Of a stretch of 64,000 nucleotides of DNA, positions 1 through 64,000 are shown piece by piece. Below the pieces are notes generated by a model. It was not told where the DNA came from and did not search any database. It was given only the letters and a program-made list of their open reading frames with translations. A program made the position numbers and the translations under genes. The DNA is from Natroniella sulfidigena (GTDB taxonomy: Bacteria > Bacillota > Halanaerobiia > Halobacteroidales > Halobacteroidaceae), in NCBI RefSeq assembly GCF_023223645.1, contig NZ_JALKBY010000005.1, forward strand, positions 1 to 64,000. The letters run 5' to 3'. The stretch's first letter is position 1. Every line of letters begins with the position of its first letter.

Positions 1-17
1 TCAAATTCGTTCTTGTT

Positions 18-110
18 TGTCAAGAACTTTTTTGAAATCTTTTTTGTCGCCAAACTTCCTTTTTTTGCGGCAACATCGAGTAGTATATCACCCTACTCCA
101 AACTTGTCAA
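18..110 (-). promoter_or_regulatory. Tandem rRNA-operon-type promoters reading leftward
   Basis: On the minus strand a perfect -35 TTGACA (105-110) is followed after 17 bp by TATACT (82-87). A second TTGACA (18-23) leaves exactly 17 bp to the window edge, so its -10 box would lie just outside. AT-rich sequence precedes the first -35. Tandem strong promoters downstream of gyrA match the position of rrnO in Bacillus subtilis. I infer an rRNA operon to the left; its genes are not in the window. Confidence 0.7.
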
Positions 111-188
111 GAAAAAGATTAATTTTTTATGCAGATATCGTATACACCCAGTACACATCGTAAACTTAAAAGTTAAAGAAGTAGAATA

Positions 189-207
189 AAGGGGGCTTAA
201 CCCCCTT
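189..207 (-). terminator. Terminator of the gyrB-gyrA operon
   Basis: The stem AAGGGGG / CCCCCTT with a 5-nt loop starts a few bases after the gyrA stop. On the minus strand it is followed by TTTATT, so it can act as a Rho-independent terminator separating gyrA from the leftward promoters. Confidence 0.75.
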
Positions 208-212
208 GCTTT

Positions 213-2627
213 TTAATCAACATACCCAATAGAAGCAACTCTATCATCTTCATTCAAATTCATAACTCTAACTCCTTGAGTATTTCGACCTGTACAAGAA
301 ATTTCAGAAATTGAAGTTCTTAATAATATACCTTCCTCACTAATAATGATAATTTCTTCATTTTCATCTACCATCTTAATTTCAACTAAATCTCCATTAG
401 TATCAGTTCTATTTAAAGTAATTAGTCCTTTGCCACCTCTACTTTGAGTTCTGTATTCATGTAATGGGGTTCTCTTGCCATACCCTTTTTCGGTAATCAC
501 CAATAAATCTCCATCCTCATTGACAATTTCCATACCAATTACTTGATCACCTTGTTCCAAACTTATACCCTTCACTCCTCTAGCTGTTCGACCAACACTT
601 CTTACATCTTGCTCAGAAAAACGAATAGCCAACCCTTGCTTAGTAGCTAGCATAATTTCTTGCTCATCATTAGCTAATTTAACATCAATTAATTCATCGT
701 TTTCAATTAGCGTTAAAGCAATTAAACCAGTATAGTTTGTATCATATTCATCAATTTTAGTTTTCTTTATAATTCCTTGCTTAGTGGCCATTACTAGGTA
801 TTGGTCAGTTCCAAACTCAGAGATTGGCATTACAGTTGTAACTTTTTCATCTGATTCAATTTCTAATAAATTTATAATTGCTGTTCCTCGCGCTTGTCTT
901 CCTGATTCAGGAATCTGATAACCTTTCAAACGATAAACGCGTCCCATATTAGTAAAGAACAGGATATAGTCGTGGGTTGAGGTGGTATAGATGTTTTGAA
1001 CCGTATCATTTTCTTTAGTTTTGATACCTATAATTCCTTTCCCACCACGATGTTGATTACGATATGTATCTAATGGCATTCTTTTTATATACCCCTGTTC
1101 TGTTAATGTAATTATCACTTCTTCTTCTTCAATTAAATCTTCCAAATCTAAATCAATATCTTGGTCAATGATTTTAGTTTTTCTATCATCAGAGTATTTA
1201 TCTTTTAACTTTAGTATTTCTTCTTTAATAACATCTAATAATTTCTTTTCACTAGCTAAAATTGATTGTAAGTATTTGATCTTTTTCTCTAATTGTTCAT
1301 ACTCATTATCAATTTTATCTCTTTCTAAATTAGTTAGCCGATGTAATCTCATATTTAAAATTGCTTTAGCTTGTTTCTTAGAAAATTCAAATTCATCTTT
1401 TAATCTTTTGCGAGCAATTGAAGAGTTCTTAGAAGAGCGGATAACTTTTATTACTCGCTCGATATTATCCAAAGCTTTCTTAAACCCTTTTAAGATATGA
1501 GCTCTAGCTGTTGCTTTATTTAAATCATATCTTGTTCTCCTAGTAATTACATCCTTTTGGTGATTTATATAATGGTTCAACACTTCTTTAATCCCTAAAA
1601 TTTGTGGTTCCTTATCAACTAAAGCTAACATGATAATACCGAAAGTTGTTTGTAATCTAGTGTGCTTATATAGCTTATTTAAAATGATTCGTGGATTAAC
1701 CCCACGTTTTAATTCAATAACTACTCTCATCCCTCTTCTATCAGATTCGTCACGTAAATCTGTAATCCCTTCAACTTTCTCTTCTCTTACTAATCGAGCA
1801 ACTTTTTTTATTAATTTTGCTTTATTTACTTGATAAGGTAATTCTGTAATTATTATTTGTGCTTTTTCATTATTTAATTCTTCAATTTTAGTTTCTGCTC
1901 TAAGCTTAACCTTACCTCTTCCAGTCTCAAAATATTTTTTTATAGCTTTACGTCCCATTATCTTTCCTCCAGTAGGAAAGTCAGGGCCTTTTATTATTTT
2001 CATTAGTTCGGTAATTTCTAATTGAGGGTTATCTATTAATTCTATAACCCCATCAATAACCTCTTTAATATTATGAGGTGGAATGTTTGTACTCATCCCT
2101 ACTGCAATCCCAGAGGAACCATTAATCAATAAATTAGGAACTCTTGCTGGTAAAACTTCTGGTTCTTCTAAAGTCCCATCAAAGTTTTCAACAAAATCTA
2201 CTGTATCTTTTTTTATATCTGATAATAACTCAGTTGTTATATTGGTCATTCTTGCTTCAGTATATCTCATTGCTGCAGCTGAGTCTCCATCAATCGAACC
2301 AAAGTTACCATGTCCATCAACTAGCTGATAACGATAAGAAAAATCTTGGGCCATTCTAACCATAGTATCATACACAGCTGTATCTCCATGGGGATGATAT
2401 TTACCTAAAACTTCTCCTACAATTCGAGCTGATTTTTTATGAGATTGTGTTGGCTTCATTCCTAGTTCATTCATAGCATATAAAATTCTTCTGTGAACAG
2501 GTTTTAAACCATCCCTTACATCTGGCAAAGCACGACCAACTATAACGCTCATTGCATAATCAATATAAGCTTCTTGCATTTCCTCTTCAATATCTACTAC
2601 CTTTACATTATCATTTAATTCTTTCAT
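213..2627 (-). CDS. gyrA: DNA gyrase subunit A
   Basis: This is the breakage-reunion subunit of gyrase, which with GyrB introduces negative supercoils using ATP. At 804 aa it is full length. The catalytic Tyr lies in the AMRYTEARM motif near residue 122. The quinolone-pocket motif [11 protein letters not shown] carries Thr where E. coli has Ser83. The GyrA-box appears as QHRGGKG near residue 535, and the C-terminal half is the repeated beta-pinwheel DNA-wrapping domain. The ATG follows a strong AGGGGG site. It is the last gene of the leftward dnaA-to-gyrA block, 11 bp after gyrB, and a terminator follows. The assignment is secure. Confidence 0.98.
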
Positions 2628-2638
2628 GAAATATCCCC

Positions 2639-4839
<2,201 letters not shown>

Positions 4840-4855
4840 AAATGAACTACCCTCC

Positions 4856-5725
4856 TTATAATTGTTGGTAAATTTTCATATAATTGCTCCCGATTACCTC
4901 TTCGATTAATTTTTTAGTTAAATTTGTTGGCTTTAGTTCTGTTTTTAACATTACATAGTTTTGAATTATCACTTTCACTTCTTGAGATTCGATTTCTTTT
5001 TCTAAAGCTTTAATCATCAATCGATCTATTTTTAATTTTAATTTTTGAATTAAATTATTTTTTATTGACTCAAACTCTTGTTTTGAAAGATTAGGATATA
5101 GCTCCATAATATCTTTATAGCTCAACCATGGACTACTAGATAATAAACTTTCTACTTCTAAATTGAGCCCTTCATTATTCTTTAATTCACAAATTGGACA
5201 TTTCTCGTTGTCAGGGGAAATTAGAACTGAACATTCAGGGCATACCTTCCAGCTATTTGATTTTTTCCACTTATTCTTTTCTTTAAATGTTTTCATTAAC
5301 TTATAAAAATTATCTTTTAATTTTGAGTCTGAAATTTGATTTGTTATTCTTTCTATATCTTCTTCTTCCTGCAAACTCAATTTAACTTCTTGATATCCAG
5401 TCTCTTTTTTAACCTTTGTTTTATTTTTAGTCTTTGAAATACTTCCTACATTAAACCTAATATCCTTAACTAAATTGGAGTCTAATTTTTGATTTAGCTT
5501 TGTTATTAGATCTTCTTTCATAAATAATAACTGATGTGCCCATGTGGGATTATCTACTGTTATAAATAAAACTCCTCTGTTGATATATTTTGCTTCAGTA
5601 TGAAGGTTGATTTCTTTATTATTGATTTGATGCCATAAGATTAGCACCTGCTTTTCTTTTATTTTCTTTTCAATTCCTAAGTTGTTTAACGTGTTTTCTA
5701 AAATTTCTTTAATTAATTTAGCCAT
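4856..5725 (-). CDS. DciA-like (DUF721) protein with zinc-ribbon extension
   Basis: The first ~100 residues resemble DUF721/DciA, the ancestral loader or partner of the replicative helicase: the conserved NPTWAHQLLFMK segment is near residue 80 and a Leu/Lys-rich start precedes it. The protein then continues well beyond usual DciA length, to 289 aa. A CPEC...CPIC zinc ribbon lies near residues 162-179, and an uncharacterised helical tail follows. It sits 2 bp from recF in the dnaA-gyrA block, consistent with a replication role. Function in helicase loading is inference; the tail is unknown. Confidence 0.7.
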   Translation of the reverse strand: MAKLIKEILENTLNNLGIEKKIKEKQVLILWHQINNKEINLHTEAKYINRGVLFITVDNPTWAHQLLFMKEDLITKLNQKLDSNLVKDIRFNVGSISKTKNKTKVKKETGYQEVKLSLQEEEDIERITNQISDSKLKDNFYKLMKTFKEKNKWKKSNSWKVCPECSVLISPDNEKCPICELKNNEGLNLEVESLLSSSPWLSYKDIMELYPNLSKQEFESIKNNLIQKLKLKIDRLMIKALEKEIESQEVKVIIQNYVMLKTELKPTNLTKKLIEEVIGSNYMKIYQQL

Positions 5726-5727
5726 TA

Positions 5728-6834
5728 TTATCCCTCAGTTACAGATCCACTTTTAATTTTAAAAAATTTATATTCCTTGTCAAAACTTTGTCTATAATCT
5801 AAGTGAGTAGTTGTAATGAAAGTTTGAATTTTATTTTGAATATTTTGTAATAGTTGAATTTGACGTTGATTATCTAGTTCTGAAAATACATCATCTAATA
5901 AAAGTAGCGGATATTCCCCTATCTCCGCTTTCATAAATTCTAATTCAGCTAATTTAATAGCTAGTGCGGTTGTTCGCTGTTGTCCTTGTGAACCAAATTT
6001 TCTTATGTTAATGTCATTTACAAGTAATGAAATATCATCTCTGTGCGGGCCAATTTTTGTAACACCATGTTCAATTTCTTGCCTTCTATATTTTTTCAAT
6101 GATTGACTGAACTTCTCTTTTATTTCTTCTTTCGAATCACTGGTTAATTGTAATTTAGTGTCATACTTTAAGATAAGTGTTTCTTTTCCATCAGTAATTT
6201 TTCTCTGCATTAGCTTAGATAAAATACTTAATTTATCTAGTGCTTCTAATCTTCTCTTTATAATTTTGCTTCCCAAATCAACTAGTTGTTGATCCCAGAC
6301 TTGTAGCATATGTTGAGGAGTATTGTTATCTCTAATTTCTTTTAACAGATTATTTCTTTGCTTTAAAACTTTTCTGTATTCTGTTAATAAGTGCTTGTAA
6401 TAAGAGCTAACTTGAGAAATTTCTAGGTTAATAAACTTTCTTCTTCGACTAGGACTTCCTTTAACTAAATTTAAATCTTCTGGCGAAAAAATGACTATGT
6501 TTAAGTAACCGACTAAATCACTTACTCGCTGTAACTTATTAGAGTTAACTTTAATCTCCTTACTTCTACCTTTACTATTTATCTCTAGCTGATATTTTTG
6601 GTTGTCTTTAATTAATTCTCCTTTTAAATAAAACTTATCTTCATTCCACTTAATTAATTCGGAATCTATATTAGTCCGATGAGAACTTCCAGTTCCTAAT
6701 AAATAGATAGCTTCTAAAAGATTGGTTTTTCCTTGAGCATTGGCCCCAATAATTAGATTTAAATCTTGATTAAAACTTAAATGTTCATGATTATAATTTC
6801 TAAAGTTTCTTAGATAAAGCTGGGATAAAAACAA
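5728..6834 (-). CDS. recF: DNA replication/repair protein RecF
   Basis: SMC-like ATPase that helps load RecA at gaps. At 368 aa it has the normal length. Walker A is GANAQGKTNLLEA near residue 33, the ABC-type signature is KFGSQGQQRTTALA, and Walker B is PLLLLDDVFSELD near residue 310. The predicted start is TTG, giving MFLSQLYLRNFRNY, which matches the family N-terminus. The Shine-Dalgarno GGGAG lies rather far upstream. It is 17 bp downstream of the S4-domain gene. Confidence 0.96.
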   Translation of the reverse strand: MFLSQLYLRNFRNYNHEHLSFNQDLNLIIGANAQGKTNLLEAIYLLGTGSSHRTNIDSELIKWNEDKFYLKGELIKDNQKYQLEINSKGRSKEIKVNSNKLQRVSDLVGYLNIVIFSPEDLNLVKGSPSRRRKFINLEISQVSSYYKHLLTEYRKVLKQRNNLLKEIRDNNTPQHMLQVWDQQLVDLGSKIIKRRLEALDKLSILSKLMQRKITDGKETLILKYDTKLQLTSDSKEEIKEKFSQSLKKYRRQEIEHGVTKIGPHRDDISLLVNDINIRKFGSQGQQRTTALAIKLAELEFMKAEIGEYPLLLLDDVFSELDNQRQIQLLQNIQNKIQTFITTTHLDYRQSFDKEYKFFKIKSGSVTEG

Positions 6835-6851
6835 GGTTGTCTAACCACTCC

Positions 6852-7061
6852 CTAAGTAATTATTTGATATTTACGACCATTGTATTCAACTATATCGTCT
6901 GCTTTTAAAACTCTGCTTCTTTTCTGTTCTATTTCTTGATTAACCATAATTTCTCCTGCTTGAATAAGCATTTTAGCCTCTCCGCCTGTACTAACTAAAT
7001 TGGCCCATTTTAAAAACTGATCTAGTTTAATAGTCTCTGTGTTTAACTTTATTTTTTCCAT
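6852..7061 (-). CDS. rlbA: S4-domain RNA-binding protein (RlbA/YaaA family)
   Basis: A 69-aa protein that is essentially a single S4 RNA-binding fold (KLDQFLKWANLVSTGGEAK, then IMVNQEIEQKRSRVLKADDIVE). It matches YaaA between dnaN and recF in Firmicutes. ATG start with a GGAGGGG site. Family members are linked to ribosome assembly; the role in this organism is inferred from synteny. Confidence 0.88.
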   Translation of the reverse strand: MEKIKLNTETIKLDQFLKWANLVSTGGEAKMLIQAGEIMVNQEIEQKRSRVLKADDIVEYNGRKYQIIT

Positions 7062-7080
7062 AATTCCCCTCCTATTTTAA

Positions 7081-8187
7081 TTAAGCACTTCTTACCGGCA
7101 TGATTACATAAATATATTCTTGTTCAGATTTGGTTTTAATTACACCTGGAGCTAATGGCCCTGATAATTTTATAGTGACTTCTTCATCAGAAATTACTTT
7201 TAAAGCATCTAGAAGATACTTAGCATTAAAAGCAATCTCTGTTTCTTGGCCAACTAAAGAAATTGGGATTTCTTCATAAGCCTGACCGATTTCGGGAGCA
7301 TTAGAAGTGATAATCAGTCCATCTTCATTAAAGTTAACCTTGATAATATCAGAATCTTCTTTAGCTAATAAAGCTGCTCGTTTAGTTGCTTGTAACAATT
7401 GCTGAGTATTGACTACTATTTCTGTTTCTGAAGTATCAGGGATAACTTGCTTGTAGTTTGGAAACTGTCCTTCTATTAACCTTGATACAACTGAAATCCC
7501 AGAAAATTTAAATAAAATTTGATTATCAGTAAGAACAATTTTGGTTTTTTCTTCTTGGTTATCCAATAATTTTGTTAGTTCTTGCAAAGTAGTATTAGGG
7601 ATTATTGCTTTAGTTAGTTCTCCTTGCTTATCAGTAATAGTATTCTCCTTATAGGCAAGACGATAAGTATCTGTAGCAATTAATTTAACCGTTTCATCTT
7701 CAAGTAATAACAGTCCCCCAGATAAAAAAGGCTTATTTTCATCTTTTGAAGTTGCAAACTTAATCTGTTCAATTATTTTCTTTAATCTCTGTTGTTCAAT
7801 TGTTAATTTGGTTCCTGACTCAACTTCAGGTAATAATGGAAATTCATCTGCTGGTGAACCATGAATATTAAATTGAGAATTGCCACATTTAATTTGAGCT
7901 GTATTATTAGATGTTTCTGCTGATAAAATTATTTCTTCATTAGGCAACTCCCTAATGATATTAGTAAAGTGTTGAGCAGGTAAAACAATGGCACCTTCTT
8001 GAATAACTTGAGTATTAACAAAACATTCTATTCCTATTTCTAAATCTGTACCAACAAGTTTTAATTTATCTCCTTCTGTTTTTAATAATATTCCTGATAA
8101 AATAGGTAAAGTGGTTTTTGATGAAACAGCTTTTCTTACAGTTTGAATTCCTTGGTAAAATTCTTTTTGTTGCAATTTAACTCTCAC
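7081..8187 (-). CDS. dnaN: DNA polymerase III sliding clamp (beta subunit)
   Basis: The ring-shaped processivity factor of replication, 368 aa with three repeated clamp domains. The N-terminus (MRVKLQQKEFYQGIQTVRKA) and the C-terminal motif ending VIMPVRSA are typical. The start is GTG with an AAGGAGG site 8 nt upstream. It lies downstream of dnaA, with the origin between the two genes, as in B. subtilis. Confidence 0.97.
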   Translation of the reverse strand: MRVKLQQKEFYQGIQTVRKAVSSKTTLPILSGILLKTEGDKLKLVGTDLEIGIECFVNTQVIQEGAIVLPAQHFTNIIRELPNEEIILSAETSNNTAQIKCGNSQFNIHGSPADEFPLLPEVESGTKLTIEQQRLKKIIEQIKFATSKDENKPFLSGGLLLLEDETVKLIATDTYRLAYKENTITDKQGELTKAIIPNTTLQELTKLLDNQEEKTKIVLTDNQILFKFSGISVVSRLIEGQFPNYKQVIPDTSETEIVVNTQQLLQATKRAALLAKEDSDIIKVNFNEDGLIITSNAPEIGQAYEEIPISLVGQETEIAFNAKYLLDALKVISDEEVTIKLSGPLAPGVIKTKSEQEYIYVIMPVRSA

Positions 8188-8207
8188 TTTTAAAACCTCC
8201 TTGATGG

Positions 8208-8499
<292 letters not shown>

Positions 8500-9864
8500 T
8501 TAATGTTTTTTAATCTGGTTTATTAATTTATCTATATTATTTTTGAAACTTTCTTCTTCCTTGCTTTTATTTTCTATTTTGTTGTAAGCATGTAATACTG
8601 TGCTGTGATCTCTTCCTCCAAATCTATTTCCAATTTGGGGTAGAGAAAGATCAGTTAATTCTCTTGAAATATACATTGCTACTTGACGTGGAAAAGCAAT
8701 TGCTCTTGTTCTTTTTTTCGACTTCATATCTTCGATTCTAATACCATAGTGTTGTGCAACAACTTCTTTAATTAGATTAGTTGTAATTTCTTTAGATGTT
8801 TTAGCATTTGAAGAATTATCTACAATATCTTTGAGTGCTTCTTGGGCCAAATCAATAGTAATATCTGCATTAATCAATGATGAGTAAGCTACTACCCTAA
8901 TCAATGCCCCTTCTAATTCTCGAATATTTGATTTTATTTTATTAGCAATATAAACTATTACATTATTTGGAATATCAAGGTCTTCTAGAGTAGCTTTCTT
9001 TTTTAGGATTGCTATTTTAGTTTCTAGATCTGGTTTTTGAATATCAGTAATAAGCCCCCATTCAAATCTTGATCTCAGTCGTTCTTCTAAAGTTGGTATT
9101 TCTTTAGGTGGTCTATCACTTGAAACAATAATTTGTTTATTAGCATCATGTAAAGCATTAAAGGTGTGGAAAAACTCTTCTTGAGTTCTTTCTTTACCAG
9201 CTAAGAATTGAATATCATCAATCAGTAAAATATCGATGCTTCGATATTGGTCTCTGAATTGTATAGTTTTATCATATCTAATGGAATTAATTAGTTTATT
9301 AGTAAATTTCTCTGAAGTTAAATACATAACTTTCATATCAGAATTATGTTGAAGGATATAATTCCCAATTGCATGCATTAAATGAGTTTTTCCTAAACCG
9401 ACATCTCCATAAATAAAGAGTGGATTATAGGCTTTAGCTGGTGCTTCTGCTACTGCTAAAGATGCAGCATGAGCAAAGCGGTTACTATTCCCAATGACAA
9501 AAGTATCAAAAGTATATTTAGAATTTAAAACTGAAGGGTTTTCTTCTTGTTGAGCCTCTTCTGTAACCTCTTTTGAATCATCTTTTAATAATATCTCTTC
9601 AGTTTCCTTTAGTTCAGGAATAATAAATTTGATATTGTAAGAATCATTAGTTATTTCTGAAATCGTTTCTTGGATTAGATTAGAATATCTTGTTTCTAGC
9701 CAGTCTTTAGCAAATTCATTAGGAACTTCAATAACGAGTGAATTTCCTTGAATTGTAAGAATTTTAGTTGACTTAAACCAAGTTTCAAAGCTTGGTTTGC
9801 TCAATTTAGTTTCGATTTTACTCAGTGCCTTGTCCCATAATTTTTTTGGAGTTTTTTCAAGCAC
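8500..9864 (-). CDS. dnaA: Chromosomal replication initiator DnaA
   Basis: The AAA+ initiator that binds DnaA boxes and opens the origin. Domain I spans roughly residues 1-85, an acidic linker follows, and then the AAA+ core carries Walker [17 protein letters not shown], Walker [13 protein letters not shown] and an arginine-finger region [12 protein letters not shown]. The C-terminal DNA-binding domain has the signature [16 protein letters not shown] place the start at GTG 9864, giving 454 aa, because AGGAGG lies 7 nt upstream; the frame extends ten more codons to a TTG without a ribosome site. A palindrome with two DnaA boxes just upstream suggests autoregulation. Confidence 0.97.
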
Positions 9865-9884
9865 ACTATAACCTCCTAGAAAAC

Positions 9885-10114
9885 TTATCCACAAAAAGAT
9901 TAATCTTTTTGTGGATAAATTGTTTATTATCTAAAAATAAAGCTAAAAAAAGAATTAGTTATCCACAAGAAAGCCTTGATTTAGGTGAATAACTAATCTT
10001 TGTAATAATTTAAGTACTAAATTATTAATATATTAAATTTTAAGCAATCAAGTTCAATATTACACACTAATAATAACAAATTATTAACAACTTATCAACA
10101 AATTTTGTGGATAA
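9885..10114. promoter_or_regulatory. Second DnaA-box cluster upstream of dnaA
   Basis: The dnaA-rnpA gap holds DnaA boxes at 9885, 9910, 9959 and 10106 (TTATCCACA or its complement) and a relaxed TTATCAACA at 10092. The first two are the ends of a perfect 34-nt palindrome (9885-9918) immediately upstream of the dnaA ribosome site. This may be the second half of a bipartite origin and an autoregulatory operator. No rpmH gene is present in this gap. Confidence 0.8.
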
Positions 10115-10138
10115 TTCAATAAAATAATTTAATAAGTC

Positions 10139-10168
10139 TTGACATGCCCTGACTAGATAATCTATAAT
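10139..10168 (+). promoter_or_regulatory. SigA-type promoter for rnpA-yidD-yidC-khpB
   Basis: TTGACA (10139-10144), an 18-bp spacer and TATAAT (10163-10168) form a consensus vegetative promoter. Its leader contains a hairpin (CTAAAGAA 10212-10219 with TTCTTTAG 10226-10233) just before the rnpA ribosome site. Confidence 0.85.
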
Positions 10169-10253
10169 TTAGTATAGTGTCTTAGATTATAAAAAATTGT
10201 AAGAAAGATAGCTAAAGAATTAAACTTCTTTAGTTTTAGGGAGGAACTTATTG

Positions 10254-10592
10254 ATGGTCAAGGATGGAAAATTGAAGAAGACACATGAGTTCAAAAGAGT
10301 TTATAGAAGGGGAAACTCAGTTGCTAATCGGTTACTTGTTTTGTATGTACTAGCTACTAGAGAACCAACAAGAAGAGTAGGCTATTCAGTCAGCAAAAAA
10401 ATTGGTAAGGCTGTAGTCAGAAATAGAGTAAAGAGGGTTCTAAAAGAAGCTTATAGGCATAACAAAGATAAATTAACTACAAGATTAGATCTTGTTTTAA
10501 TTGCCCGAAAGCCGATTGTAGATGCATCTTATCAGCAGATAGAGAGTGCAATGAATCATTTATTTAGAAAAGCTAAAATATTGAAAGGTTGA
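10254..10592 (+). CDS. rnpA: Ribonuclease P protein component
   Basis: The basic protein subunit that helps RNase P RNA mature tRNA 5' ends. At 112 aa it contains the family signature near residue 60 ([20 protein letters not shown]). The ATG at 10254 follows GGGAGG; a TTG directly before it is also possible. It overlaps none of its neighbours and yidD follows after 4 bp. The usual upstream partner rpmH (L34) is missing. Confidence 0.95.
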
Positions 10593-10596
10593 TCTG

Positions 10597-10821
10597 ATGA
10601 ATGGATTATTTAGAAAAATATTGCTCAAAATAATTAGATTCTACCAAGTCTTTATTTCTCCTTTGAAATTGAGAAAGAGCTGTCGGTTTTATCCTAGTTG
10701 TTCAGAGTATGCAATTAGAGCGATTGAAAAGTATGGTGTTTTAAAAGGAGGAATTAAAGCAATTAGTAGAGTTTTAAGATGTCATCCATTTAATTCTGGA
10801 GGATATGATCCAGTAGATTAA
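10597..10821 (+). CDS. yidD: Membrane protein insertion efficiency factor YidD
   Basis: A 74-aa protein with the diagnostic Cys-rich motif [15 protein letters not shown] and the C-terminal [13 protein letters not shown]. YidD is a small membrane-associated protein that assists YidC-dependent insertion. Position between rnpA and yidC is conserved in bacteria. Confidence 0.95.
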
Positions 10822-10842
10822 ACTAATTTGGGAGGGTTTATT

Positions 10843-11496
10843 TTGGTAAATTTATTTTCAGTAGGAGTTTTTGGATGGTTGGGAGATTTTATGAAAACAT
10901 TATTAGCCCAGCTATATAGTTTTACCGGGAGTTATGGTTCAGCGATTATTTTATTAACTGTAAGTATTAGGTTACTTTTATTTCCATTAGTATCTAAACA
11001 GACACGTTCTATGAAGAAGATGCAAGAGTTACAACCACTAATGGAAGAGTTAAAAGAAAAGTATGGTGATGATCAAGAAAAATATCAACAGGAAACTATG
11101 AAATTATATCAAAAACATAAAGTAAATCCTGCGGCAGGTTGCTTACCATTACTTGTTCAAATGCCGATTTTAGTCGCTTTATTTAGAGCATTACAAGATT
11201 GGGAAGAATTAATAGGAGAATCCTTCTTAGTAATTCCTGATTTGAGTGGTCCTTATTTACCATTGGTTATTTTAACTGGTTTGGTAATGTTGGGACAAAG
11301 TTTAATGACTCAGAAGTTGACAGGAAAAGGTGGTAATAATAAGATGGCATTATTTATGCCAGTATTTATTATCTTTATTGGGTTTAGGTTACCGGCTGGT
11401 GTTTTAGTGTATTGGTTTACTTCTAATCTGATTATGGCAACACAGCAGTACTTTTTATATAGAGAACCTACTGAATCAAAGGAGGAATCAACTTAA
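10843..11496 (+). CDS. yidC: Membrane protein insertase YidC (short form)
   Basis: The Oxa1/YidC insertase for inner-membrane proteins. At 217 aa it is the short type without the large periplasmic domain of Gram-negative YidC, and no lipoprotein signal is visible. The Oxa1 core includes SIRLLLFPLVSKQTRSMKKM, the motif NPAAGCLPLLVQMPILVALF and a last helix RLPAGVLVYWFTSNLIM. I prefer the TTG at 10843 because GGGAGGG lies 6 nt upstream; the frame could start at TTG 10828 inside the ribosome site. KhpB follows immediately. Confidence 0.93.
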   Translation: MVNLFSVGVFGWLGDFMKTLLAQLYSFTGSYGSAIILLTVSIRLLLFPLVSKQTRSMKKMQELQPLMEELKEKYGDDQEKYQQETMKLYQKHKVNPAAGCLPLLVQMPILVALFRALQDWEELIGESFLVIPDLSGPYLPLVILTGLVMLGQSLMTQKLTGKGGNNKMALFMPVFIIFIGFRLPAGVLVYWFTSNLIMATQQYFLYREPTESKEEST

Positions 11497-11497
11497 A

Positions 11498-12124
11498 ATG
11501 GAGAGGGTCATTGCAACAGGGGAAACGGTTCAACAGGCCCTTACTAAAGGAGTAGAAAAACTAGGAGTAAGTAAAGAAGATGTAAATTATGAAGTGTTAG
11601 AAGAATCTAAATCAGGCTTTTTAGGTCTCTTTGGGAAAAGAGATGCTAAAGTTGAGGTTGTTAAAAAGATAGATAAAGCTGAACTAGCTAAAGAGTTTTT
11701 AGAGGAAGTTATTGGGCAGATGGAGTTGAATTTGATGGTTAAGGTTGTTGAAAAAGACTTAAATAATAGAAAAATAATTTTAGATATAACTGGTGATGAA
11801 TTAGGGATTATTATTGGATATAGGGGTAAAACTTTAAATTCATTACAATACTTGACTAATTTAGCGATTAATAAGGGTGATAGTGAATATGTGCGTGTAG
11901 TTGTAGATGCTGAAGGCTATCGACAACGGCGCAAAAAGACTTTAGAAAAATTAGCCTTTCGGATGACTAAGAAGGCGAAGAAAAAGAAAAGAAAAGTGAT
12001 CTTAGATCCGATGCCTGCTCATGAAAGAAAGATTATTCATAGTGCTTTGCAAAACAAGTCTGGTGTTTCTACTTATAGTGAGGGAAAAGAACCTTATCGC
12101 AAGGTAGCTATTGTAGCTGATTAA
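11498..12124 (+). CDS. khpB: RNA-binding protein KhpB (Jag)
   Basis: A 208-aa protein with an N-terminal Jag_N domain (VIATGETVQQALTKGVEKLG, KSGFLGLFGKRDAKVEV), a type-II KH domain (GDELGIIIGYRGKTLNSLQY) and a C-terminal R3H domain ending in PMPAHERKIIHSAL. KhpB binds RNA, with KhpA in many Firmicutes, and influences cell division and sporulation. It is 1 bp after yidC and ends the rnpA operon. Confidence 0.94.
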   Translation: MERVIATGETVQQALTKGVEKLGVSKEDVNYEVLEESKSGFLGLFGKRDAKVEVVKKIDKAELAKEFLEEVIGQMELNLMVKVVEKDLNNRKIILDITGDELGIIIGYRGKTLNSLQYLTNLAINKGDSEYVRVVVDAEGYRQRRKKTLEKLAFRMTKKAKKKKRKVILDPMPAHERKIIHSALQNKSGVSTYSEGKEPYRKVAIVAD

Positions 12125-12129
12125 GATTT

Positions 12130-12165
12130 AAACCCAGTATTTTAATTAAAATGCTGGGTTTGTTT
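12130..12165 (+). terminator. Terminator after khpB
   Basis: A 14-bp stem (12130-12143 with 12148-12161, one G-U pair) closes on a 4-nt AATT loop and is followed by TGTTTAATT. It separates the rnpA operon from mnmE. Confidence 0.85.
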
Positions 12166-12220
12166 AATTAGTAATTAAAAATATTAACTTAGGGTAGTTT
12201 ATTAATTAGGGGTGAGATTA

Positions 12221-13606
12221 ATGTATGTAACTGATACAATTGCTGCTATTTCAACTGCAGTAGGTGAAGGTGGAATTGGAATTGTTAGAATTAGCGGTCC
12301 AGAAGCTATTGAAATAGTAGAAGAAATCTTTGTAAGTAAGAAGGAGAAGAGCTTAGTTGAGGTAGATAGTTATACTGCTCATTATGGTCAAATTATTGAC
12401 CCACGCAATCAACAGATTGTGGATGAAGTGATTACTCTAGTGATGAAAGCTCCTAAAACTTATACGACTGAGGATATTGTAGAGATTGATTGCCATGGTG
12501 GGCCAATAGTAGTCCAGAAAATATTAGATGTAGTCTTACATAGTGGAGCAAGACTAGCTGATCCTGGTGAATTTACAAAACGAGCCTTCTTAAATGGAAG
12601 GATAGATTTGGCCCAGGCTGAAGCGATTATAGATTTAATTCGTTCTCAAACTGAAGTGGGATTAGAGGTAGCTATTGATCAGCTAGAAGGTGGATTATCT
12701 AAAAAAGTTGATCAGATTAAACAGGATATAGTCTCTTTGTTGGCCCATTTAGAGGCAACTATTGATTTTCCAGAAGATGAGATTGAAGATTTTAATCCTG
12801 ACCAGTTAGGTGCTAGGATTAATGAAGCAATTAAAAAGACAAGTGACTTACTAGCAACAAGTCAACGAGGTAAAATTTTAAAGGAAGGCCTAGAGGTAGC
12901 TATTATTGGCAAACCAAATGTCGGAAAATCCAGCCTCTTAAATGCATTGTTGAGAGAAAGAAGAGCGATTGTAACTGAAGTACCAGGAACGACACGAGAT
13001 GTAATCGAAGAAGTAATTAACATAGATGGGATTCCATTAAAGATAATCGATACTGCTGGGATTAGAAAGACAGAAGATAAGGTAGAAAAGATTGGAGTAG
13101 AAAAGAGTGAACAGTTTTTAAAGCGAGCAGATTTGGTATTGTTAGTAGTAGATATAAATCAAGGAATTACTACAGAAGATCGAGACTTGATAAAATTGAT
13201 TAAGGATAAAAAGAAGGTTGTTGTTGCTAATAAGTTCGATCTTGATAATAATTTAAACTTAGATTCTCTAGAAGAATTGTTGCCCGAAACTCCGATTGTT
13301 AAGACTTCTGCGATAGAGAATGAAGGAATTGATAGATTAGAGGATGTAATTTCAGATTTAGTATTCAGTGGTGATATTAGAGCTAGTAATCAGACTTTAA
13401 TTACAAATATGAGGCATAAGAATGCTTTAGATAGGGCTCATCAAAGGTTATTGGATGTGCGAGAAACTTTTGAAAAAAGATTACCAAATGATTTTATTAC
13501 GATTGATCTAAGGGCGGCTTTGGAAGCAGTTGGAGAGGTTACAGGAGATACAATTGGTGAAGATATTATTGATCAAATTTTTGCTGATTTTTGTTTGGGG
13601 AAATAA
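12221..13606 (+). CDS. mnmE: tRNA modification GTPase MnmE
   Basis: With MnmG it installs the carboxymethylaminomethyl group on U34 of tRNAs reading two-fold degenerate codons. The N-terminal folate-binding domain opens with TDTIAAISTAVGEGGIGIVR. The G domain begins near residue 220 with GKPNVGKSSLLNALL, then DTAGIR and NKFD. The C-terminus ends in the functional Cys motif FADFCLGK. ATG 12221 has an AGGGGTG site; the frame also has GTG at 12212. It starts the operon mnmE-mnmG1-mnmG2-rsmG. Confidence 0.97.
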   Translation: MYVTDTIAAISTAVGEGGIGIVRISGPEAIEIVEEIFVSKKEKSLVEVDSYTAHYGQIIDPRNQQIVDEVITLVMKAPKTYTTEDIVEIDCHGGPIVVQKILDVVLHSGARLADPGEFTKRAFLNGRIDLAQAEAIIDLIRSQTEVGLEVAIDQLEGGLSKKVDQIKQDIVSLLAHLEATIDFPEDEIEDFNPDQLGARINEAIKKTSDLLATSQRGKILKEGLEVAIIGKPNVGKSSLLNALLRERRAIVTEVPGTTRDVIEEVINIDGIPLKIIDTAGIRKTEDKVEKIGVEKSEQFLKRADLVLLVVDINQGITTEDRDLIKLIKDKKKVVVANKFDLDNNLNLDSLEELLPETPIVKTSAIENEGIDRLEDVISDLVFSGDIRASNQTLITNMRHKNALDRAHQRLLDVRETFEKRLPNDFITIDLRAALEAVGEVTGDTIGEDIIDQIFADFCLGK

Positions 13607-13618
13607 GGAGGGGGAAAG

Positions 13619-15496
13619 ATGAGAAACTATGATATTATAGTTATTGGAGCAGGACATGCAGGTTGTGAAGCTGCTTTAGCTAGTGCACGAATGGGTTGTA
13701 AAACTTTATTATTGACTTTAAATGCTGATCACATTGCTTTAATGCCTTGCAATCCATCAATTGGAGGGCCAGCTAAGGGGCATATTGTAAGGGAGATAGA
13801 TGCCTTAGGAGGAGAAATGGGCAAAAATATTGATAAGGCCTATATTAATATTAGAATGCTAAATACTTCTAAAGGGCCAGCAGTTCATGCTTTACGAGCT
13901 CAAGCTGATAAGAATAAATATCAATTTGAGATGACTAAAGTCTTACAAGAACAGGATAACTTAGACTTAAAGCAGACTGTAGTAACTGATTTGATAATAG
14001 ATAACCATCAAGTGACAGAAGTTAAAACGATAACTGGAATGGACTATCAAGCCTCTAAAGTTATCTTGACTACTGGAACTTCACTTAATGGTAAAGTAAT
14101 CATTGGAGATATTAAATATACTGGAGGAAGACAAGGAGAGTTTGCAGCAACTGATTTAGCAGAAAGTTTAAAGGAGGCAGGAGTTGAATTAGATAGATTT
14201 CAAACAGCAACACCTCCTAGAATTGATAAAGAATCGGTAGACTTTTCTAAGATGACAATTCATCCTAGCTCGAAAGAAAGAATTCAGTTTTCCTTCTTTC
14301 AACCTCGTCAAGAAAGAGAAGAGGTTCCGTGTTGGTTGACTTATACTAATCATAAGACAAAACAGGTGATTGAAGATAATATTGAACATTCACCTTTGAC
14401 AACTGGAATTGTTGAAGGGGAAGGGCCAAGGTATTGTCCCTCAATTGACCGTAAAATAATGAGGTTTCCTGATAAGAATAGCCATCAGGTATTTGTCGAA
14501 CCTGAAGGATTACATACTAATGAACTTTATCTTAATGGATTGACAACGAGTATGCCTGAGGATTTTCAAGCTGATATTATCAGAAGTGTTCCTGGTTTAG
14601 AAGAAGCAGAGATTATGCGACCTGGTTATGCAGTTGAATATGATTATATCCCACCATATCAATTGCAGCCAACAATGGAGAATAAGGTAGTTCAAGATCT
14701 ATATACAGCAGGTCAGATCAATGGAACAAGTGGTTATGAAGAAGCAGCAGCACAAGGATTAATGGCTGGAATCAATGCTGTCTTGGCTTTGCAGGGTAAA
14801 GAGCCATTAATTTTGAAACGTTCTGATGCTTATATTGGAGTTTTGATTGATGATTTAGTTACTAAAGGGACTAATGAGCCGTATCGGATGTTGACTTCTC
14901 GAGCAGAATATAGATTGATTTTAAGGCAGGATAATGCTGATTTAAGGTTGAGTTCAATTGGTTATCGTTTAGGATTAATCAGTGAAGAGCAATATCAGCA
15001 GGTTGAGGATAAACGTAAAACTATTGCTAAAAATTTAGAAGAATTAAATAATATTCAAATCACTCCGACTCAAAAGGTACTAGAGGCACTCAAGGAATTG
15101 GGTAGTGGGGGGTTAAAGAAACCTGTCAGCTTAGCTACTATCTTAGAGAGACCAAAGATAGATTATCAAGACTTAGATAAATTCACCTCTGAAGTACCAG
15201 AGGTAAATACAGAGATAGCAGAGCAGTTGGAGATTAGAACTAAATATCGAGGCTATATTGATCGCCAATTAAGTCAAGTTGAGAAATTTAAGCAGATGGA
15301 AGATAAAAGGATTCCTGAGGGGATTGATTATCAAAATTTAGATAATTTACGGAAAGAAGCTAGAGAGAAATTAGAACGGATTAGACCAGTATCTGTAGGT
15401 CAGGCTTCTCGAATTTCTGGAGTTTCACCAGCTGATATTTCAGTTTTGATGATTCACTTGGAAGAGTTAAAGAGAGGAGGAGGAGATGATGACTGA
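13619..15496 (+). CDS. mnmG: MnmG (GidA) paralogue 1
   Basis: FAD-dependent partner of MnmE in tRNA U34 modification, 625 aa. It has the N-terminal FAD motif [10 protein letters not shown], the reactive-Cys motif MPCNPSIGG near residue 45, RYCPSID near 275, the [17 protein letters not shown] motif and the C-terminal helical domain ending in [18 protein letters not shown]. The usual KTGTPPR motif is altered to QTATPPR, while the GGRQGE segment is retained. A second full-length mnmG follows and overlaps its end. Which copy does the standard reaction is not clear. Confidence 0.93.
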
Positions 15497-17366
15497 TTAT
15501 GATGTGATTGTGGTAGGAGCAGGACATGCTGGTTGTGAAGCAGGTTTGGCTGCTGCACGAATGGGGTTTAAGAGTTTGGTATTAACTGTTGATTTAGATA
15601 ATGTTGCTTTGATGCCTTGTAACCCTGCTATTGGTGGACCAGCTAAGAGCCATATTGTAAGAGAGATAGATGCTTTAGGAGGAGAGATGGCTAAAAATAT
15701 TGATAAGACTTGTATTCAGTTAAGAATGTTGAATACAGGTAAAGGTCCAGCAGTTCATGCTTTAAGGGCTCAAGCCGATAAGAAGATGTATCATCTTAAG
15801 ATGAAAGAGACTCTAGAGCAAGAAGAAAACCTTGATCTACGCCAAGGGATGGTAGAGGAGTTAATTGTTGAGCAGGATAGTGTAACGGGTGTTAGGATTA
15901 AAAGTGGAGTTGAATTCAAAGGCAAGAAGGTTATCTTAACGACGGGAACCTTCTTAAAAGGTGAAATAATTATTGGAGAGAGAAGATTTAACTCTGGCCC
16001 TCATAATCAATTTCCATCTAATGCCTTATCTGATCATTTAAAAGAATTAGGTTTTGAGTTGAGGAGATTTAAGACTGGTACACCTCCTAGAGTTGACAAG
16101 CGAACTATAGATTTTAATCAGTTGAAAAAACAGCCGAGTATTGACCGACCAATAGCTTTTTCTTTTACTAACCAACAGATTGATAATCAACTAGAACGCC
16201 GTGATTGTTGGATGGTCTATACTAATCAACAAACTCATCAAGTAATTATGGATAACCTAGAGCGTTCTCCAATGCATTGTGGTCAAATTGAAGGGGAGGG
16301 AGCTCGTTATTGTCCTTCAATTGAGACAAAGGTTGATAGATTTCCTGATAAGGATCGCCACAAGGTCTTTGTTGAGCCTGAAGGAGAATATATTTATGAA
16401 ATGTATTTATCCGGTTTCTCAACTTGCTTACCAGTAGATATTCAAGTTGAGATGTTACGAACATTAGATGGATTTGCAGAGGCAGAGATTATTAGACCTG
16501 CGTATGCAATTGAATACGACTCTATCGATCCTACTAGGTTGAAGCCATCTTTAGAGACTAAGCAGATCAAAAACTTATATACAGCCGGACAAATTAATGG
16601 CACAAGTGGTTATGAGGAAGCAGCAGCTCAAGGTTTATTAGCTGGAATTAATGCTGTCTTAGATTTAAAGGAAGAGGAACCATTTATTTTGAAACGCTCT
16701 GATGCTTATATTGGGGTTTTGATTGATGATTTAGTTACTAAAGGAACTGAAGAGCCATATCGGATGTTGACTTCTCGAGCTGAATATAGATTGGTATTAC
16801 GTCAAGATAATGCAGATTTGAGATTGACTTCTTTAGGTTATCAATTGGGATTGATTTCTGAAAAAAGGTTTGAAAAATTTACAGATAAAAAGGAAGCAAT
16901 TGAAGAGGAAATGACTCGCTTAAAGGAGACTACTATTTATCCTAAGGAAGAAATTCAAAAGCAGTTAGAGGATTTAGGTAGTACTAAGTTGAAGAATAAG
17001 GATAATCTAGGGCGATTAATCAAGAGGCCAGAGCTTGATTATGAATCATTGGCCCCACTTGATTCGAATCGACCGGATCTATCTTATGATGTACAAGAAG
17101 AAGTTGAAATTCAATTAAAATATGAAGGTTATATCAAAAAGCAATTAAAACAGATTGAAAAGCAGAGGGAGCTAGAAGATAAAAAGATTTCTGAAGAAAT
17201 AGATTACCATCAAATAGAAGGTCTGAGGATTGAAGCTAGAGAGAAATTAGATCAAATTAGACCTCTATCTATTGGACAAGCTGCTCGAATCTCTGGTGTT
17301 TCTCCAGCAGATATATCGGTATTGACCGTTTATTTAGAGCAGTTAAGTAGGAATGAGGAGGAATAA
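15489..17366 (+). CDS. mnmG: MnmG (GidA) paralogue 2
   Basis: A second complete MnmG homologue of 625 aa in tandem with the first. It keeps [26 protein letters not shown] and the standard KTGTPPR motif, but the GGR segment of the canonical family is changed to NSGPHNQ. Long shared blocks such as [18 protein letters not shown] and [14 protein letters not shown] show an old duplication. ATG 15489 lies 6 nt after AGGAGG and overlaps the end of paralogue 1, so the two are translationally coupled. Complementary motif changes hint at division of labour or a heterodimer; that is inference. Confidence 0.93.
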
Positions 17367-17369
17367 TTA

Positions 17370-18086
17370 ATGGAGGAGAAAGAACTATTAGTAACCGGTG
17401 CTCAACAGTTAGGAGTTGAATTGACTGAGGAGCAAACAGATAAATTTATGAAGTATTTAGAAATATTACAAGAGTGGAATCAAAAGATGAATTTAACTGC
17501 TTTAGATACCCCTAGAGAAATTGTTATTAAACATTTCTTAGATTCATTGACCTGCTTAGTTGAGTTAGATGTAACTGGAAAAAAGAGTGTAATTGATGTA
17601 GGAACGGGAGCTGGTTTTCCTGGAGTACCACTTAAGATAATCTATCCTAATCTTAAATTAACTTTACTTGATTCATTACGAAAAAGAACTAATTTTTTAA
17701 AGCAATTATGTTATAAACTTGATTTAGAAGGAATAGAATTTATCCATGGTAGAGCTGAAGATTATGGACAAGATGAAAACTATCGAGAGCAATATGACTA
17801 TGTAGTAGCTAGAGCAGTAGCTTCTTTAAATGTTTTAGTTGAATATACACTACCTTTTGTTAGAGTTAATGGTACTTTAATTGCTCAAAAGGGTTCTGAA
17901 GCTGAACAGGAAGTAATAGAAAGTCAAGAAGCAGTAGAAAGTTTAGGAGGAACAATTTTTGATTTAAGGAAGGTTAACTTACCTTATAGTGAAGCAGAAC
18001 GGTATTTAGTTGTGATCGATAAGATGGCTCAAACCCCTGTTCAATATCCGCGTAGAGCAGGTAAACCTAAGAAAAATCCATTATAA
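17370..18086 (+). CDS. rsmG: 16S rRNA m7G527 methyltransferase RsmG (GidB)
   Basis: SAM-dependent methyltransferase that modifies G527 of 16S rRNA. At 238 aa it has the SAM-binding motif DVGTGAGFPGVPLKI near residue 73, and KHFLDSLT upstream of it. It is 3 bp after the second mnmG and ends the mnmE operon, as in many bacteria. Confidence 0.96.
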   Translation: MEEKELLVTGAQQLGVELTEEQTDKFMKYLEILQEWNQKMNLTALDTPREIVIKHFLDSLTCLVELDVTGKKSVIDVGTGAGFPGVPLKIIYPNLKLTLLDSLRKRTNFLKQLCYKLDLEGIEFIHGRAEDYGQDENYREQYDYVVARAVASLNVLVEYTLPFVRVNGTLIAQKGSEAEQEVIESQEAVESLGGTIFDLRKVNLPYSEAERYLVVIDKMAQTPVQYPRRAGKPKKNPL

Positions 18087-18112
18087 ATAAACTTAAAATA
18101 GTTAAACTAAAA

Positions 18113-18145
18113 AATTCCTTCCATATGGAAGGAATTTCCATTTTT
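18113..18145 (+). terminator. Terminator after rsmG
   Basis: AATTCCTTCC (18113-18122) pairs with GGAAGGAATT (18127-18136) around an ATAT loop and is followed by TCCATTTTT. Confidence 0.85.
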
Positions 18146-18202
18146 GGGTTGAAAGTATAGTAGTAAGTTATCAATAAAAGTTAGATAAAGGAAGTGATGA
18201 GT

Positions 18203-19048
18203 ATGAAAGAAAGTAATTTAGCTGAAAGGATAAGTAAGGAAGAATCAATTATTGATGAAGAGTTAAATAAAGTAATTAAGATTCCACTAGAATTGATTGA
18301 GCCTAATCCTTATCAGCCTAGAAGTGACTTTGCAGCTAGTAAATTAAGAGAACTAAGTCAATCTATTAAAGAGCAAGGACTAATTCAGCCCATTTTGGTT
18401 AGAACAGTTGGGCAAAAGTATCAAATTGTAGCTGGAGAAAGAAGATATCGAGCAGTTAAAAGTTTAGGAAGAGAGAAAATTGAAGCAATTGTGATTGAGG
18501 TAAAAAAAGAAGAAATGATGGAGATTGCTTTGGTTGAAAACTTACAGCGAGAGAGCTTAAACCCAATTGAAGAGGCAAAAGCTTATCAGAAATTGATTAC
18601 TGAATTTAGTTTAGCCCAACAAGAGTTGGCTACTAAAGTAGGTAAGAGCCGTTCGGCGGTTGCTAATTCATTAAGGTTGTTAAAGTTACCAAATGAAATC
18701 AAAGAGTTATTGATAACAGAACAGATAACTAAAGGTCATGCTCGAGCTTTGTTAGCTTTATCTTCAATCAAATTACAACAACAAGTAGCCAGCCAGATTA
18801 TCAACGAGGAGTTAACGGTTAGACAGACTGAGCAATTGATTAAAAAAGTTAAAGCGGAAGAAGGTAAGTCAGAACAAGATGACTCTAAGCAGAAAAAGGA
18901 TCCTAATGTAGCCTTTATCGAAAAGCGGTTAATGAATATTTTAGGGACTAAAGTTGATATTAACCCAGGTAAGAAGAAAGGAAAGATAGTAATTGAGTAT
19001 TATTCAACAGAGGATTTAGAGCGAGTTATTGAGGTTATGGAACAATAG
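18203..19048 (+). CDS. ParB/Noc-family nucleoid partition protein
   Basis: A 281-aa ParB-family CTPase/DNA-binding protein. The N-terminal domain has the CTP-binding motif AGERRYRAVKSLG and the NLQRESLNPIEEA box, a central HTH follows (LAQQELATKVGKSRSAVANS), and a C-terminal dimerisation region ends the protein. Its position after rsmG is that of noc in Bacillus, but the sequence at its stop resembles parS, not the Noc site. No parA lies beside it. ATG 18203 has AAGGAAG 8 nt upstream; earlier GTG and ATG codons are too close to it. Spo0J-like or Noc-like function cannot be decided here. Confidence 0.88.
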   Translation: MKESNLAERISKEESIIDEELNKVIKIPLELIEPNPYQPRSDFAASKLRELSQSIKEQGLIQPILVRTVGQKYQIVAGERRYRAVKSLGREKIEAIVIEVKKEEMMEIALVENLQRESLNPIEEAKAYQKLITEFSLAQQELATKVGKSRSAVANSLRLLKLPNEIKELLITEQITKGHARALLALSSIKLQQQVASQIINEELTVRQTEQLIKKVKAEEGKSEQDDSKQKKDPNVAFIEKRLMNILGTKVDINPGKKKGKIVIEYYSTEDLERVIEVMEQ

Positions 19049-19062
19049 TTTCACATGAAACA
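19047..19062. promoter_or_regulatory. parS-like centromere site
   Basis: AGTTTCACATGAAACA matches the conserved bacterial parS 16-mer TGTTTCACGTGAAACA at 14 of 16 positions. It overlaps the stop codon of the ParB-family gene, close to the origin, where parS sites normally cluster. Confidence 0.75.
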
Positions 19063-19078
19063 GTTGTTAATTAAAAGC

Positions 19079-19114
19079 AATCACTAAGGGATTAGAATCC
19101 TTTAGTGATTTTTG
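19079..19114 (+). terminator. Terminator after the parB-family gene
   Basis: A stem of up to 15 bp (19079-19093 with 19096-19110, one G-U pair) has a short loop and is followed by a T tract. Confidence 0.85.
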
Positions 19115-19232
19115 TATTTGAATCTTTAAGGGGGAAGATAGAGTAGACATCTAATTACTCATCAGTTATAATTGTAAATATAAATACTGTACTAATTTGT
19201 AAAAACAATTGCTAGCTAAAAGGAGGATTTTA

Positions 19233-21491
19233 TTGACTACGATAATAGAAATAGATGGAACTAAATGCAAAAGATGTTATTCTTGTGTGCGACAATGTCC
19301 AGTTAAAGCTATTAAAGTAGAAGATAATCAAGCTTTGATAGTAGATGATAGATGTATCAACTGTGGTTATTGTCTTGATGCCTGTGCACGTAATGCAAGA
19401 GAAGCTAAGAGTTATCGTTACCAAATTAAAGGTTGGAATCAGCAAGAAAAAGAATTAATAGCCTGTGTAGCCCCTTCTTTTATTGCTTCTTTTGTAGATT
19501 GTGAGCCTGGACAAGTAGTAACCGCACTGCATAAATTAGGTTTTGATCAAGTTTATAAAGTTGCTTTAGGAGCTCAGTTGACAGCACAAAAATACGATGA
19601 ATATCTAATTAATACAAAGAGAAGAAATCTAATCAGTACTGCTTGTCCAACCATAGTTAACTTGATAGAGAAGCACTATCCTCAACTAATAGATAATTTA
19701 ATTCCTTTGGTCTCACCTATGGTAGCTCTTGGGAAGCTAATAAAAGCGGAAAAACCAGATTCTAAAGTTGTATTTATTGGCCCTTGTATTGCTAAGAAGG
19801 GTGAAATAGAAATCAAGGGGTTAAAAGGAGTTATAGATGCAGTTTTAACCTTTAAAGAGCTTAAGGAAATCTATCGTGAAGAAGGAATTACAGAGCTTAA
19901 GAAATTAAATTCTAATGAATTTAGTCAAATCTATTTGCCTCAGAAGAGTGATGATTTTGCTTTATCAGGAGGTTTGACTTCTAATTTAAATAATATTTCT
20001 TCTGACGAGATGTTAATTACTGAAGGAAGTTATAACTGTCAAGAATTAATTAGTGGTGTCTTAGAAGATAAAATAGAAGCAAAATTATTAGATATTTTAT
20101 TCTGTCGTGGTTGTATTGATGGGCCACGGATCGATAGTGAACTTTCTTTATTTGCTCGTCAAAAAAAAGTGGCTGAATATTCTAAAGAAAATAAAACAAC
20201 TAATAGCGATAATAAGAAGCAACAAAGTATTGAGCAAGAAAAGCTTTTAAAGGAAGTAGAAAATTTGGATTTAGGGTGTGAGTTTGAAAATTTTTCATAT
20301 CAAGAAAAGCTTCCAACAGAAGGAAAGATCAAAGAGATATTAGCTTATACAAATAAAGTTAATTCTAGTGATGAATTAAATTGTGGAGCATGTGGCTATG
20401 AGACTTGTCGAGAAAAAGCTGTAGCTGTTTATCAAGAATTAGCAGAGGTTGAAATGTGCTTACCTTATCTTTTAGAGCAAGCTCGTGAAGAAGCAGATTA
20501 TTATAAAGATAAGTTAGCTCAAGATTCACAGACTAAATATCTTTTTAAGGATATCAAAGGTAAAAGTGTAGAGATGAAAGAGGCGAAAGTTAAAGCTCAA
20601 CAAGCTGCTCAAACTAAATCGACTATTTTAATTTTAGGGGAGAGTGGTACTGGAAAAGAGATGTTTGCTCATGCTATTCATAATGCTAGTCAGCGAAGGG
20701 ATGAGCCATTTATAAAAATTAATTGTGCAGCCATTACTGAAAGTTTATTAGAATCAGAATTGTTTGGGTATGAAGAAGGTGCTTTTACTGGGGCTAAAAG
20801 AGGTGGTAAGCCTGGGAAGTTTGAGCTAGCAGATGGAGGAACTATATTTTTAGATGAAGTAGGAGATATGCCTTTACAAATGCAGGCTAAATTATTGCGT
20901 GTACTTCAAGAGGGTGAAATAGAGAGAGTAGGGGGGAATAAAACTATAACTATAGATCTTCGAGTTATTGCTGCTACTAATCGAGATTTAAAACAGATGG
21001 TTAAGGATGGCGATTTTAGAGAAGATCTTTATTATAGATTAAATGTAATTACGATCAAAACACCTGCATTACGTTCTCGGATAGAAGATTTACCAGGGAT
21101 TATAGATCATATTATTAATAAGCTAACTGTTGAGCAGCGGATGCCTAGAAAATCTTTTTCTAAAGAAGCTTTAAATAGATTGATGCAGCATGATTGGCCT
21201 GGTAATGTAAGGGAGTTAGAGAATGTGATTGTGCAAACATTCAGCCTAACTTATGAAGAAATGATTGAAGTTGAACACTTGCCTAATTATCTATTACAAG
21301 GTGAGAATCAAGCTTCTCCTTTGATAAGAGAAGGAGAAGTTAAGTCTCTTGCTCAGTTGACAAGTCAGGTTGAAAAACAGGCAATCAAGAAAGCTTTAGA
21401 AGCAACTAATTGGAATAAGAAACAAACTGCAGAATTATTACAGATATCTCGTTCAACTCTTTACCAGAAGATTGATAAATATAATATTTAA
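19233..21491 (+). CDS. Fused ferredoxin/[FeFe]-hydrogenase-like sensor and sigma-54 activator
   Basis: A 752-aa chimera. Residues ~8-55 are a 2x[4Fe-4S] ferredoxin (Cys 12, 15, 18, 22 and a second set near 42-52). Residues ~65-300 resemble the catalytic domain of [FeFe]-hydrogenase and keep the four H-cluster Cys positions in modified loops: TACPTI, GPCIAKK and FCRGCIDGP. Near residue 383 a CGACGYETC...MC motif suggests another Fe-S cluster. A sigma-54 AAA+ domain follows (Walker A GESGTGKE near 468, the sigma-54 loop GAFTGA near 515, FLDEVGD) and a Fis-type HTH ends the protein. The start is TTG with AAGGAGG 6 nt upstream. It lies upstream of a hydrogenase operon with a sigma-54 promoter, so I infer it senses H2 or redox state and activates that operon. 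Confidence 0.9.
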   Translation: MTTIIEIDGTKCKRCYSCVRQCPVKAIKVEDNQALIVDDRCINCGYCLDACARNAREAKSYRYQIKGWNQQEKELIACVAPSFIASFVDCEPGQVVTALHKLGFDQVYKVALGAQLTAQKYDEYLINTKRRNLISTACPTIVNLIEKHYPQLIDNLIPLVSPMVALGKLIKAEKPDSKVVFIGPCIAKKGEIEIKGLKGVIDAVLTFKELKEIYREEGITELKKLNSNEFSQIYLPQKSDDFALSGGLTSNLNNISSDEMLITEGSYNCQELISGVLEDKIEAKLLDILFCRGCIDGPRIDSELSLFARQKKVAEYSKENKTTNSDNKKQQSIEQEKLLKEVENLDLGCEFENFSYQEKLPTEGKIKEILAYTNKVNSSDELNCGACGYETCREKAVAVYQELAEVEMCLPYLLEQAREEADYYKDKLAQDSQTKYLFKDIKGKSVEMKEAKVKAQQAAQTKSTILILGESGTGKEMFAHAIHNASQRRDEPFIKINCAAITESLLESELFGYEEGAFTGAKRGGKPGKFELADGGTIFLDEVGDMPLQMQAKLLRVLQEGEIERVGGNKTITIDLRVIAATNRDLKQMVKDGDFREDLYYRLNVITIKTPALRSRIEDLPGIIDHIINKLTVEQRMPRKSFSKEALNRLMQHDWPGNVRELENVIVQTFSLTYEEMIEVEHLPNYLLQGENQASPLIREGEVKSLAQLTSQVEKQAIKKALEATNWNKKQTAELLQISRSTLYQKIDKYNI

Positions 21492-21572
21492 GGAATAAAA
21501 TGACCTTCGGTTATAGTTTAAGGTTAAGTAAAATCAGTAAAAACAAAATAATAGAAGAATAAATCCCCTTTA

Positions 21573-21624
21573 AAAGACTGTATGATTTTCATTCATGAAT
21601 GAAAATCATACAGTCTTTTATTTT
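21573..21624 (+). terminator. Long perfect palindrome, probable terminator
   Basis: A perfect 48-nt palindrome (21573-21620; 22-bp stem with CATG at the centre) follows the sensor gene and continues into TTTTATTTTG. The stem starts and ends with A/T runs, so it can terminate in both directions. Confidence 0.8.
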
Positions 21625-21649
21625 GTCCTATAGTAACGACTATAACATC

Positions 21650-21700
21650 AAGTGTATCTTATCACATCTAATAAGTGTATAAAAAGTGTACACTTGTTAG
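21650..21700. promoter_or_regulatory. Candidate enhancer sites for the sigma-54 activator
   Basis: The motif AAGTGTA occurs at 21650, 21673 and 21684, with inverted copy TACACTT at 21689. The last two form the perfect palindrome AAGTGTACACTT. A wider dyad pairs CTAATAAGTGTA (21668-21679) with TACACTTGTTAG (21689-21700). Spacings of 23 and 11 bp place the repeats on one face of the helix. They lie about 110-160 bp before the sigma-54 promoter, a normal distance for enhancer binding. Confidence 0.7.
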
Positions 21701-21810
21701 TGAAAATTCAGAAAATTGTAATCTGGAACAGATTTTTGTGAATTTTTTAGCTTGCTGTCAGATTAATCCTTGTGCCACTTTTCAGAATTTTTAAACTCTA
21801 GTATAAAAAT

Positions 21811-21827
21811 TGGCATGAAAGTTGCAT
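21811..21827 (+). promoter_or_regulatory. Sigma-54 (-24/-12) promoter of the hydrogenase operon
   Basis: TGGCAT, five bases, TTGCAT matches the sigma-54 consensus TGGCAC-N5-TTGCW, with the essential GG and GC ten bases apart. It is 54 bp upstream of the first hydrogenase gene. Confidence 0.88.
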
Positions 21828-21881
21828 TTGTATATTAGTGAAGTTAATTAAGATTTTAAATTAATAAAAGGAGGTAGTGCT

Positions 21882-22280
21882 ATGGCAGAGGTAAAGAGGG
21901 TAAAGAGGACTTGTGAGCTGGAGAATAAAAGAATAAATTCATTAAGGGAATTGAATGACTTTAAAGAGGAAATTAGAGAAGAAAGAGTAGGTAATCAAAA
22001 GCGAGCAGGTGTAAGAATTACTACTGCTATGGGAAGTTGTGGAATTGCTGTTGGAGCTCAAGAGATTTTAGAAGCTATTTCAGATGAGTTGACTACTAGG
22101 GGATTAGAAGATATAAGTATTCATAATACGGGATGTATTGGGCTTTGTGAGCAAGAACCATTAGTTAAAATAAAAATAGAGGATCAACCAGCAGTCTTTT
22201 ATGGGAATTTAACTCCAGAGTTGGCCCGTGAGGTTGTTAAGAATCATATAGTCGATAATCAAATTATTGCTAGCTGTTAA
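21882..22280 (+). CDS. HndB-like [2Fe-2S] ferredoxin subunit of NAD(P)-linked hydrogenase
   Basis: A 132-aa thioredoxin-like ferredoxin protein in the position of HndB of Hnd-type hydrogenases. Motifs GSCGIAVGAQEIL and NTGCIGLCEQEPLV give three clustered Cys; a fourth ligand is not obvious, apart from Cys near residue 11 and the terminal Cys. It is the first gene after the sigma-54 promoter, with GGAGG before the ATG. Role in electron transfer within the complex is inferred from family and operon. Confidence 0.85.
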   Translation: MAEVKRVKRTCELENKRINSLRELNDFKEEIREERVGNQKRAGVRITTAMGSCGIAVGAQEILEAISDELTTRGLEDISIHNTGCIGLCEQEPLVKIKIEDQPAVFYGNLTPELAREVVKNHIVDNQIIASC

Positions 22281-22320
22281 TTAAGTTAGGCAAAAATAAT
22301 TTTTTTTTGGGGGGAAGATT

Positions 22321-22767
22321 ATGGAGGCAACCATTGAAGAGATTACAAAGGCTTTGGATTCAGAAAGAACTCCTTTGATTTCAGTTTTGCATGCTGTTCA
22401 AGCAGAATTGGGTTATTTAAGTACAGAGGGATTGAAAATAGTGGCCAAAAAGTTAGATATACCTTTGAGTAAGGTATATGGAGTAGCAACCTTCTATACT
22501 TTACTAGATACAGAAGAAAAAGGGGAGAATGTCATCAGGCTCTGTGAGAGTGCACCTTGCCATATTAAAGGAGCTACTAATATTTTAACTGAATTACAGG
22601 ATAAGTTAGATATTGATGTTGGAGAAACTACGGATGATAATAAATTCAGCTTAGAGATGACCAGTTGTTTAGGTATTTGTGCAGTTGCACCAGCAATTAT
22701 GATCAATGGTACTGTTTATGGTAATTTAACTTCTAAAAAGTTGGATTCTATTTTAGATAGATATTAA
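22321..22767 (+). CDS. hndA: NuoE/HndA-like [2Fe-2S] subunit
   Basis: A 148-aa NuoE-type subunit with an N-terminal helical region (LHAVQAELGYLSTEGLKIVA) and a thioredoxin-like [2Fe-2S] domain whose ligands are CESAPC and SCLGIC. In Hnd/HydABC hydrogenases it passes electrons between the flavin subunit and other clusters. It is second in the four-gene operon. Confidence 0.93.
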   Translation: MEATIEEITKALDSERTPLISVLHAVQAELGYLSTEGLKIVAKKLDIPLSKVYGVATFYTLLDTEEKGENVIRLCESAPCHIKGATNILTELQDKLDIDVGETTDDNKFSLEMTSCLGICAVAPAIMINGTVYGNLTSKKLDSILDRY

Positions 22768-22824
22768 TGAAAGGAGTGACTGACAATAATTTCTTATACT
22801 GAACAGGAAGTATTTGCAGATGAA

Positions 22825-24153
22825 ATGAGGCTTGTATTGAGAAATTGTGGGCATATTGACCCTGAAAATATAAAAGACTATATCACTCGGGATGGATATC
22901 AAGCTTTAGGTACTGTTGTAACTGAGTTAAAACCAATAGAAGTAATTGAGATAATAGAACAATCTGGGCTTAGAGGTAGAGGAGGAGCAGGTTTTCCAAC
23001 CGGTTTGAAATGGAAGTTTACTCATCAAGCAGCTGGAAAAGAGAAGTATGTGGTGGCTAATGCTGATGAGGGGGAGCCGGGAACTTCTAAAGATAGATTG
23101 ATTATGGAAGGAGATCCACATAGCTTGCTAGAAGCTATGGCTATTGCAGGCTATGCTATAGGTGCTAATACTGGTTATATTTATATTCGAGGAGAGTATC
23201 AACTAGCGATTAAGAGATTAAAGATTGCTATTGCTCAGGCTAAAGAGATGGGATTATTAGGTGAGAATTTATTTGACTCCGGTTTTAATTTTGAAATTAA
23301 GATTAGAGAAGGAGCTGGAGCTTATGTATGTGGTGAAGAAACCGCTTTATTAAAATCGATTGAAGGAGAGAGAGGAGAACCACAAGTAAAACCACCTTAT
23401 CCTACTAATGAAGGTTTATGGGGCCAACCTACTTTAATCAATAATGTAGAGACTTTGGCTAATATTGCGGTTATTATTAGAGAAGGTGCAGAATGGTTTA
23501 ATGAAATTGGAACGGAGGGATGTCCTGGAACTAAAGTCTTTACTTTAAGTGGAGATGTAGAGAATGAAGGAATAATTGAATTACCTATGGGAACTCCATT
23601 AAGAAGGATCATAGAAGGCTTTGGAGGCGGTATGGTTGATGATAAGGAGTTTAAGGTAGCACAGAGTGGAGGTAGTTCGGGAGGATGTATGCCAAAAGAG
23701 TTATTAGATACTCCTATGGATTATGATTCTTTAGCTGAAATTGGAATGACTTTAGGTTCAGGTGCGTTATTGGTTATGGATGAGACGCACTGTATTGTTG
23801 ATATAGCTAAATGTCTTATGCAATTTTTTAAACATGAATCTTGTGGTAAGTGTGTACCGTGTCGCGAAGGAAATAAAAGACTTTATAATAGATTAGATAA
23901 AATATCAAAAGGTGAAGGTGAGTTAGAAGATTTAGAGAGGTTAAGAGATTTAGCAGATACTATGTCCAAGACAGCCCTCTGTGGTCTAGGGCAGATGGCT
24001 CCAACTTCAATTTATACTACTCTTAAGTATTTTAAGGATGAGTATTTAACCCATATTGAAGATAATAATTGTACTACTGGTAGTTGTCGAGGTCTAGTTG
24101 ATTTGGAAGTGCAAGATAAAAGAGGGGGAAAAGACTATGGAAATAATAATTGA
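22825..24153 (+). CDS. hndC: NuoF/HndC-like flavin NAD(P)-binding hydrogenase subunit
   Basis: Diaphorase subunit that binds FMN and NAD(P)H and, in the bifurcating HydABC family, handles nucleotide and ferredoxin electrons. FMN motif GLRGRGGAGFPTGLKW, nucleotide-site region GAYVCGEETALLKSIEG and a C-terminal [4Fe-4S] ligand set (ESCGKCVPCREG ... TALCGLGQ) are visible. There is no C-terminal 2x[4Fe-4S] ferredoxin domain, unlike many HndC/HydB proteins. The ATG used lacks a close ribosome site. A good AAAGGAG (22770) points to an upstream non-ATG start (ATA 22786 or ATT 22789) adding 12-13 residues before MRLVLRNCG. The start is therefore uncertain. hydA overlaps its 3' end. Confidence 0.9.
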   Translation: MRLVLRNCGHIDPENIKDYITRDGYQALGTVVTELKPIEVIEIIEQSGLRGRGGAGFPTGLKWKFTHQAAGKEKYVVANADEGEPGTSKDRLIMEGDPHSLLEAMAIAGYAIGANTGYIYIRGEYQLAIKRLKIAIAQAKEMGLLGENLFDSGFNFEIKIREGAGAYVCGEETALLKSIEGERGEPQVKPPYPTNEGLWGQPTLINNVETLANIAVIIREGAEWFNEIGTEGCPGTKVFTLSGDVENEGIIELPMGTPLRRIIEGFGGGMVDDKEFKVAQSGGSSGGCMPKELLDTPMDYDSLAEIGMTLGSGALLVMDETHCIVDIAKCLMQFFKHESCGKCVPCREGNKRLYNRLDKISKGEGELEDLERLRDLADTMSKTALCGLGQMAPTSIYTTLKYFKDEYLTHIEDNNCTTGSCRGLVDLEVQDKRGGKDYGNNN

Positions 24154-25849
24154 TGGACAGAAGTGTGAAGCTGAGGCAGGCCAAACAGTATTAGAAGCAG
24201 CCCAACAAATAGGAATCAAAATCCCAACTCTTTGTTATCTTAAGGAAGTCAATGAAATTGGGGCTTGTAGAATCTGTATAGTAGAAATAGAAGGTAAGGG
24301 CTACCAAACAGCTTGTACCTTTCCGGTCAGTGAAGGGTTAAGAATTAAAACTACCTCTCCTGAGATTAGAAGGTTAAGGAAGTTAAATTTAGAGTTGATC
24401 TTGGCTAATCATCCGCAGGACTGTTTAAAGTGTGAGCGGAGTACTAATTGTGAATTACAGAGTTTATCTAAGGAGCTAGGAGTAGAAAAGGTAAGATTTG
24501 CTCAAGACTCTGGTGGTTATAAGTTAGATCAGAGTACTCCCTCTATTGTACGAGATTATAATAAATGTATTAAGTGTCGACGTTGTGTAAGTGTTTGTGA
24601 AAAAGTACAAGGGGTTAAGGCTTTATATCCTAATCAACGTAGTTTTAAAGCAATAATTTCTCCTGGTTATAAGCAAGAATTAAAGGATGTGTCATGTGTT
24701 TTATGTGGTCAATGTATCCATGCTTGTCCAGTAGCAGCGATTAAAGAAAAAGATGATACTGAGCGAGTTTGGCAAGTATTAAATGATGAAAACAAGCATG
24801 TTGTATTACAAATAGCACCAGCTGTGAGGGTTGCCTTAGGAGAAGAATTTGAGTTGCCCCCGGGTACGCCAATAACTGAAAAGATAGTCACAGCATGTCG
24901 CCGATTAGGGTTTGATAAAATCTTTGATACGGTATTTTCAGCAGATTTAACAATTGTCGAGGAAGGTCATGAGTTATTAGCTCGTTTAAAGAATGATGGT
25001 CCTTTACCACTATTTACTTCCTGTAGTCCAGGTTGGATTAAATATATTGAGCATTTTCATAGTGATTTATTAGATCATCTTTCTAGTTGTAAGTCACCTC
25101 AACAGATGTTTGGAGCATTAGCTAAAAGTTATTATGCTGAAACTGAAGGGATAGAGCCTGAAAATATAGTAGTAGTTTCTATTATGCCTTGTACAGCTAA
25201 AAAGTTTGAAGCTACAAGAGAAGAGATGGAGGTAAATGGGAATAGAGATATAGATATAGTACTTACTACTCGAGAATTAGCAAGAATGTTGAGGGTTTGT
25301 GGGGTAGATTTAATGAAATTACCCGCTGGAGAATTTGATGCTCCACTTGGAATTACTACTGGAGCTGGAGATATCTTTGGAATAACTGGTGGAGTAATGG
25401 AAGCTGCATTGAGAACAGTTTATGAAGAGGTAACAGAAAATGAATTAGAAAAGTTAGAGTTTAATCAGGTCAGAGGCTTTGAAGGGGTTAGAGAAGCAAG
25501 TATTGATTTAGCTGGTCAAGAAGTTAATGTAGCAATCATCAATGGTTTAGGCAATGTAGATGAGGTATTAACGGCTATTAAAGAAGGAGAAAAGGAGTAT
25601 CACTTTGTTGAAGTTATGAGTTGTCCTGGTGGATGTATTGGTGGAGGGGGCCAACCAATCCCAACTACTGAAGAGATTATAGTCCAACGTGGAAAGGGAT
25701 TGTATGATATTGATCAGGCTAAAGAGATTAGAAAATCGCATGAAAACCCTATAATAAAAGAGATATACAAAGATTATTTAGGAGAAATTGGTGGTCAAAA
25801 AGCTCATAATCTATTGCATACTACTTATCAAGAGAGAGATCAATATTAA
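24137..25849 (+). CDS. hndD: [FeFe]-hydrogenase catalytic subunit (HndD/HydA)
   Basis: Catalytic subunit, 570 aa, that makes or oxidises H2. In order it has a plant-type [2Fe-2S] domain (GACRICIVE), a His-Cys3 [4Fe-4S] site (HPQDCLKCERSTNC), two [4Fe-4S] clusters (CIKCRRCVSVC, CVLCGQCIHAC) and the H-cluster domain with canonical loops TSCSPGW, MPCTAKK and EVMSCPGGCIGGGGQP. A small-subunit-like tail ends the protein. ATG 24137 has AGAGGGGG upstream and overlaps hndC by 17 nt. It ends the hydrogenase structural operon. Confidence 0.97.
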   Translation: MEIIIDGQKCEAEAGQTVLEAAQQIGIKIPTLCYLKEVNEIGACRICIVEIEGKGYQTACTFPVSEGLRIKTTSPEIRRLRKLNLELILANHPQDCLKCERSTNCELQSLSKELGVEKVRFAQDSGGYKLDQSTPSIVRDYNKCIKCRRCVSVCEKVQGVKALYPNQRSFKAIISPGYKQELKDVSCVLCGQCIHACPVAAIKEKDDTERVWQVLNDENKHVVLQIAPAVRVALGEEFELPPGTPITEKIVTACRRLGFDKIFDTVFSADLTIVEEGHELLARLKNDGPLPLFTSCSPGWIKYIEHFHSDLLDHLSSCKSPQQMFGALAKSYYAETEGIEPENIVVVSIMPCTAKKFEATREEMEVNGNRDIDIVLTTRELARMLRVCGVDLMKLPAGEFDAPLGITTGAGDIFGITGGVMEAALRTVYEEVTENELEKLEFNQVRGFEGVREASIDLAGQEVNVAIINGLGNVDEVLTAIKEGEKEYHFVEVMSCPGGCIGGGGQPIPTTEEIIVQRGKGLYDIDQAKEIRKSHENPIIKEIYKDYLGEIGGQKAHNLLHTTYQERDQY

Positions 25850-26019
25850 GATTAGAAAGATTAAGCCTGATATTAACATAAATAGAGTTGAAAATAATAA
25901 TATATACATAAAAAGATGTTTCATCTGAAGCAGCTTTCTATGTAGGTATTCTCTATTAAAATGGCGAAGTTATTTAAAGAGCAGATTTTAGGGTAAATAG
26001 ATCAGAAATTAGACCATTT

Positions 26020-26047
26020 AGAAGCCTATCTAAAGTGATAGGCTTCT
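26020..26047 (+). promoter_or_regulatory. Hairpin before hydG
   Basis: AGAAGCCTATC pairs perfectly with GATAGGCTTCT around a 6-nt loop. It has no T tract, and the hydG ribosome site follows about 10 nt later. It may shape the leader mRNA or be the end of the upstream transcript. Confidence 0.5.
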
Positions 26048-26071
26048 AGTAGTAATAAGGAGGAAGAATAA

Positions 26072-27454
26072 ATGGGCCAAAACTTTATTAATGATGAGCA
26101 GATTAAGGGGATTTTAAATAAGGTTGAACCAACAGGAGAGAAGATTGATAGGATTATTGAAAAATCTTTAAATAAGAAGAGATTAAACAGAGAAGAAACC
26201 GCTTTATTGTTACAGGCAGAAAGAGAAGAATGGCTAGAAAAGATCTTTGCTGCAGCTAGAGAATTGAAGAATGAAATCTATGGAGATAGAATAGTATTAT
26301 TTGCTCCACTATATATTGGGAATAAATGTATTAATGACTGTAAATATTGTGGTTTTAAATCTTCTAATCAAGAGGTTGAGCGTTGTACCTTATCTAATCA
26401 AGAGCTGGAAAGACAGATTAAGGCATTAGAGGAGCAGGGCCAAAAGAGATCGATCTTTGTTTATGGAGAACATCCTGATTACGATGCAGACTTTATTGCT
26501 GAAACTGTTAAAACGGCCTATCAAATAAAGGATGACGGTGAGTTGAGGCGGATTAATATTAATGCTGCTCCTTTGGATGTTGCAGGGTATAGAAAGTTAA
26601 AAGAGGTGGGAATTGGAACTTATCAGATCTTTCAAGAGACTTATCAACAGCAAACTTATCAACAGGTTCATCCTAGCGGGCCAAAGTCAGACTTTGAGTG
26701 GAGGTTGACTGGGTTAGATCGAGCAATGGAGGCTGGACTTGATGATGTAGGGATTGGTGCTTTATTTGGTTTATATGATTGGAAGTATGAAGTGTTAGGA
26801 TTATTAGAGCATACAATTCATTTAGAAGAGACTTATAATGTTGGCCCGCATACAATCTCCTTTCCTAGATTAAAGGAAGCTACTAACTTAGAAGTTGATG
26901 ATAGATACTTAGTAACTGATCAAGAATTAAAGCGTATAGTGGCTATTTTGAGATTGGCAGTACCGTATACAGGTTTGATTTTGACAGCTAGAGAAGAACC
27001 TAAGTTGAGACAAGAGGTAATGGAGCTAGGAGTTTCTCAGATTGATGCAGGAACTAGGATTGAAATGGCAGGGTATACAGATTTTAAACAGGAACAAGAT
27101 ATTAAACGGGAGCAGTTTAAATTAGGTGATACTCGTTCTTTAAATGAAGTGATTGATGAGTTAGTTAAGGATGGTTGTTTACCATCTTTTTGTACTTCTT
27201 GTTATCGATTAGGAAGGACTGGAGAGCATTTTATGGAATTTGCTAAACCAGGATTTATTAAAAAATATTGTACACCAAATGCCTTATTAACTTTTAAAGA
27301 GTATTTAGAGGATTATGCTTCTCAGGAAACAAAAGAGATAGGAGAGAGATTAATTCAAGCAAAAGTAACAGAGATTAATGAGCAACAGCTTAAAGAGCAA
27401 GTGGTTGATAAATTGGAATTGATAGCTGATGGAGAGCGTGATCTCTACTTTTAA
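26072..27454 (+). CDS. hydG: [FeFe]-hydrogenase maturase HydG (radical SAM tyrosine lyase)
   Basis: Radical SAM enzyme that cleaves tyrosine to supply CO and CN- for the H-cluster. The 460-aa protein has the SAM-cluster motif CINDCKYC near residue 89 and the second, C-terminal cluster motif C-X2-C-X22-C (CTSCYRLGRTGEHF ... KKYC) that separates HydG from ThiH. ATG with AAGGAGG. It opens the maturation gene set hydG-hydE-hydF. Confidence 0.97.
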   Translation: MGQNFINDEQIKGILNKVEPTGEKIDRIIEKSLNKKRLNREETALLLQAEREEWLEKIFAAARELKNEIYGDRIVLFAPLYIGNKCINDCKYCGFKSSNQEVERCTLSNQELERQIKALEEQGQKRSIFVYGEHPDYDADFIAETVKTAYQIKDDGELRRININAAPLDVAGYRKLKEVGIGTYQIFQETYQQQTYQQVHPSGPKSDFEWRLTGLDRAMEAGLDDVGIGALFGLYDWKYEVLGLLEHTIHLEETYNVGPHTISFPRLKEATNLEVDDRYLVTDQELKRIVAILRLAVPYTGLILTAREEPKLRQEVMELGVSQIDAGTRIEMAGYTDFKQEQDIKREQFKLGDTRSLNEVIDELVKDGCLPSFCTSCYRLGRTGEHFMEFAKPGFIKKYCTPNALLTFKEYLEDYASQETKEIGERLIQAKVTEINEQQLKEQVVDKLELIADGERDLYF

Positions 27455-27458
27455 ACAG

Positions 27459-27541
27459 CTTAAGTTTAAGGTTAAGTCTAAGTCAAGCGTAAAAAACATA
27501 AGGGCTCTTAGTTCTTACTTGAACTTAGACTCAAACTTAGG
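27459..27541. repeat. Inverted-arm repeat element, AAG/CTT variant (element 1)
   Basis: The left arm is a run of short units ending in AAG (CTTAAGTTTAAGGTTAAG and on) and the right arm is the matching CTT-type run (CTTGAACTTAGACTCAAA). It lies between hydG and hydE and can fold into an imperfect hairpin. Confidence 0.7.
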
Positions 27542-27578
27542 ATATAGATCAATTAGTGTTGAGAAAGTAGGTGATTAA

Positions 27579-28898
27579 ATGGCTTTACGTGATAAATTTA
27601 TTACGACTGGTGGAGAGAAGAATTCAGTCTTGCTCTGTTCTTCAACTCATCATCTGTTAGAGGCAAAGCATCATTTAAGCTCATCTGGAGTTGAAATAGA
27701 ATTGGTTCCTGCTCCCTCGGGGATTGGCTCTGCTTGTACGACAGCTATTCGTTTTGTTCGAGCTAAAGAAGATTTAGTAAGGAAGTTACTAGAGGATAGT
27801 TCAATTGAGTGGACAGGTATCTATCCTATTGAGAAGAAAGATAGGATAGATACCTGGGATGGTTTATGGCAATTAAATTTAGGAAGTGAATTTGAGAGGA
27901 TATTACAGAAGGTTGCTCAAGATCAGGTATTGAGTAAAGAAGAGATTATTATTCTTTTACAAGCTCAAAGGAGTGATGAGTTGACGGCTTTATTTAAAGC
28001 AGCAAGCAAAATTCGAGCAGAAATGTTAGGAGCTACAGTTGATCTTCGAGCAGCAATTGAGTTTTCAAATTATTGTATTAAAGGTTGTAACTACTGTGGT
28101 TTACGGAGTAAACAGCAGATTAACCGCTATCGAATGAGTAAACAAGAGATCATCTCTGCTGTAGCAGAGATTAATCAATTAGGGATAGAGACAGTTATTT
28201 TACAATCTGGAGAGGATCCCTGGTATACAACTGATAAAATTATTGAGATTATTCAAGAGATCAAAGATAAATTTGGGATGAAGATTACTCTCAGTTTAGG
28301 AGAGAGGAGTAAGCAGGAGTATAAAAAGTTTAAAGAAGCAGGTGCTGACAATTATTTACTAAAGCTTGAAGCAGCTAACCGTAAACTCTTTAAACAGCTA
28401 CATCCAGATGATCAATTTAAGGTAAGGAGGGAGCATACTAAATGGTTAAAAGAGCTAGGGTATATTACTGGATCAGGTAATATAGTTGGTTTACCAGGCC
28501 AAAAGATAGAGGATTTAGCTGCTGATATTCTATTTTATAAAGAGTATGGGATTCATATGATTGGGATTGGCCCATTCTTACCAGCTAAAGGAACCCCTTA
28601 TCAAAATCATCCACCAGGGGATTTACTGTTATCTTTAAAAACAATTGCTGTAACGAGATTGGTCTGTCAAAATGTTTACATCCCTTCTACCACAGCTTTA
28701 GCATCTTTGGCAGAGGATGGGTTGACTAGAGGCTTAGAGGTAGGGGCCAACGTAATTATGCTGATTATGACTCCAACTATTTTAAGGGAGAAGTATCAGA
28801 TTTATAGTGGTAAGAATATGGTTGGCTTAAAGACAGCGATTAGCTCAATTAAGAAAGCTGGAAGGGAAGTTCCTGGATATATTAAACAAGGGATTTAA
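27579..28898 (+). CDS. hydE: [FeFe]-hydrogenase maturase HydE with N-terminal DUF3343 domain
   Basis: Radical SAM enzyme needed for building the H-cluster. Residues ~95-439 are HydE: SAM motif CIKGCNYC near residue 164, then LQSGEDPWYT and GSGNIVGLPGQ. The first ~75 residues are extra and look like a DUF3343 domain, a putative sulfur/selenium-carrier-like fold: VLLCSSTHHLLEAKHHL and the end motif SACTTAIRF. Fusion to HydE is unusual to my knowledge. ATG start. The neighbouring cysteine desulfurase suggests sulfur handling in H-cluster assembly; that is inference. Confidence 0.92.
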   Translation: MALRDKFITTGGEKNSVLLCSSTHHLLEAKHHLSSSGVEIELVPAPSGIGSACTTAIRFVRAKEDLVRKLLEDSSIEWTGIYPIEKKDRIDTWDGLWQLNLGSEFERILQKVAQDQVLSKEEIIILLQAQRSDELTALFKAASKIRAEMLGATVDLRAAIEFSNYCIKGCNYCGLRSKQQINRYRMSKQEIISAVAEINQLGIETVILQSGEDPWYTTDKIIEIIQEIKDKFGMKITLSLGERSKQEYKKFKEAGADNYLLKLEAANRKLFKQLHPDDQFKVRREHTKWLKELGYITGSGNIVGLPGQKIEDLAADILFYKEYGIHMIGIGPFLPAKGTPYQNHPPGDLLLSLKTIAVTRLVCQNVYIPSTTALASLAEDGLTRGLEVGANVIMLIMTPTILREKYQIYSGKNMVGLKTAISSIKKAGREVPGYIKQGI

Positions 28899-28913
28899 AG
28901 AAGTTACGAGAAT

Positions 28914-28941
28914 GCTGTATACATTGTATACAGCTTATTTT
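28914..28941 (+). terminator. Terminator after hydE
   Basis: GCTGTATAC pairs with GTATACAGC around ATT and is followed by TTATTTTTG. Confidence 0.8.
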
Positions 28942-28978
28942 TGATTGCAAAGTAAAGGATTATTACAAAATAGTGTAA

Positions 28979-29125
28979 CTTCAATTGATAATTGATAGTT
29001 TAAAATTGATAGTTAAAATTCAAAACCTAAACCTGTTAAACCCTTTATAAATAAGGGGTAATGTGCTTTTTTATGTTTTATGGTTTTCTAACTATCCACT
29101 ATCAATTATCAATTATAAACTGAAG
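28979..29125. repeat. Heptamer inverted-arm repeat element 2
   Basis: The left arm holds a 17-mer (28983-28999, AATTGATAATTGATAGT) whose exact reverse complement is at 29098-29114. Both are runs of 7-bp units (TTGATAA/TATCAAT). The core contains an inner hairpin CCCTTTAT / ATAAGGGG. It fills the hydE-hydF gap. Confidence 0.8.
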
Positions 29126-29153
29126 CTTTATATCAATTAAGGGAGGGAATAAT

Positions 29154-30404
29154 ATGGAGAGTACACCACAAGCTAATAGAGTGCATATTGCATTATTAGG
29201 AAGAAGAAATGTTGGTAAGTCTAGCTTAGTCAATTCTTTAACCAATCAAGAGTTAGCAGTCGTTTCTCAAGTAGCAGGAACTACTACTGATCCTGTTTAC
29301 AAAAAGATGGAGCTATTGCCTTTAGGGCCCGTGGTAATGATCGATACTGCTGGAATAGATGATCAGGGCCAACTAGGAGAGTTGCGTGTTAAAAAGACAA
29401 AGGAGGTTCTAAGTCGAACCGATTTAGCTTTATTAGTAATCGATCCTCAAGTTGGGGTAGGTGATTATGAGCAGAAATTATTAAATGAGCTACAAGAACG
29501 AGAGATTCCTGTAATTGGTGTTGTAAATAAGATAGATAAAGCTAAAGAACTTAATTTAAAAAGCTTGATTAAGCAGTTGGGTATCAAGCTTTTATCAGTT
29601 AGTGCTAAAGAAGGAACTGGGATTGAGCAATTAAAGAAGGAGATTGCCATATCTGCTCCAGAAAATTTTGAAAAAACGGATCTTATTGGCGATTTAGTTA
29701 AACCTTATGATATAGTTGTATTAGTAGTACCAATAGATATTGCTGCTCCTAAAGGAAGGTTGATTCTACCTCAAGTTCAAACCTTGCGGGATTTGCTTGA
29801 TAATAATGCTCAAGCTTTGGTAGTTAAGGAGGATGGATTAGAGCAGGCAATAGCTAAGTTAAAAGATCCACCTCAGCTTGTGGTGACTGATTCACAGGTT
29901 TTTCAGGAGGTAGCTGCTAATTTAGCTGCAGAAATTAAACTAACAGGTTTTTCTATTCTGTTTGCTCGTTATAAGGGTGATTTAGAAATTTTGACTAAAG
30001 GAGTCAAAGCTATTAAAAACTTGCAACAAGGAGCTAAGGTTTTAGTTGCTGAGTCATGTACCCATCATCGAACAACAGAGGATATAGGAACTGTTAAAAT
30101 TCCAGCTTGGCTTGAAGAAATAGCAGAAGCTGAATTAGAATTTAATCATGTAGCTGGTCGGGAATTCCCACAAGATTTGACAGCATATGATTTAATTGTT
30201 CAATGTGGAGGATGTATGACCAATCGCAAAGAAATATTATATAGAGTAAAATTGGCTGCTAGTTTAGGAATTCCAATTGTCAACTATGGAATCTTGATTG
30301 CTTATCGGTATGGGATTTTAGAGCGAGCTTTAGAGCCATTTCCAAATGCAAATAGAATTTGGCAGAATAAATCAAAGGAGGAGCAGGATGATTTATCTAG
30401 ATAA
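29154..30404 (+). CDS. hydF: [FeFe]-hydrogenase maturation GTPase HydF
   Basis: Scaffold GTPase that assembles the 2Fe subcluster and delivers it to HydA. The 416-aa protein has an N-terminal G domain (GRRNVGKSSLVNSL, DTAGIDD, NKID) and a C-terminal Fe-S binding region with ligands in ESCTHHR and QCGGCMTNRKE. ATG after GGGAGGG. The desulfurase start codon lies inside its 3' end. Confidence 0.96.
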   Translation: MESTPQANRVHIALLGRRNVGKSSLVNSLTNQELAVVSQVAGTTTDPVYKKMELLPLGPVVMIDTAGIDDQGQLGELRVKKTKEVLSRTDLALLVIDPQVGVGDYEQKLLNELQEREIPVIGVVNKIDKAKELNLKSLIKQLGIKLLSVSAKEGTGIEQLKKEIAISAPENFEKTDLIGDLVKPYDIVVLVVPIDIAAPKGRLILPQVQTLRDLLDNNAQALVVKEDGLEQAIAKLKDPPQLVVTDSQVFQEVAANLAAEIKLTGFSILFARYKGDLEILTKGVKAIKNLQQGAKVLVAESCTHHRTTEDIGTVKIPAWLEEIAEAELEFNHVAGREFPQDLTAYDLIVQCGGCMTNRKEILYRVKLAASLGIPIVNYGILIAYRYGILERALEPFPNANRIWQNKSKEEQDDLSR

Positions 30405-31530
30405 TGCAGCTACTACATGGCCTAAACCAGAACAGGTTTATCAAGCAATTGATGATTTTATGAGAAATTATGGGGCCAACCCTGGACGAGCTGGACACCA
30501 GATGGCTAATCAAGCTGGAGAGATAATCTATACAACCAGAAAATTACTTGCTAAATTATTTAATGCTGAGCAAGCTCAAGAGATTATCTTTACAGGTAAT
30601 GCCACTGAAGCGTTAAATTTGGCAATTAAGGGATATTTAAAACCAGGTGAACATACAATTACTACTAGTTTGGCCCACAATTCTATCTTGCGTCCAGTCA
30701 AGGCATTAGAAAAGCAAGGGGTAGAAGTATCAATTGTAGATCCTAATCAACAGGGCCAAATCCAAGCTAAACAGATCAAGAATTCTATTCAAGAAAATAC
30801 TAAGTTAGTAGTAATGGGCCATGCTTCTAATGTAACAGGAACTTTATTACCGATTGAAGAAGTTGCTCAATTATTGGTAGATTCTGAGGTTAAGTTATTG
30901 GTTGATGCTGCTCAAACTGCAGGTGTTTATCCGATTGATCTACAGCAGTTAGAGATTGATATGCTAGCATTTACTGGTCATAAAGGATTATTTGGCCCGC
31001 AAGGAACGGGAGGGTTATATCTTAAAGAAGGGGTTGAATTAGAGCCACTAATGCAAGGGGGAACTGGTAGTTATTCTGAAGATGTAAATCAACCACAGTT
31101 AAGGCCTGATTGCTATGAAAGTGGAACACCAAATACAGTTGGAATTGCTGGTTTAAAAGCAGGAGTAGAGTTTGTATTAGCAGAAGGGTTGGATAAGATT
31201 AGAAGGCATGAAGAGAAGTTAGTAGCGTATTTACAAGATGAATTAAAACAGATACCAGAAGTAACTTTATACGGGCCAATGGATTTAAAGCGACAAGTTC
31301 CACTCTTATCATTTAACCTTGGGCTTGAAAATGCAGGAGAAATTGGTTATATTTTAGATAAGGTTTTTAATATTGCGGTTAGGACTGGATTACATTGTGC
31401 ACCTTTGGTTCATCAAAGTTTAGGAACTTTAGAACAAGGAGTTATCAGAGTAAGCCCGAGTTACTTCAATACTGAAGAGGAGATGGAAGAATTTATTATG
31501 GCAATTAATGAAATAGCAGATGAAATTTAA
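30388..31530 (+). CDS. Cysteine desulfurase family protein (class V aminotransferase)
   Basis: PLP enzyme of 380 aa that takes sulfur from cysteine as an enzyme persulfide. It has the N-terminal MIYLDNAATTWPKPE, the PLP lysine motif AFTGHKGLFGPQGTGG near residue 205 and the catalytic Cys in RTGLHCAPL near 336. It looks like the EF2568-type branch, not IscS. ATG 30388 has GGAGGAG and overlaps hydF by 17 nt, so it is coupled to the maturation genes. Supplying sulfur for H-cluster or accessory Fe-S clusters is inferred. Confidence 0.9.
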   Translation: MIYLDNAATTWPKPEQVYQAIDDFMRNYGANPGRAGHQMANQAGEIIYTTRKLLAKLFNAEQAQEIIFTGNATEALNLAIKGYLKPGEHTITTSLAHNSILRPVKALEKQGVEVSIVDPNQQGQIQAKQIKNSIQENTKLVVMGHASNVTGTLLPIEEVAQLLVDSEVKLLVDAAQTAGVYPIDLQQLEIDMLAFTGHKGLFGPQGTGGLYLKEGVELEPLMQGGTGSYSEDVNQPQLRPDCYESGTPNTVGIAGLKAGVEFVLAEGLDKIRRHEEKLVAYLQDELKQIPEVTLYGPMDLKRQVPLLSFNLGLENAGEIGYILDKVFNIAVRTGLHCAPLVHQSLGTLEQGVIRVSPSYFNTEEEMEEFIMAINEIADEI

Positions 31531-31562
31531 ATACTAAATAATAATTAAATAAGGAGATTGAT

Positions 31563-32234
31563 ATGAGAGGAACAATAGTTAATACATTAGCAATTATACT
31601 TGGAGGAAGTTTAGGAGTCTTATTAGGAAATAGACTAGCGGAACGATTTAAAAAGATTGCAATGCAGGGATTGAGCCTAGCAGTTTTATTACTAGGTCTT
31701 AAGATGGCTTTAGGAACTGAAGATCCAGTCTATATTATCTTTGCTTTATTGTTAGGGGGATTAATTGGAGAAGGAATTAATATTGAACAGAGGTTAAATC
31801 AACTAGGTAAGTGGTTTGAATCATTATTGAAGAATCAAGGACGTATAGCAGAGGGATTCGTGCAATGTAGTTTGATTTATTGTGTAGGAGCAATGGCTAT
31901 TATGGGTGCTATCCAAGATGGCTTACAACAGGATCCTTCTACATTATATGCTAAGTCATTATTAGATGGTTTTTCTGCAGTTGCTTTTGCTTCAACATTA
32001 GGAGTAGGTGTTATTTTATCAGCTATACCTGTCTTTATTTATCAAGGTTTGATTAGTTTATTAGCTTCTCAAGTTAGAGTGATCTTGACTTCGGCTGTAA
32101 TTACTGAAATGACAGCTGTCGGTGGATTGTTGATTTTTGCTATTGGCTTGAATCTGTTGGAAATAACTGAAATTAAAGTGGGTAATTTATTACCGGCTAT
32201 TGGTGTAGTTGTAGTTTTAGTATACTTATTTTAG
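31563..32234 (+). CDS. DUF554 family membrane protein (YdfK/YqgA-like)
   Basis: A 223-aa polytopic membrane protein with the DUF554 features GTIVNTLAIILGGSLGVLLG at the start, YCVGAMAIMGAIQDG in the middle and SAVITEMTAVGGLLIFAIGL near the end. About six or seven membrane segments are visible. The function is not known; it may be a transporter. It follows the desulfurase by 32 bp and may be cotranscribed. Confidence 0.88.
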   Translation: MRGTIVNTLAIILGGSLGVLLGNRLAERFKKIAMQGLSLAVLLLGLKMALGTEDPVYIIFALLLGGLIGEGINIEQRLNQLGKWFESLLKNQGRIAEGFVQCSLIYCVGAMAIMGAIQDGLQQDPSTLYAKSLLDGFSAVAFASTLGVGVILSAIPVFIYQGLISLLASQVRVILTSAVITEMTAVGGLLIFAIGLNLLEITEIKVGNLLPAIGVVVVLVYLF

Positions 32235-32414
32235 TAATTTTATATAATAAAATTATTTGTTATATTTATTAGAGAGATTAGTAGTTAAAATATAATTAAA
32301 TCATAATTACTAATTATAATTTTTATTTCCTATGGTAAAAAAAAAAGGAAAAAGTTTTTTTGTGTAGAATATGTGTACTAGATGTTAGATTATTAAAAAT
32401 GGAGGGGCAGTAAT

Positions 32415-33377
32415 ATGTCATATTATAAGCAAAAAGAGAAAATAACAGTTAAAATTGTTCCTCATACACAGCGAGATATGTTTACATTGCGGTTATCTAA
32501 AAAATTGATCAAGTTTATCTGTACCTTGATAATAATTAGCTTATTAGGCTTAGTTGGAGCATTGTATTATTATAATCGGCAATATGGTCTTTCTCTACAA
32601 AGAATTGATCAATTAATTCATTATAGAGAAGAGAATGTTGAATTAGCTGAAAAAAATCAATATTTACATGATAAGTTGGCCCAAATTTCCCAAGAGACAG
32701 AGAAGATAGAAGTAAAGTTTAATAATATTAAACAGGAAAATGCGAAGATTAAAGAATTAATAGACTCTCAAGAAGAATTTAGTAGTCAAGAGTTTGAATT
32801 TGATAACTCAGATGATTATTCAGTTCAGACAGTTGATTACAATCAATTCAATGGTTCTAGCAAAGAGTTAGTTGAACATACCGAATCTACTATTGAGCGA
32901 CTACAGAACTCTTTACCACAAAAAAAGCAAGAGTTAGATTATTTAGAGAGGGATATTGAAGAGTATAGAGATTATTTAGCTGCTAGACCAGAAGGATGGC
33001 CACTCAAAACTGAGGATAGGAGAATAACGTCTGCTTTTGGAGATCGCTTTCATCCAGTCTTAGAGCGGATGACCTTTCATAATGGAATTGATATAGCAGT
33101 TTGGTATAACAATGAAGTAATTGCTACTGGAAATGGAGAAGTAGTTGAAGCTGGAAACAAAGGTGGATATGGTCGAGTTGTGGTTATAGATCATGGCTTT
33201 GGTTATCGAACCTTATATGCTCATAATAATCGAATATTAGTTAATGTTGGCGATAAAGTAAAACGAGGCGAAACAATAGCTTTATCCGGAAACTCTGGTA
33301 GAAGTACAGGGCCACACCTTCATTACGAAGTACATTTTAATGGCGAACCACTTGACCCAATTGACTACATAAAATAA
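32415..33377 (+). CDS. M23-family peptidase, membrane anchored
   Basis: A 320-aa envelope protein. A transmembrane anchor lies near residues 34-50 (FICTLIIISLLGLVGALYY), a coiled coil spans roughly 65-190, and a LytM/M23 metallopeptidase domain follows with Zn ligands in FHNGIDIA, HNNRILVN and GPHLHYEVH. M23 enzymes cut peptidoglycan cross-links or activate amidases. ATG with GGAGGGG. The bactofilin gene follows after 33 bp, a common pairing in cell-shape or sporulation loci. Confidence 0.92.
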   Translation: MSYYKQKEKITVKIVPHTQRDMFTLRLSKKLIKFICTLIIISLLGLVGALYYYNRQYGLSLQRIDQLIHYREENVELAEKNQYLHDKLAQISQETEKIEVKFNNIKQENAKIKELIDSQEEFSSQEFEFDNSDDYSVQTVDYNQFNGSSKELVEHTESTIERLQNSLPQKKQELDYLERDIEEYRDYLAARPEGWPLKTEDRRITSAFGDRFHPVLERMTFHNGIDIAVWYNNEVIATGNGEVVEAGNKGGYGRVVVIDHGFGYRTLYAHNNRILVNVGDKVKRGETIALSGNSGRSTGPHLHYEVHFNGEPLDPIDYIK

Positions 33378-33410
33378 GAATAACCAATTGAGATAAGGAG
33401 GCTAAAAGTA

Positions 33411-33854
33411 ATGTTTGGAAGTAAAAAGAAAAAGAAGAAGAAGGTTAAAAATCCTAAAGATGTAGGAACTGTAATAAGTGCTGGGACAAAGATTCAAGGA
33501 GAAATCAAAGTTGAAGAATCAATTAGGATTGATGGGGAGATAGAAGGAAAGCTAAAAGCTGAAGGTGATATCTTCATTGGCAAGCAGGGTAAACTAAGAG
33601 CAGATGTTGAAGGTGACGATATAATGATTGCAGGAGAAATAGAAGGAGATGTTACAGCAGCAGGTAAATTAGAAATTGTTAGTACTGGAAAGCTGATTGG
33701 TGATATCTCTATTTCAAATTTAATTATCCATGATGGAGCTATATTTAAAGGGAATAGTACATCTAAAATGGCTGAAAGTAAAGAAAAAGAAACTAGCAAC
33801 AAAGAAAGTAGTAAAAATAATACTAATAAAAAAAAAAGAACTAAATCAGCTTAA
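33411..33854 (+). CDS. Bactofilin (polymer-forming cytoskeletal protein)
   Basis: A 147-aa protein with a right-handed beta-helix bactofilin core (GTVISAGTKIQGEIKVEESI ... GEIEGDVTAAGKLEIVSTG) flanked by a Lys-rich N-terminus and a Lys/Ser/Asn-rich C-terminus. Bactofilins polymerise under the membrane and often work with M23 peptidases. The end of the gene contains a run of ten A (33828-33837) and overlaps the reading frame of the next gene. Confidence 0.9.
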   Translation: MFGSKKKKKKKVKNPKDVGTVISAGTKIQGEIKVEESIRIDGEIEGKLKAEGDIFIGKQGKLRADVEGDDIMIAGEIEGDVTAAGKLEIVSTGKLIGDISISNLIIHDGAIFKGNSTSKMAESKEKETSNKESSKNNTNKKKRTKSA

Positions 33855-34275
33855 AGTAACAGAGACTACAGATGAGCAGAGTTTAAAAGAGGCTTTAAAA
33901 TTAAGGCAAGAAGTATTTGTTAAAGAACAAAAAGTTCCTGCAAAATTAGAATTTGATGGTAAAGATAAAGAAGCAATTCATTTTGTAGCCTTCTTGGCTG
34001 ATGAAGTAGTAGGGACTTGTCGATTGTTAATGGGTAATGGATCTGGCAAATTAGAAAGAATGGCTGTAAAAAAAGAATGGAGAGGATACGGAATAGGATC
34101 CGCTCTATTAGCTGAGGTTATTAAAACAACTAAAAAAACAAAGTTATCTCAAATTAGTATTCATGCCCAATTACAAGCTAAAGATTTTTATCTAAACCAA
34201 GGTTTTAAGGCGGTGAATGAAGAAATTTTTGTAGAAGCAGGAATTGAACATATTAAAATGAATATGAAGTTATAG
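33730..34275 (+). CDS. GNAT-family N-acetyltransferase with unclear start
   Basis: The GNAT fold begins about 35-40 codons into this open frame (LKVTETTDEQSLKEALKLRQ) and includes ERMAVKKEWRGYGIGSALL, the acetyl-CoA loop. The part upstream of about 33838 overlaps bactofilin in another frame and is an unlikely protein sequence. The frame has no ATG, GTG or TTG after 33735. Expression may need slippage on the ten-A run (one A fewer would fuse it to bactofilin), coupling, or a non-standard start. The substrate is unknown. Confidence 0.75.
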   Translation: MMELYLKGIVHLKWLKVKKKKLATKKVVKIILIKKKELNQLKVTETTDEQSLKEALKLRQEVFVKEQKVPAKLEFDGKDKEAIHFVAFLADEVVGTCRLLMGNGSGKLERMAVKKEWRGYGIGSALLAEVIKTTKKTKLSQISIHAQLQAKDFYLNQGFKAVNEEIFVEAGIEHIKMNMKL

Positions 34276-34322
34276 AACTAAGGATTTAATCTTTTAAAGG
34301 ATTAAATCCTTAGTTGATTTAT
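34276..34322. terminator. Bidirectional terminator between the GNAT gene and yyaC
   Basis: A 16-bp perfect stem (34276-34291 with 34300-34315) lies between two converging genes, with A/T-rich sequence on both sides. Confidence 0.85.
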
Positions 34323-35029
34323 TATTGGTTAAATTTTCTGACTCCTTGGATTAGAGAGTAAGAAATTATCTTAGCCATTTTAACTACTAAACTTAATCTC
34401 GTACTTTGTAGAACGAAATATTCCATGTAACCTGAAACATTGACCAGGCCTGTTATATGCATATCACCGACTTCAGGTAATTTTTTATCAACACCAGAGC
34501 CAGGTTTTAATGGCCCTTCATTGACACAGATTGAACCTACACTACTGCTCTTTCCTAAGCCAGCATCAATAGCAATAATGAATGAATCAGGATGTTTTTG
34601 CTCAATAAATTCCAACTTATCATTTAAATTGGTAGCATGAATAGGAGAATTTAAGGTACCAAAGACGTTGAGATTGTTGTTCAACTTAAAATTAGATAAT
34701 TTTGAACCTGTTAGAGGGCCTAAAGAATCTCCTGTTGAGCGATCGGTTCCAATACAGATAATTGCTAATTTTTGTTTGAGGGGGTTATAAATCTTTCTTA
34801 ACTGGTTATTGATTATCTTTTTAAGATTAGTCATTGCTAAAGGGTCGTCGATATGTACTCGATTCCGACTCAATAGTTCTTGGCGATTAAAGCTGGTCGA
34901 TTTAGTAGAGGATATATTTTGATAACTTAAATAACAATTTTGACAGAATATTTTTTTGTCTGCAATAAATTTTAATTCATTTAAGGGTTTTCCACAGTGA
35001 CAACAGTTTACTTCTCTGCTAGTCTTCAT
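34322..35029 (-). CDS. yyaC: Spore protease YyaC-like protein (DUF1256) with zinc-ribbon N-terminus
   Basis: Residues ~80-235 match YyaC, a sporulation-associated protein related to the germination protease GPR: CIGTDRSTGDSLGPLTGSKL, FIIAIDAGLG and GDMHITGLVNVSGYMEYFVL. The first ~40 residues form a zinc-ribbon-like pair, CCHCGKP and CQNC, not usual in YyaC. It is the only minus-strand gene in this part. It supports an endospore-forming ancestry; activity is inferred from family. Confidence 0.85.
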   Translation of the reverse strand: MKTSREVNCCHCGKPLNELKFIADKKIFCQNCYLSYQNISSTKSTSFNRQELLSRNRVHIDDPLAMTNLKKIINNQLRKIYNPLKQKLAIICIGTDRSTGDSLGPLTGSKLSNFKLNNNLNVFGTLNSPIHATNLNDKLEFIEQKHPDSFIIAIDAGLGKSSSVGSICVNEGPLKPGSGVDKKLPEVGDMHITGLVNVSGYMEYFVLQSTRLSLVVKMAKIISYSLIQGVRKFNQ

Positions 35030-35043
35030 TATTCTCCCCCTTA

Positions 35044-35148
35044 CTTTACTGTATGTAATCTATACGTTTAGGCTGTTAAAATCATTAATGAAGCTTTAGA
35101 AGATCTATAATCGTAGTTTATTCTTTACTTACCTTTACTGTATGTAAT
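35044..35148. repeat. Degenerate repeat element 3 with a 16-bp direct repeat
   Basis: CTTTACTGTATGTAAT occurs at 35044 and again at 35133. Between them the core TTAAAATCATTAATGAAGCT resembles the cores of other heptamer elements (compare 58572-58600). It lies in the divergent yyaC-ykvI gap, so the repeats could also be regulator sites. Confidence 0.5.
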
Positions 35149-35229
35149 TTCTCCTCTGATTAAACTGTAAATTATTACCTTGACTTATTAAATTTAAGAG
35201 TAATATAGATTTGTAGAGGGGGGATTACT

Positions 35230-36255
35230 TTGAAATTGGGAGTGATTATAAAAATAGCAGTAACTTATATTGGAGCGGTAATAGGAGCAGGATTTGCTTC
35301 GGGCCAAGAAATATTTCAATTCTTTATTATCTATAGAAATAATGGGTTACTAGGAACTGTCTTAGCAGGGGTAATCTTTAGTATACTAGGTGTCAACATT
35401 GTTTACATTGCCAAAAATTTAAATGTAGCTAATTATCAACAACTATTTTACAGGCTTGCTGGTAAGAAGTTAGGTTTTATAGCTGACTTCTTTTTTACCT
35501 TATTTTTATTAGGTAGTCTGGTTGTTATGTTGGCAGGAAGTAAAGAGATAGCTAGCTTTTTATTTAGTCTCAATTTCAACTTCGGAATCTTAGTTTCAAT
35601 GATAATAGTAGTGTTGGCTAATTATTATGGATTAGAAGGAATTATGAAATTAAATCTATTATTGATCCCTTTCTTAATTATTGTTACTTTAGTTGTAATT
35701 AATGGTTTGATAACTGGATTTGAAGTCGATTTAACTATAGTTAATCTTGAACTAGATTGGATATTTTCTTCTTTTGTTTATAGTGGATATAATCTGATTT
35801 TAGGGTTAACAGTCTTGCTTCCATTAGCAATCAAATCACAGAAGAAGGAGTTGACTGTAGGGGTTATAGCAGGAGGATTATCATTAGGAATGTTAGCCTT
35901 TTTGATCGGCTATGTATTGAATCAATTTTATCCTCAGATATTAAATAGTGAGATTCCAATGTTAGAAGTGATTTTAAGCTATAGAAAGGACTTGTATTAT
36001 ATTTATGCGATTACATTATGGTTAGCGATGTTAACAACTGCTAGCTGTAACTTATATGGTTTATTAGATAGGATTGAGTCAACGGTTAAATTAAGTAGAG
36101 AAAAGATATTACTTATTATTATGATATTAGTTGGCCCGGTTAGTAATTTATCCTTTGCTAGATTGATTGGGCTGATCTATCCTCAACTAGGAAAAGCTAG
36201 TTTAGTTTTATTATCAGTATTAATTATAAATTATCTGTATCAAAAGAGAATTTAA
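35230..36255 (+). CDS. YkvI-like membrane permease
   Basis: A 341-aa polytopic membrane protein of the YkvI type, distantly related to amino-acid permeases and germinant-receptor GerAB proteins. The N-terminal YIGAVIGAGFASGQEIFQFF motif is diagnostic of the family, and about ten hydrophobic segments follow. The start is TTG with GGGGGG shortly upstream. The substrate is unknown. Confidence 0.85.
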   Translation: MKLGVIIKIAVTYIGAVIGAGFASGQEIFQFFIIYRNNGLLGTVLAGVIFSILGVNIVYIAKNLNVANYQQLFYRLAGKKLGFIADFFFTLFLLGSLVVMLAGSKEIASFLFSLNFNFGILVSMIIVVLANYYGLEGIMKLNLLLIPFLIIVTLVVINGLITGFEVDLTIVNLELDWIFSSFVYSGYNLILGLTVLLPLAIKSQKKELTVGVIAGGLSLGMLAFLIGYVLNQFYPQILNSEIPMLEVILSYRKDLYYIYAITLWLAMLTTASCNLYGLLDRIESTVKLSREKILLIIMILVGPVSNLSFARLIGLIYPQLGKASLVLLSVLIINYLYQKRI

Positions 36256-36333
36256 TAAGGAGTTGTTTACACTAATATACTGATGTTTAAATTTGTTTAA
36301 ATGGTTTTAAAATCGGAATATAGGAGGAAGATA

Positions 36334-37200
36334 ATGGATAGGTTAAGTAATGTTTTAGATCGGATTTTTAAATTGGCTACAGTAGATTTATTATCGGCTG
36401 CAATTTTACAACAGATTGGACTAGCTTTTTTACAACTAGCTGCGATTTTAGTGGCTACTAAGTTATTATTGCGATTTGGATATTTTTTGATTGAGAGATT
36501 ATTTGAAGAAAGAGAAGGGTATGGAAAGTATACCAAACAGAGAAATAAGACTTTAAATTTTGTTTTAAAAAGCGCGTTAAGGTATTCAATCTATTTTATT
36601 GGAGGAACGATGGCTTTAGATGTAGTGGGCGTTCCTACAAGTTCTATATTAGCAGGTGCCGGAGTAGTTGGTCTAGCTTTGGGTTTTGGTGCTCAGAATT
36701 TAGTTAAAGATGTAATCACAGGTTTTTTTATTCTCTTTGAAAAGCAATTTGTAGTTGGTGATTATGTTAAGATTGCTGAGGTAGAAGGGATTGTAAAAGA
36801 GATAGGTTTAAGGGTTACTAAAATTAAGAACTTTGATGGTGACTTACATATTATTCCTAACGGTAATATTGAACAGGTAACTAATTTTAGTACAGAAGCA
36901 AGAAGGGTTGTGGTCAATGCTCCAATTGATTATGACCAGAGTATAGAGGAAGCAATTGATGTTTTAGAACAATTATCCAGTGAATTAAAAGAGGAGTATC
37001 AACAGATAAAGGAAGGGCCAACAGTACAAGGAGTAGATAAGTTAGGTGATTCTAGTGTTGAAATTAGAGTGATTGCAATGGTAGACCCAATGGATTCATG
37101 GCAGATAGGAAGAGTTATAAAACAGCGGATTAAAGAACGATTTGATCAAGTTGGGATTGCAATTCCGTATCAACATTTGACTATCGTGAATAAAGAGTGA
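36334..37200 (+). CDS. Small-conductance mechanosensitive channel (MscS family)
   Basis: A 288-aa channel that releases solutes on osmotic downshift. Three membrane segments are seen; the third carries the Gly/Ala-rich pore helix AGVVGLALGFGAQNLVKDVI near residue 110. The MscS beta domain follows (KIAEVEGIVKEIGLRVTKIK, HIIPNGNIEQVTNFS). ATG 36334 has AGGAGG; an earlier ATG in the frame has none. It fits a halophile that must handle osmotic shifts. Confidence 0.93.
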   Translation: MDRLSNVLDRIFKLATVDLLSAAILQQIGLAFLQLAAILVATKLLLRFGYFLIERLFEEREGYGKYTKQRNKTLNFVLKSALRYSIYFIGGTMALDVVGVPTSSILAGAGVVGLALGFGAQNLVKDVITGFFILFEKQFVVGDYVKIAEVEGIVKEIGLRVTKIKNFDGDLHIIPNGNIEQVTNFSTEARRVVVNAPIDYDQSIEEAIDVLEQLSSELKEEYQQIKEGPTVQGVDKLGDSSVEIRVIAMVDPMDSWQIGRVIKQRIKERFDQVGIAIPYQHLTIVNKE

Positions 37201-37293
37201 CTTAAGTCTAAGTCTAAGTTCAAGTTTAAGTAAGAACTAAAACCTTGGTTTTTAGTGGTTGACTTAACCTTAAGCTTAGGCTTAAACTTAAAC
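37201..37293. repeat. Inverted-arm repeat element 4, hexamer variant
   Basis: The left arm is five 6-bp units ending in AAG (CTTAAG TCTAAG TCTAAG and on, 37201-37230). The right arm is five CTTAAR-type units (37263-37292). The element starts directly after the mscS stop codon and resembles element 1 at 27459. Confidence 0.75.
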
Positions 37294-37394
37294 CGTATAA
37301 AATGTTTAAAATCAAAATTTAGGATAAAGAAGCTTGAATTTCAAAAAAATTCTTTGTATACTGTTAGTTGAAGCTAAATTTGGGAGGTGGCAAG

Positions 37395-37574
37395 ATGAAA
37401 TTTGCAGTTGGAGAGGTTGTACAATTTAAAAAAGAGCATCCATGTGGTAGTGACCAATGGGAGATTTTACGGACTGGGATGGATTTTAGGGTTAAATGTT
37501 TAAAATGTGGACGAGTAATCATGTTACCACGTCCTAAATTTGAGAAGAGCGTAAAAAAAATAGTTGATAGTTAA
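37395..37574 (+). CDS. DUF951 (YyzM-like) small zinc-binding protein
   Basis: A 59-aa protein: MKFAVGEVVQFKKEHPCGSD, then VKCLKCGRVIMLPRPKFEKS. The HPCG ... CLKCG Cys residues suggest metal binding. DUF951 genes commonly lie next to ychF or mscS in Firmicutes, as here. ATG 37395 with GGGAGGTGG. The last codons (VDS-stop) are part of the following repeat element. Function unknown. Confidence 0.88.
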   Translation: MKFAVGEVVQFKKEHPCGSDQWEILRTGMDFRVKCLKCGRVIMLPRPKFEKSVKKIVDS

Positions 37575-37687
37575 TAATTGATAATTGATAGCTAAAAATA
37601 AAGCTGATCTTGATTTTATATCGTAGATGTTAGTTTTAATGGTTTTGAATTTAACTGTCAATTGTCAACTGTACACTGTAAACTAAT
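37561..37687. repeat. Heptamer inverted-arm repeat element 5
   Basis: The left arm is TAGTTGA TAGTTAA and three more units (37561-37595), the right arm AACTGTC AATTGTC AACTGTA CACTGTA from about 37652. It begins inside the end of the DUF951 gene and runs to just before the ychF ribosome site. Confidence 0.8.
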
Positions 37688-37706
37688 ATAAGGGAGCGTT
37701 TATATT

Positions 37707-38804
37707 ATGGGAATGAAATGTGGAATTGTTGGGTTACCTAATGTAGGTAAGTCAACATTGTTTAATGCAATTACTGAAGCAGGAGCTGATTCAGCTAACT
37801 ATCCATTTTGTACAATTGATCCTAATGTAGGAATTGTAGAAGTGCCAGATCAGAGATTGGACAAGTTGACAGAAGTGGTTGAACCTCAAGAGACAGTTCC
37901 TACAGCAATCGAATTTGTTGATATTGCTGGTTTGGTTAAAGGAGCTAGCAAGGGAGAAGGTTTAGGAAATAAGTTCTTAGGTAATATCAGAGAAGTTGAT
38001 GCAATTATTCATGTTGTTCGCTGTTTTGATGATGAAAACATTACTCATGTAGAGGGAGATGTAGATCCTTTACGTGATATTGAAATCATTGAGATGGAGT
38101 TAATCTTAGCTGATTTAGAAAGTGTCAGTAAGAAGTTAGAAAAGACAGAAAGACAGCTAAAAACAGGTGAGAAGATTTATCAAGAGCAGTTTGAGGTATT
38201 GACTAAATTAAATGATGCCTTAGAAGAAGGAGATCCTGCTCGTAGTGTTGACTTAACTGAGCAAGAAGAGAAGTTAATTAGAGATTTAAATCTATTGACT
38301 TTAAAGCCGGTCTTGTATGCTGCTAATGTTGCTGAAGATAAGATTGGTTTAGCAGATAATCAGCTGGTTACTACAGTTAAGGATAAAGCTGAAGATGAAG
38401 ATGCTGAAGTAGTAGTAATCAGTGCTCAAGTAGAGGCAGAAATTGCTGAGTTGAGCGGTGAGGAAAAGGAACTGTTCTTGGAAGAATTAGGTATAAGTGA
38501 ATCTGGTTTGGACAAACTAATTAAAGCTGGATATCGGTTGTTAGGGCTAATTACTTACTTTACTGCTGGGGAGAAAGAAGTTAGAGCTTGGACAGTCAAA
38601 GAAGGTGCTACAGCTCCAGAAGCTGCTGGTGTAATCCATTCTGATATGGAAAGAGGGTTTATCAGAGCTGAGGTAATAAGTTATCAAGAATTAGTAGCGG
38701 CAGGTTCTTTTGCTCAAGCTAGAGAAGCAGGTACTTTAAGAGTGGAAGGTAAAGAATATATTATTGAAGATGGCGATGTCTGTTATTTCAAATTTAATGT
38801 CTAA
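37707..38804 (+). CDS. ychF: Redox-regulated ATPase YchF (OLA1 family)
   Basis: A 365-aa P-loop ATPase of the Obg-like group that associates with ribosomes and stress responses. G1 motif GLPNVGKSTLFNAI, switch region FVDIAGLVKGASKGEGLGNK, a central coiled coil and a C-terminal TGS domain (LITYFTAGEKEVRAWTV). ATG with GGGAGCG. Confidence 0.96.
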   Translation: MGMKCGIVGLPNVGKSTLFNAITEAGADSANYPFCTIDPNVGIVEVPDQRLDKLTEVVEPQETVPTAIEFVDIAGLVKGASKGEGLGNKFLGNIREVDAIIHVVRCFDDENITHVEGDVDPLRDIEIIEMELILADLESVSKKLEKTERQLKTGEKIYQEQFEVLTKLNDALEEGDPARSVDLTEQEEKLIRDLNLLTLKPVLYAANVAEDKIGLADNQLVTTVKDKAEDEDAEVVVISAQVEAEIAELSGEEKELFLEELGISESGLDKLIKAGYRLLGLITYFTAGEKEVRAWTVKEGATAPEAAGVIHSDMERGFIRAEVISYQELVAAGSFAQAREAGTLRVEGKEYIIEDGDVCYFKFNV

Positions 38805-38807
38805 TTG

Positions 38808-38836
38808 TTGCAATTTGATTAGGTTAGTGTTATAAT
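38808..38836 (+). promoter_or_regulatory. SigA-type promoter of rpsF-ssb-rpsR
   Basis: TTGCAA, 17-bp spacer, TATAAT. Transcription would start near 38843, right at the beginning of the S6:S18-type leader. Confidence 0.85.
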
Positions 38837-38849
38837 AGATTGGTAAAAT

Positions 38850-38888
38850 CCATGCTCTTAATAAATTAAGGGCCAGTGACCGAATGGG
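38850..38888 (+). ncRNA. S6:S18 ribosomal-protein leader
   Basis: An inner stem GCTCTTAAT / ATTAAGGGC (38854-38862 with 38865-38873) is closed by CCAT / ATGG (38850-38853 with 38884-38887). The 3' side of the internal loop carries CCG (38880-38882), the feature recognised by the S6:S18 complex in known rpsF leaders. It lies directly before the rpsF ribosome site, so autoregulation of rpsF-ssb-rpsR is likely. Confidence 0.65.
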
Positions 38889-38901
38889 GGAGGTGACAGA
38901 G

Positions 38902-39186
38902 ATGACTAAATATGAAACTATGTTAATTATAAGTCCTGATCTAGATGAAGAGACTACTGAAGCAACAGTAGAAAAGGTAACAAGTGTAATTGAAGACTCT
39001 GAAGGTGAAGTACTTAAGTTGGACAAGTGGGGTACTAAGGAGTTAGCCTATGAAATCAATGATCAATCTGCTGGTTATTATACAGTAGTTAACTTTACAG
39101 CTGAACCTGCTACTCTTGATGAATTAGAAAGAATTTATCGTATTGATGATAATATCATGCGTTATTTAATTTTAAAAGATGAGTAA
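38902..39186 (+). CDS. rpsF: 30S ribosomal protein S6
   Basis: Small-subunit protein that binds 16S rRNA together with S18. 94 aa, with MTKYETMLIISPDLDEETTE at the start and LDELERIYRIDDNIMRYLIL near the end. ATG 38902 has a strong GGGGGAGG site; an earlier ATG at 38884 sits inside the leader stem. Confidence 0.96.
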   Translation: MTKYETMLIISPDLDEETTEATVEKVTSVIEDSEGEVLKLDKWGTKELAYEINDQSAGYYTVVNFTAEPATLDELERIYRIDDNIMRYLILKDE

Positions 39187-39212
39187 TAAATAAATTAGGT
39201 GGGTGTTTTGAA

Positions 39213-39587
39213 ATGCTTAACAAGGTTATTTTGATAGGTCGACTAACTAGGGATCCAGAATTACGCTATACTCCAAATGGTACGGCTGTTTGTAATTTTA
39301 CTTTAGCTGTAGAGCGAAATTATAAAAATAAGGCTGGAGAACGTGATGTTGACTTTATTAAGACTGTTGTGTGGCGTAAACAAGCAGAGCATTGTGCAAA
39401 CCACCTGAATAAAGGAAGATTGGTTGCAGTTGAAGGTAGATTACAGATTCGTTCATATGAAACTGATAAGGGACAAAAAAGGAGAAATGCTGAAGTTGTA
39501 GCTGATAATGTTCAGTTTTTGGACTGGTCAAATCGCAATAATGAGCGGCAGGGACCTGGAAAACAAGATATAGATGTCCCTTTCTAA
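39213..39587 (+). CDS. ssb: Single-stranded DNA-binding protein
   Basis: SSB protects ssDNA in replication and repair. 124 aa: an OB fold starting MLNKVILIGRLTRDPELRYT, and a short linker ending in the acidic tip DIDVPF that binds partner proteins. It is shorter than many SSBs because of the short linker. It lies between rpsF and rpsR as is usual. Confidence 0.96.
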   Translation: MLNKVILIGRLTRDPELRYTPNGTAVCNFTLAVERNYKNKAGERDVDFIKTVVWRKQAEHCANHLNKGRLVAVEGRLQIRSYETDKGQKRRNAEVVADNVQFLDWSNRNNERQGPGKQDIDVPF

Positions 39588-39611
39588 AATTGATTGAAGG
39601 AGGGAAATTAG

Positions 39612-39827
39612 ATGGGACGTGGAAGAAGAAAGTCATGTGATTTTTGTGCTAACAAAGTAGATAAAATTGATTATAAAAGAACCAATATCCTAAATAAATA
39701 TGTAACGGACCGCGGAAAGATATTACCACGAAGAATTTCTGGTAATTGTGCTAAGCATCAACGAGAGTTAACTAAGGCAATCAAAAGAGCAAGAAATGTT
39801 GCTTTATTGCCATTTAAAATTGACTAA
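39612..39827 (+). CDS. rpsR: 30S ribosomal protein S18
   Basis: 71-aa S18 with [14 protein letters not shown] near the start and [20 protein letters not shown], conserved rRNA-binding sequence. It has zinc-type CxxC residues. ATG with GGAGGG. It ends the rpsF operon; a terminator follows. Confidence 0.96.
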
Positions 39828-39834
39828 ATTACGT

Positions 39835-39876
39835 AAGATAAAAGGAGACATTCAATGTCTCCTTTTATCTTTATCA
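39835..39876 (+). terminator. Terminator after rpsR
   Basis: A 16-bp stem (39835-39850 with 39856-39871) with loop TTCAA and a T-rich 3' arm. Confidence 0.88.
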
Positions 39877-39939
39877 TGCAGGAAAAAAGTTTTATTTGCA
39901 GAAATAGGTAGATACATTGTTTTAAGCAGGAGGTTCTCC

Positions 39940-40257
39940 ATGAAGAAGTTTAACTCTAAAAAAGGCTCTATTACCAAGAATCTAAAGATCATTGAATGGT
40001 TAAAGACTGAGTTATTGAGCAATGTGTCATTATTATTTAAGGTAATGATCAGAAATAATGAATTGAAATTATTAGATATAATCACAAATGTTATTATGAT
40101 AACTTACTTACTAGCTAAGCGATTAGGATATTCTTTTGAGCAGATAGATAGAAAGTTACAAAAAAAGGTCGAGGCTAATGCTAATGATAAACATCAAATA
40201 GAAGCTTGGTATGGAGACTTGACTGAATTATTAGAACACTTAAAGGATAGAAGTTAA
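39940..40257 (+). CDS. MazG-like family protein
   Basis: A 105-aa helical protein; KIIEWLKTELLSNVSLLFKV and LLDIITNVIMITYLLAKRLG fit the MazG-like (PF12643-type) family found near DUF2232 genes in Firmicutes. Nucleotide hydrolase activity is not shown for this group. ATG 39940 has AGGAGG; earlier ATGs in the frame have no ribosome site. The membrane gene follows almost immediately. Confidence 0.72.
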   Translation: MKKFNSKKGSITKNLKIIEWLKTELLSNVSLLFKVMIRNNELKLLDIITNVIMITYLLAKRLGYSFEQIDRKLQKKVEANANDKHQIEAWYGDLTELLEHLKDRS

Positions 40258-40270
40258 GGTGGTGGAGCAA

Positions 40271-41170
40271 TTGAAAACTAAGGCAGTAGTAGAGGGAGCA
40301 ATTTTAACAGCAGTTACAGTAATGTTAGCTATCTTAGGAATCTATCTACCAATATTAGGAAGTCTATTATTCTTATTAACGCCTGTCCCTTTAATTATAT
40401 TGATAGTTAGATGTGGTAGTAAGGTTGGGATTACGGCCAGTTTAGCAACAGCTATAATTTTAGGGTTGTTGATTAATCCAATGATGTTTTTGATTGTTAT
40501 TTTAAATACTGGTTTGATTGGAATCAGTATGGGGGCAGCTTTTGAAGAGCGATTTTCTTCAGTAGTAATTTTAGTAGTAGGAGTTGTAGCTGGAGCATTT
40601 TCTTTACTGTTGAGTTTGGGGATTAGTATTTATATTCTAGAAGTTGATGTTGTAGCTCAACTAGATCATAGTTTACAACTTTCTTTGGAGTTGTATCGAC
40701 AGTTTGGTCTTCCAACTGAAGTAATTTTGCAAGCAGAGGAGTTGTTTAAAGAGGTTATTGAATTGATTAAGGCTACTTATCCTGCCTTATTCTTAACTGC
40801 AGGGGTTATTATTTCTAGTGTTAATTATTATTTCAGTTATACTATTTTGGACAGGCTCGACCTTCAATTACCTGCTAAGTTTTCAGTACGAGAGATTAAA
40901 TTTCCTAAAATAATGATAGTTATTTATATTATTTCTATAATCTTTAATCATTCAATTATCTGGCAGAATATTTATGTGATTACAACCTTTTTATTGTTGC
41001 TAGAAGGTGTAGCAGTCTGTTATTATTATTTTATGCAGTGGGGTCTAAATCAAGGGTTAGCTATGGGATTAATCTTTTTTCTAATCTTCTTTCCATTATT
41101 TAATCCAGCATTATTATTAATCGGAATCTTAGATTTGTGGTTTGACTTTCGTAATTTGGATAAGATTTAG
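40271..41170 (+). CDS. DUF2232 (YybS-like) membrane protein
   Basis: A 299-aa membrane protein starting KTKAVVEGAILTAVTVMLAI, the family signature, with about eight hydrophobic helices. YybS sits upstream of rplI in B. subtilis, as here. I choose TTG 40271 because AAGGTGG lies 8 nt upstream; GTG 40259 is also possible. Function unknown. Confidence 0.85.
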   Translation: MKTKAVVEGAILTAVTVMLAILGIYLPILGSLLFLLTPVPLIILIVRCGSKVGITASLATAIILGLLINPMMFLIVILNTGLIGISMGAAFEERFSSVVILVVGVVAGAFSLLLSLGISIYILEVDVVAQLDHSLQLSLELYRQFGLPTEVILQAEELFKEVIELIKATYPALFLTAGVIISSVNYYFSYTILDRLDLQLPAKFSVREIKFPKIMIVIYIISIIFNHSIIWQNIYVITTFLLLLEGVAVCYYYFMQWGLNQGLAMGLIFFLIFFPLFNPALLLIGILDLWFDFRNLDKI

Positions 41171-41191
41171 ATTTTTGTCAACAATAATTTA

Positions 41192-41220
41192 TTGTCAAGT
41201 TTGAATTGATACTATATAAT
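41192..41220 (+). promoter_or_regulatory. SigA-type promoter of rplI-lonC-dnaB
   Basis: TTGTCA, 17-bp spacer, TATAAT, 28 bp before the rplI start. Confidence 0.82.
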
Positions 41221-41247
41221 TACATTAAGTTAGTGGAGGGATAATTA

Positions 41248-41694
41248 ATGAAGGTTATTTTAAAAGAAGATGTTAAAGGTTTAGGTAGTAAAGGAGAAGT
41301 TGTAAAGGCAGCTGATGGTCATGCACGGAATTATTTAATCCCTAGAGGGCTAGCTAAAGAAGCAACAGATGCTAATATGAAGAAGTTAAAGCAGAAAAAG
41401 AAGGTTAAGGCTAAAAAGAAAGAGAAAGAGCGTGAGGAAGCTCAAGCAAAAGCAGATAAGATTGCAGATCAAGTCTTTACAATTCCAGTTAAAGCAGGAG
41501 AAAATGGTAGGTTATTTGGTTCAGTAACTACTAATGATATTGCTGAGCAAGTTTCAGATTTTCTTGGAGAAAAGATTGATAAACGCAAAGTTGATTTAGC
41601 TGAAAATATTAGAAGTTTAGGAATTAGAAAAGTAGATATTAAGTTACATAAAGATGTAACAGCTACAATAAAAGTCAAGGTTATAGAAGCATAA
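41248..41694 (+). CDS. rplI: 50S ribosomal protein L9
   Basis: 148-aa L9: N-terminal rRNA-binding domain ([33 protein letters not shown]), a long Lys-rich connecting helix and a C-terminal domain ([14 protein letters not shown]). ATG with GGAGGG. Confidence 0.97.
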
Positions 41695-41719
41695 AGTATA
41701 GAAATAGAAGGGTGATTAG

Positions 41720-43615
41720 ATGGATGATAAAAGCCAAGAGCGAAAAGAGCAGTTAACAGTTAAAATTACTGCTCTTTTTGGTCTGTTAACAGAATTATAT
41801 GGCACAGATGAACTACTACTAAAAGCAGGAAAATTAGACATTTTAGATTTGCTAGAAGCTGAAGATATCGATAAACAATTAATTGCACTACAGAAGTTGA
41901 TTTTTGATCATCCAATGTTAGATGATATCCCTGAAAAATTTAGCGGTAAGGTGGAGTTGCTTGCAGAGTTAGAGAATGAATTGGCTGATAAACTAGCACA
42001 AAAGGCTGCTAAAGAAGAATTAGAAGATAAGATTAATGCTCGACTAGAGCGAAAGCATCAAGAGTATTTAAATGAAATTAAAGAAGAGATCATTAAAAAT
42101 GAAATTAAAGAAGAGCCAGCAGATAATCCTCATACTTTAAAAAAATATATTGAATTAGAACAGCTAGAGGAGCAGAGGTTGAACTGCTCAGCAACAGGTT
42201 TAGTTAGACCTGATAGTTTGACAGAAATCATTGGACAAGAAAGAGGGATTAAAGCTTTATTGACAAAATTGGCTTCCCCTTATCCCCAGCATATCATTAT
42301 TCATGGGCCACCAGGGGTTGGAAAGACAACAGCAGCTCGTTTAGCTTTAGAAGTAGCTAAAGCTAAAAAGCAGAGTCCATTTCAAACTGATGCTAACTTT
42401 GTGGAGGTCGATGCTACTACTTTACGTTGGGATCCACGAGAGGTGACTAACCCTTTATTAGGCTCTGTCCATGATCCAATTTATCAAGGTGGTAAAGGGA
42501 ATTTGGCTCAGCAGGGAATTCCAGAACCGAAACCTGGTCTAGTTACTGAAGCCCATGGAGGGGTTTTATTTATTGATGAGATTGGGGAGTTAGATCCTTT
42601 ATTACAGAATAAATTATTGAAGGTATTAGAGGATAAGCGGGTTAATTTTGATTCTTCTTATTATGATCCAAATAATGAAAATATTCCTCAATATATCAAG
42701 AAGTTATTTAAGGATGGAGCACCGGCTGATTTTATATTGGTGGGAGCAACGACTAGAAGCCCCCAAGAATTGAATCCAGCCTTACGCTCTAGAACGACAA
42801 GTATCTTCTTTGCTCCTTTAACTAAAGATGATATTAAAGAGATTGTTAATCAAGCTAGTGCTAAATTAGATATTAAATTAGAAGCTGGGGTTGGTGAATT
42901 GATAGCTCAATATACAGTGCAAGGACGGAAAGCTGTTAATTTATTGATAGATGCTTATAATCTAGTCTTAGAGACTGAGCAACAAAAGATTACTAAGCGT
43001 GAAGTAGAAGAAGCTATTAAGTTGAGCCGTTTGGTACCGATTCATCGTTCAACAGCAAGTCAAGATAGTCAGATTGGACAAGTCTTAGGCTTAGGGGTTA
43101 GTGGCTTTTTAGGTTCAGTATTAGAAGTAGAAGCTGTAGCTTTTTCTGCTGCTGAAGCTGGGAAGGGCAAATTAAAGTTTAACCAGACTGCAGGAAGTAT
43201 GGCCCAAGATTCAATCTTTAATGCTGCTTCTATAGTTAGAAAGGTGACCGGTGAAGATATCAATAATTATGATCTGCATGTTAATTTAGTAGGAGGGGGC
43301 CAAGTTGATGGGCCTTCAGCAGGTGTAGCTATTTCAGTAGCGATTATTAGTGCTTTAAAGAAGATTCCTGTTAAGCAGAATATAGCAGTAACCGGTGAAA
43401 TTTCGCTCCATGGCAAGATAAAACCTGTTGGTGGAGTTGTAGAAAAGATTCATGGTGCTTATCAAGCAGGGGTAGATGAAGTTTTAATACCAGCAGAAAA
43501 TCAAACCTGTTTTGTAGAAGATGAAGATATTAAGGTTACTCCAGTAACTGATATAGAGCAAGTATTGGCTAAAATTTTTGCTACTAGAGAGGAGGTAATT
43601 GAATGGACAATGTAG
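41720..43615 (+). CDS. lonC: LonC-type ATP-dependent protease
   Basis: A 631-aa Lon-family protease of the type found between rplI and dnaB in spore-forming Firmicutes. It has a helical N-terminal region with coiled coil, an AAA+ module (Walker A IHGPPGVGKTTAARL near residue 200, Walker B GGVLFIDEIGEL) and a C-terminal Lon protease domain with catalytic Ser in GGGQVDGPSAGVA and Lys in GKIKPVGGVVEKI. Both catalytic residues are present. Its stop overlaps the start of dnaB by 13 nt. Confidence 0.9.
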   Translation: MDDKSQERKEQLTVKITALFGLLTELYGTDELLLKAGKLDILDLLEAEDIDKQLIALQKLIFDHPMLDDIPEKFSGKVELLAELENELADKLAQKAAKEELEDKINARLERKHQEYLNEIKEEIIKNEIKEEPADNPHTLKKYIELEQLEEQRLNCSATGLVRPDSLTEIIGQERGIKALLTKLASPYPQHIIIHGPPGVGKTTAARLALEVAKAKKQSPFQTDANFVEVDATTLRWDPREVTNPLLGSVHDPIYQGGKGNLAQQGIPEPKPGLVTEAHGGVLFIDEIGELDPLLQNKLLKVLEDKRVNFDSSYYDPNNENIPQYIKKLFKDGAPADFILVGATTRSPQELNPALRSRTTSIFFAPLTKDDIKEIVNQASAKLDIKLEAGVGELIAQYTVQGRKAVNLLIDAYNLVLETEQQKITKREVEEAIKLSRLVPIHRSTASQDSQIGQVLGLGVSGFLGSVLEVEAVAFSAAEAGKGKLKFNQTAGSMAQDSIFNAASIVRKVTGEDINNYDLHVNLVGGGQVDGPSAGVAISVAIISALKKIPVKQNIAVTGEISLHGKIKPVGGVVEKIHGAYQAGVDEVLIPAENQTCFVEDEDIKVTPVTDIEQVLAKIFATREEVIEWTM

Positions 43616-44937
43616 ATAAGGTTCCTCCAAATAGTTTAGAAGCGGAAAAATCAACCTTAGGTTCAATGTTACTTGATCGTGATGCAATAGCTAAAGTAAT
43701 TGAGATTTTGCAACCGGAAGATTTTTATCGTCAGACGCATAGTATTATTTATAATGTAATTAATGATCTCTTTGATAAAGGAAAGCCCGTTGATTTAGTT
43801 ACAATTAGTGAACAGTTACGAGAGAAAGGTAAATTAGAAGAAGTCGGTGGTGCATCGTATATTACATCTATAGTTAATAGTGTACCGACAGCATCAAATG
43901 TGGAGCATTATGCTAAGATTGTAGAGGAAAAGTCAATTTTAAGGAAGTTGATTAAGACTTCTAATCAGATAGCTCAATTAGGCTATCAAGGTGATCAAGG
44001 AATTGACTTTGTCCTAGATGAGGCTGAACAGTTGGTCTTTAATCTTTCCCAGCGTCGAGATACGCAAAGTTTTTCGATGATCAAAGATATTTTAATGGAT
44101 ACATTTGATAATTTAGAGCAACTTTATAAGCATAAGGGCGATGTGACTGGGGTTCCAACTGGTTTTAGAGATTTAGATAAGATGACTTCCGGTTTTCAAA
44201 AGGCTGATCTAGTAATTATAGCTGCCCGTCCTAGTATGGGAAAGACTGCTTTAGCGTTAAATATTGCTCAACATGCTGCTGTTGAAGAGGATATTCCAGT
44301 GGCTATCTTTTCACTAGAGATGTCTAAGGCCCAACTAGTACAACGGATGTTATGTTCAGAAGCACAGGTTGATAGTCATAGGCTAAGAACGGGTTATTTG
44401 AATGAGACTGATTGGCGTAGAATCTCTCAGGCAGCGGGTCGATTAGGAGAAGCTAAGGTCTTTATTGATGATACACCAGGGATTACGGTGATGGAGATGC
44501 GGGCCAAAGCGCGGAGAATCCAAGCTGAACATGGTCTAGAGTTGATCTTGATCGATTATTTGCAGTTGATGCAGGGGCGTAGAAATTCGGAAAGCAGGCA
44601 ACAAGAGGTATCACAGATTTCTCGGTCACTAAAGGGATTGGCCCGGGAGCTTGATGTACCGGTTGTTTCTTTATCCCAACTCAGTCGAGCTGTAGAACAG
44701 AGAAATGATAAACGACCACAATTAAGTGACTTACGATCTAGTGGTTCTATTGAGCAGGATGCTGATATAGTAGCCTTTATTTATCGGGATGATTATTATA
44801 ATCCTGATTCTGAAAAAGCAGGGATTACGGAAATTATTATTGGTAAACAGCGAAATGGCCCAGTTGGTACTGTTGAGTTGGCCTTCCAAAAAGAATATAC
44901 AAAGTTTGTTGATTTAGCAAAACGGACAGAAGAGTAG
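43603..44937 (+). CDS. dnaB: Replicative DNA helicase DnaB
   Basis: Hexameric helicase at the replication fork, 444 aa. N-terminal domain opens VPPNSLEAEKSTLGSMLLD. RecA-like core: Walker A IIAARPSMGKTALALNI near residue 205, Walker B ELILIDYLQLM, and DNA-binding loop QRNGPVGTVELAF. ATG with GAGGAGG inside lonC. Confidence 0.97.
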   Translation: MDNVDKVPPNSLEAEKSTLGSMLLDRDAIAKVIEILQPEDFYRQTHSIIYNVINDLFDKGKPVDLVTISEQLREKGKLEEVGGASYITSIVNSVPTASNVEHYAKIVEEKSILRKLIKTSNQIAQLGYQGDQGIDFVLDEAEQLVFNLSQRRDTQSFSMIKDILMDTFDNLEQLYKHKGDVTGVPTGFRDLDKMTSGFQKADLVIIAARPSMGKTALALNIAQHAAVEEDIPVAIFSLEMSKAQLVQRMLCSEAQVDSHRLRTGYLNETDWRRISQAAGRLGEAKVFIDDTPGITVMEMRAKARRIQAEHGLELILIDYLQLMQGRRNSESRQQEVSQISRSLKGLARELDVPVVSLSQLSRAVEQRNDKRPQLSDLRSSGSIEQDADIVAFIYRDDYYNPDSEKAGITEIIIGKQRNGPVGTVELAFQKEYTKFVDLAKRTEE

Positions 44938-44960
44938 ATGTTTTTATCTGCTCTTTTTTT
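44931..44960 (+). terminator. Terminator after dnaB
   Basis: AGAGTAGAT pairs with ATCTGCTCT and is followed by seven or more T. The dnaB stop codon is within the stem. Confidence 0.88.
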
Positions 44961-45185
44961 ATGTTTACTGTAAAAATTTCAAGTCTTTTAGTAATTTAAT
45001 TACAATTGATAATATTTGTTAGAGTAAACCCCTTCACTTTCTTTTGATGCAGGAATTTATTAATAAACAGAGAAATTATTAAATGAACGCAATGTTATGG
45101 TTAATAAAATATAATTAGTAAAATGTTAACAAGTAAGAAAATTAAAAATTAGTACCTAATGCTTTATAGTTAGGGAGGTGAGAAG

Positions 45186-45662
45186 GTGGAGGTATCATTA
45201 TTGAGAATAATTTTAGCTGGATTTCCAGAAAGTTTACTATTAGCTTATGTTAGTTTGGGTTTAGTAGGAGTTAAGACAGAGCTTAAGGACTATCTTAAGA
45301 TTGGTATAGTTCATACGAGTGGCGCAATAATAATCAGAGGTGTACTTCAACTTTATGGACTACATAGTTTACTATTGATTTTATTACTAGTGATACTACT
45401 AAAGTTAATAGTCAGGCTAGATTTAAAATTAGCTGTGATAGGTGTTTTATTGGCGTTTATCATTTTATTTATGATAGAGGCAGTCGTGATTTCAATTCTT
45501 ATTAACTATTTTGAGGTTGATATTGCAGAAATTTTTAATGGTGATTCATTTTTTAATTATTTATTCAGTTATTCAATTCTACTTCCACTATTGATTGTTG
45601 CTCTACTGATACATTTTTGTGATTTAAAATTCAATGAGCTAGCTAATGTAGATGATAGTTGA
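45186..45662 (+). CDS. Membrane protein, possible receptor part of an Agr-like system (copy 1)
   Basis: A 158-aa protein with about five hydrophobic helices and almost no soluble part. It starts MEVSLLRIILAGFPESLLLA and is clearly paralogous to the next gene. GTG start with GGGAGG 7 nt upstream. I do not recognise a named family with certainty. The segment LAYxxLGLVG resembles membrane sensor regions of some Spo0B-type kinases, and the gene lies in line with a kinase, agrB and agrD, so a peptide-receptor role is a hypothesis. Confidence 0.7.
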   Translation: MEVSLLRIILAGFPESLLLAYVSLGLVGVKTELKDYLKIGIVHTSGAIIIRGVLQLYGLHSLLLILLLVILLKLIVRLDLKLAVIGVLLAFIILFMIEAVVISILINYFEVDIAEIFNGDSFFNYLFSYSILLPLLIVALLIHFCDLKFNELANVDDS

Positions 45663-45707
45663 ATCTAATTTTCTAATTTAGAAATGAAATAAAAAAGGGG
45701 GGAGAAG

Positions 45708-46181
45708 GTGGAGTTATCATTAGTGAGGATTATTTTGATTGGGTTTCCAGAAAGTCTATTATTAGCTTATCTTGGTTTAGGTTTAGTGGGGATTAATACT
45801 GATCTAAGTAACTATCTTAAAGTTGGTCTGTTACATACAGTTGGTTTAATAATTATTAGAGGTGTATTTGATATTTACGGATTACATACTTTGTTGCTAG
45901 GTTTATTATTAGCGATGCTATTAAAGTTAATAGTTGAATTAAATTTACAAGTAGCTTTTGCAGCTGCTTTATTGGGCTTTGTTGTTCTAGTCTTATTAGA
46001 AGCAGGTTTATACTTGCTAGTTATTAATTACTTTAGCTTTACCCTTATAGAGGTTAGTGAAAGTTTACCTTTAAGTTATTCAATTGCTTATTCAACCCAA
46101 TTGTTATTATTCTTAATTGCTCAGGCTAGTCGCTTTTTTGAGATTGATTTCAGTGATTTAGCTGGTGAAGAGCATGCATGA
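45708..46181 (+). CDS. Membrane protein, possible receptor part of an Agr-like system (copy 2)
   Basis: A 157-aa paralogue of the preceding gene, starting MELSLVRIILIGFPESLLLA, again with about five membrane helices. GTG start just after GGGGGGAG. Its stop overlaps the start of the kinase gene, pointing to coupled translation. Tandem duplication suggests either a heteromeric receptor or two sensor modules; this is inference. Confidence 0.7.
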   Translation: MELSLVRIILIGFPESLLLAYLGLGLVGINTDLSNYLKVGLLHTVGLIIIRGVFDIYGLHTLLLGLLLAMLLKLIVELNLQVAFAAALLGFVVLVLLEAGLYLLVINYFSFTLIEVSESLPLSYSIAYSTQLLLFLIAQASRFFEIDFSDLAGEEHA

Positions 46182-47034
46182 CTTTAATAAGTTCAGTTTT
46201 AAGACAATTATAATTGTTTTGTTGGCCCAAACATTTTTATTGTTGTTACTGAGTTCGTGGAGGAGTATCGGTCTTTTAGATCTATTATCTTCTCAGTTAT
46301 TGTTAGATGTTATCTTATTGTTAGCACTTGTTCTATCGGTCTTATCAATAGTGATGGTTAAAAAATTAGTTAAATTAAATAAATTTAAGACTGATTTTAA
46401 AGTACTAGAGATAAAAATGGAAGAAAATCAGAAGTTGATTAAGAGTTTAAGACAGCAGAAGCATGACTTTTCGAATCACTTACAGACGTTATATGGTATG
46501 CTTCAGCTAAAAAAGCAACAAGAAGCAGAAGAATATATTAAGTCCTTAAGTCAAGAGTTAGCTAAACTTAAGTTTGGGCAAACTAATCTGGCTGATTCGG
46601 TACTTGATTCAATTTTGATTCCTAAAAAGATGAAAGCGGTCAAAGAAGGAGTTGATTTTGAGTATCAGGTTGAAGAAGGAATTGAACAGGTGCATTTACC
46701 ATTAAATAAAGTATTTCGGATCATTTCTAATTTGATTGATAATGCCTTAGATGCTACTAAGGAATATAAAGCAGAGAAGAAGATTAAAGTAAAGGGGATA
46801 AAGAAGGAAGATGAGTATCTTCTTTCTGTTTATAATACAGGGCCAATTATTCCAGATGAGCTAATGGATAAAATCTTTATGGCTGGATTTTCAACTAAAG
46901 GGGAAGATAGAGGATTTGGGTTACATATTATTGAGTCATTAGTTGCTGAAGCAGGGGGAGAATTAACTATTAAGAGTGAAGAGGGTTATGGGACCGAATT
47001 TAACTGTAGATTCTCTATTAACAAAATGGATTGA
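46174..47034 (+). CDS. Spo0B-type sensor histidine kinase (AgrC-like)
   Basis: A 286-aa kinase. Two membrane helices lie at ~10-65, a coiled coil follows, and the H-box QQKHDFSNHLQTLYGMLQLK near residue 105 carries the phospho-acceptor His. The GHKL ATPase has the N-box NLIDNALDATKE and the G-box GFGLHIIESLVAEAGG. It has only two membrane segments, far fewer than AgrC. No response regulator gene is adjacent. The start may be ATG 46174 or GTG 46165. It overlaps the second membrane gene and precedes agrB by about 105 bp. Confidence 0.87.
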   Translation: MHDFNKFSFKTIIIVLLAQTFLLLLLSSWRSIGLLDLLSSQLLLDVILLLALVLSVLSIVMVKKLVKLNKFKTDFKVLEIKMEENQKLIKSLRQQKHDFSNHLQTLYGMLQLKKQQEAEEYIKSLSQELAKLKFGQTNLADSVLDSILIPKKMKAVKEGVDFEYQVEEGIEQVHLPLNKVFRIISNLIDNALDATKEYKAEKKIKVKGIKKEDEYLLSVYNTGPIIPDELMDKIFMAGFSTKGEDRGFGLHIIESLVAEAGGELTIKSEEGYGTEFNCRFSINKMD

Positions 47035-47090
47035 TAATTTAATAAAAGGAGAGGAAACTCTTCATAGTGGTTTTAAAAATAATACTTTTA

Positions 47091-47099
47091 TGATATAAT
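47091..47099 (+). promoter_or_regulatory. Extended -10 promoter before agrB
   Basis: TGATATAAT is a perfect extended -10 box, with only a weak -35 (TTTTAA 17 bp upstream). agrBD may therefore be transcribed apart from the kinase. Confidence 0.55.
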
Positions 47100-47140
47100 T
47101 ACTAACATTAGGATTATATTAACAGCGAGGAGTAGATAGG

Positions 47141-47770
47141 GTGGATAATAAAACTAAAGTGGAAAAATTCAGTGCAGCTATGATTGATAAATTATTTGCT
47201 GATGAAGCAGAAGAGGAACAGGAAATCATGGCTTATGGGTTGACAGTTATTTGTACGACAATTGGTAGTTTTTTAGCAATTATTTTCTTATCCAGTTTAG
47301 TGGGGGTAACATCATTAGCTATAACTGCTACTTTAATTGCTTCAATACTTAAAATTTTTTCAGGTGGAGTTCATGCTGCTAACTTTAGAAATTGTGCTAC
47401 TATTAGTGCAATTGTTTTCACAACAATAGGTTGGTTTAGTTATCATGCTAGTTCTTTGAATATTATTGAAAACAACCTATTATTTTTAATAATATTTATA
47501 AGTGGAACTTATATTTTATATTTGTATGCACCAGCTGATGTAGAAGAAAAACCTCTAAATTCAGCTAAAAAGAGAAAAAAAGCTAAGATTTACTCAATTG
47601 TTATTTTTAGCTGTCTAAATCTATTTCTTTTGATTTTAAGTTTAAATCAAGTTGATAATTCTTATGTATTAGCAGGATTATTAGGAATGTTTTGGACTTT
47701 GTTTTCAATGACTCCAGTTGTTTATAGGCTATTTAATAGAAAATATGTAAGGAGGAGGTGTAATCAATGA
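47141..47770 (+). CDS. agrB: AgrB-like autoinducer-processing membrane peptidase
   Basis: A 209-aa membrane Cys endopeptidase that cuts and cyclises the AgrD precursor. The catalytic signature is GGVHAANFRNCA near residues 78-90 (His and Cys). About five membrane helices. GTG start with GAGGAG upstream. Its stop codon overlaps the agrD start (ATGA). Confidence 0.92.
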   Translation: MDNKTKVEKFSAAMIDKLFADEAEEEQEIMAYGLTVICTTIGSFLAIIFLSSLVGVTSLAITATLIASILKIFSGGVHAANFRNCATISAIVFTTIGWFSYHASSLNIIENNLLFLIIFISGTYILYLYAPADVEEKPLNSAKKRKKAKIYSIVIFSCLNLFLLILSLNQVDNSYVLAGLLGMFWTLFSMTPVVYRLFNRKYVRRRCNQ

Positions 47771-47889
47771 AAGGAAAAAAGGTGATAGCAAAAGTATTAA
47801 AAAAGATTGCTCATAAAAGTAGCAGCTGTACTAGTGGTGTTTCGGTTTATGAGCCAAAATTACCAAAGGCTTTAAAGAAGGATAAGTAG
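47767..47889 (+). CDS. agrD: AgrD-like cyclic-lactone autoinducer precursor
   Basis: A 40-aa peptide: cationic amphipathic N-terminus (MKGKKVIAKVLKKIAHK), central SSSCTSGVSV with the single Cys, then YEPKLPKALKKDK, which resembles the conserved C-terminal AgrB recognition part. Its ATG overlaps the agrB stop as ATGA and has AAGGAGGAGG upstream. The macrocycle is probably formed by Cys21, either as CTSGV or as the seven-residue CTSGVSV. Size, position and motifs make this assignment strong. Confidence 0.87.
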   Translation: MKGKKVIAKVLKKIAHKSSSCTSGVSVYEPKLPKALKKDK

Positions 47890-47897
47890 ATTAGTAA

Positions 47898-47933
47898 TAG
47901 TGTAGGCTAATATTAGCCTACACTAATTTTTTT
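47898..47933 (+). terminator. Terminator after agrD
   Basis: A perfect 28-nt palindrome (47898-47925) is followed by A and a run of eight T. Confidence 0.9.
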
Positions 47934-48021
47934 GAGCAGTTATAAATTATTCTTTAGGGTATTAAAGCAACATAATAAACGAATATTATACTAGTTTGAT
48001 TTAATAAAATTCGAGATTTCA

Positions 48022-48050
48022 TTGACAATAAGCTGATAATTTGCTATTAT
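48022..48050 (+). promoter_or_regulatory. SigA-type promoter of purB
   Basis: TTGACA, 17-bp spacer, TATTAT, about 50 bp before the purB start. No riboswitch was seen in this leader. Confidence 0.85.
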
Positions 48051-48099
48051 ATTAGTGTTGTTAAAACTTTCAAGTTTAATCTTAATAGGAGGCTAATAA

Positions 48100-49395
48100 A
48101 TGATTGAACGTTATAGTTTAGCTGAAATGAAAGAAATTTGGGAAGAAGAAAATAAATTAAATTATTGGTTAGAGATAGAGATAGCTGTCTGTGAAGCTTT
48201 AGCTGAGGTAGGAGAGATACCACAGCAAGCAGTGGAACAGATTAAAGAGAATGCTCAATTTGAAGTCAGTCGGGTAAAAGAGATTGAACAGGAGACACGC
48301 CATGACATCTTAGCTTTTTTGACTGCTGTAGCTGAGAGCTTAGATGAAGAATCTAAGTATATTCATCTAGGTCTAACTTCATCTGATGTTAAGGATACAG
48401 CTCGTGCTTTACAGATGAAAGAAGCAATTGAGTTGGTCATTGCTGATTTAGAAGAGCTAAAAGAAGTCTTAGGTGAAAAAGCTAAGAAATATAAGATGAG
48501 GGTTATGATCGGAAGAACCCATGGCGTTCATGCTGAACCGGTAACCTTTGGTTTGAAATTGGCTACCTGGTATGCTGAGATAGAACGTCATCTAGAGCGA
48601 ACAAAGCAATTATTAGCAAGAATCAGTGTGGGTAAGATATCTGGAGCGGTAGGTACTTTTGCTAATATTACTCCAGAAGTAGAAAGGTTAGCTTGTCAAA
48701 AGTTAGGGATTGAGCCAGCACCAATCTCTTCACAGATCTTACAGCGGGATCGCCATGCTGAATATTTATCAACGTTAGCAATTATTGCTGGTTCTTTGGA
48801 TAAATTTGCAACTGAGATTAGGAATTTACAACGGACAGATATTTTAGAGGTAGAGGAGTCCTTTCAGAAGGGCCAAAAAGGTTCATCAGCAATGCCACAT
48901 AAGAAGAATCCAATTATTTGTGAACGGGTATCTGGCCTATCACGAGTAGTTAAATCTAATGTCCAGACAGGGTTAGATAATGTTAATCTCTGGCATGAGC
49001 GGGATCTAACCCATTCTTCACCAGAGCGAGTAGTATTGCCTGATAGTAGTATTCTAGTTGATTATATGCTGACTAAATTTGTTGATGTAGTCCAAAACTT
49101 AGGAGTTCATGAAGAGAATATGGAAGCCAACTTAGATAAAACTAAGGGCTTGATCTTTTCTCAAAAAGTAATGCTTACGTTAGTTGATCAAGGATTATTA
49201 AGGGATGATGCTTATGAACTAGTCCAACGTAATGCCTTACAAGCTTGGGAAGATAAAGAGAGCTTTAAGGAGCTATTATTAGCTGATGAAGATGTTAGAG
49301 AGTATCTAAGTCAGGATGAGATAGAGGAGATATTTGATTATGCTTATCACTTACGAAATATTGATACTATCTATCAAAGACTTGGACTGGAATAA
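48100..49395 (+). CDS. purB: Adenylosuccinate lyase (copy beside purA)
   Basis: Cleaves SAICAR and adenylosuccinate, releasing fumarate. 431 aa, the usual Bacillus-type length. Motifs: TSSDVKDTARALQM, GRTHGVHAEPVTFGLKL (catalytic His) and the fumarase-superfamily signature GSSAMPHKKNP near residue 262. ATG with AGGAGG. It stands beside purA, so it may mainly serve AMP synthesis; a second, different purB lies at 60529. Confidence 0.95.
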   Translation: MIERYSLAEMKEIWEEENKLNYWLEIEIAVCEALAEVGEIPQQAVEQIKENAQFEVSRVKEIEQETRHDILAFLTAVAESLDEESKYIHLGLTSSDVKDTARALQMKEAIELVIADLEELKEVLGEKAKKYKMRVMIGRTHGVHAEPVTFGLKLATWYAEIERHLERTKQLLARISVGKISGAVGTFANITPEVERLACQKLGIEPAPISSQILQRDRHAEYLSTLAIIAGSLDKFATEIRNLQRTDILEVEESFQKGQKGSSAMPHKKNPIICERVSGLSRVVKSNVQTGLDNVNLWHERDLTHSSPERVVLPDSSILVDYMLTKFVDVVQNLGVHEENMEANLDKTKGLIFSQKVMLTLVDQGLLRDDAYELVQRNALQAWEDKESFKELLLADEDVREYLSQDEIEEIFDYAYHLRNIDTIYQRLGLE

Positions 49396-49400
49396 TAAGA

Positions 49401-49544
49401 GCAGATAATAGATAATAGTGAATAATGAATAGTTAAAAACAATTTAAAGATTACAGTTAAGGTCAAGTTTTTATAACTAAGGAGTTTTACTGGTTTTGAT
49501 TTTGAGATTTTAACTGTCAACTGTCAATTGTAAACTATACACTG
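49401..49544. repeat. Heptamer inverted-arm repeat element 6
   Basis: Left arm AGATAAT AGATAAT AGTGAAT AATGAAT AGTTAAA (from 49403); right arm AACTGTC AACTGTC AATTGTA AACTATA CACTG (from 49511). It starts a few bases after the purB stop and ends before the purA ribosome site. Confidence 0.8.
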
Positions 49545-49563
49545 ATTTTCAAGGGGGATTTAG

Positions 49564-50850
<1,287 letters not shown>

Positions 50851-50905
50851 GAAATCAAGTGTTAGTAATAAAATTCAAAATTAAGTTATATTTTAGATTA
50901 AGAAG

Positions 50906-50940
50906 AGTATGGTATTAATTATTAATACCATACTTTTTTT
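50906..50940 (+). terminator. Terminator after purA
   Basis: AGTATGGTATTAAT pairs with ATTAATACCATACT around one T and is followed by a T tract. Confidence 0.88.
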
Positions 50941-51061
50941 AGTTTGAAGGAGGATTTCTCTGATGAACATAGAAAGAATAAGATAATGGATATTATGAAA
51001 ATGATTTTTATAATGTAAAAGAAGTTAGAGGTAGAGTGGTGGAGAAGAGTAGGCTAATTAA

Positions 51062-52429
<1,368 letters not shown>

Positions 52430-52470
52430 ATAAATGGACTCAATTTTCATAAATTAACAATTAGATTTAT

Positions 52471-52499
52471 TTGACAAATCACTTTAGATATTATATTCT
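52471..52499 (+). promoter_or_regulatory. SigA-type promoter of the betaine transporter operon
   Basis: TTGACA, 17-bp spacer, TATTCT. Transcription would start near 52507, upstream of the terminator-like palindrome at 52551. Confidence 0.7.
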
Positions 52500-52550
52500 T
52501 ATGAAGGAATTATTGAGAGATAATTATTCAATGGGGCAAAATAGTGATTT

Positions 52551-52596
52551 AAAAGCTTTGAGGTAAACTTAAGTTTACCTCAAAGCTTTTTTATAT
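52551..52596 (+). terminator. Perfect palindrome with T tract: terminator or attenuator
   Basis: A perfect 40-nt palindrome (52551-52590) is followed by TTATATT. It ends 44 nt before the ABC ATPase start and lies downstream of the promoter at 52471, so it could attenuate the transporter operon. It could also end gdhA transcripts. Confidence 0.8.
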
Positions 52597-52633
52597 TTAG
52601 AGGGATAATAAGTTAAGGAGGTTGACTTAGATA

Positions 52634-53815
52634 ATGAAGGTAATGGAGATTAGAAATTTATTTAAAATATTTGGTGATAAACCAGAGCAAGGATTAAAGT
52701 TATTAAATGAAGGCTATTCTAAAACTGAAGTATTAGAAGAGACTGGTTTAACGGTTGGAGTGAATGATGTTAGTTTTGATATCAAATCTCAAGAAATATT
52801 CGTGATTATGGGCTTATCAGGTAGTGGGAAGTCAACATTATTAAGATGTTTAAATAGATTGAATGAGCCAACTGCTGGTGAAATTAAGTTGGCAGGAGAT
52901 GATTTATTAGAATTGGATCAGGAGGAGTTACGCCAACTAAGAAGAGATAAATTTGGGATGGTATTTCAAAACTTTGCTCTTTTCCCGCATAAAACTGTAT
53001 TGGAAAATGCAGAATTTGGATTAGAAGTACAGCAAGTAGATAAGTCAGTAAGGGAGGTTAAAGCAAAAGAAGCATTAGAGAAGGTTGGTTTAGCTGGTTG
53101 GGAAGAGCAGTATCCAGAACAATTAAGTGGAGGAATGCAGCAACGAGTGGGGTTAGCTAGGGCCTTAGCTGTTGATCCTGATATTTTATTAATGGATGAG
53201 CCTTTTAGTGCTTTAGATCCTTTAATCAAAAAGGAAATGCAGAATAAATTATTAGAGCTTTATTATCAATTGGATAAAACGATAATCTTTATCACCCATG
53301 ATTTGGATGAAGCATTAAAATTGGGGGATCGGATTGCGATTATGAATGATGGAGAGATAGTTCAGTTAGGAACTCCAGAAGAAATCTTAACTAATGCTAA
53401 AAATGATTATGTTCGTGAATTTGTCCAGGATGTCAATCGTTCTCGCATCTTAACTGCAGAAGATATTGTGACTGAACCACTTGACTTGGTTTATGAGCAG
53501 GATGGCCCACATACAGCATTACATAAGATGAGAAACAATCAAATTTCTAGTATCTTTGCTGTTGAAGGTAAGCAAAAGTTGAAGGGGATAGTTAAGATGG
53601 AGGATGTAGTGACAGCAATTAATCAAGGAAAAGAGGATCTGAGTGGTTTGATACAAGAGGTTTCTACAGTTGGCCCAGAAGAGAATATAGATAGTTTATT
53701 TGCTCAAATGGCTGAGTTAGATATTCCTTTACCGGTTTTAGATGATCAAGGTCGGTTATTAGGGATAGTAATTAAGAGTAATGTCCTAGCAAATTTAGCT
53801 GGAAATAAAGTTTAA
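52634..53815 (+). CDS. opuAA: Glycine betaine/proline betaine ABC transporter ATPase
   Basis: ATPase subunit of an OpuA/ProU-type importer. 393 aa: Walker A IMGLSGSGKSTLLRCLNRLN near residue 58, Q-loop VFQNFALFPHKTV, signature QLSGGMQQRVGLARAL and Walker B ILLMDEPFSALDPL. Two CBS domains fill the C-terminus (about 270-390); in OpuA these sense ionic strength. Operon order is ATPase, binding protein, permease. Confidence 0.95.
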   Translation: MKVMEIRNLFKIFGDKPEQGLKLLNEGYSKTEVLEETGLTVGVNDVSFDIKSQEIFVIMGLSGSGKSTLLRCLNRLNEPTAGEIKLAGDDLLELDQEELRQLRRDKFGMVFQNFALFPHKTVLENAEFGLEVQQVDKSVREVKAKEALEKVGLAGWEEQYPEQLSGGMQQRVGLARALAVDPDILLMDEPFSALDPLIKKEMQNKLLELYYQLDKTIIFITHDLDEALKLGDRIAIMNDGEIVQLGTPEEILTNAKNDYVREFVQDVNRSRILTAEDIVTEPLDLVYEQDGPHTALHKMRNNQISSIFAVEGKQKLKGIVKMEDVVTAINQGKEDLSGLIQEVSTVGPEENIDSLFAQMAELDIPLPVLDDQGRLLGIVIKSNVLANLAGNKV

Positions 53816-53841
53816 TCATTATTTAAATAGGAGGGGAATGT

Positions 53842-54783
53842 ATGTTTAAAACTAAGTGGATTTCAGTATTGTTAATTTTATTGTTAGTATTTACTGTAGT
53901 AGGTTGTGGAGAGGAAGATGTCGCTACTGACGAGGAGGTTAGTATTGACTTTGGTTATGTAGAATGGCCAGGAGCTACAGTTAAGACTCATGTAGTAGAT
54001 ACAATTTTTGATTACTTAGGATATGAGACAGAGATGCATGCTTTAATGCAGCAGCCGTTGTTTCAAGGAATGGAAGCAGGAGATATTGATGCTTTTTTAG
54101 CAGTTTGGTTGCCAACGATGGAAGTAAATTATAGAGAGTATGAGGAACGAGGGGGCGTTGAGCCTGTTCGAGTCAATCTTGATGAGACTCTTTATCGGAC
54201 TGCAGTTCCTGAGTATGTTTGGGAAGCTGGGGTTCGATCTTTGGAGGATTTACATGAGTATGGAGAAAAGTTTGATCATGAGATAGTTGGATTAGAACCA
54301 GGTAATGATGGTAATATCATTATCCAAGAAGCTATTGAAGATGATATTTATCAATTAGAAGAGTGGGAGTTGACAGTTTCCAGTACTCCAGCTATGATGA
54401 GTGCCTTGGAACGGGCAGTTAGAAATGATGAATGGATTGCTTTTCATGGGTGGAAGCCTCACTGGATGAATGTTGCTTATGATATTAAGTATTTAGATGA
54501 TCCAGAAGGAATTTGGGGTGAAAATGATCGAGTTAAGACTGTAGCTCGACCTGAAATCAAAGATGAATCACCTGAGTTTTATCAATTTTTAGAGCGATTT
54601 GCTGTAACCTCAGAGATTCAAAATGAATGGATTTATGAGTATGGCAAACAGGAAAGACCGGCTGATGAAGTAGCTGCAGAATGGATTAAAAATAATTTAG
54701 ATCTTGTTGAAGAATGGGTCGTAGGACTTAGTTCTGTAGAAGGAGAAGATGCAATAGAAGTAATTGAGCGGGAAGTTCAATAA
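53842..54783 (+). CDS. opuAC: Glycine betaine-binding lipoprotein
   Basis: Substrate-binding protein, 313 aa, with a lipoprotein signal peptide and lipobox VVGC (Cys near residue 22). Betaine-box aromatic residues are suggested by YVEWPGATVK, FLAVWLPTME and FHGWKPHWMN, which fit the OpuAC/ProX quaternary-amine fold. ATG with GGAGGGG. An intercistronic hairpin separates it from the permease gene. Confidence 0.94.
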   Translation: MFKTKWISVLLILLLVFTVVGCGEEDVATDEEVSIDFGYVEWPGATVKTHVVDTIFDYLGYETEMHALMQQPLFQGMEAGDIDAFLAVWLPTMEVNYREYEERGGVEPVRVNLDETLYRTAVPEYVWEAGVRSLEDLHEYGEKFDHEIVGLEPGNDGNIIIQEAIEDDIYQLEEWELTVSSTPAMMSALERAVRNDEWIAFHGWKPHWMNVAYDIKYLDDPEGIWGENDRVKTVARPEIKDESPEFYQFLERFAVTSEIQNEWIYEYGKQERPADEVAAEWIKNNLDLVEEWVVGLSSVEGEDAIEVIEREVQ

Positions 54784-54802
54784 GGTTTGCTAAGTTCTTA
54801 TC

Positions 54803-54832
54803 TAGCGGCATTCATAATTATGAATGTCGCTA
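54803..54832 (+). promoter_or_regulatory. Intercistronic hairpin between binding protein and permease
   Basis: TAGCGGCATTCATAA pairs with TTATGAATGTCGCTA with one G-U pair, followed by AATTTTAT. It may stabilise the upstream mRNA or end part of the transcripts, giving more binding protein than permease. Confidence 0.6.
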
Positions 54833-54870
54833 AATTTTATATTATTAATTTGGTTAGAGGGGGTTGAGTG

Positions 54871-55710
54871 ATGATAAACAATTTAGTTGACTTGTTAAGT
54901 ACTAAAATTCCTTTAGGGGATTGGGTGGAAGCAGTAGTAGATTTTTTAATTATTAATTTTAGTGGCCCATTAAACCTTTTTTCTGGAGCTATTGCTGCAC
55001 TAATTGATGGTTTTGAAGGGGTTTTGTCTTTTGGTCATCCGTTATTATTAATTACAATTTTTGTTTTATTGGCTTGGAAATTAAAAGATGGTAAGGTAGC
55101 TGTTTTTATAGCTTTAGGTCTTTTATTAGTATTAAATTTAAGAATGTGGGACTACTTGGTAATTACCTTGGCTGCTATTATTACCTCAGTTATTATTTCT
55201 TTAATGTTAGGGATTCCAATTGGGATTCTAAAGGCTCATAATAGAGCAATTGATTTAATTACTAGACCATTTCTTGATTTTATTCAGACAATTCCTCCAT
55301 TTGTTTATTTAATTCCTGCGTTAATGTTTTTTGGATTAGGAAATGTTTCAGGGGTATTAGCTACTGTAATTTTTGCTATTGCTCCACCAATCCGTTTAAC
55401 TGCTTTAGGGATTAAGCAGGTTTCGGATGAATTAAAAGAAGCAGGTCAGGCTTATGGTTGTAACACCTGGCAAATGTTATATAAAGTTGAACTGCCATTA
55501 GCTTTACCTTCAATTATGTTAGGGATTAACCAGTGCATTATGTTGTCATTATCTATGGTAGTAATTGCTGCTATGATTGGAGCTGGAGGATTAGGTGAAC
55601 CAGTTTTACGCTCTTTATCCACAGTTGATATTGGTTTAGGATTTGAAGCTGGTTTGGCTGTAGTTGTTTTGGCAATGGTGCTTGATCGACTATTTGGGAG
55701 AGATGAATAG
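54871..55710 (+). CDS. opuAB: Glycine betaine ABC transporter permease
   Basis: Membrane subunit of the importer, 279 aa with about seven hydrophobic helices. The permease EAA loop is ALGIKQVSDELKEAGQAYGC, contacting the ATPase. ATG 54871 has GAGGGGG 7 nt upstream; GTG 54868 is less likely. Confidence 0.93.
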   Translation: MINNLVDLLSTKIPLGDWVEAVVDFLIINFSGPLNLFSGAIAALIDGFEGVLSFGHPLLLITIFVLLAWKLKDGKVAVFIALGLLLVLNLRMWDYLVITLAAIITSVIISLMLGIPIGILKAHNRAIDLITRPFLDFIQTIPPFVYLIPALMFFGLGNVSGVLATVIFAIAPPIRLTALGIKQVSDELKEAGQAYGCNTWQMLYKVELPLALPSIMLGINQCIMLSLSMVVIAAMIGAGGLGEPVLRSLSTVDIGLGFEAGLAVVVLAMVLDRLFGRDE

Positions 55711-55722
55711 TTTAATTTAATT

Positions 55723-55759
55723 AACCTGACTGGTGAGTAATCAGTCAGGTTTTATTTTT
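55723..55759 (+). terminator. Terminator after the transporter operon
   Basis: AACCTGACTG pairs with CAGTCAGGTT and a TTATTTTT tail follows. Confidence 0.9.
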
Positions 55760-55874
55760 GAATTTTTTACTGGGTTACTTAGACTCAGACTATACTGAAG
55801 TCATTTTATTCATGAATAATAGAGTTTAGGTTAAGTTATAATAAGCTAAAAGCCTTGATTTAGGGGTGGCAAAG

Positions 55875-56741
55875 GTGTTAGCTAATAAAAAATTAATTAT
55901 AATAGTGCTTACTGGTTTTTTACTGGTCTTAGTTGGTTGTGGGGAAGAAGGGGATAATGAAAATAACCCAGATGAAAATCTTCCTCCTGATTCTTTATTA
56001 GAGATTAGTACTACTAGTGAAGGAATTATTGACGAGTTAGAGGGTATTTATAGTCAGATTGAGGAGCGAAGAGAGGAAGAGGAGTTAAAGTTAGAAAGAA
56101 GAAGACAGAGTAGGGAAGTCGATTTAAATCAACCAGATCAGGAAACAGATAATGAAAGTGATGAAGAAGAACAGAATCAACTACCCGAAGAAGAGGAACA
56201 ATTAACAGAAGAGTTACAAGAAAGTTGGGATGAGTTGGAAGGTGAAGTTGAAGCTCTTCATCAAAATTGGAATGAGTATGAGAGTGAAGTTAATTTAAAG
56301 CCAGAGCAGATTGGAAAGATTGAAGCTGAGCTAAATCAACTAACAGAAGAGATTGCTGATAAGTTCTATTTGGTAGCCTTACTAAGTACAGCTCAATTTG
56401 ATTCAGAAGTTGCTAAATTGTATAGAAGATATGATGTAGAAGGAGAAGCAGAGCTAAAAGAGGCAATGGCTACTACTAGAAAGATAATCTTTTTAAATCG
56501 CCTAGAACTAGATGAACATCAATTAAAAGAAGAACAGCAGATTGCACTAGAACGGTTAAAAGATTTACATTTTGAAATAGATCAAAGTATGGAAGGTGAA
56601 GAAGAAAAGGAGGAAGAAGTTAAAAGATTGGAAGAAGCAATTGCAGATTTAGAAACTGCAATTAAGATGAGTGAAAATGATGAAGTAATAGAAGTCAAAG
56701 GGGAACTGGTATTGAGCAGATTAGAAGAGCTTGAGGATTAG
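55875..56741 (+). CDS. Uncharacterised acidic coiled-coil lipoprotein
   Basis: A 288-aa protein of no family I recognise. It has a signal peptide with lipobox LVGC followed by GEEGDNENN, then a very Glu-rich region with long predicted coiled coil (ERREEEELKLERRRQ, EELQESWDELEGEVEALHQN). GTG 55875 has AGGGG upstream; GTG 55866 is less likely. It stands alone between two terminated units. Export and lipid anchoring are supported by sequence; its role is not. Confidence 0.75.
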   Translation: MLANKKLIIIVLTGFLLVLVGCGEEGDNENNPDENLPPDSLLEISTTSEGIIDELEGIYSQIEERREEEELKLERRRQSREVDLNQPDQETDNESDEEEQNQLPEEEEQLTEELQESWDELEGEVEALHQNWNEYESEVNLKPEQIGKIEAELNQLTEEIADKFYLVALLSTAQFDSEVAKLYRRYDVEGEAELKEAMATTRKIIFLNRLELDEHQLKEEQQIALERLKDLHFEIDQSMEGEEEKEEEVKRLEEAIADLETAIKMSENDEVIEVKGELVLSRLEELED

Positions 56742-56815
56742 TTACTATAAAAAATAATAGTTAGTTATAATGGTGAATAATAATAAAAAAACAGCTAAAA
56801 ACATTCGGATTAATA

Positions 56816-56844
56816 TTGACTAAGTAACTTTTATTTGTTATTAT
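56816..56844 (+). promoter_or_regulatory. SigA-type promoter of the purine operon
   Basis: TTGACT, 17-bp spacer, TATTAT. The first riboswitch begins about 30 nt downstream. Confidence 0.8.
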
Positions 56845-56874
56845 AAAATTGTAAAGAAAATAGTAGTGAATAAG

Positions 56875-56947
56875 CACCTCATATAAAGGTGAGAATAAGG
56901 CTCACAAGTTTCTACCGGATAGCCATAAACTATCTGACTATGAGGGA
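56875..56947 (+). ncRNA. Guanine (purine) riboswitch aptamer
   Basis: Three-way junction of the purine riboswitch: P1 CCTCATA / TATGAGG (56877-56883 with 56939-56945), P2 GTGAG / CTCAC with loop AATAAGG, J2/3 AAGTTTCTACC and P3 GGATAG / CTATCT with loop CCATAAA. The specificity base in GACTATG is C, which predicts guanine binding. It lies in front of a second aptamer and controls the purine operon. Confidence 0.93.
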
Positions 56948-56948
56948 A

Positions 56949-57140
56949 GTGTATCTAGGGTTCCGCGATAAAAGCAGTGGATAGAGAATAATGAATAGTG
57001 AATAGCTAAGATCTTAAAGGGCTTGAACTTGAGGTTTTAACTGTCAACTGTACACTGTAAACTATTAACTGCTTTATTGGCTGGTCCAAGCGATACAGAT
57101 AATTATATTACACCGAAGGGAAAAAAGCCCAGGCGGGGAG
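56949..57140 (+). ncRNA. PRPP riboswitch aptamer (ykkC family, type 2)
   Basis: ykkC-family core: CTAGGGTTCCG (56955-56965), CTGGTCCAAGCGATAC (57081-57096), ACACCG (57110) and GGGAAAAAAGCCC (57118-57130). P1 forms from GTATC (56951-56955) with GATAC (57092-57096). Placement before purine genes and after a guanine aptamer fits the PRPP subtype. PRPP is expected to favour the aptamer and prevent the terminator. Subtype is inferred from context. Confidence 0.88.
56978..57068. repeat. Heptamer repeat element 7 inserted in the PRPP riboswitch
   Basis: Left arm GATAGAG AATAATG AATAGTG AATAGCT; right arm AACTGTC AACTGTA CACTGTA AACTATT. It lies between the two halves of the riboswitch P2 stem (AAAGCAG 56971-56977, CTGCTTT 57069-57075), so the aptamer core is intact and P2 is lengthened. 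Confidence 0.8.
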
Positions 57141-57195
57141 GTTCTACTCTTAGTTTGATTAGTAGTAGAGTCTTTCTGTCTGGGTATTTTTATAT
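57128..57195 (+). terminator. Expression-platform terminator of the purine operon
   Basis: A 21-bp stem with several G-U pairs (57128-57148 with 57164-57184) is followed by TATTTTTATATT. Its 5' arm includes the GCCCAGG of the PRPP aptamer, so ligand binding would compete with termination. Confidence 0.88.
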
Positions 57196-57254
57196 TGTAT
57201 ACAACTCATATTATTTCGTATACATCGTAAACTAATTATGGAAGGTGGGATTTG

Positions 57255-58538
57255 ATGAAGGTATTAGTGATTGGTAGTGGAGGAAGAGAGCATACTTTAG
57301 TCTGGAAGTTAAAACAGAATCAAAAGGTGACAGAGCTATTTGTAGCACCAGGTAATGCGGGGACGGATGAATTGGCTACTAATGTAGAACTAGATAGCAA
57401 TAATATTGAAGGTTTAGTAAACTTTGCTTTAGAAGAAGAGATTGATCTGACCTTTGTAGGGCCAGAAGCCCCATTGGTAGCAGGGGTTGTCGATCGTTTT
57501 GAGGAGGAAGGTTTGCAGATTTTTGGGCCAAATCAACAAGCAGCACAGTTAGAAGGGAGTAAGGTCTTTTCTAAGGATTTGATGGAGAAATATGAGATTC
57601 CAACAGCTAAATATCAAAGTTTCAGTGATGCAGAAGCAGCAATTGAATACATAAAGCAAGAAGGAGCACCAATTGTAGTTAAAGCAGAGGGTTTAGCTGC
57701 AGGTAAAGGGGTAATAGTAGCTGAGAGTGAAGAAGAAGCAATTGCAGCAGTAGAGGAGATTATGGTTGATGAAAGATTTGGTCAAGCAGGAGCCCAGGTT
57801 GTGATTGAAGAGTTTTTAATTGGTGAAGAGGCTACAGTACTAGCTTTTACTGATGGAGAAGAGATAGTTCCGATGGTAGCCTCTCAAGACCATAAGCAAG
57901 CTTATGATGGTGATCAAGGGCCAAATACTGGAGGAATGGGAGCTTATGCTCCAGCACCAGTAGTTACAGAAGAGTTGTTAAACAATGTTTACGAAAATAT
58001 TTTAAAGCGTACAATTGAAGCTTTAAAAGAAGAAGGGATTACTTTTAAAGGTGTCTTATATACGGGGTTAATGATTAATGAAGCTGAAGTGAAGGTATTA
58101 GAGTATAATGTTCGCTTTGGTGATCCTGAAGCACAGGTTGTATTACCACTACTTGAGACTGATTTAGTTGAGATAGCAGAAGCAGTGATTGCTGGCAAAC
58201 TAGAGGAGATAGAAGTAAACTGGCGTAAACAGAAGGCTGTCTGTGTAGTTATGGCATCTGGTGGTTATCCAGTTGAGTACGAGACAGGTAAAGAGATAAC
58301 AGGTTTAGAGCAGATAACTGATGAAGAGGCGATTGTCTTTCAAGCAGGGACAGCTAAGGAAGATGGCAAGCTAGTCACAGCAGGAGGTAGAGTATTAGGG
58401 GTTACTGCTTTAGGTGATGATTATCAAGCTACAATTAAGCAGGCTTATCAAGCTGTGGAAAAAATAGATTTTGCTGGGGCTCATTATCGGACTGATATTG
58501 GAGCTAAGGCAGTAAAAAGAGTTGACAGTGAACAGTAA
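57255..58538 (+). CDS. purD: Phosphoribosylamine-glycine ligase
   Basis: GAR synthetase, step two of IMP synthesis. 427 aa ATP-grasp enzyme: VIGSGGREHTLVWKLKQ at the start, VVKAEGLAAGKGVIVAES and QDHKQAYDGDQGPNTGGMGA. ATG 57255 with GGAAGGTGGG. First gene of the operon. Its last codons (VDSEQ-stop) fall in repeat element 8. Confidence 0.96.
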   Translation: MKVLVIGSGGREHTLVWKLKQNQKVTELFVAPGNAGTDELATNVELDSNNIEGLVNFALEEEIDLTFVGPEAPLVAGVVDRFEEEGLQIFGPNQQAAQLEGSKVFSKDLMEKYEIPTAKYQSFSDAEAAIEYIKQEGAPIVVKAEGLAAGKGVIVAESEEEAIAAVEEIMVDERFGQAGAQVVIEEFLIGEEATVLAFTDGEEIVPMVASQDHKQAYDGDQGPNTGGMGAYAPAPVVTEELLNNVYENILKRTIEALKEEGITFKGVLYTGLMINEAEVKVLEYNVRFGDPEAQVVLPLLETDLVEIAEAVIAGKLEEIEVNWRKQKAVCVVMASGGYPVEYETGKEITGLEQITDEEAIVFQAGTAKEDGKLVTAGGRVLGVTALGDDYQATIKQAYQAVEKIDFAGAHYRTDIGAKAVKRVDSEQ

Positions 58539-58665
58539 GCAGTTTACAGTTAAGTTCAAAATCTTAAAACTTAAAATCCATGAAAAGCTTTAGAATTATA
58601 GATCTGAAGTGGTTTTGAGTTTAGATTTTTAACTGTCAACTGTAAACCGTAAACTGTAAACTCTA
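58522..58665. repeat. Heptamer inverted-arm repeat element 8
   Basis: Left arm TTGACAG TGAACAG TAAGCAG TTTACAG TTAAG; right arm AACTGTC AACTGTA AACCGTA AACTGTA AACTCTA (58631-58665). The left arm encodes the end of purD. Confidence 0.85.
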
Positions 58666-58683
58666 TGAAATGGAGGTGTTATT

Positions 58684-59847
58684 ATGCTTCAGGAAGAAAT
58701 TACAAATAAAAGGGTTGGAATTATTGGTGGGGGCCAACTAGGAAAGATGATGATCTTAGAGGCTAAGAAGATGGACTTTGAAGTTATTATCTTAGACCCT
58801 AGTTCTGACTGTCCTGCTAGTAGTATTGCTGATCAACAGATTGTTGCTCAATTTGATGACCAGCAAGCAATTAAGCAGTTAGCTGACCAGTCTGATGTTG
58901 TAACTTATGAATTTGAGCATATTAATGTTGAGATCTTAAAGCGATTAGAGAAGCAAGGTTATCAAACCTATCCGACACCGACCAGTTTAGAAGTTATTCA
59001 AGATAAATATCAGCAAAAAAAGAAGTTGTTTACAGCAGATCTTCCTGTACCTGAGTTTAAGAAGGTCAGTACAGTAAAAGAGATTAAAGAGGTGGCTGAT
59101 CAATTTGGTTATCCTGTAATGTTAAAGAGTTGTACTGGTGGTTATGATGGCAAAGGTAATGCTTTAATTAATGAAGAAGCTGAGGTTGAATCAGCCTATC
59201 AGGAGTTAGGGGAAGGCCAACAACCATTGATGGCAGAACAATTTATTCCGTTTACTAAAGAAATATCTGTGATTATCTGTCGTGATACGGCTGGTAAGAG
59301 AGTAGTTTATCCAATTGCAGAAAATGAGCATCAAAATAGTATCTTAATTGAGACTAAGGTTCCTGCTCAAATTACAGAAGAAGTAAAGAAAGAAGCAATA
59401 GAGTTGGCCCGGCAGGTGATTGATGTTTTTGCAGGGGTTGGTATCTTCTGTATTGAGATGTTTACGACTGAAAACGGGGAAGTACTAATTAATGAGATAG
59501 CACCTCGTCCTCACAACTCAGGGCATTATAGTATTGAAGGGGGTATTACCTCTCAATTTGAACAACATATTAGGGCAATTACAGGTTTACCATTAGGGCC
59601 AACGACTTTATTGCGACCGATAGTGATGCGGAATTTACTAGGAGGTAAACAAGAAGGTCAAGCAGTGGTTGATGGAATTGAGGATGCTTTACAAGTTCCA
59701 GAGACTAAAGTTCATATTTATGGTAAACAAGAGTCTTATTATGAACGGAAGATGGGCCATCTTACTGTGATGGCAGATGATGTAGAGCAAGCAGCTGAAC
59801 GGGCGAGTAAAGCTGAGAGCTTGATTCAAATTAGGGGGAGTAATTAG
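58684..59847 (+). CDS. purK: N5-carboxyaminoimidazole ribonucleotide synthetase
   Basis: ATP-grasp enzyme making N5-CAIR from AIR and bicarbonate. 387 aa: VGIIGGGQLGKMMILEAKKM, MLKSCTGGYDGKGN, and EIAPRPHNSGHYSIEGG. ATG with GGAGG. Works with PurE downstream. Confidence 0.96.
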   Translation: MLQEEITNKRVGIIGGGQLGKMMILEAKKMDFEVIILDPSSDCPASSIADQQIVAQFDDQQAIKQLADQSDVVTYEFEHINVEILKRLEKQGYQTYPTPTSLEVIQDKYQQKKKLFTADLPVPEFKKVSTVKEIKEVADQFGYPVMLKSCTGGYDGKGNALINEEAEVESAYQELGEGQQPLMAEQFIPFTKEISVIICRDTAGKRVVYPIAENEHQNSILIETKVPAQITEEVKKEAIELARQVIDVFAGVGIFCIEMFTTENGEVLINEIAPRPHNSGHYSIEGGITSQFEQHIRAITGLPLGPTTLLRPIVMRNLLGGKQEGQAVVDGIEDALQVPETKVHIYGKQESYYERKMGHLTVMADDVEQAAERASKAESLIQIRGSN

Positions 59848-59880
59848 TAACTGGTGACTAGTAATTAGTAACTAGTTAAA
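59841..59880. repeat. Heptamer repeat, single arm (element 9)
   Basis: TTAGTAA CTGGTGA CTAGTAA TTAGTAA CTAGTTA units start at the purK stop codon. No matching right arm is seen before purE, so it is probably a partial element. Confidence 0.65.
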
Positions 59881-59948
59881 GTCAAAATTCGAAAATGTCA
59901 AACAACTTATTTTAGAGTTAGAGCCTTATAAATAGAGGAGGATTTAAA

Positions 59949-60464
59949 ATGGAGCCAACTGTAGGAATTATTATGGGTAGTGATTCAGATTTACCGGTGA
60001 TGAAAGAAGCAGCAAAGATCTTAGATCAGTTTGAAGTTGAGTATGAGTTGACAGTTGTATCTGCTCACCGAACGCCTGAGCGGTTATACAATTATGCAGA
60101 GTCAGCTAAGGAGAAAGGAATAGATGTGATTATTGCTGGAGCAGGAGGAGCGGCTCACTTGCCAGGGATGGTAGCTTCGATCACTACAGTTCCAGTTATT
60201 GGGGTGCCAGTTAAGACTTCTACTTTAAACGGGGTTGATTCTTTACATTCAATTGTTCAGATGCCAGGAGGAGTTCCTGTAGCTACGGTAGCTATTAATG
60301 GGGCTAAGAATGCTGGTTTATTGGCATTACAGGTTTTAGGGGTGGCAGATCAAAAGATTAGTCAGCAGTTAAAGGATTATAAAGAAAATCTAAGGACTAA
60401 AGTAGAACAGACAGCAGCAGAAGTTGAAGAGTTAGGTTATCAAGATTATTTAGAACAGAACTAG
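59949..60464 (+). CDS. purE: N5-CAIR mutase (class I)
   Basis: Converts N5-CAIR to CAIR. 171 aa: [29 protein letters not shown], and [17 protein letters not shown]. Presence of purK upstream supports the bacterial class I type. ATG with GAGGAGG. Confidence 0.96.
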
Positions 60465-60528
60465 AAATATTTATAATAATAAATCAGGAATAAGTGCCGT
60501 AAAGTTGAGACGAGGGAGTGAAGTAATT

Positions 60529-61926
60529 ATGATTAAACGTGATATCTTTGAGAATATAAGTCCATTAGATCATCGCTATTCCTTACGAGAAGAGGAGTTT
60601 AAAGAGTATGGTAAGTTCTTATCTGAACGGGCCAAAATAGAATACCAAGCAACAGTAGAGGTAGCTTTAGTTAAGGCCTTAGCTAAGAATGGAATCTGTA
60701 GTAATCAAGTTGCTCAAGAAATAGCAGATGCTGCTGAGCAGATAACTCCTCAGGAGGTTTATCAAGAGGAGAAGAAGACGAAGCATAATATTCGAGCTTT
60801 GGTCAACTGTTTACAGAGGAAGGTTAGTGAGGAAGCAAAGCCATATGTTCACTTTACAACGACATCTTTTGATATAGTCGATACTGCCAATTCATTACGC
60901 TATAAAGAGTGTATGGCAGAGTTGATTGTACCTACTTTATTGGAGCTAGAAGAGGTACTAATGGAGATTGCTATGCGAGAGAAGGAGACGATTCAGGTTG
61001 GTAGAACTCATGGACAGCATGCAGTACCGATTACTTTTGGGTTTGCGGTTGCTGAGTATGTCAGTAGGTTGGGAAATCGGATTGAAGCAGTCGAAAAGAC
61101 TGGTCAACAGTTAAAAGGAAAGATTGCTGGAGCAGTTGGTGCTTATAATGCTAGTCATTTATTCTTTGAAGCCCCAGAGAAATTTGAAAGTGATGTCTTA
61201 GCAGAGCTAGGGATGGAGGCTGGTACACACTCAACCCAGATTGTTGAACCAGAGTATTTAGCTGACTTTGTTCATGCTTTAACTTCTTGTTTTGGGGTTT
61301 TAGCAAGCTTCAGTGATGATATGCGTCATTTACAACGTTCAGAAATTGGAGAGGTAGGAGAACATTTTGGTAAAGATCAGGTTGGTTCTTCAACGATGCC
61401 TCATAAAAGAAATCCAATCAATTATGAAAATGTAAAGAGTCTATGGAAGCAGTTTATGCCACGGATGGTTACAGTTTATCAAGACCAGTTATCTGAACAT
61501 CAGCGAGATTTGACAAACTCGGCTTCGAGCCGTTTTATTCCTGAGATAATAGTCGGTTTATTATCGGCAACGAATCGGTTGATCAGAGTCTGTAAGAAGT
61601 TAGTAGTTGATTATGATAATCTGGAGAAGAATTTTGACCAGAATAAAGAGATGGTAGTAGCAGAACCACTTTATATCTTGTTAGCTTCACTAGGTCATCC
61701 TGATGCTCATGAAGCAGTTAGAAAATTGACTTTAAAAGCACAACAAACTGACCAATCATTACGAGAGTTGATTCAAACTGAATCTGAATTGGAATCATAC
61801 TGGAAAGAGTTATCTGAGAAGCAACAGGAGTTATTGATCAATCCAGAGAAGTATACAGGTATTTCTGCTCGAAAAACAGAACAGGTCGTTGCTTATTGGC
61901 AAGAAAGATTAGGATTTGGGGGTTAA
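60529..61926 (+). CDS. purB: Adenylosuccinate lyase, second type
   Basis: A 465-aa fumarase-superfamily lyase inside the IMP operon. Motifs: TTTSFDIVDTANSLRY, GRTHGQHAVPITFGFAVAEY and signature GSSTMPHKRNPINYEN near residue 285. Clearly different from the lyase at 48100 (longer, different loops). ATG 60529 has GGGAG 10 nt upstream; an earlier TTG lacks one. Between purE and purC, cleavage of SAICAR is its likely main task. Confidence 0.88.
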   Translation: MIKRDIFENISPLDHRYSLREEEFKEYGKFLSERAKIEYQATVEVALVKALAKNGICSNQVAQEIADAAEQITPQEVYQEEKKTKHNIRALVNCLQRKVSEEAKPYVHFTTTSFDIVDTANSLRYKECMAELIVPTLLELEEVLMEIAMREKETIQVGRTHGQHAVPITFGFAVAEYVSRLGNRIEAVEKTGQQLKGKIAGAVGAYNASHLFFEAPEKFESDVLAELGMEAGTHSTQIVEPEYLADFVHALTSCFGVLASFSDDMRHLQRSEIGEVGEHFGKDQVGSSTMPHKRNPINYENVKSLWKQFMPRMVTVYQDQLSEHQRDLTNSASSRFIPEIIVGLLSATNRLIRVCKKLVVDYDNLEKNFDQNKEMVVAEPLYILLASLGHPDAHEAVRKLTLKAQQTDQSLRELIQTESELESYWKELSEKQQELLINPEKYTGISARKTEQVVAYWQERLGFGG

Positions 61927-61929
61927 AGG

Positions 61930-62637
61930 ATGGAAAAAAAAGAGATGTTGTACGAAGGAAAAGCTAAAAGGGTTTATAGTACTGCTGAGCAGGATCAGGT
62001 AATTGTAGAGTATAAAGATGATGCTACCGCTTTTGATGGGGAGAAAAAGGGCCAAATTTTAGAAAAAGGTAGGTTGAATGCTAAAATCTCAACTATCTTT
62101 TTTGAGTTGTTAGAAGAAAATGGCATTCCAACTCACTTGATTAAGGAGTTGACTGAAACTGAGGTATTAGTTAAGAAGTTAGATATTATTTTAGTAGAGG
62201 TTGTAGTCAGAAATATAGCAACAGGTAGTTTGGCTGAACGGTTAGGTTTAGAAGAAGGGGTTGAATTAAATCAACCGGTCTTAGAGTTTTATTATAAGGA
62301 TGATCAGTTGGGTGATCCATTAATTAATCGTTATCATATTTATGCTCAACAATTGGCAACTGCAGAAGAGATAGCAGAGATTGAAGAGTTGGCTTTAAAG
62401 ATTAATCAGATTTTAATTGAGTTTTTAGCAGAGCGAGGGATTGATCTAATAGATTTTAAGTTGGAGTTTGGGAAAGATGAGGAAGGTCAGATTTATTTAG
62501 CTGATGAAATTTCTCCAGATACTTGTCGTCTTTGGGATAGTGAGACCAAAAAGAAGCTGGATAAGGATCGTTTTCGACGTGATTTAGGAGAAGTAGAAGC
62601 GGCTTATTATGAAATTTTAGAAAGAGTTAGCGGTTAG
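61930..62637 (+). CDS. purC: SAICAR synthetase
   Basis: Phosphoribosylaminoimidazole-succinocarboxamide synthase, 235 aa: [40 protein letters not shown] and [20 protein letters not shown]. It starts 3 bp after the second purB stop. Confidence 0.96.
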
Positions 62638-62665
62638 TAAAAAACAATGAATAGATAATAGTGAA

Positions 62666-62693
62666 ATATTGTGGCACTTTTGTGCCACAATAT
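62666..62693 (+). promoter_or_regulatory. Strong hairpin between purC and purF
   Basis: ATATTGTGGCAC pairs perfectly with GTGCCACAATAT around TTTT. No T tract follows, so it is more likely an mRNA stability or processing element than a terminator. Confidence 0.6.
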
Positions 62694-62695
62694 AG

Positions 62696-62837
62696 TTGAC
62701 AGTTTACGGTTTACAGTTTACAGTTAAAGGTCAAAACATTAAAAAATTAAGATCTCTAAAACTCTTATATAATCATTAGTAAGTTTTATGGTTTTAATGG
62801 TCTTAACTGTCAACTGTCAACTGTTCACTGTATACTG
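62696..62837. repeat. Heptamer inverted-arm repeat element 10
   Basis: Left arm TTGACAG TTTACGG TTTACAG TTTACAG TTAAAGG; right arm AACTGTC AACTGTC AACTGTT CACTGTA TACTG (from 62815). An additional remnant of another left-arm type (AATGAAT AGATAAT AGTGAAA, 62646-62666) precedes the hairpin at 62666. Confidence 0.85.
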
Positions 62838-62856
62838 ATATAAAGGGGAGGAAGAG

Positions 62857-64000
62857 ATGAAAAAAGATTATTCACTCCATAATAAAGATTTATCTGATAA
62901 GATGGAAGAGGAATGTGGTGTCTTTGGAATCTATGCTAATAAAAAAGTGGATGTATCTAATTTAAGCTATTTAGGTCTTCATGCTTTACAGCATCGTGGC
63001 CAAGAGAGTGCAGGGATTTGTGTTAATCATAAAGGTGAATTTAGAAATTATAAAGATATGGGATTGGTTACTAATGTATTTGATGAAGAGAAGTTAGCAG
63101 AATTAACTGGGGAGATGGCAATTGGTCATGTCCGTTATTCAACGACAGGTTCTAGTTTATTAGCTAATGCTCAACCATTATTGATCAATTCGATCAAGGG
63201 AGATCTTGCTCTTGCTCATAATGGTAATTTGGTCAATAGTGCTGAAATGAGGGCTAACTTAGAACAACAAGGCTCTATTTTCCATTCAACGCTTGATACA
63301 GAGGTAATAGCTCATCTAGTAGCTCGTTCATTTAAAGATAACATTATAGAAGCTTTTACTCATAGCCTACAACAGATTAGAGGGGCGTACAGTATTGTTG
63401 CGATGACTGAAGATAGTTTAATAGCAGCTAGAGACCCGCATGGTTTTCGACCACTGTCTATAGGTAAGTTAGGGGATAGTTATGTTGTTGCTTCAGAAAG
63501 CTGTGCTTTTGATATTATTGGGGCTAAGTTAATCAGAGATGTTAATCCAGGAGAGATGGTAATTATCAATGAAGATGGGGTTAATAGTATCTATTATGGG
63601 GAGCGAGAGTTAAATAACTTCTGTGTCTTTGAATTTATCTATTTTGCTCGACCAGATAGTGTGATTGGAGGACAGAGTGTTCACTTGGCCCGTCGAGAGA
63701 TGGGGCGACAGTTGGCTAAGGAGATGGAAGTGGAAGCTGATTTAGTAATTCCTGTTCCTAGTTCTGGAATTCCAGCTGCATTAGGTTTTGCTGAGGAGTC
63801 AGGAATTCCTTATGAGCAAGGGATTTTAAGGAATAAGTATGTTGGTCGAACTTTTATCCAACCGACTCAAGAGATCAGAAATTTAAAGGTCAAGATCAAG
63901 TTAAATCCAATCAAGGAGATTATCAAAGGTAAGAAAGTTGTTTTAATAGATGATTCGATTGTGAGAGGAACAACGAGTAAACTAATTATTAAAGCTGTTA
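62857..64000 (+). CDS. purF: Amidophosphoribosyltransferase (cut by the window end)
   Basis: First committed enzyme of purine synthesis, transferring glutamine ammonia to PRPP. It has the Ntn glutaminase domain (EEECGVFGIYANK, with nucleophile Cys after a propeptide of about 19 residues; LQHRGQESAGICV; VRYSTTGSS) and the phosphoribosyltransferase domain up to VVLIDDSIVRGTTSKLI. The 381 codons seen lack the C-terminus. ATG with GGGGAGG. Last gene seen in the operon. Confidence 0.95.
   Translation, partial: MKKDYSLHNKDLSDKMEEECGVFGIYANKKVDVSNLSYLGLHALQHRGQESAGICVNHKGEFRNYKDMGLVTNVFDEEKLAELTGEMAIGHVRYSTTGSSLLANAQPLLINSIKGDLALAHNGNLVNSAEMRANLEQQGSIFHSTLDTEVIAHLVARSFKDNIIEAFTHSLQQIRGAYSIVAMTEDSLIAARDPHGFRPLSIGKLGDSYVVASESCAFDIIGAKLIRDVNPGEMVIINEDGVNSIYYGERELNNFCVFEFIYFARPDSVIGGQSVHLARREMGRQLAKEMEVEADLVIPVPSSGIPAALGFAEESGIPYEQGILRNKYVGRTFIQPTQEIRNLKVKIKLNPIKEIIKGKKVVLIDDSIVRGTTSKLIIKAV

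Follow-up and report, generated by a model that had tools for sequence, protein, structure and literature searches.

A dispersed heptad-repeat hairpin at the P1b tip of a tandem guanine-PRPP riboswitch in Natroniella, a probably tolerated extension

The purD leader of the salt-loving bacterium Natroniella sulfidigena contains a tandem guanine-PRPP riboswitch, in whose PRPP aptamer a long hairpin made of dispersed heptad repeats occupies the tip of helix P1b. We consider it likely that this hairpin is a tolerated and structurally neutral extension, derived from one ancestral insertion that has been kept while its repeats turned over. At the level of sequence, the intact core, the hairpin, its membership in a repeat family and the presence of such inserts at this site in three genera are established, and selection most likely tolerates the insert rather than requiring it. 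The window, that is, the whole stretch of 64,000 nt that was analysed (contig NZ_JALKBY010000005.1, positions 1 to 64,000), contains the following features at this locus.

56816-56844, + strand: sigma-70-like promoter, TTGACT-17-TATTAT with TG before the second hexamer (pattern match)
56859-56960, + strand: guanine-type purine riboswitch aptamer (RF00167)
56950-56965, + strand: 5' half of the PRPP aptamer, with the P1 5' strand TGTATC and the conserved TAGGGTTCCG (RF00442, alignment with nine relatives)
56966-57080, + strand: P1b tip of 115 nt, composed of the basal P1b arms CGATAAA/TTTATTG and the heptad-repeat hairpin (RF00442 alignment, fold, relatives)
56970-57077, + strand: heptad-repeat hairpin element, bounded by homology to other genomic copies
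about 56970-57013, + strand: left arm of the element, GTGAATA-type heptads (homology)
about 57014-57036, + strand: inner loop of the element (homology)
about 57037-57077, + strand: right arm of the element, AACTGTC-type heptads with the CTGCTTT end (homology)
57081-57137, + strand: 3' half of the PRPP aptamer, with CTGGTCCAAGC, the P1 3' strand GATACA and P3 (GGGA...GCCC) (RF00442, alignment of relatives)
57128-57191, + strand: expression platform, a long terminator-like hairpin followed by a U run (predicted fold)
57252-58538, + strand: purD (TIGR00877), with an alternative ATG at 57255

Upstream of purD, a guanine aptamer is directly followed by a PRPP (ykkC-type) aptamer. Such a tandem architecture has been published as ykkC subtype 2b (Sherlock et al., 2018; PMC5912903), and the leader has the context of this subtype, since genes of de novo purine biosynthesis lie downstream, the guanine aptamer is located only a few nt upstream of the PRPP aptamer and the two share a terminator. 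In the published logic, the terminator is favoured by guanine and overridden by PRPP, and the aptamers compete (PMC5912903). The gene order behind the leader, with the ORFs identified by reading, is purD-purK-purE-purB-purC-purF, where the identity of purD is supported by the profile TIGR00877; the tandem riboswitch probably controls purD and the genes behind it. The promoter pattern is suitably placed upstream of the leader, and the match alone is weak because one was found against 2.5 expected in shuffles. According to the fold prediction, the 5' arm of the terminator-like hairpin overlaps the 3' strand of P3, and this long platform hairpin was not listed by a simple terminator scan.

The guanine aptamer matches the Rfam model RF00167 with 83.4 bits, well above the gathering score of 37. 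The PRPP aptamer matches RF00442 with only 42.3 bits (E 3e-6), below the gathering score of 63 bits, and the alignment contains a gap of roughly 100 nt. The ykkC core TAGGGTTCCG, CTGGTCC, P1 and P3 are nevertheless all present in the RF00442 and 10-genome alignments, no invariant core base is missing, and the core is near-invariant across the window's genome and nine relatives, which bears out the proposal of an earlier note on this DNA that the conserved core segments are intact.

The 115-nt tip is located between the conserved GGGTTCCG and CTGGTCC, where the tip usually measures about 7-30 nt. Positions 56972-57077 are predicted to fold into a single hairpin (-31.3 kcal/mol, z -5.3, with none of 200 shuffles as good), in which the pairing is imperfect with small internal loops because the two arms consist of different heptad types, GTGAATA and AACTGTC. 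The earlier note had regarded this hairpin as an extension of P2 that leaves the aptamer unbroken. The second part agrees with our folding results, and the element does extend a peripheral helix; the helix, however, is P1b, since in the crystal-structure naming, read together with the Rfam structure line, the inserted helix is P1b and P2 denotes a separate hairpin (PMC6031431). For the window's leader, the mean predicted pairing of P1 is 0.95 in the native sequence, 0.92 when the insert is removed and 0.39 when the inside of the insert is shuffled (0/200 shuffles as good). Such a clear contrast between native and shuffled inserts was obtained in two of the eight leaders with the element, namely those of the window and of xpt in G010, and a partial one for N. 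acetigena, G011 xpt and G012. For Halonatronum and for purD in G010 and G011, P1 was not predicted by the model even without the insert. In the six leaders other than the two clear ones, either 8-43% of the shuffles do as well or the prediction of P1 is poor without the insert. The folding result is thus support rather than proof, because secondary-structure prediction ignores the tertiary contacts of the aptamer.

Where the element begins and ends could be judged from other copies. On the left, homology reaches about 56969 (C32:76111-76155, 89%, to tip position 4), and on the right it reaches 57077-57078. Copies in C27, C29, C10, C31 and C3, which have unrelated flanks, end in A(C/T)TGCTTT, and CTTT follows 7 of 83 distinct array ends (6 of 82 excluding the window's own) compared with 0.8% in the background. 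AAAGCAG and CTGCTTT, between which the element had been supposed to lie exactly as parts of the riboswitch, therefore most likely belong to the element as its termini, since other copies have ends of this kind. The native P1b would then be CGATAAA/TTTATTG or less, and some of that may also be element.

The repeat element itself, as had been claimed, is real and found elsewhere. A search of its own genome with the insert gave 61 matching places, the insert's own site counted, and other matches in this genome number about 50. The copies match it at 77-97% over 34-71 nt, at unrelated sites and with the same ends. In 84 kb (the window and contiguous flank), 11 strict NAYTRTN heptad arrays were found compared with 0.1 in block shuffles, and arrays with a lag of 7 are commoner than those with lags of 5, 6, 8 or 9. 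Many of the arrays form inverted pairs around an AAAATC...GATTTT loop, and the insert, with its period-7 NAYTRTN-type arrays in an inverted pair, belongs to this family. Other members in the window include the following.

37559-37680, no strand assigned: heptad hairpin with both arms (array scan, reading)
49414-49539, no strand assigned: heptad hairpin upstream of purA; in N. acetigena the same site is occupied by different heptads (array scan, locus comparison)
58515-58662, no strand assigned: heptad hairpin in the purD-purK spacer; N. acetigena has an element at this site too (locus comparison)
62689-62832, no strand assigned: heptad hairpin in the purC-purF spacer; N. acetigena has an element at this site too (array scan, locus comparison)

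The element sites in the purine cluster are common to both Natroniella species, with changed heptads, and some other sites, such as 45663-45707, differ between them by presence or absence. No target duplication was recognised at the heptad elements. Densities of arrays in the relatives are not comparable, since several of their regions read as N. We also observed that in several heptad hairpins only a few bases separate the end of the right arm from the following gene's ribosome-binding site (37651-37707, 58629-58685 and 62803-62859). In addition, several copies have an extended flank in common (...CACTGCGAAACATTCCTCATGATAG...) ahead of the right heptad arm, at loci L003, L004, L005 and L013 around 1370-1540 (C13, C1), and in reversed orientation at L002 and L021, which gives the heptad array the look of a terminus of some larger repeat. 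Many heptad arms (loci L002-L005, L014, L021, L024-L026 and L028) are directly adjoined by a second palindrome, GATAT(A/T)(A/T)AGTGGCA...TGCCACT(A/T)(A/T)ATATC.

The two Natroniella genomes also differ at 18087-30345 of the window, a stretch of 12.3 kb in place of which N. acetigena has 54 nt (G009:C106), with the surrounding gene order kept. This stretch encodes a group A6 [FeFe] hydrogenase with NuoE/NuoF-like subunits, the maturases HydE, HydF and HydG, a sigma-54 type regulator with hydrogenase-like N-terminal matches and a ParB-like ORF.

To place the insert among relatives, the purD loci were read in all 13 genomes of the order, among which G000 is the window's genome, G009 is Natroniella acetigena, G008 is Halonatronum saccharophilum, and G010-G012 are three species of a third genus, which from the family we guess to be Orenia. 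The nearest relative in the searches is N. acetigena of the same genus, with 91% identity in PurD. Heptad tips are present at the purine-operon leaders of G000 (115 nt), G009 (131 nt), G012 (126 nt), G011 (114 nt), G010 (114 nt) and G008 (105 nt), and in G010 and G011 a second tandem riboswitch, located before xpt, has a heptad tip as well. Short tips of 10-23 nt are found in five genomes of the sister family and in G007, which belongs to the same family as Natroniella. In G006, the tip is damaged, and a heptad-like residue GGGTCAACTATACTTTTTGGTCC remains, which looks like a decayed insert. The riboswitches of G006 and G007 were located with a covariance model built for this analysis. In other Bacillota, tips measure 7-80 nt with a median of 21 (43 parsable loci, a sample weighted to the best matches and long spans), and heptad arrays were not seen in the longer ones that were read, including those of 41-80 nt; the helix thus appears generally tolerant of length. 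A one-off insertion in the window's strain, as had been implied, is not supported; given that three genera carry heptad hairpins at the site, the insertion seems to be old, and its repeats to turn over rapidly. Long stems lacking repeat similarity, which the earlier note had named as evidence against an inserted repeat, are absent from the family, whose long tips are without exception heptad hairpins, and occur elsewhere in the phylum (41-80 nt).

The insert evolves much faster than the aptamer around it. Between the two Natroniella species, the core is 95% identical and the insert 62%, with a shuffled baseline of 51%; the corresponding values for G011 and G012 are 96% and 74%. Between genera, the inserts show little residual similarity (58-69%), and their arms cannot be aligned, since entire heptads differ. 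Inspection by eye of G011 and G012 for compensatory turnover of the arms revealed that heptads of the G011 left arm were lost without a matching loss in the right arm, which argues against tight selection on arm pairing. In searches against the 13 genomes, the longest or most numerous matches of each insert are in its own genome or genus, with two exceptions in number: the Halonatronum insert has 79 matches in the window's genome compared with 78 in its own, and that of G012 has 64 in each of the two Natroniella genomes compared with 48 in itself. Within G010, identity between the leaders of purD and xpt is 84% in the insert and 71% in the core, whereas for the orthologous xpt leaders of G010 and G011 it is 88% in the core and 58% in the insert, a pattern explained by conversion between leaders within G010. 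A similar pattern in G011 is weak.

Then, was the site filled once or repeatedly? The PurD tree is too unresolved for placing the insert, and the RpoB tree was used instead. In the latter, the family forms a clade (100/100), Natroniella is the first branch (91/90), and G006 and G007, in which a full insert is lacking, group together (99/99) as the sister of Halonatronum and G010-G012. Because this tree needs two changes, one gain with one loss fits equally well as two gains. Consequently, the P1b tip could be a hot spot that received heptad hairpins independently in Natroniella and in the lineage of Halonatronum and G010-G012, a reading to which we give real weight while holding it less probable than a single insertion; besides the tree, the low similarity of inserts from different genera speaks for it. 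Against it, the right junction ACTGCTTT(T)..TGG is common to Natroniella and G012, although CTTT is found at just about 8% of array ends in the window's genome, and the residue in G006 resembles a decayed insert. From these sequence features, we lean towards one gain. An independent repeat insertion in N. acetigena was also considered, and is countered by the right junction that its insert has in common with the window's.

Under a single insertion, the event would have preceded the split of the family's genera, and the insert would have been lost or eroded in the lineage of G006 and G007. Slippage of heptads, correction across the hairpin and conversion between copies could then replace the sequence while foldability is kept. 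Since the two ends of the element pair with each other, the RNA would depart from P1b and return to it at a single point, the two flanking parts of the conserved core would remain together, and the switch should keep its published logic.

We regard it as unlikely that the insert acts as a rapidly evolving module, exchanged by conversion among the riboswitches of one genome, so that part of a conserved regulatory RNA follows the repeat family rather than its own lineage, and that its added transcription length tunes the decision between guanine and PRPP. A more specific regulatory job, in which about 100 nt of additional transcription delays completion of the PRPP aptamer and lets the guanine aptamer fold first, seems slightly less likely again. 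Eight leaders from three genera have indeed retained the insert along with the core, the insert invariably forming a hairpin, and the published logic gate relies on competition between the two aptamers (PMC5912903). However, G007 and the sister family work with tips of 10-23 nt, the length and sequence of the insert are unconstrained, and the same elements occupy many ordinary spacers. Of the two words in the earlier note, "domesticated" and "tolerated", the latter is the better.

It is improbable that the insert has inactivated the PRPP arm and left a guanine-only switch in the window, which keeps every invariant core base and whose core is 95% identical to that of N. acetigena, even if decay of this kind may be seen in relatives. 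The xpt leader of G012 (about 1100-1500 of L282) retains the guanine aptamer, the heptad element and the terminator; its PRPP arm is probably dead, because GGGTTCCG and CTGGTCC are missing, and TTCCG is lost in G006. In the G012 leader, a switch with two inputs would have decayed naturally into one with a single input. Least probable of all is that nothing was inserted and an ordinary long P1b grew in place with heptads gained by slippage, since, readily as the helix grows in other Bacillota with non-heptad tips, the copies of the insert in its own genome lie at unrelated sites with the same ends, and other loci match 11-125 nt of the 131-nt N. acetigena insert, at up to 83%.

Our literature search found no direct case of a mobile element inside a riboswitch aptamer, and no report on repeats in the genera concerned. 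Compared with other PRPP riboswitches, the window's aptamer differs in its 115-nt P1b tip of dispersed repeat, the parsed tips of the phylum being 7-80 nt and those read non-heptad. STRR heptamer repeats, in work by Vioque from 1997 that is cited in PMC2858038, reportedly occur within cyanobacterial RNase P RNA, where they are apparently tolerated. This may be the closest precedent, as heptamer repeats lie inside a structured functional RNA; the repeat, the RNA and the phylum are different, and the Natroniella element, compared across genera, forms a hairpin with two arms inside a ligand-binding regulator. Abundant intergenic heptamers are also known as direct repeats of TAACTGA, mostly before start codons (MacGregor, 2015; PMC4679880). 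Some of the Natroniella heptads are close to them in sequence (AACTG core), and there is a likeness to long simple sequence repeats as well. Unlike those direct repeats, the Natroniella heptads form inverted array pairs around a loop, with recurring ends.

The finding carries a warning, namely that covariance models can lose such members, as the Rfam model scores the window's PRPP aptamer below threshold. It also provides a natural series, in which one riboswitch occurs with and without a large repeat hairpin while the aptamer cores are near-identical. The series includes leaders with an eroded core (G012 xpt and G006 purD), as well as the two riboswitches of G010, which resemble each other more in the insert than in the flanks. 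It allows a direct test of how far a peripheral helix can grow before regulation changes.
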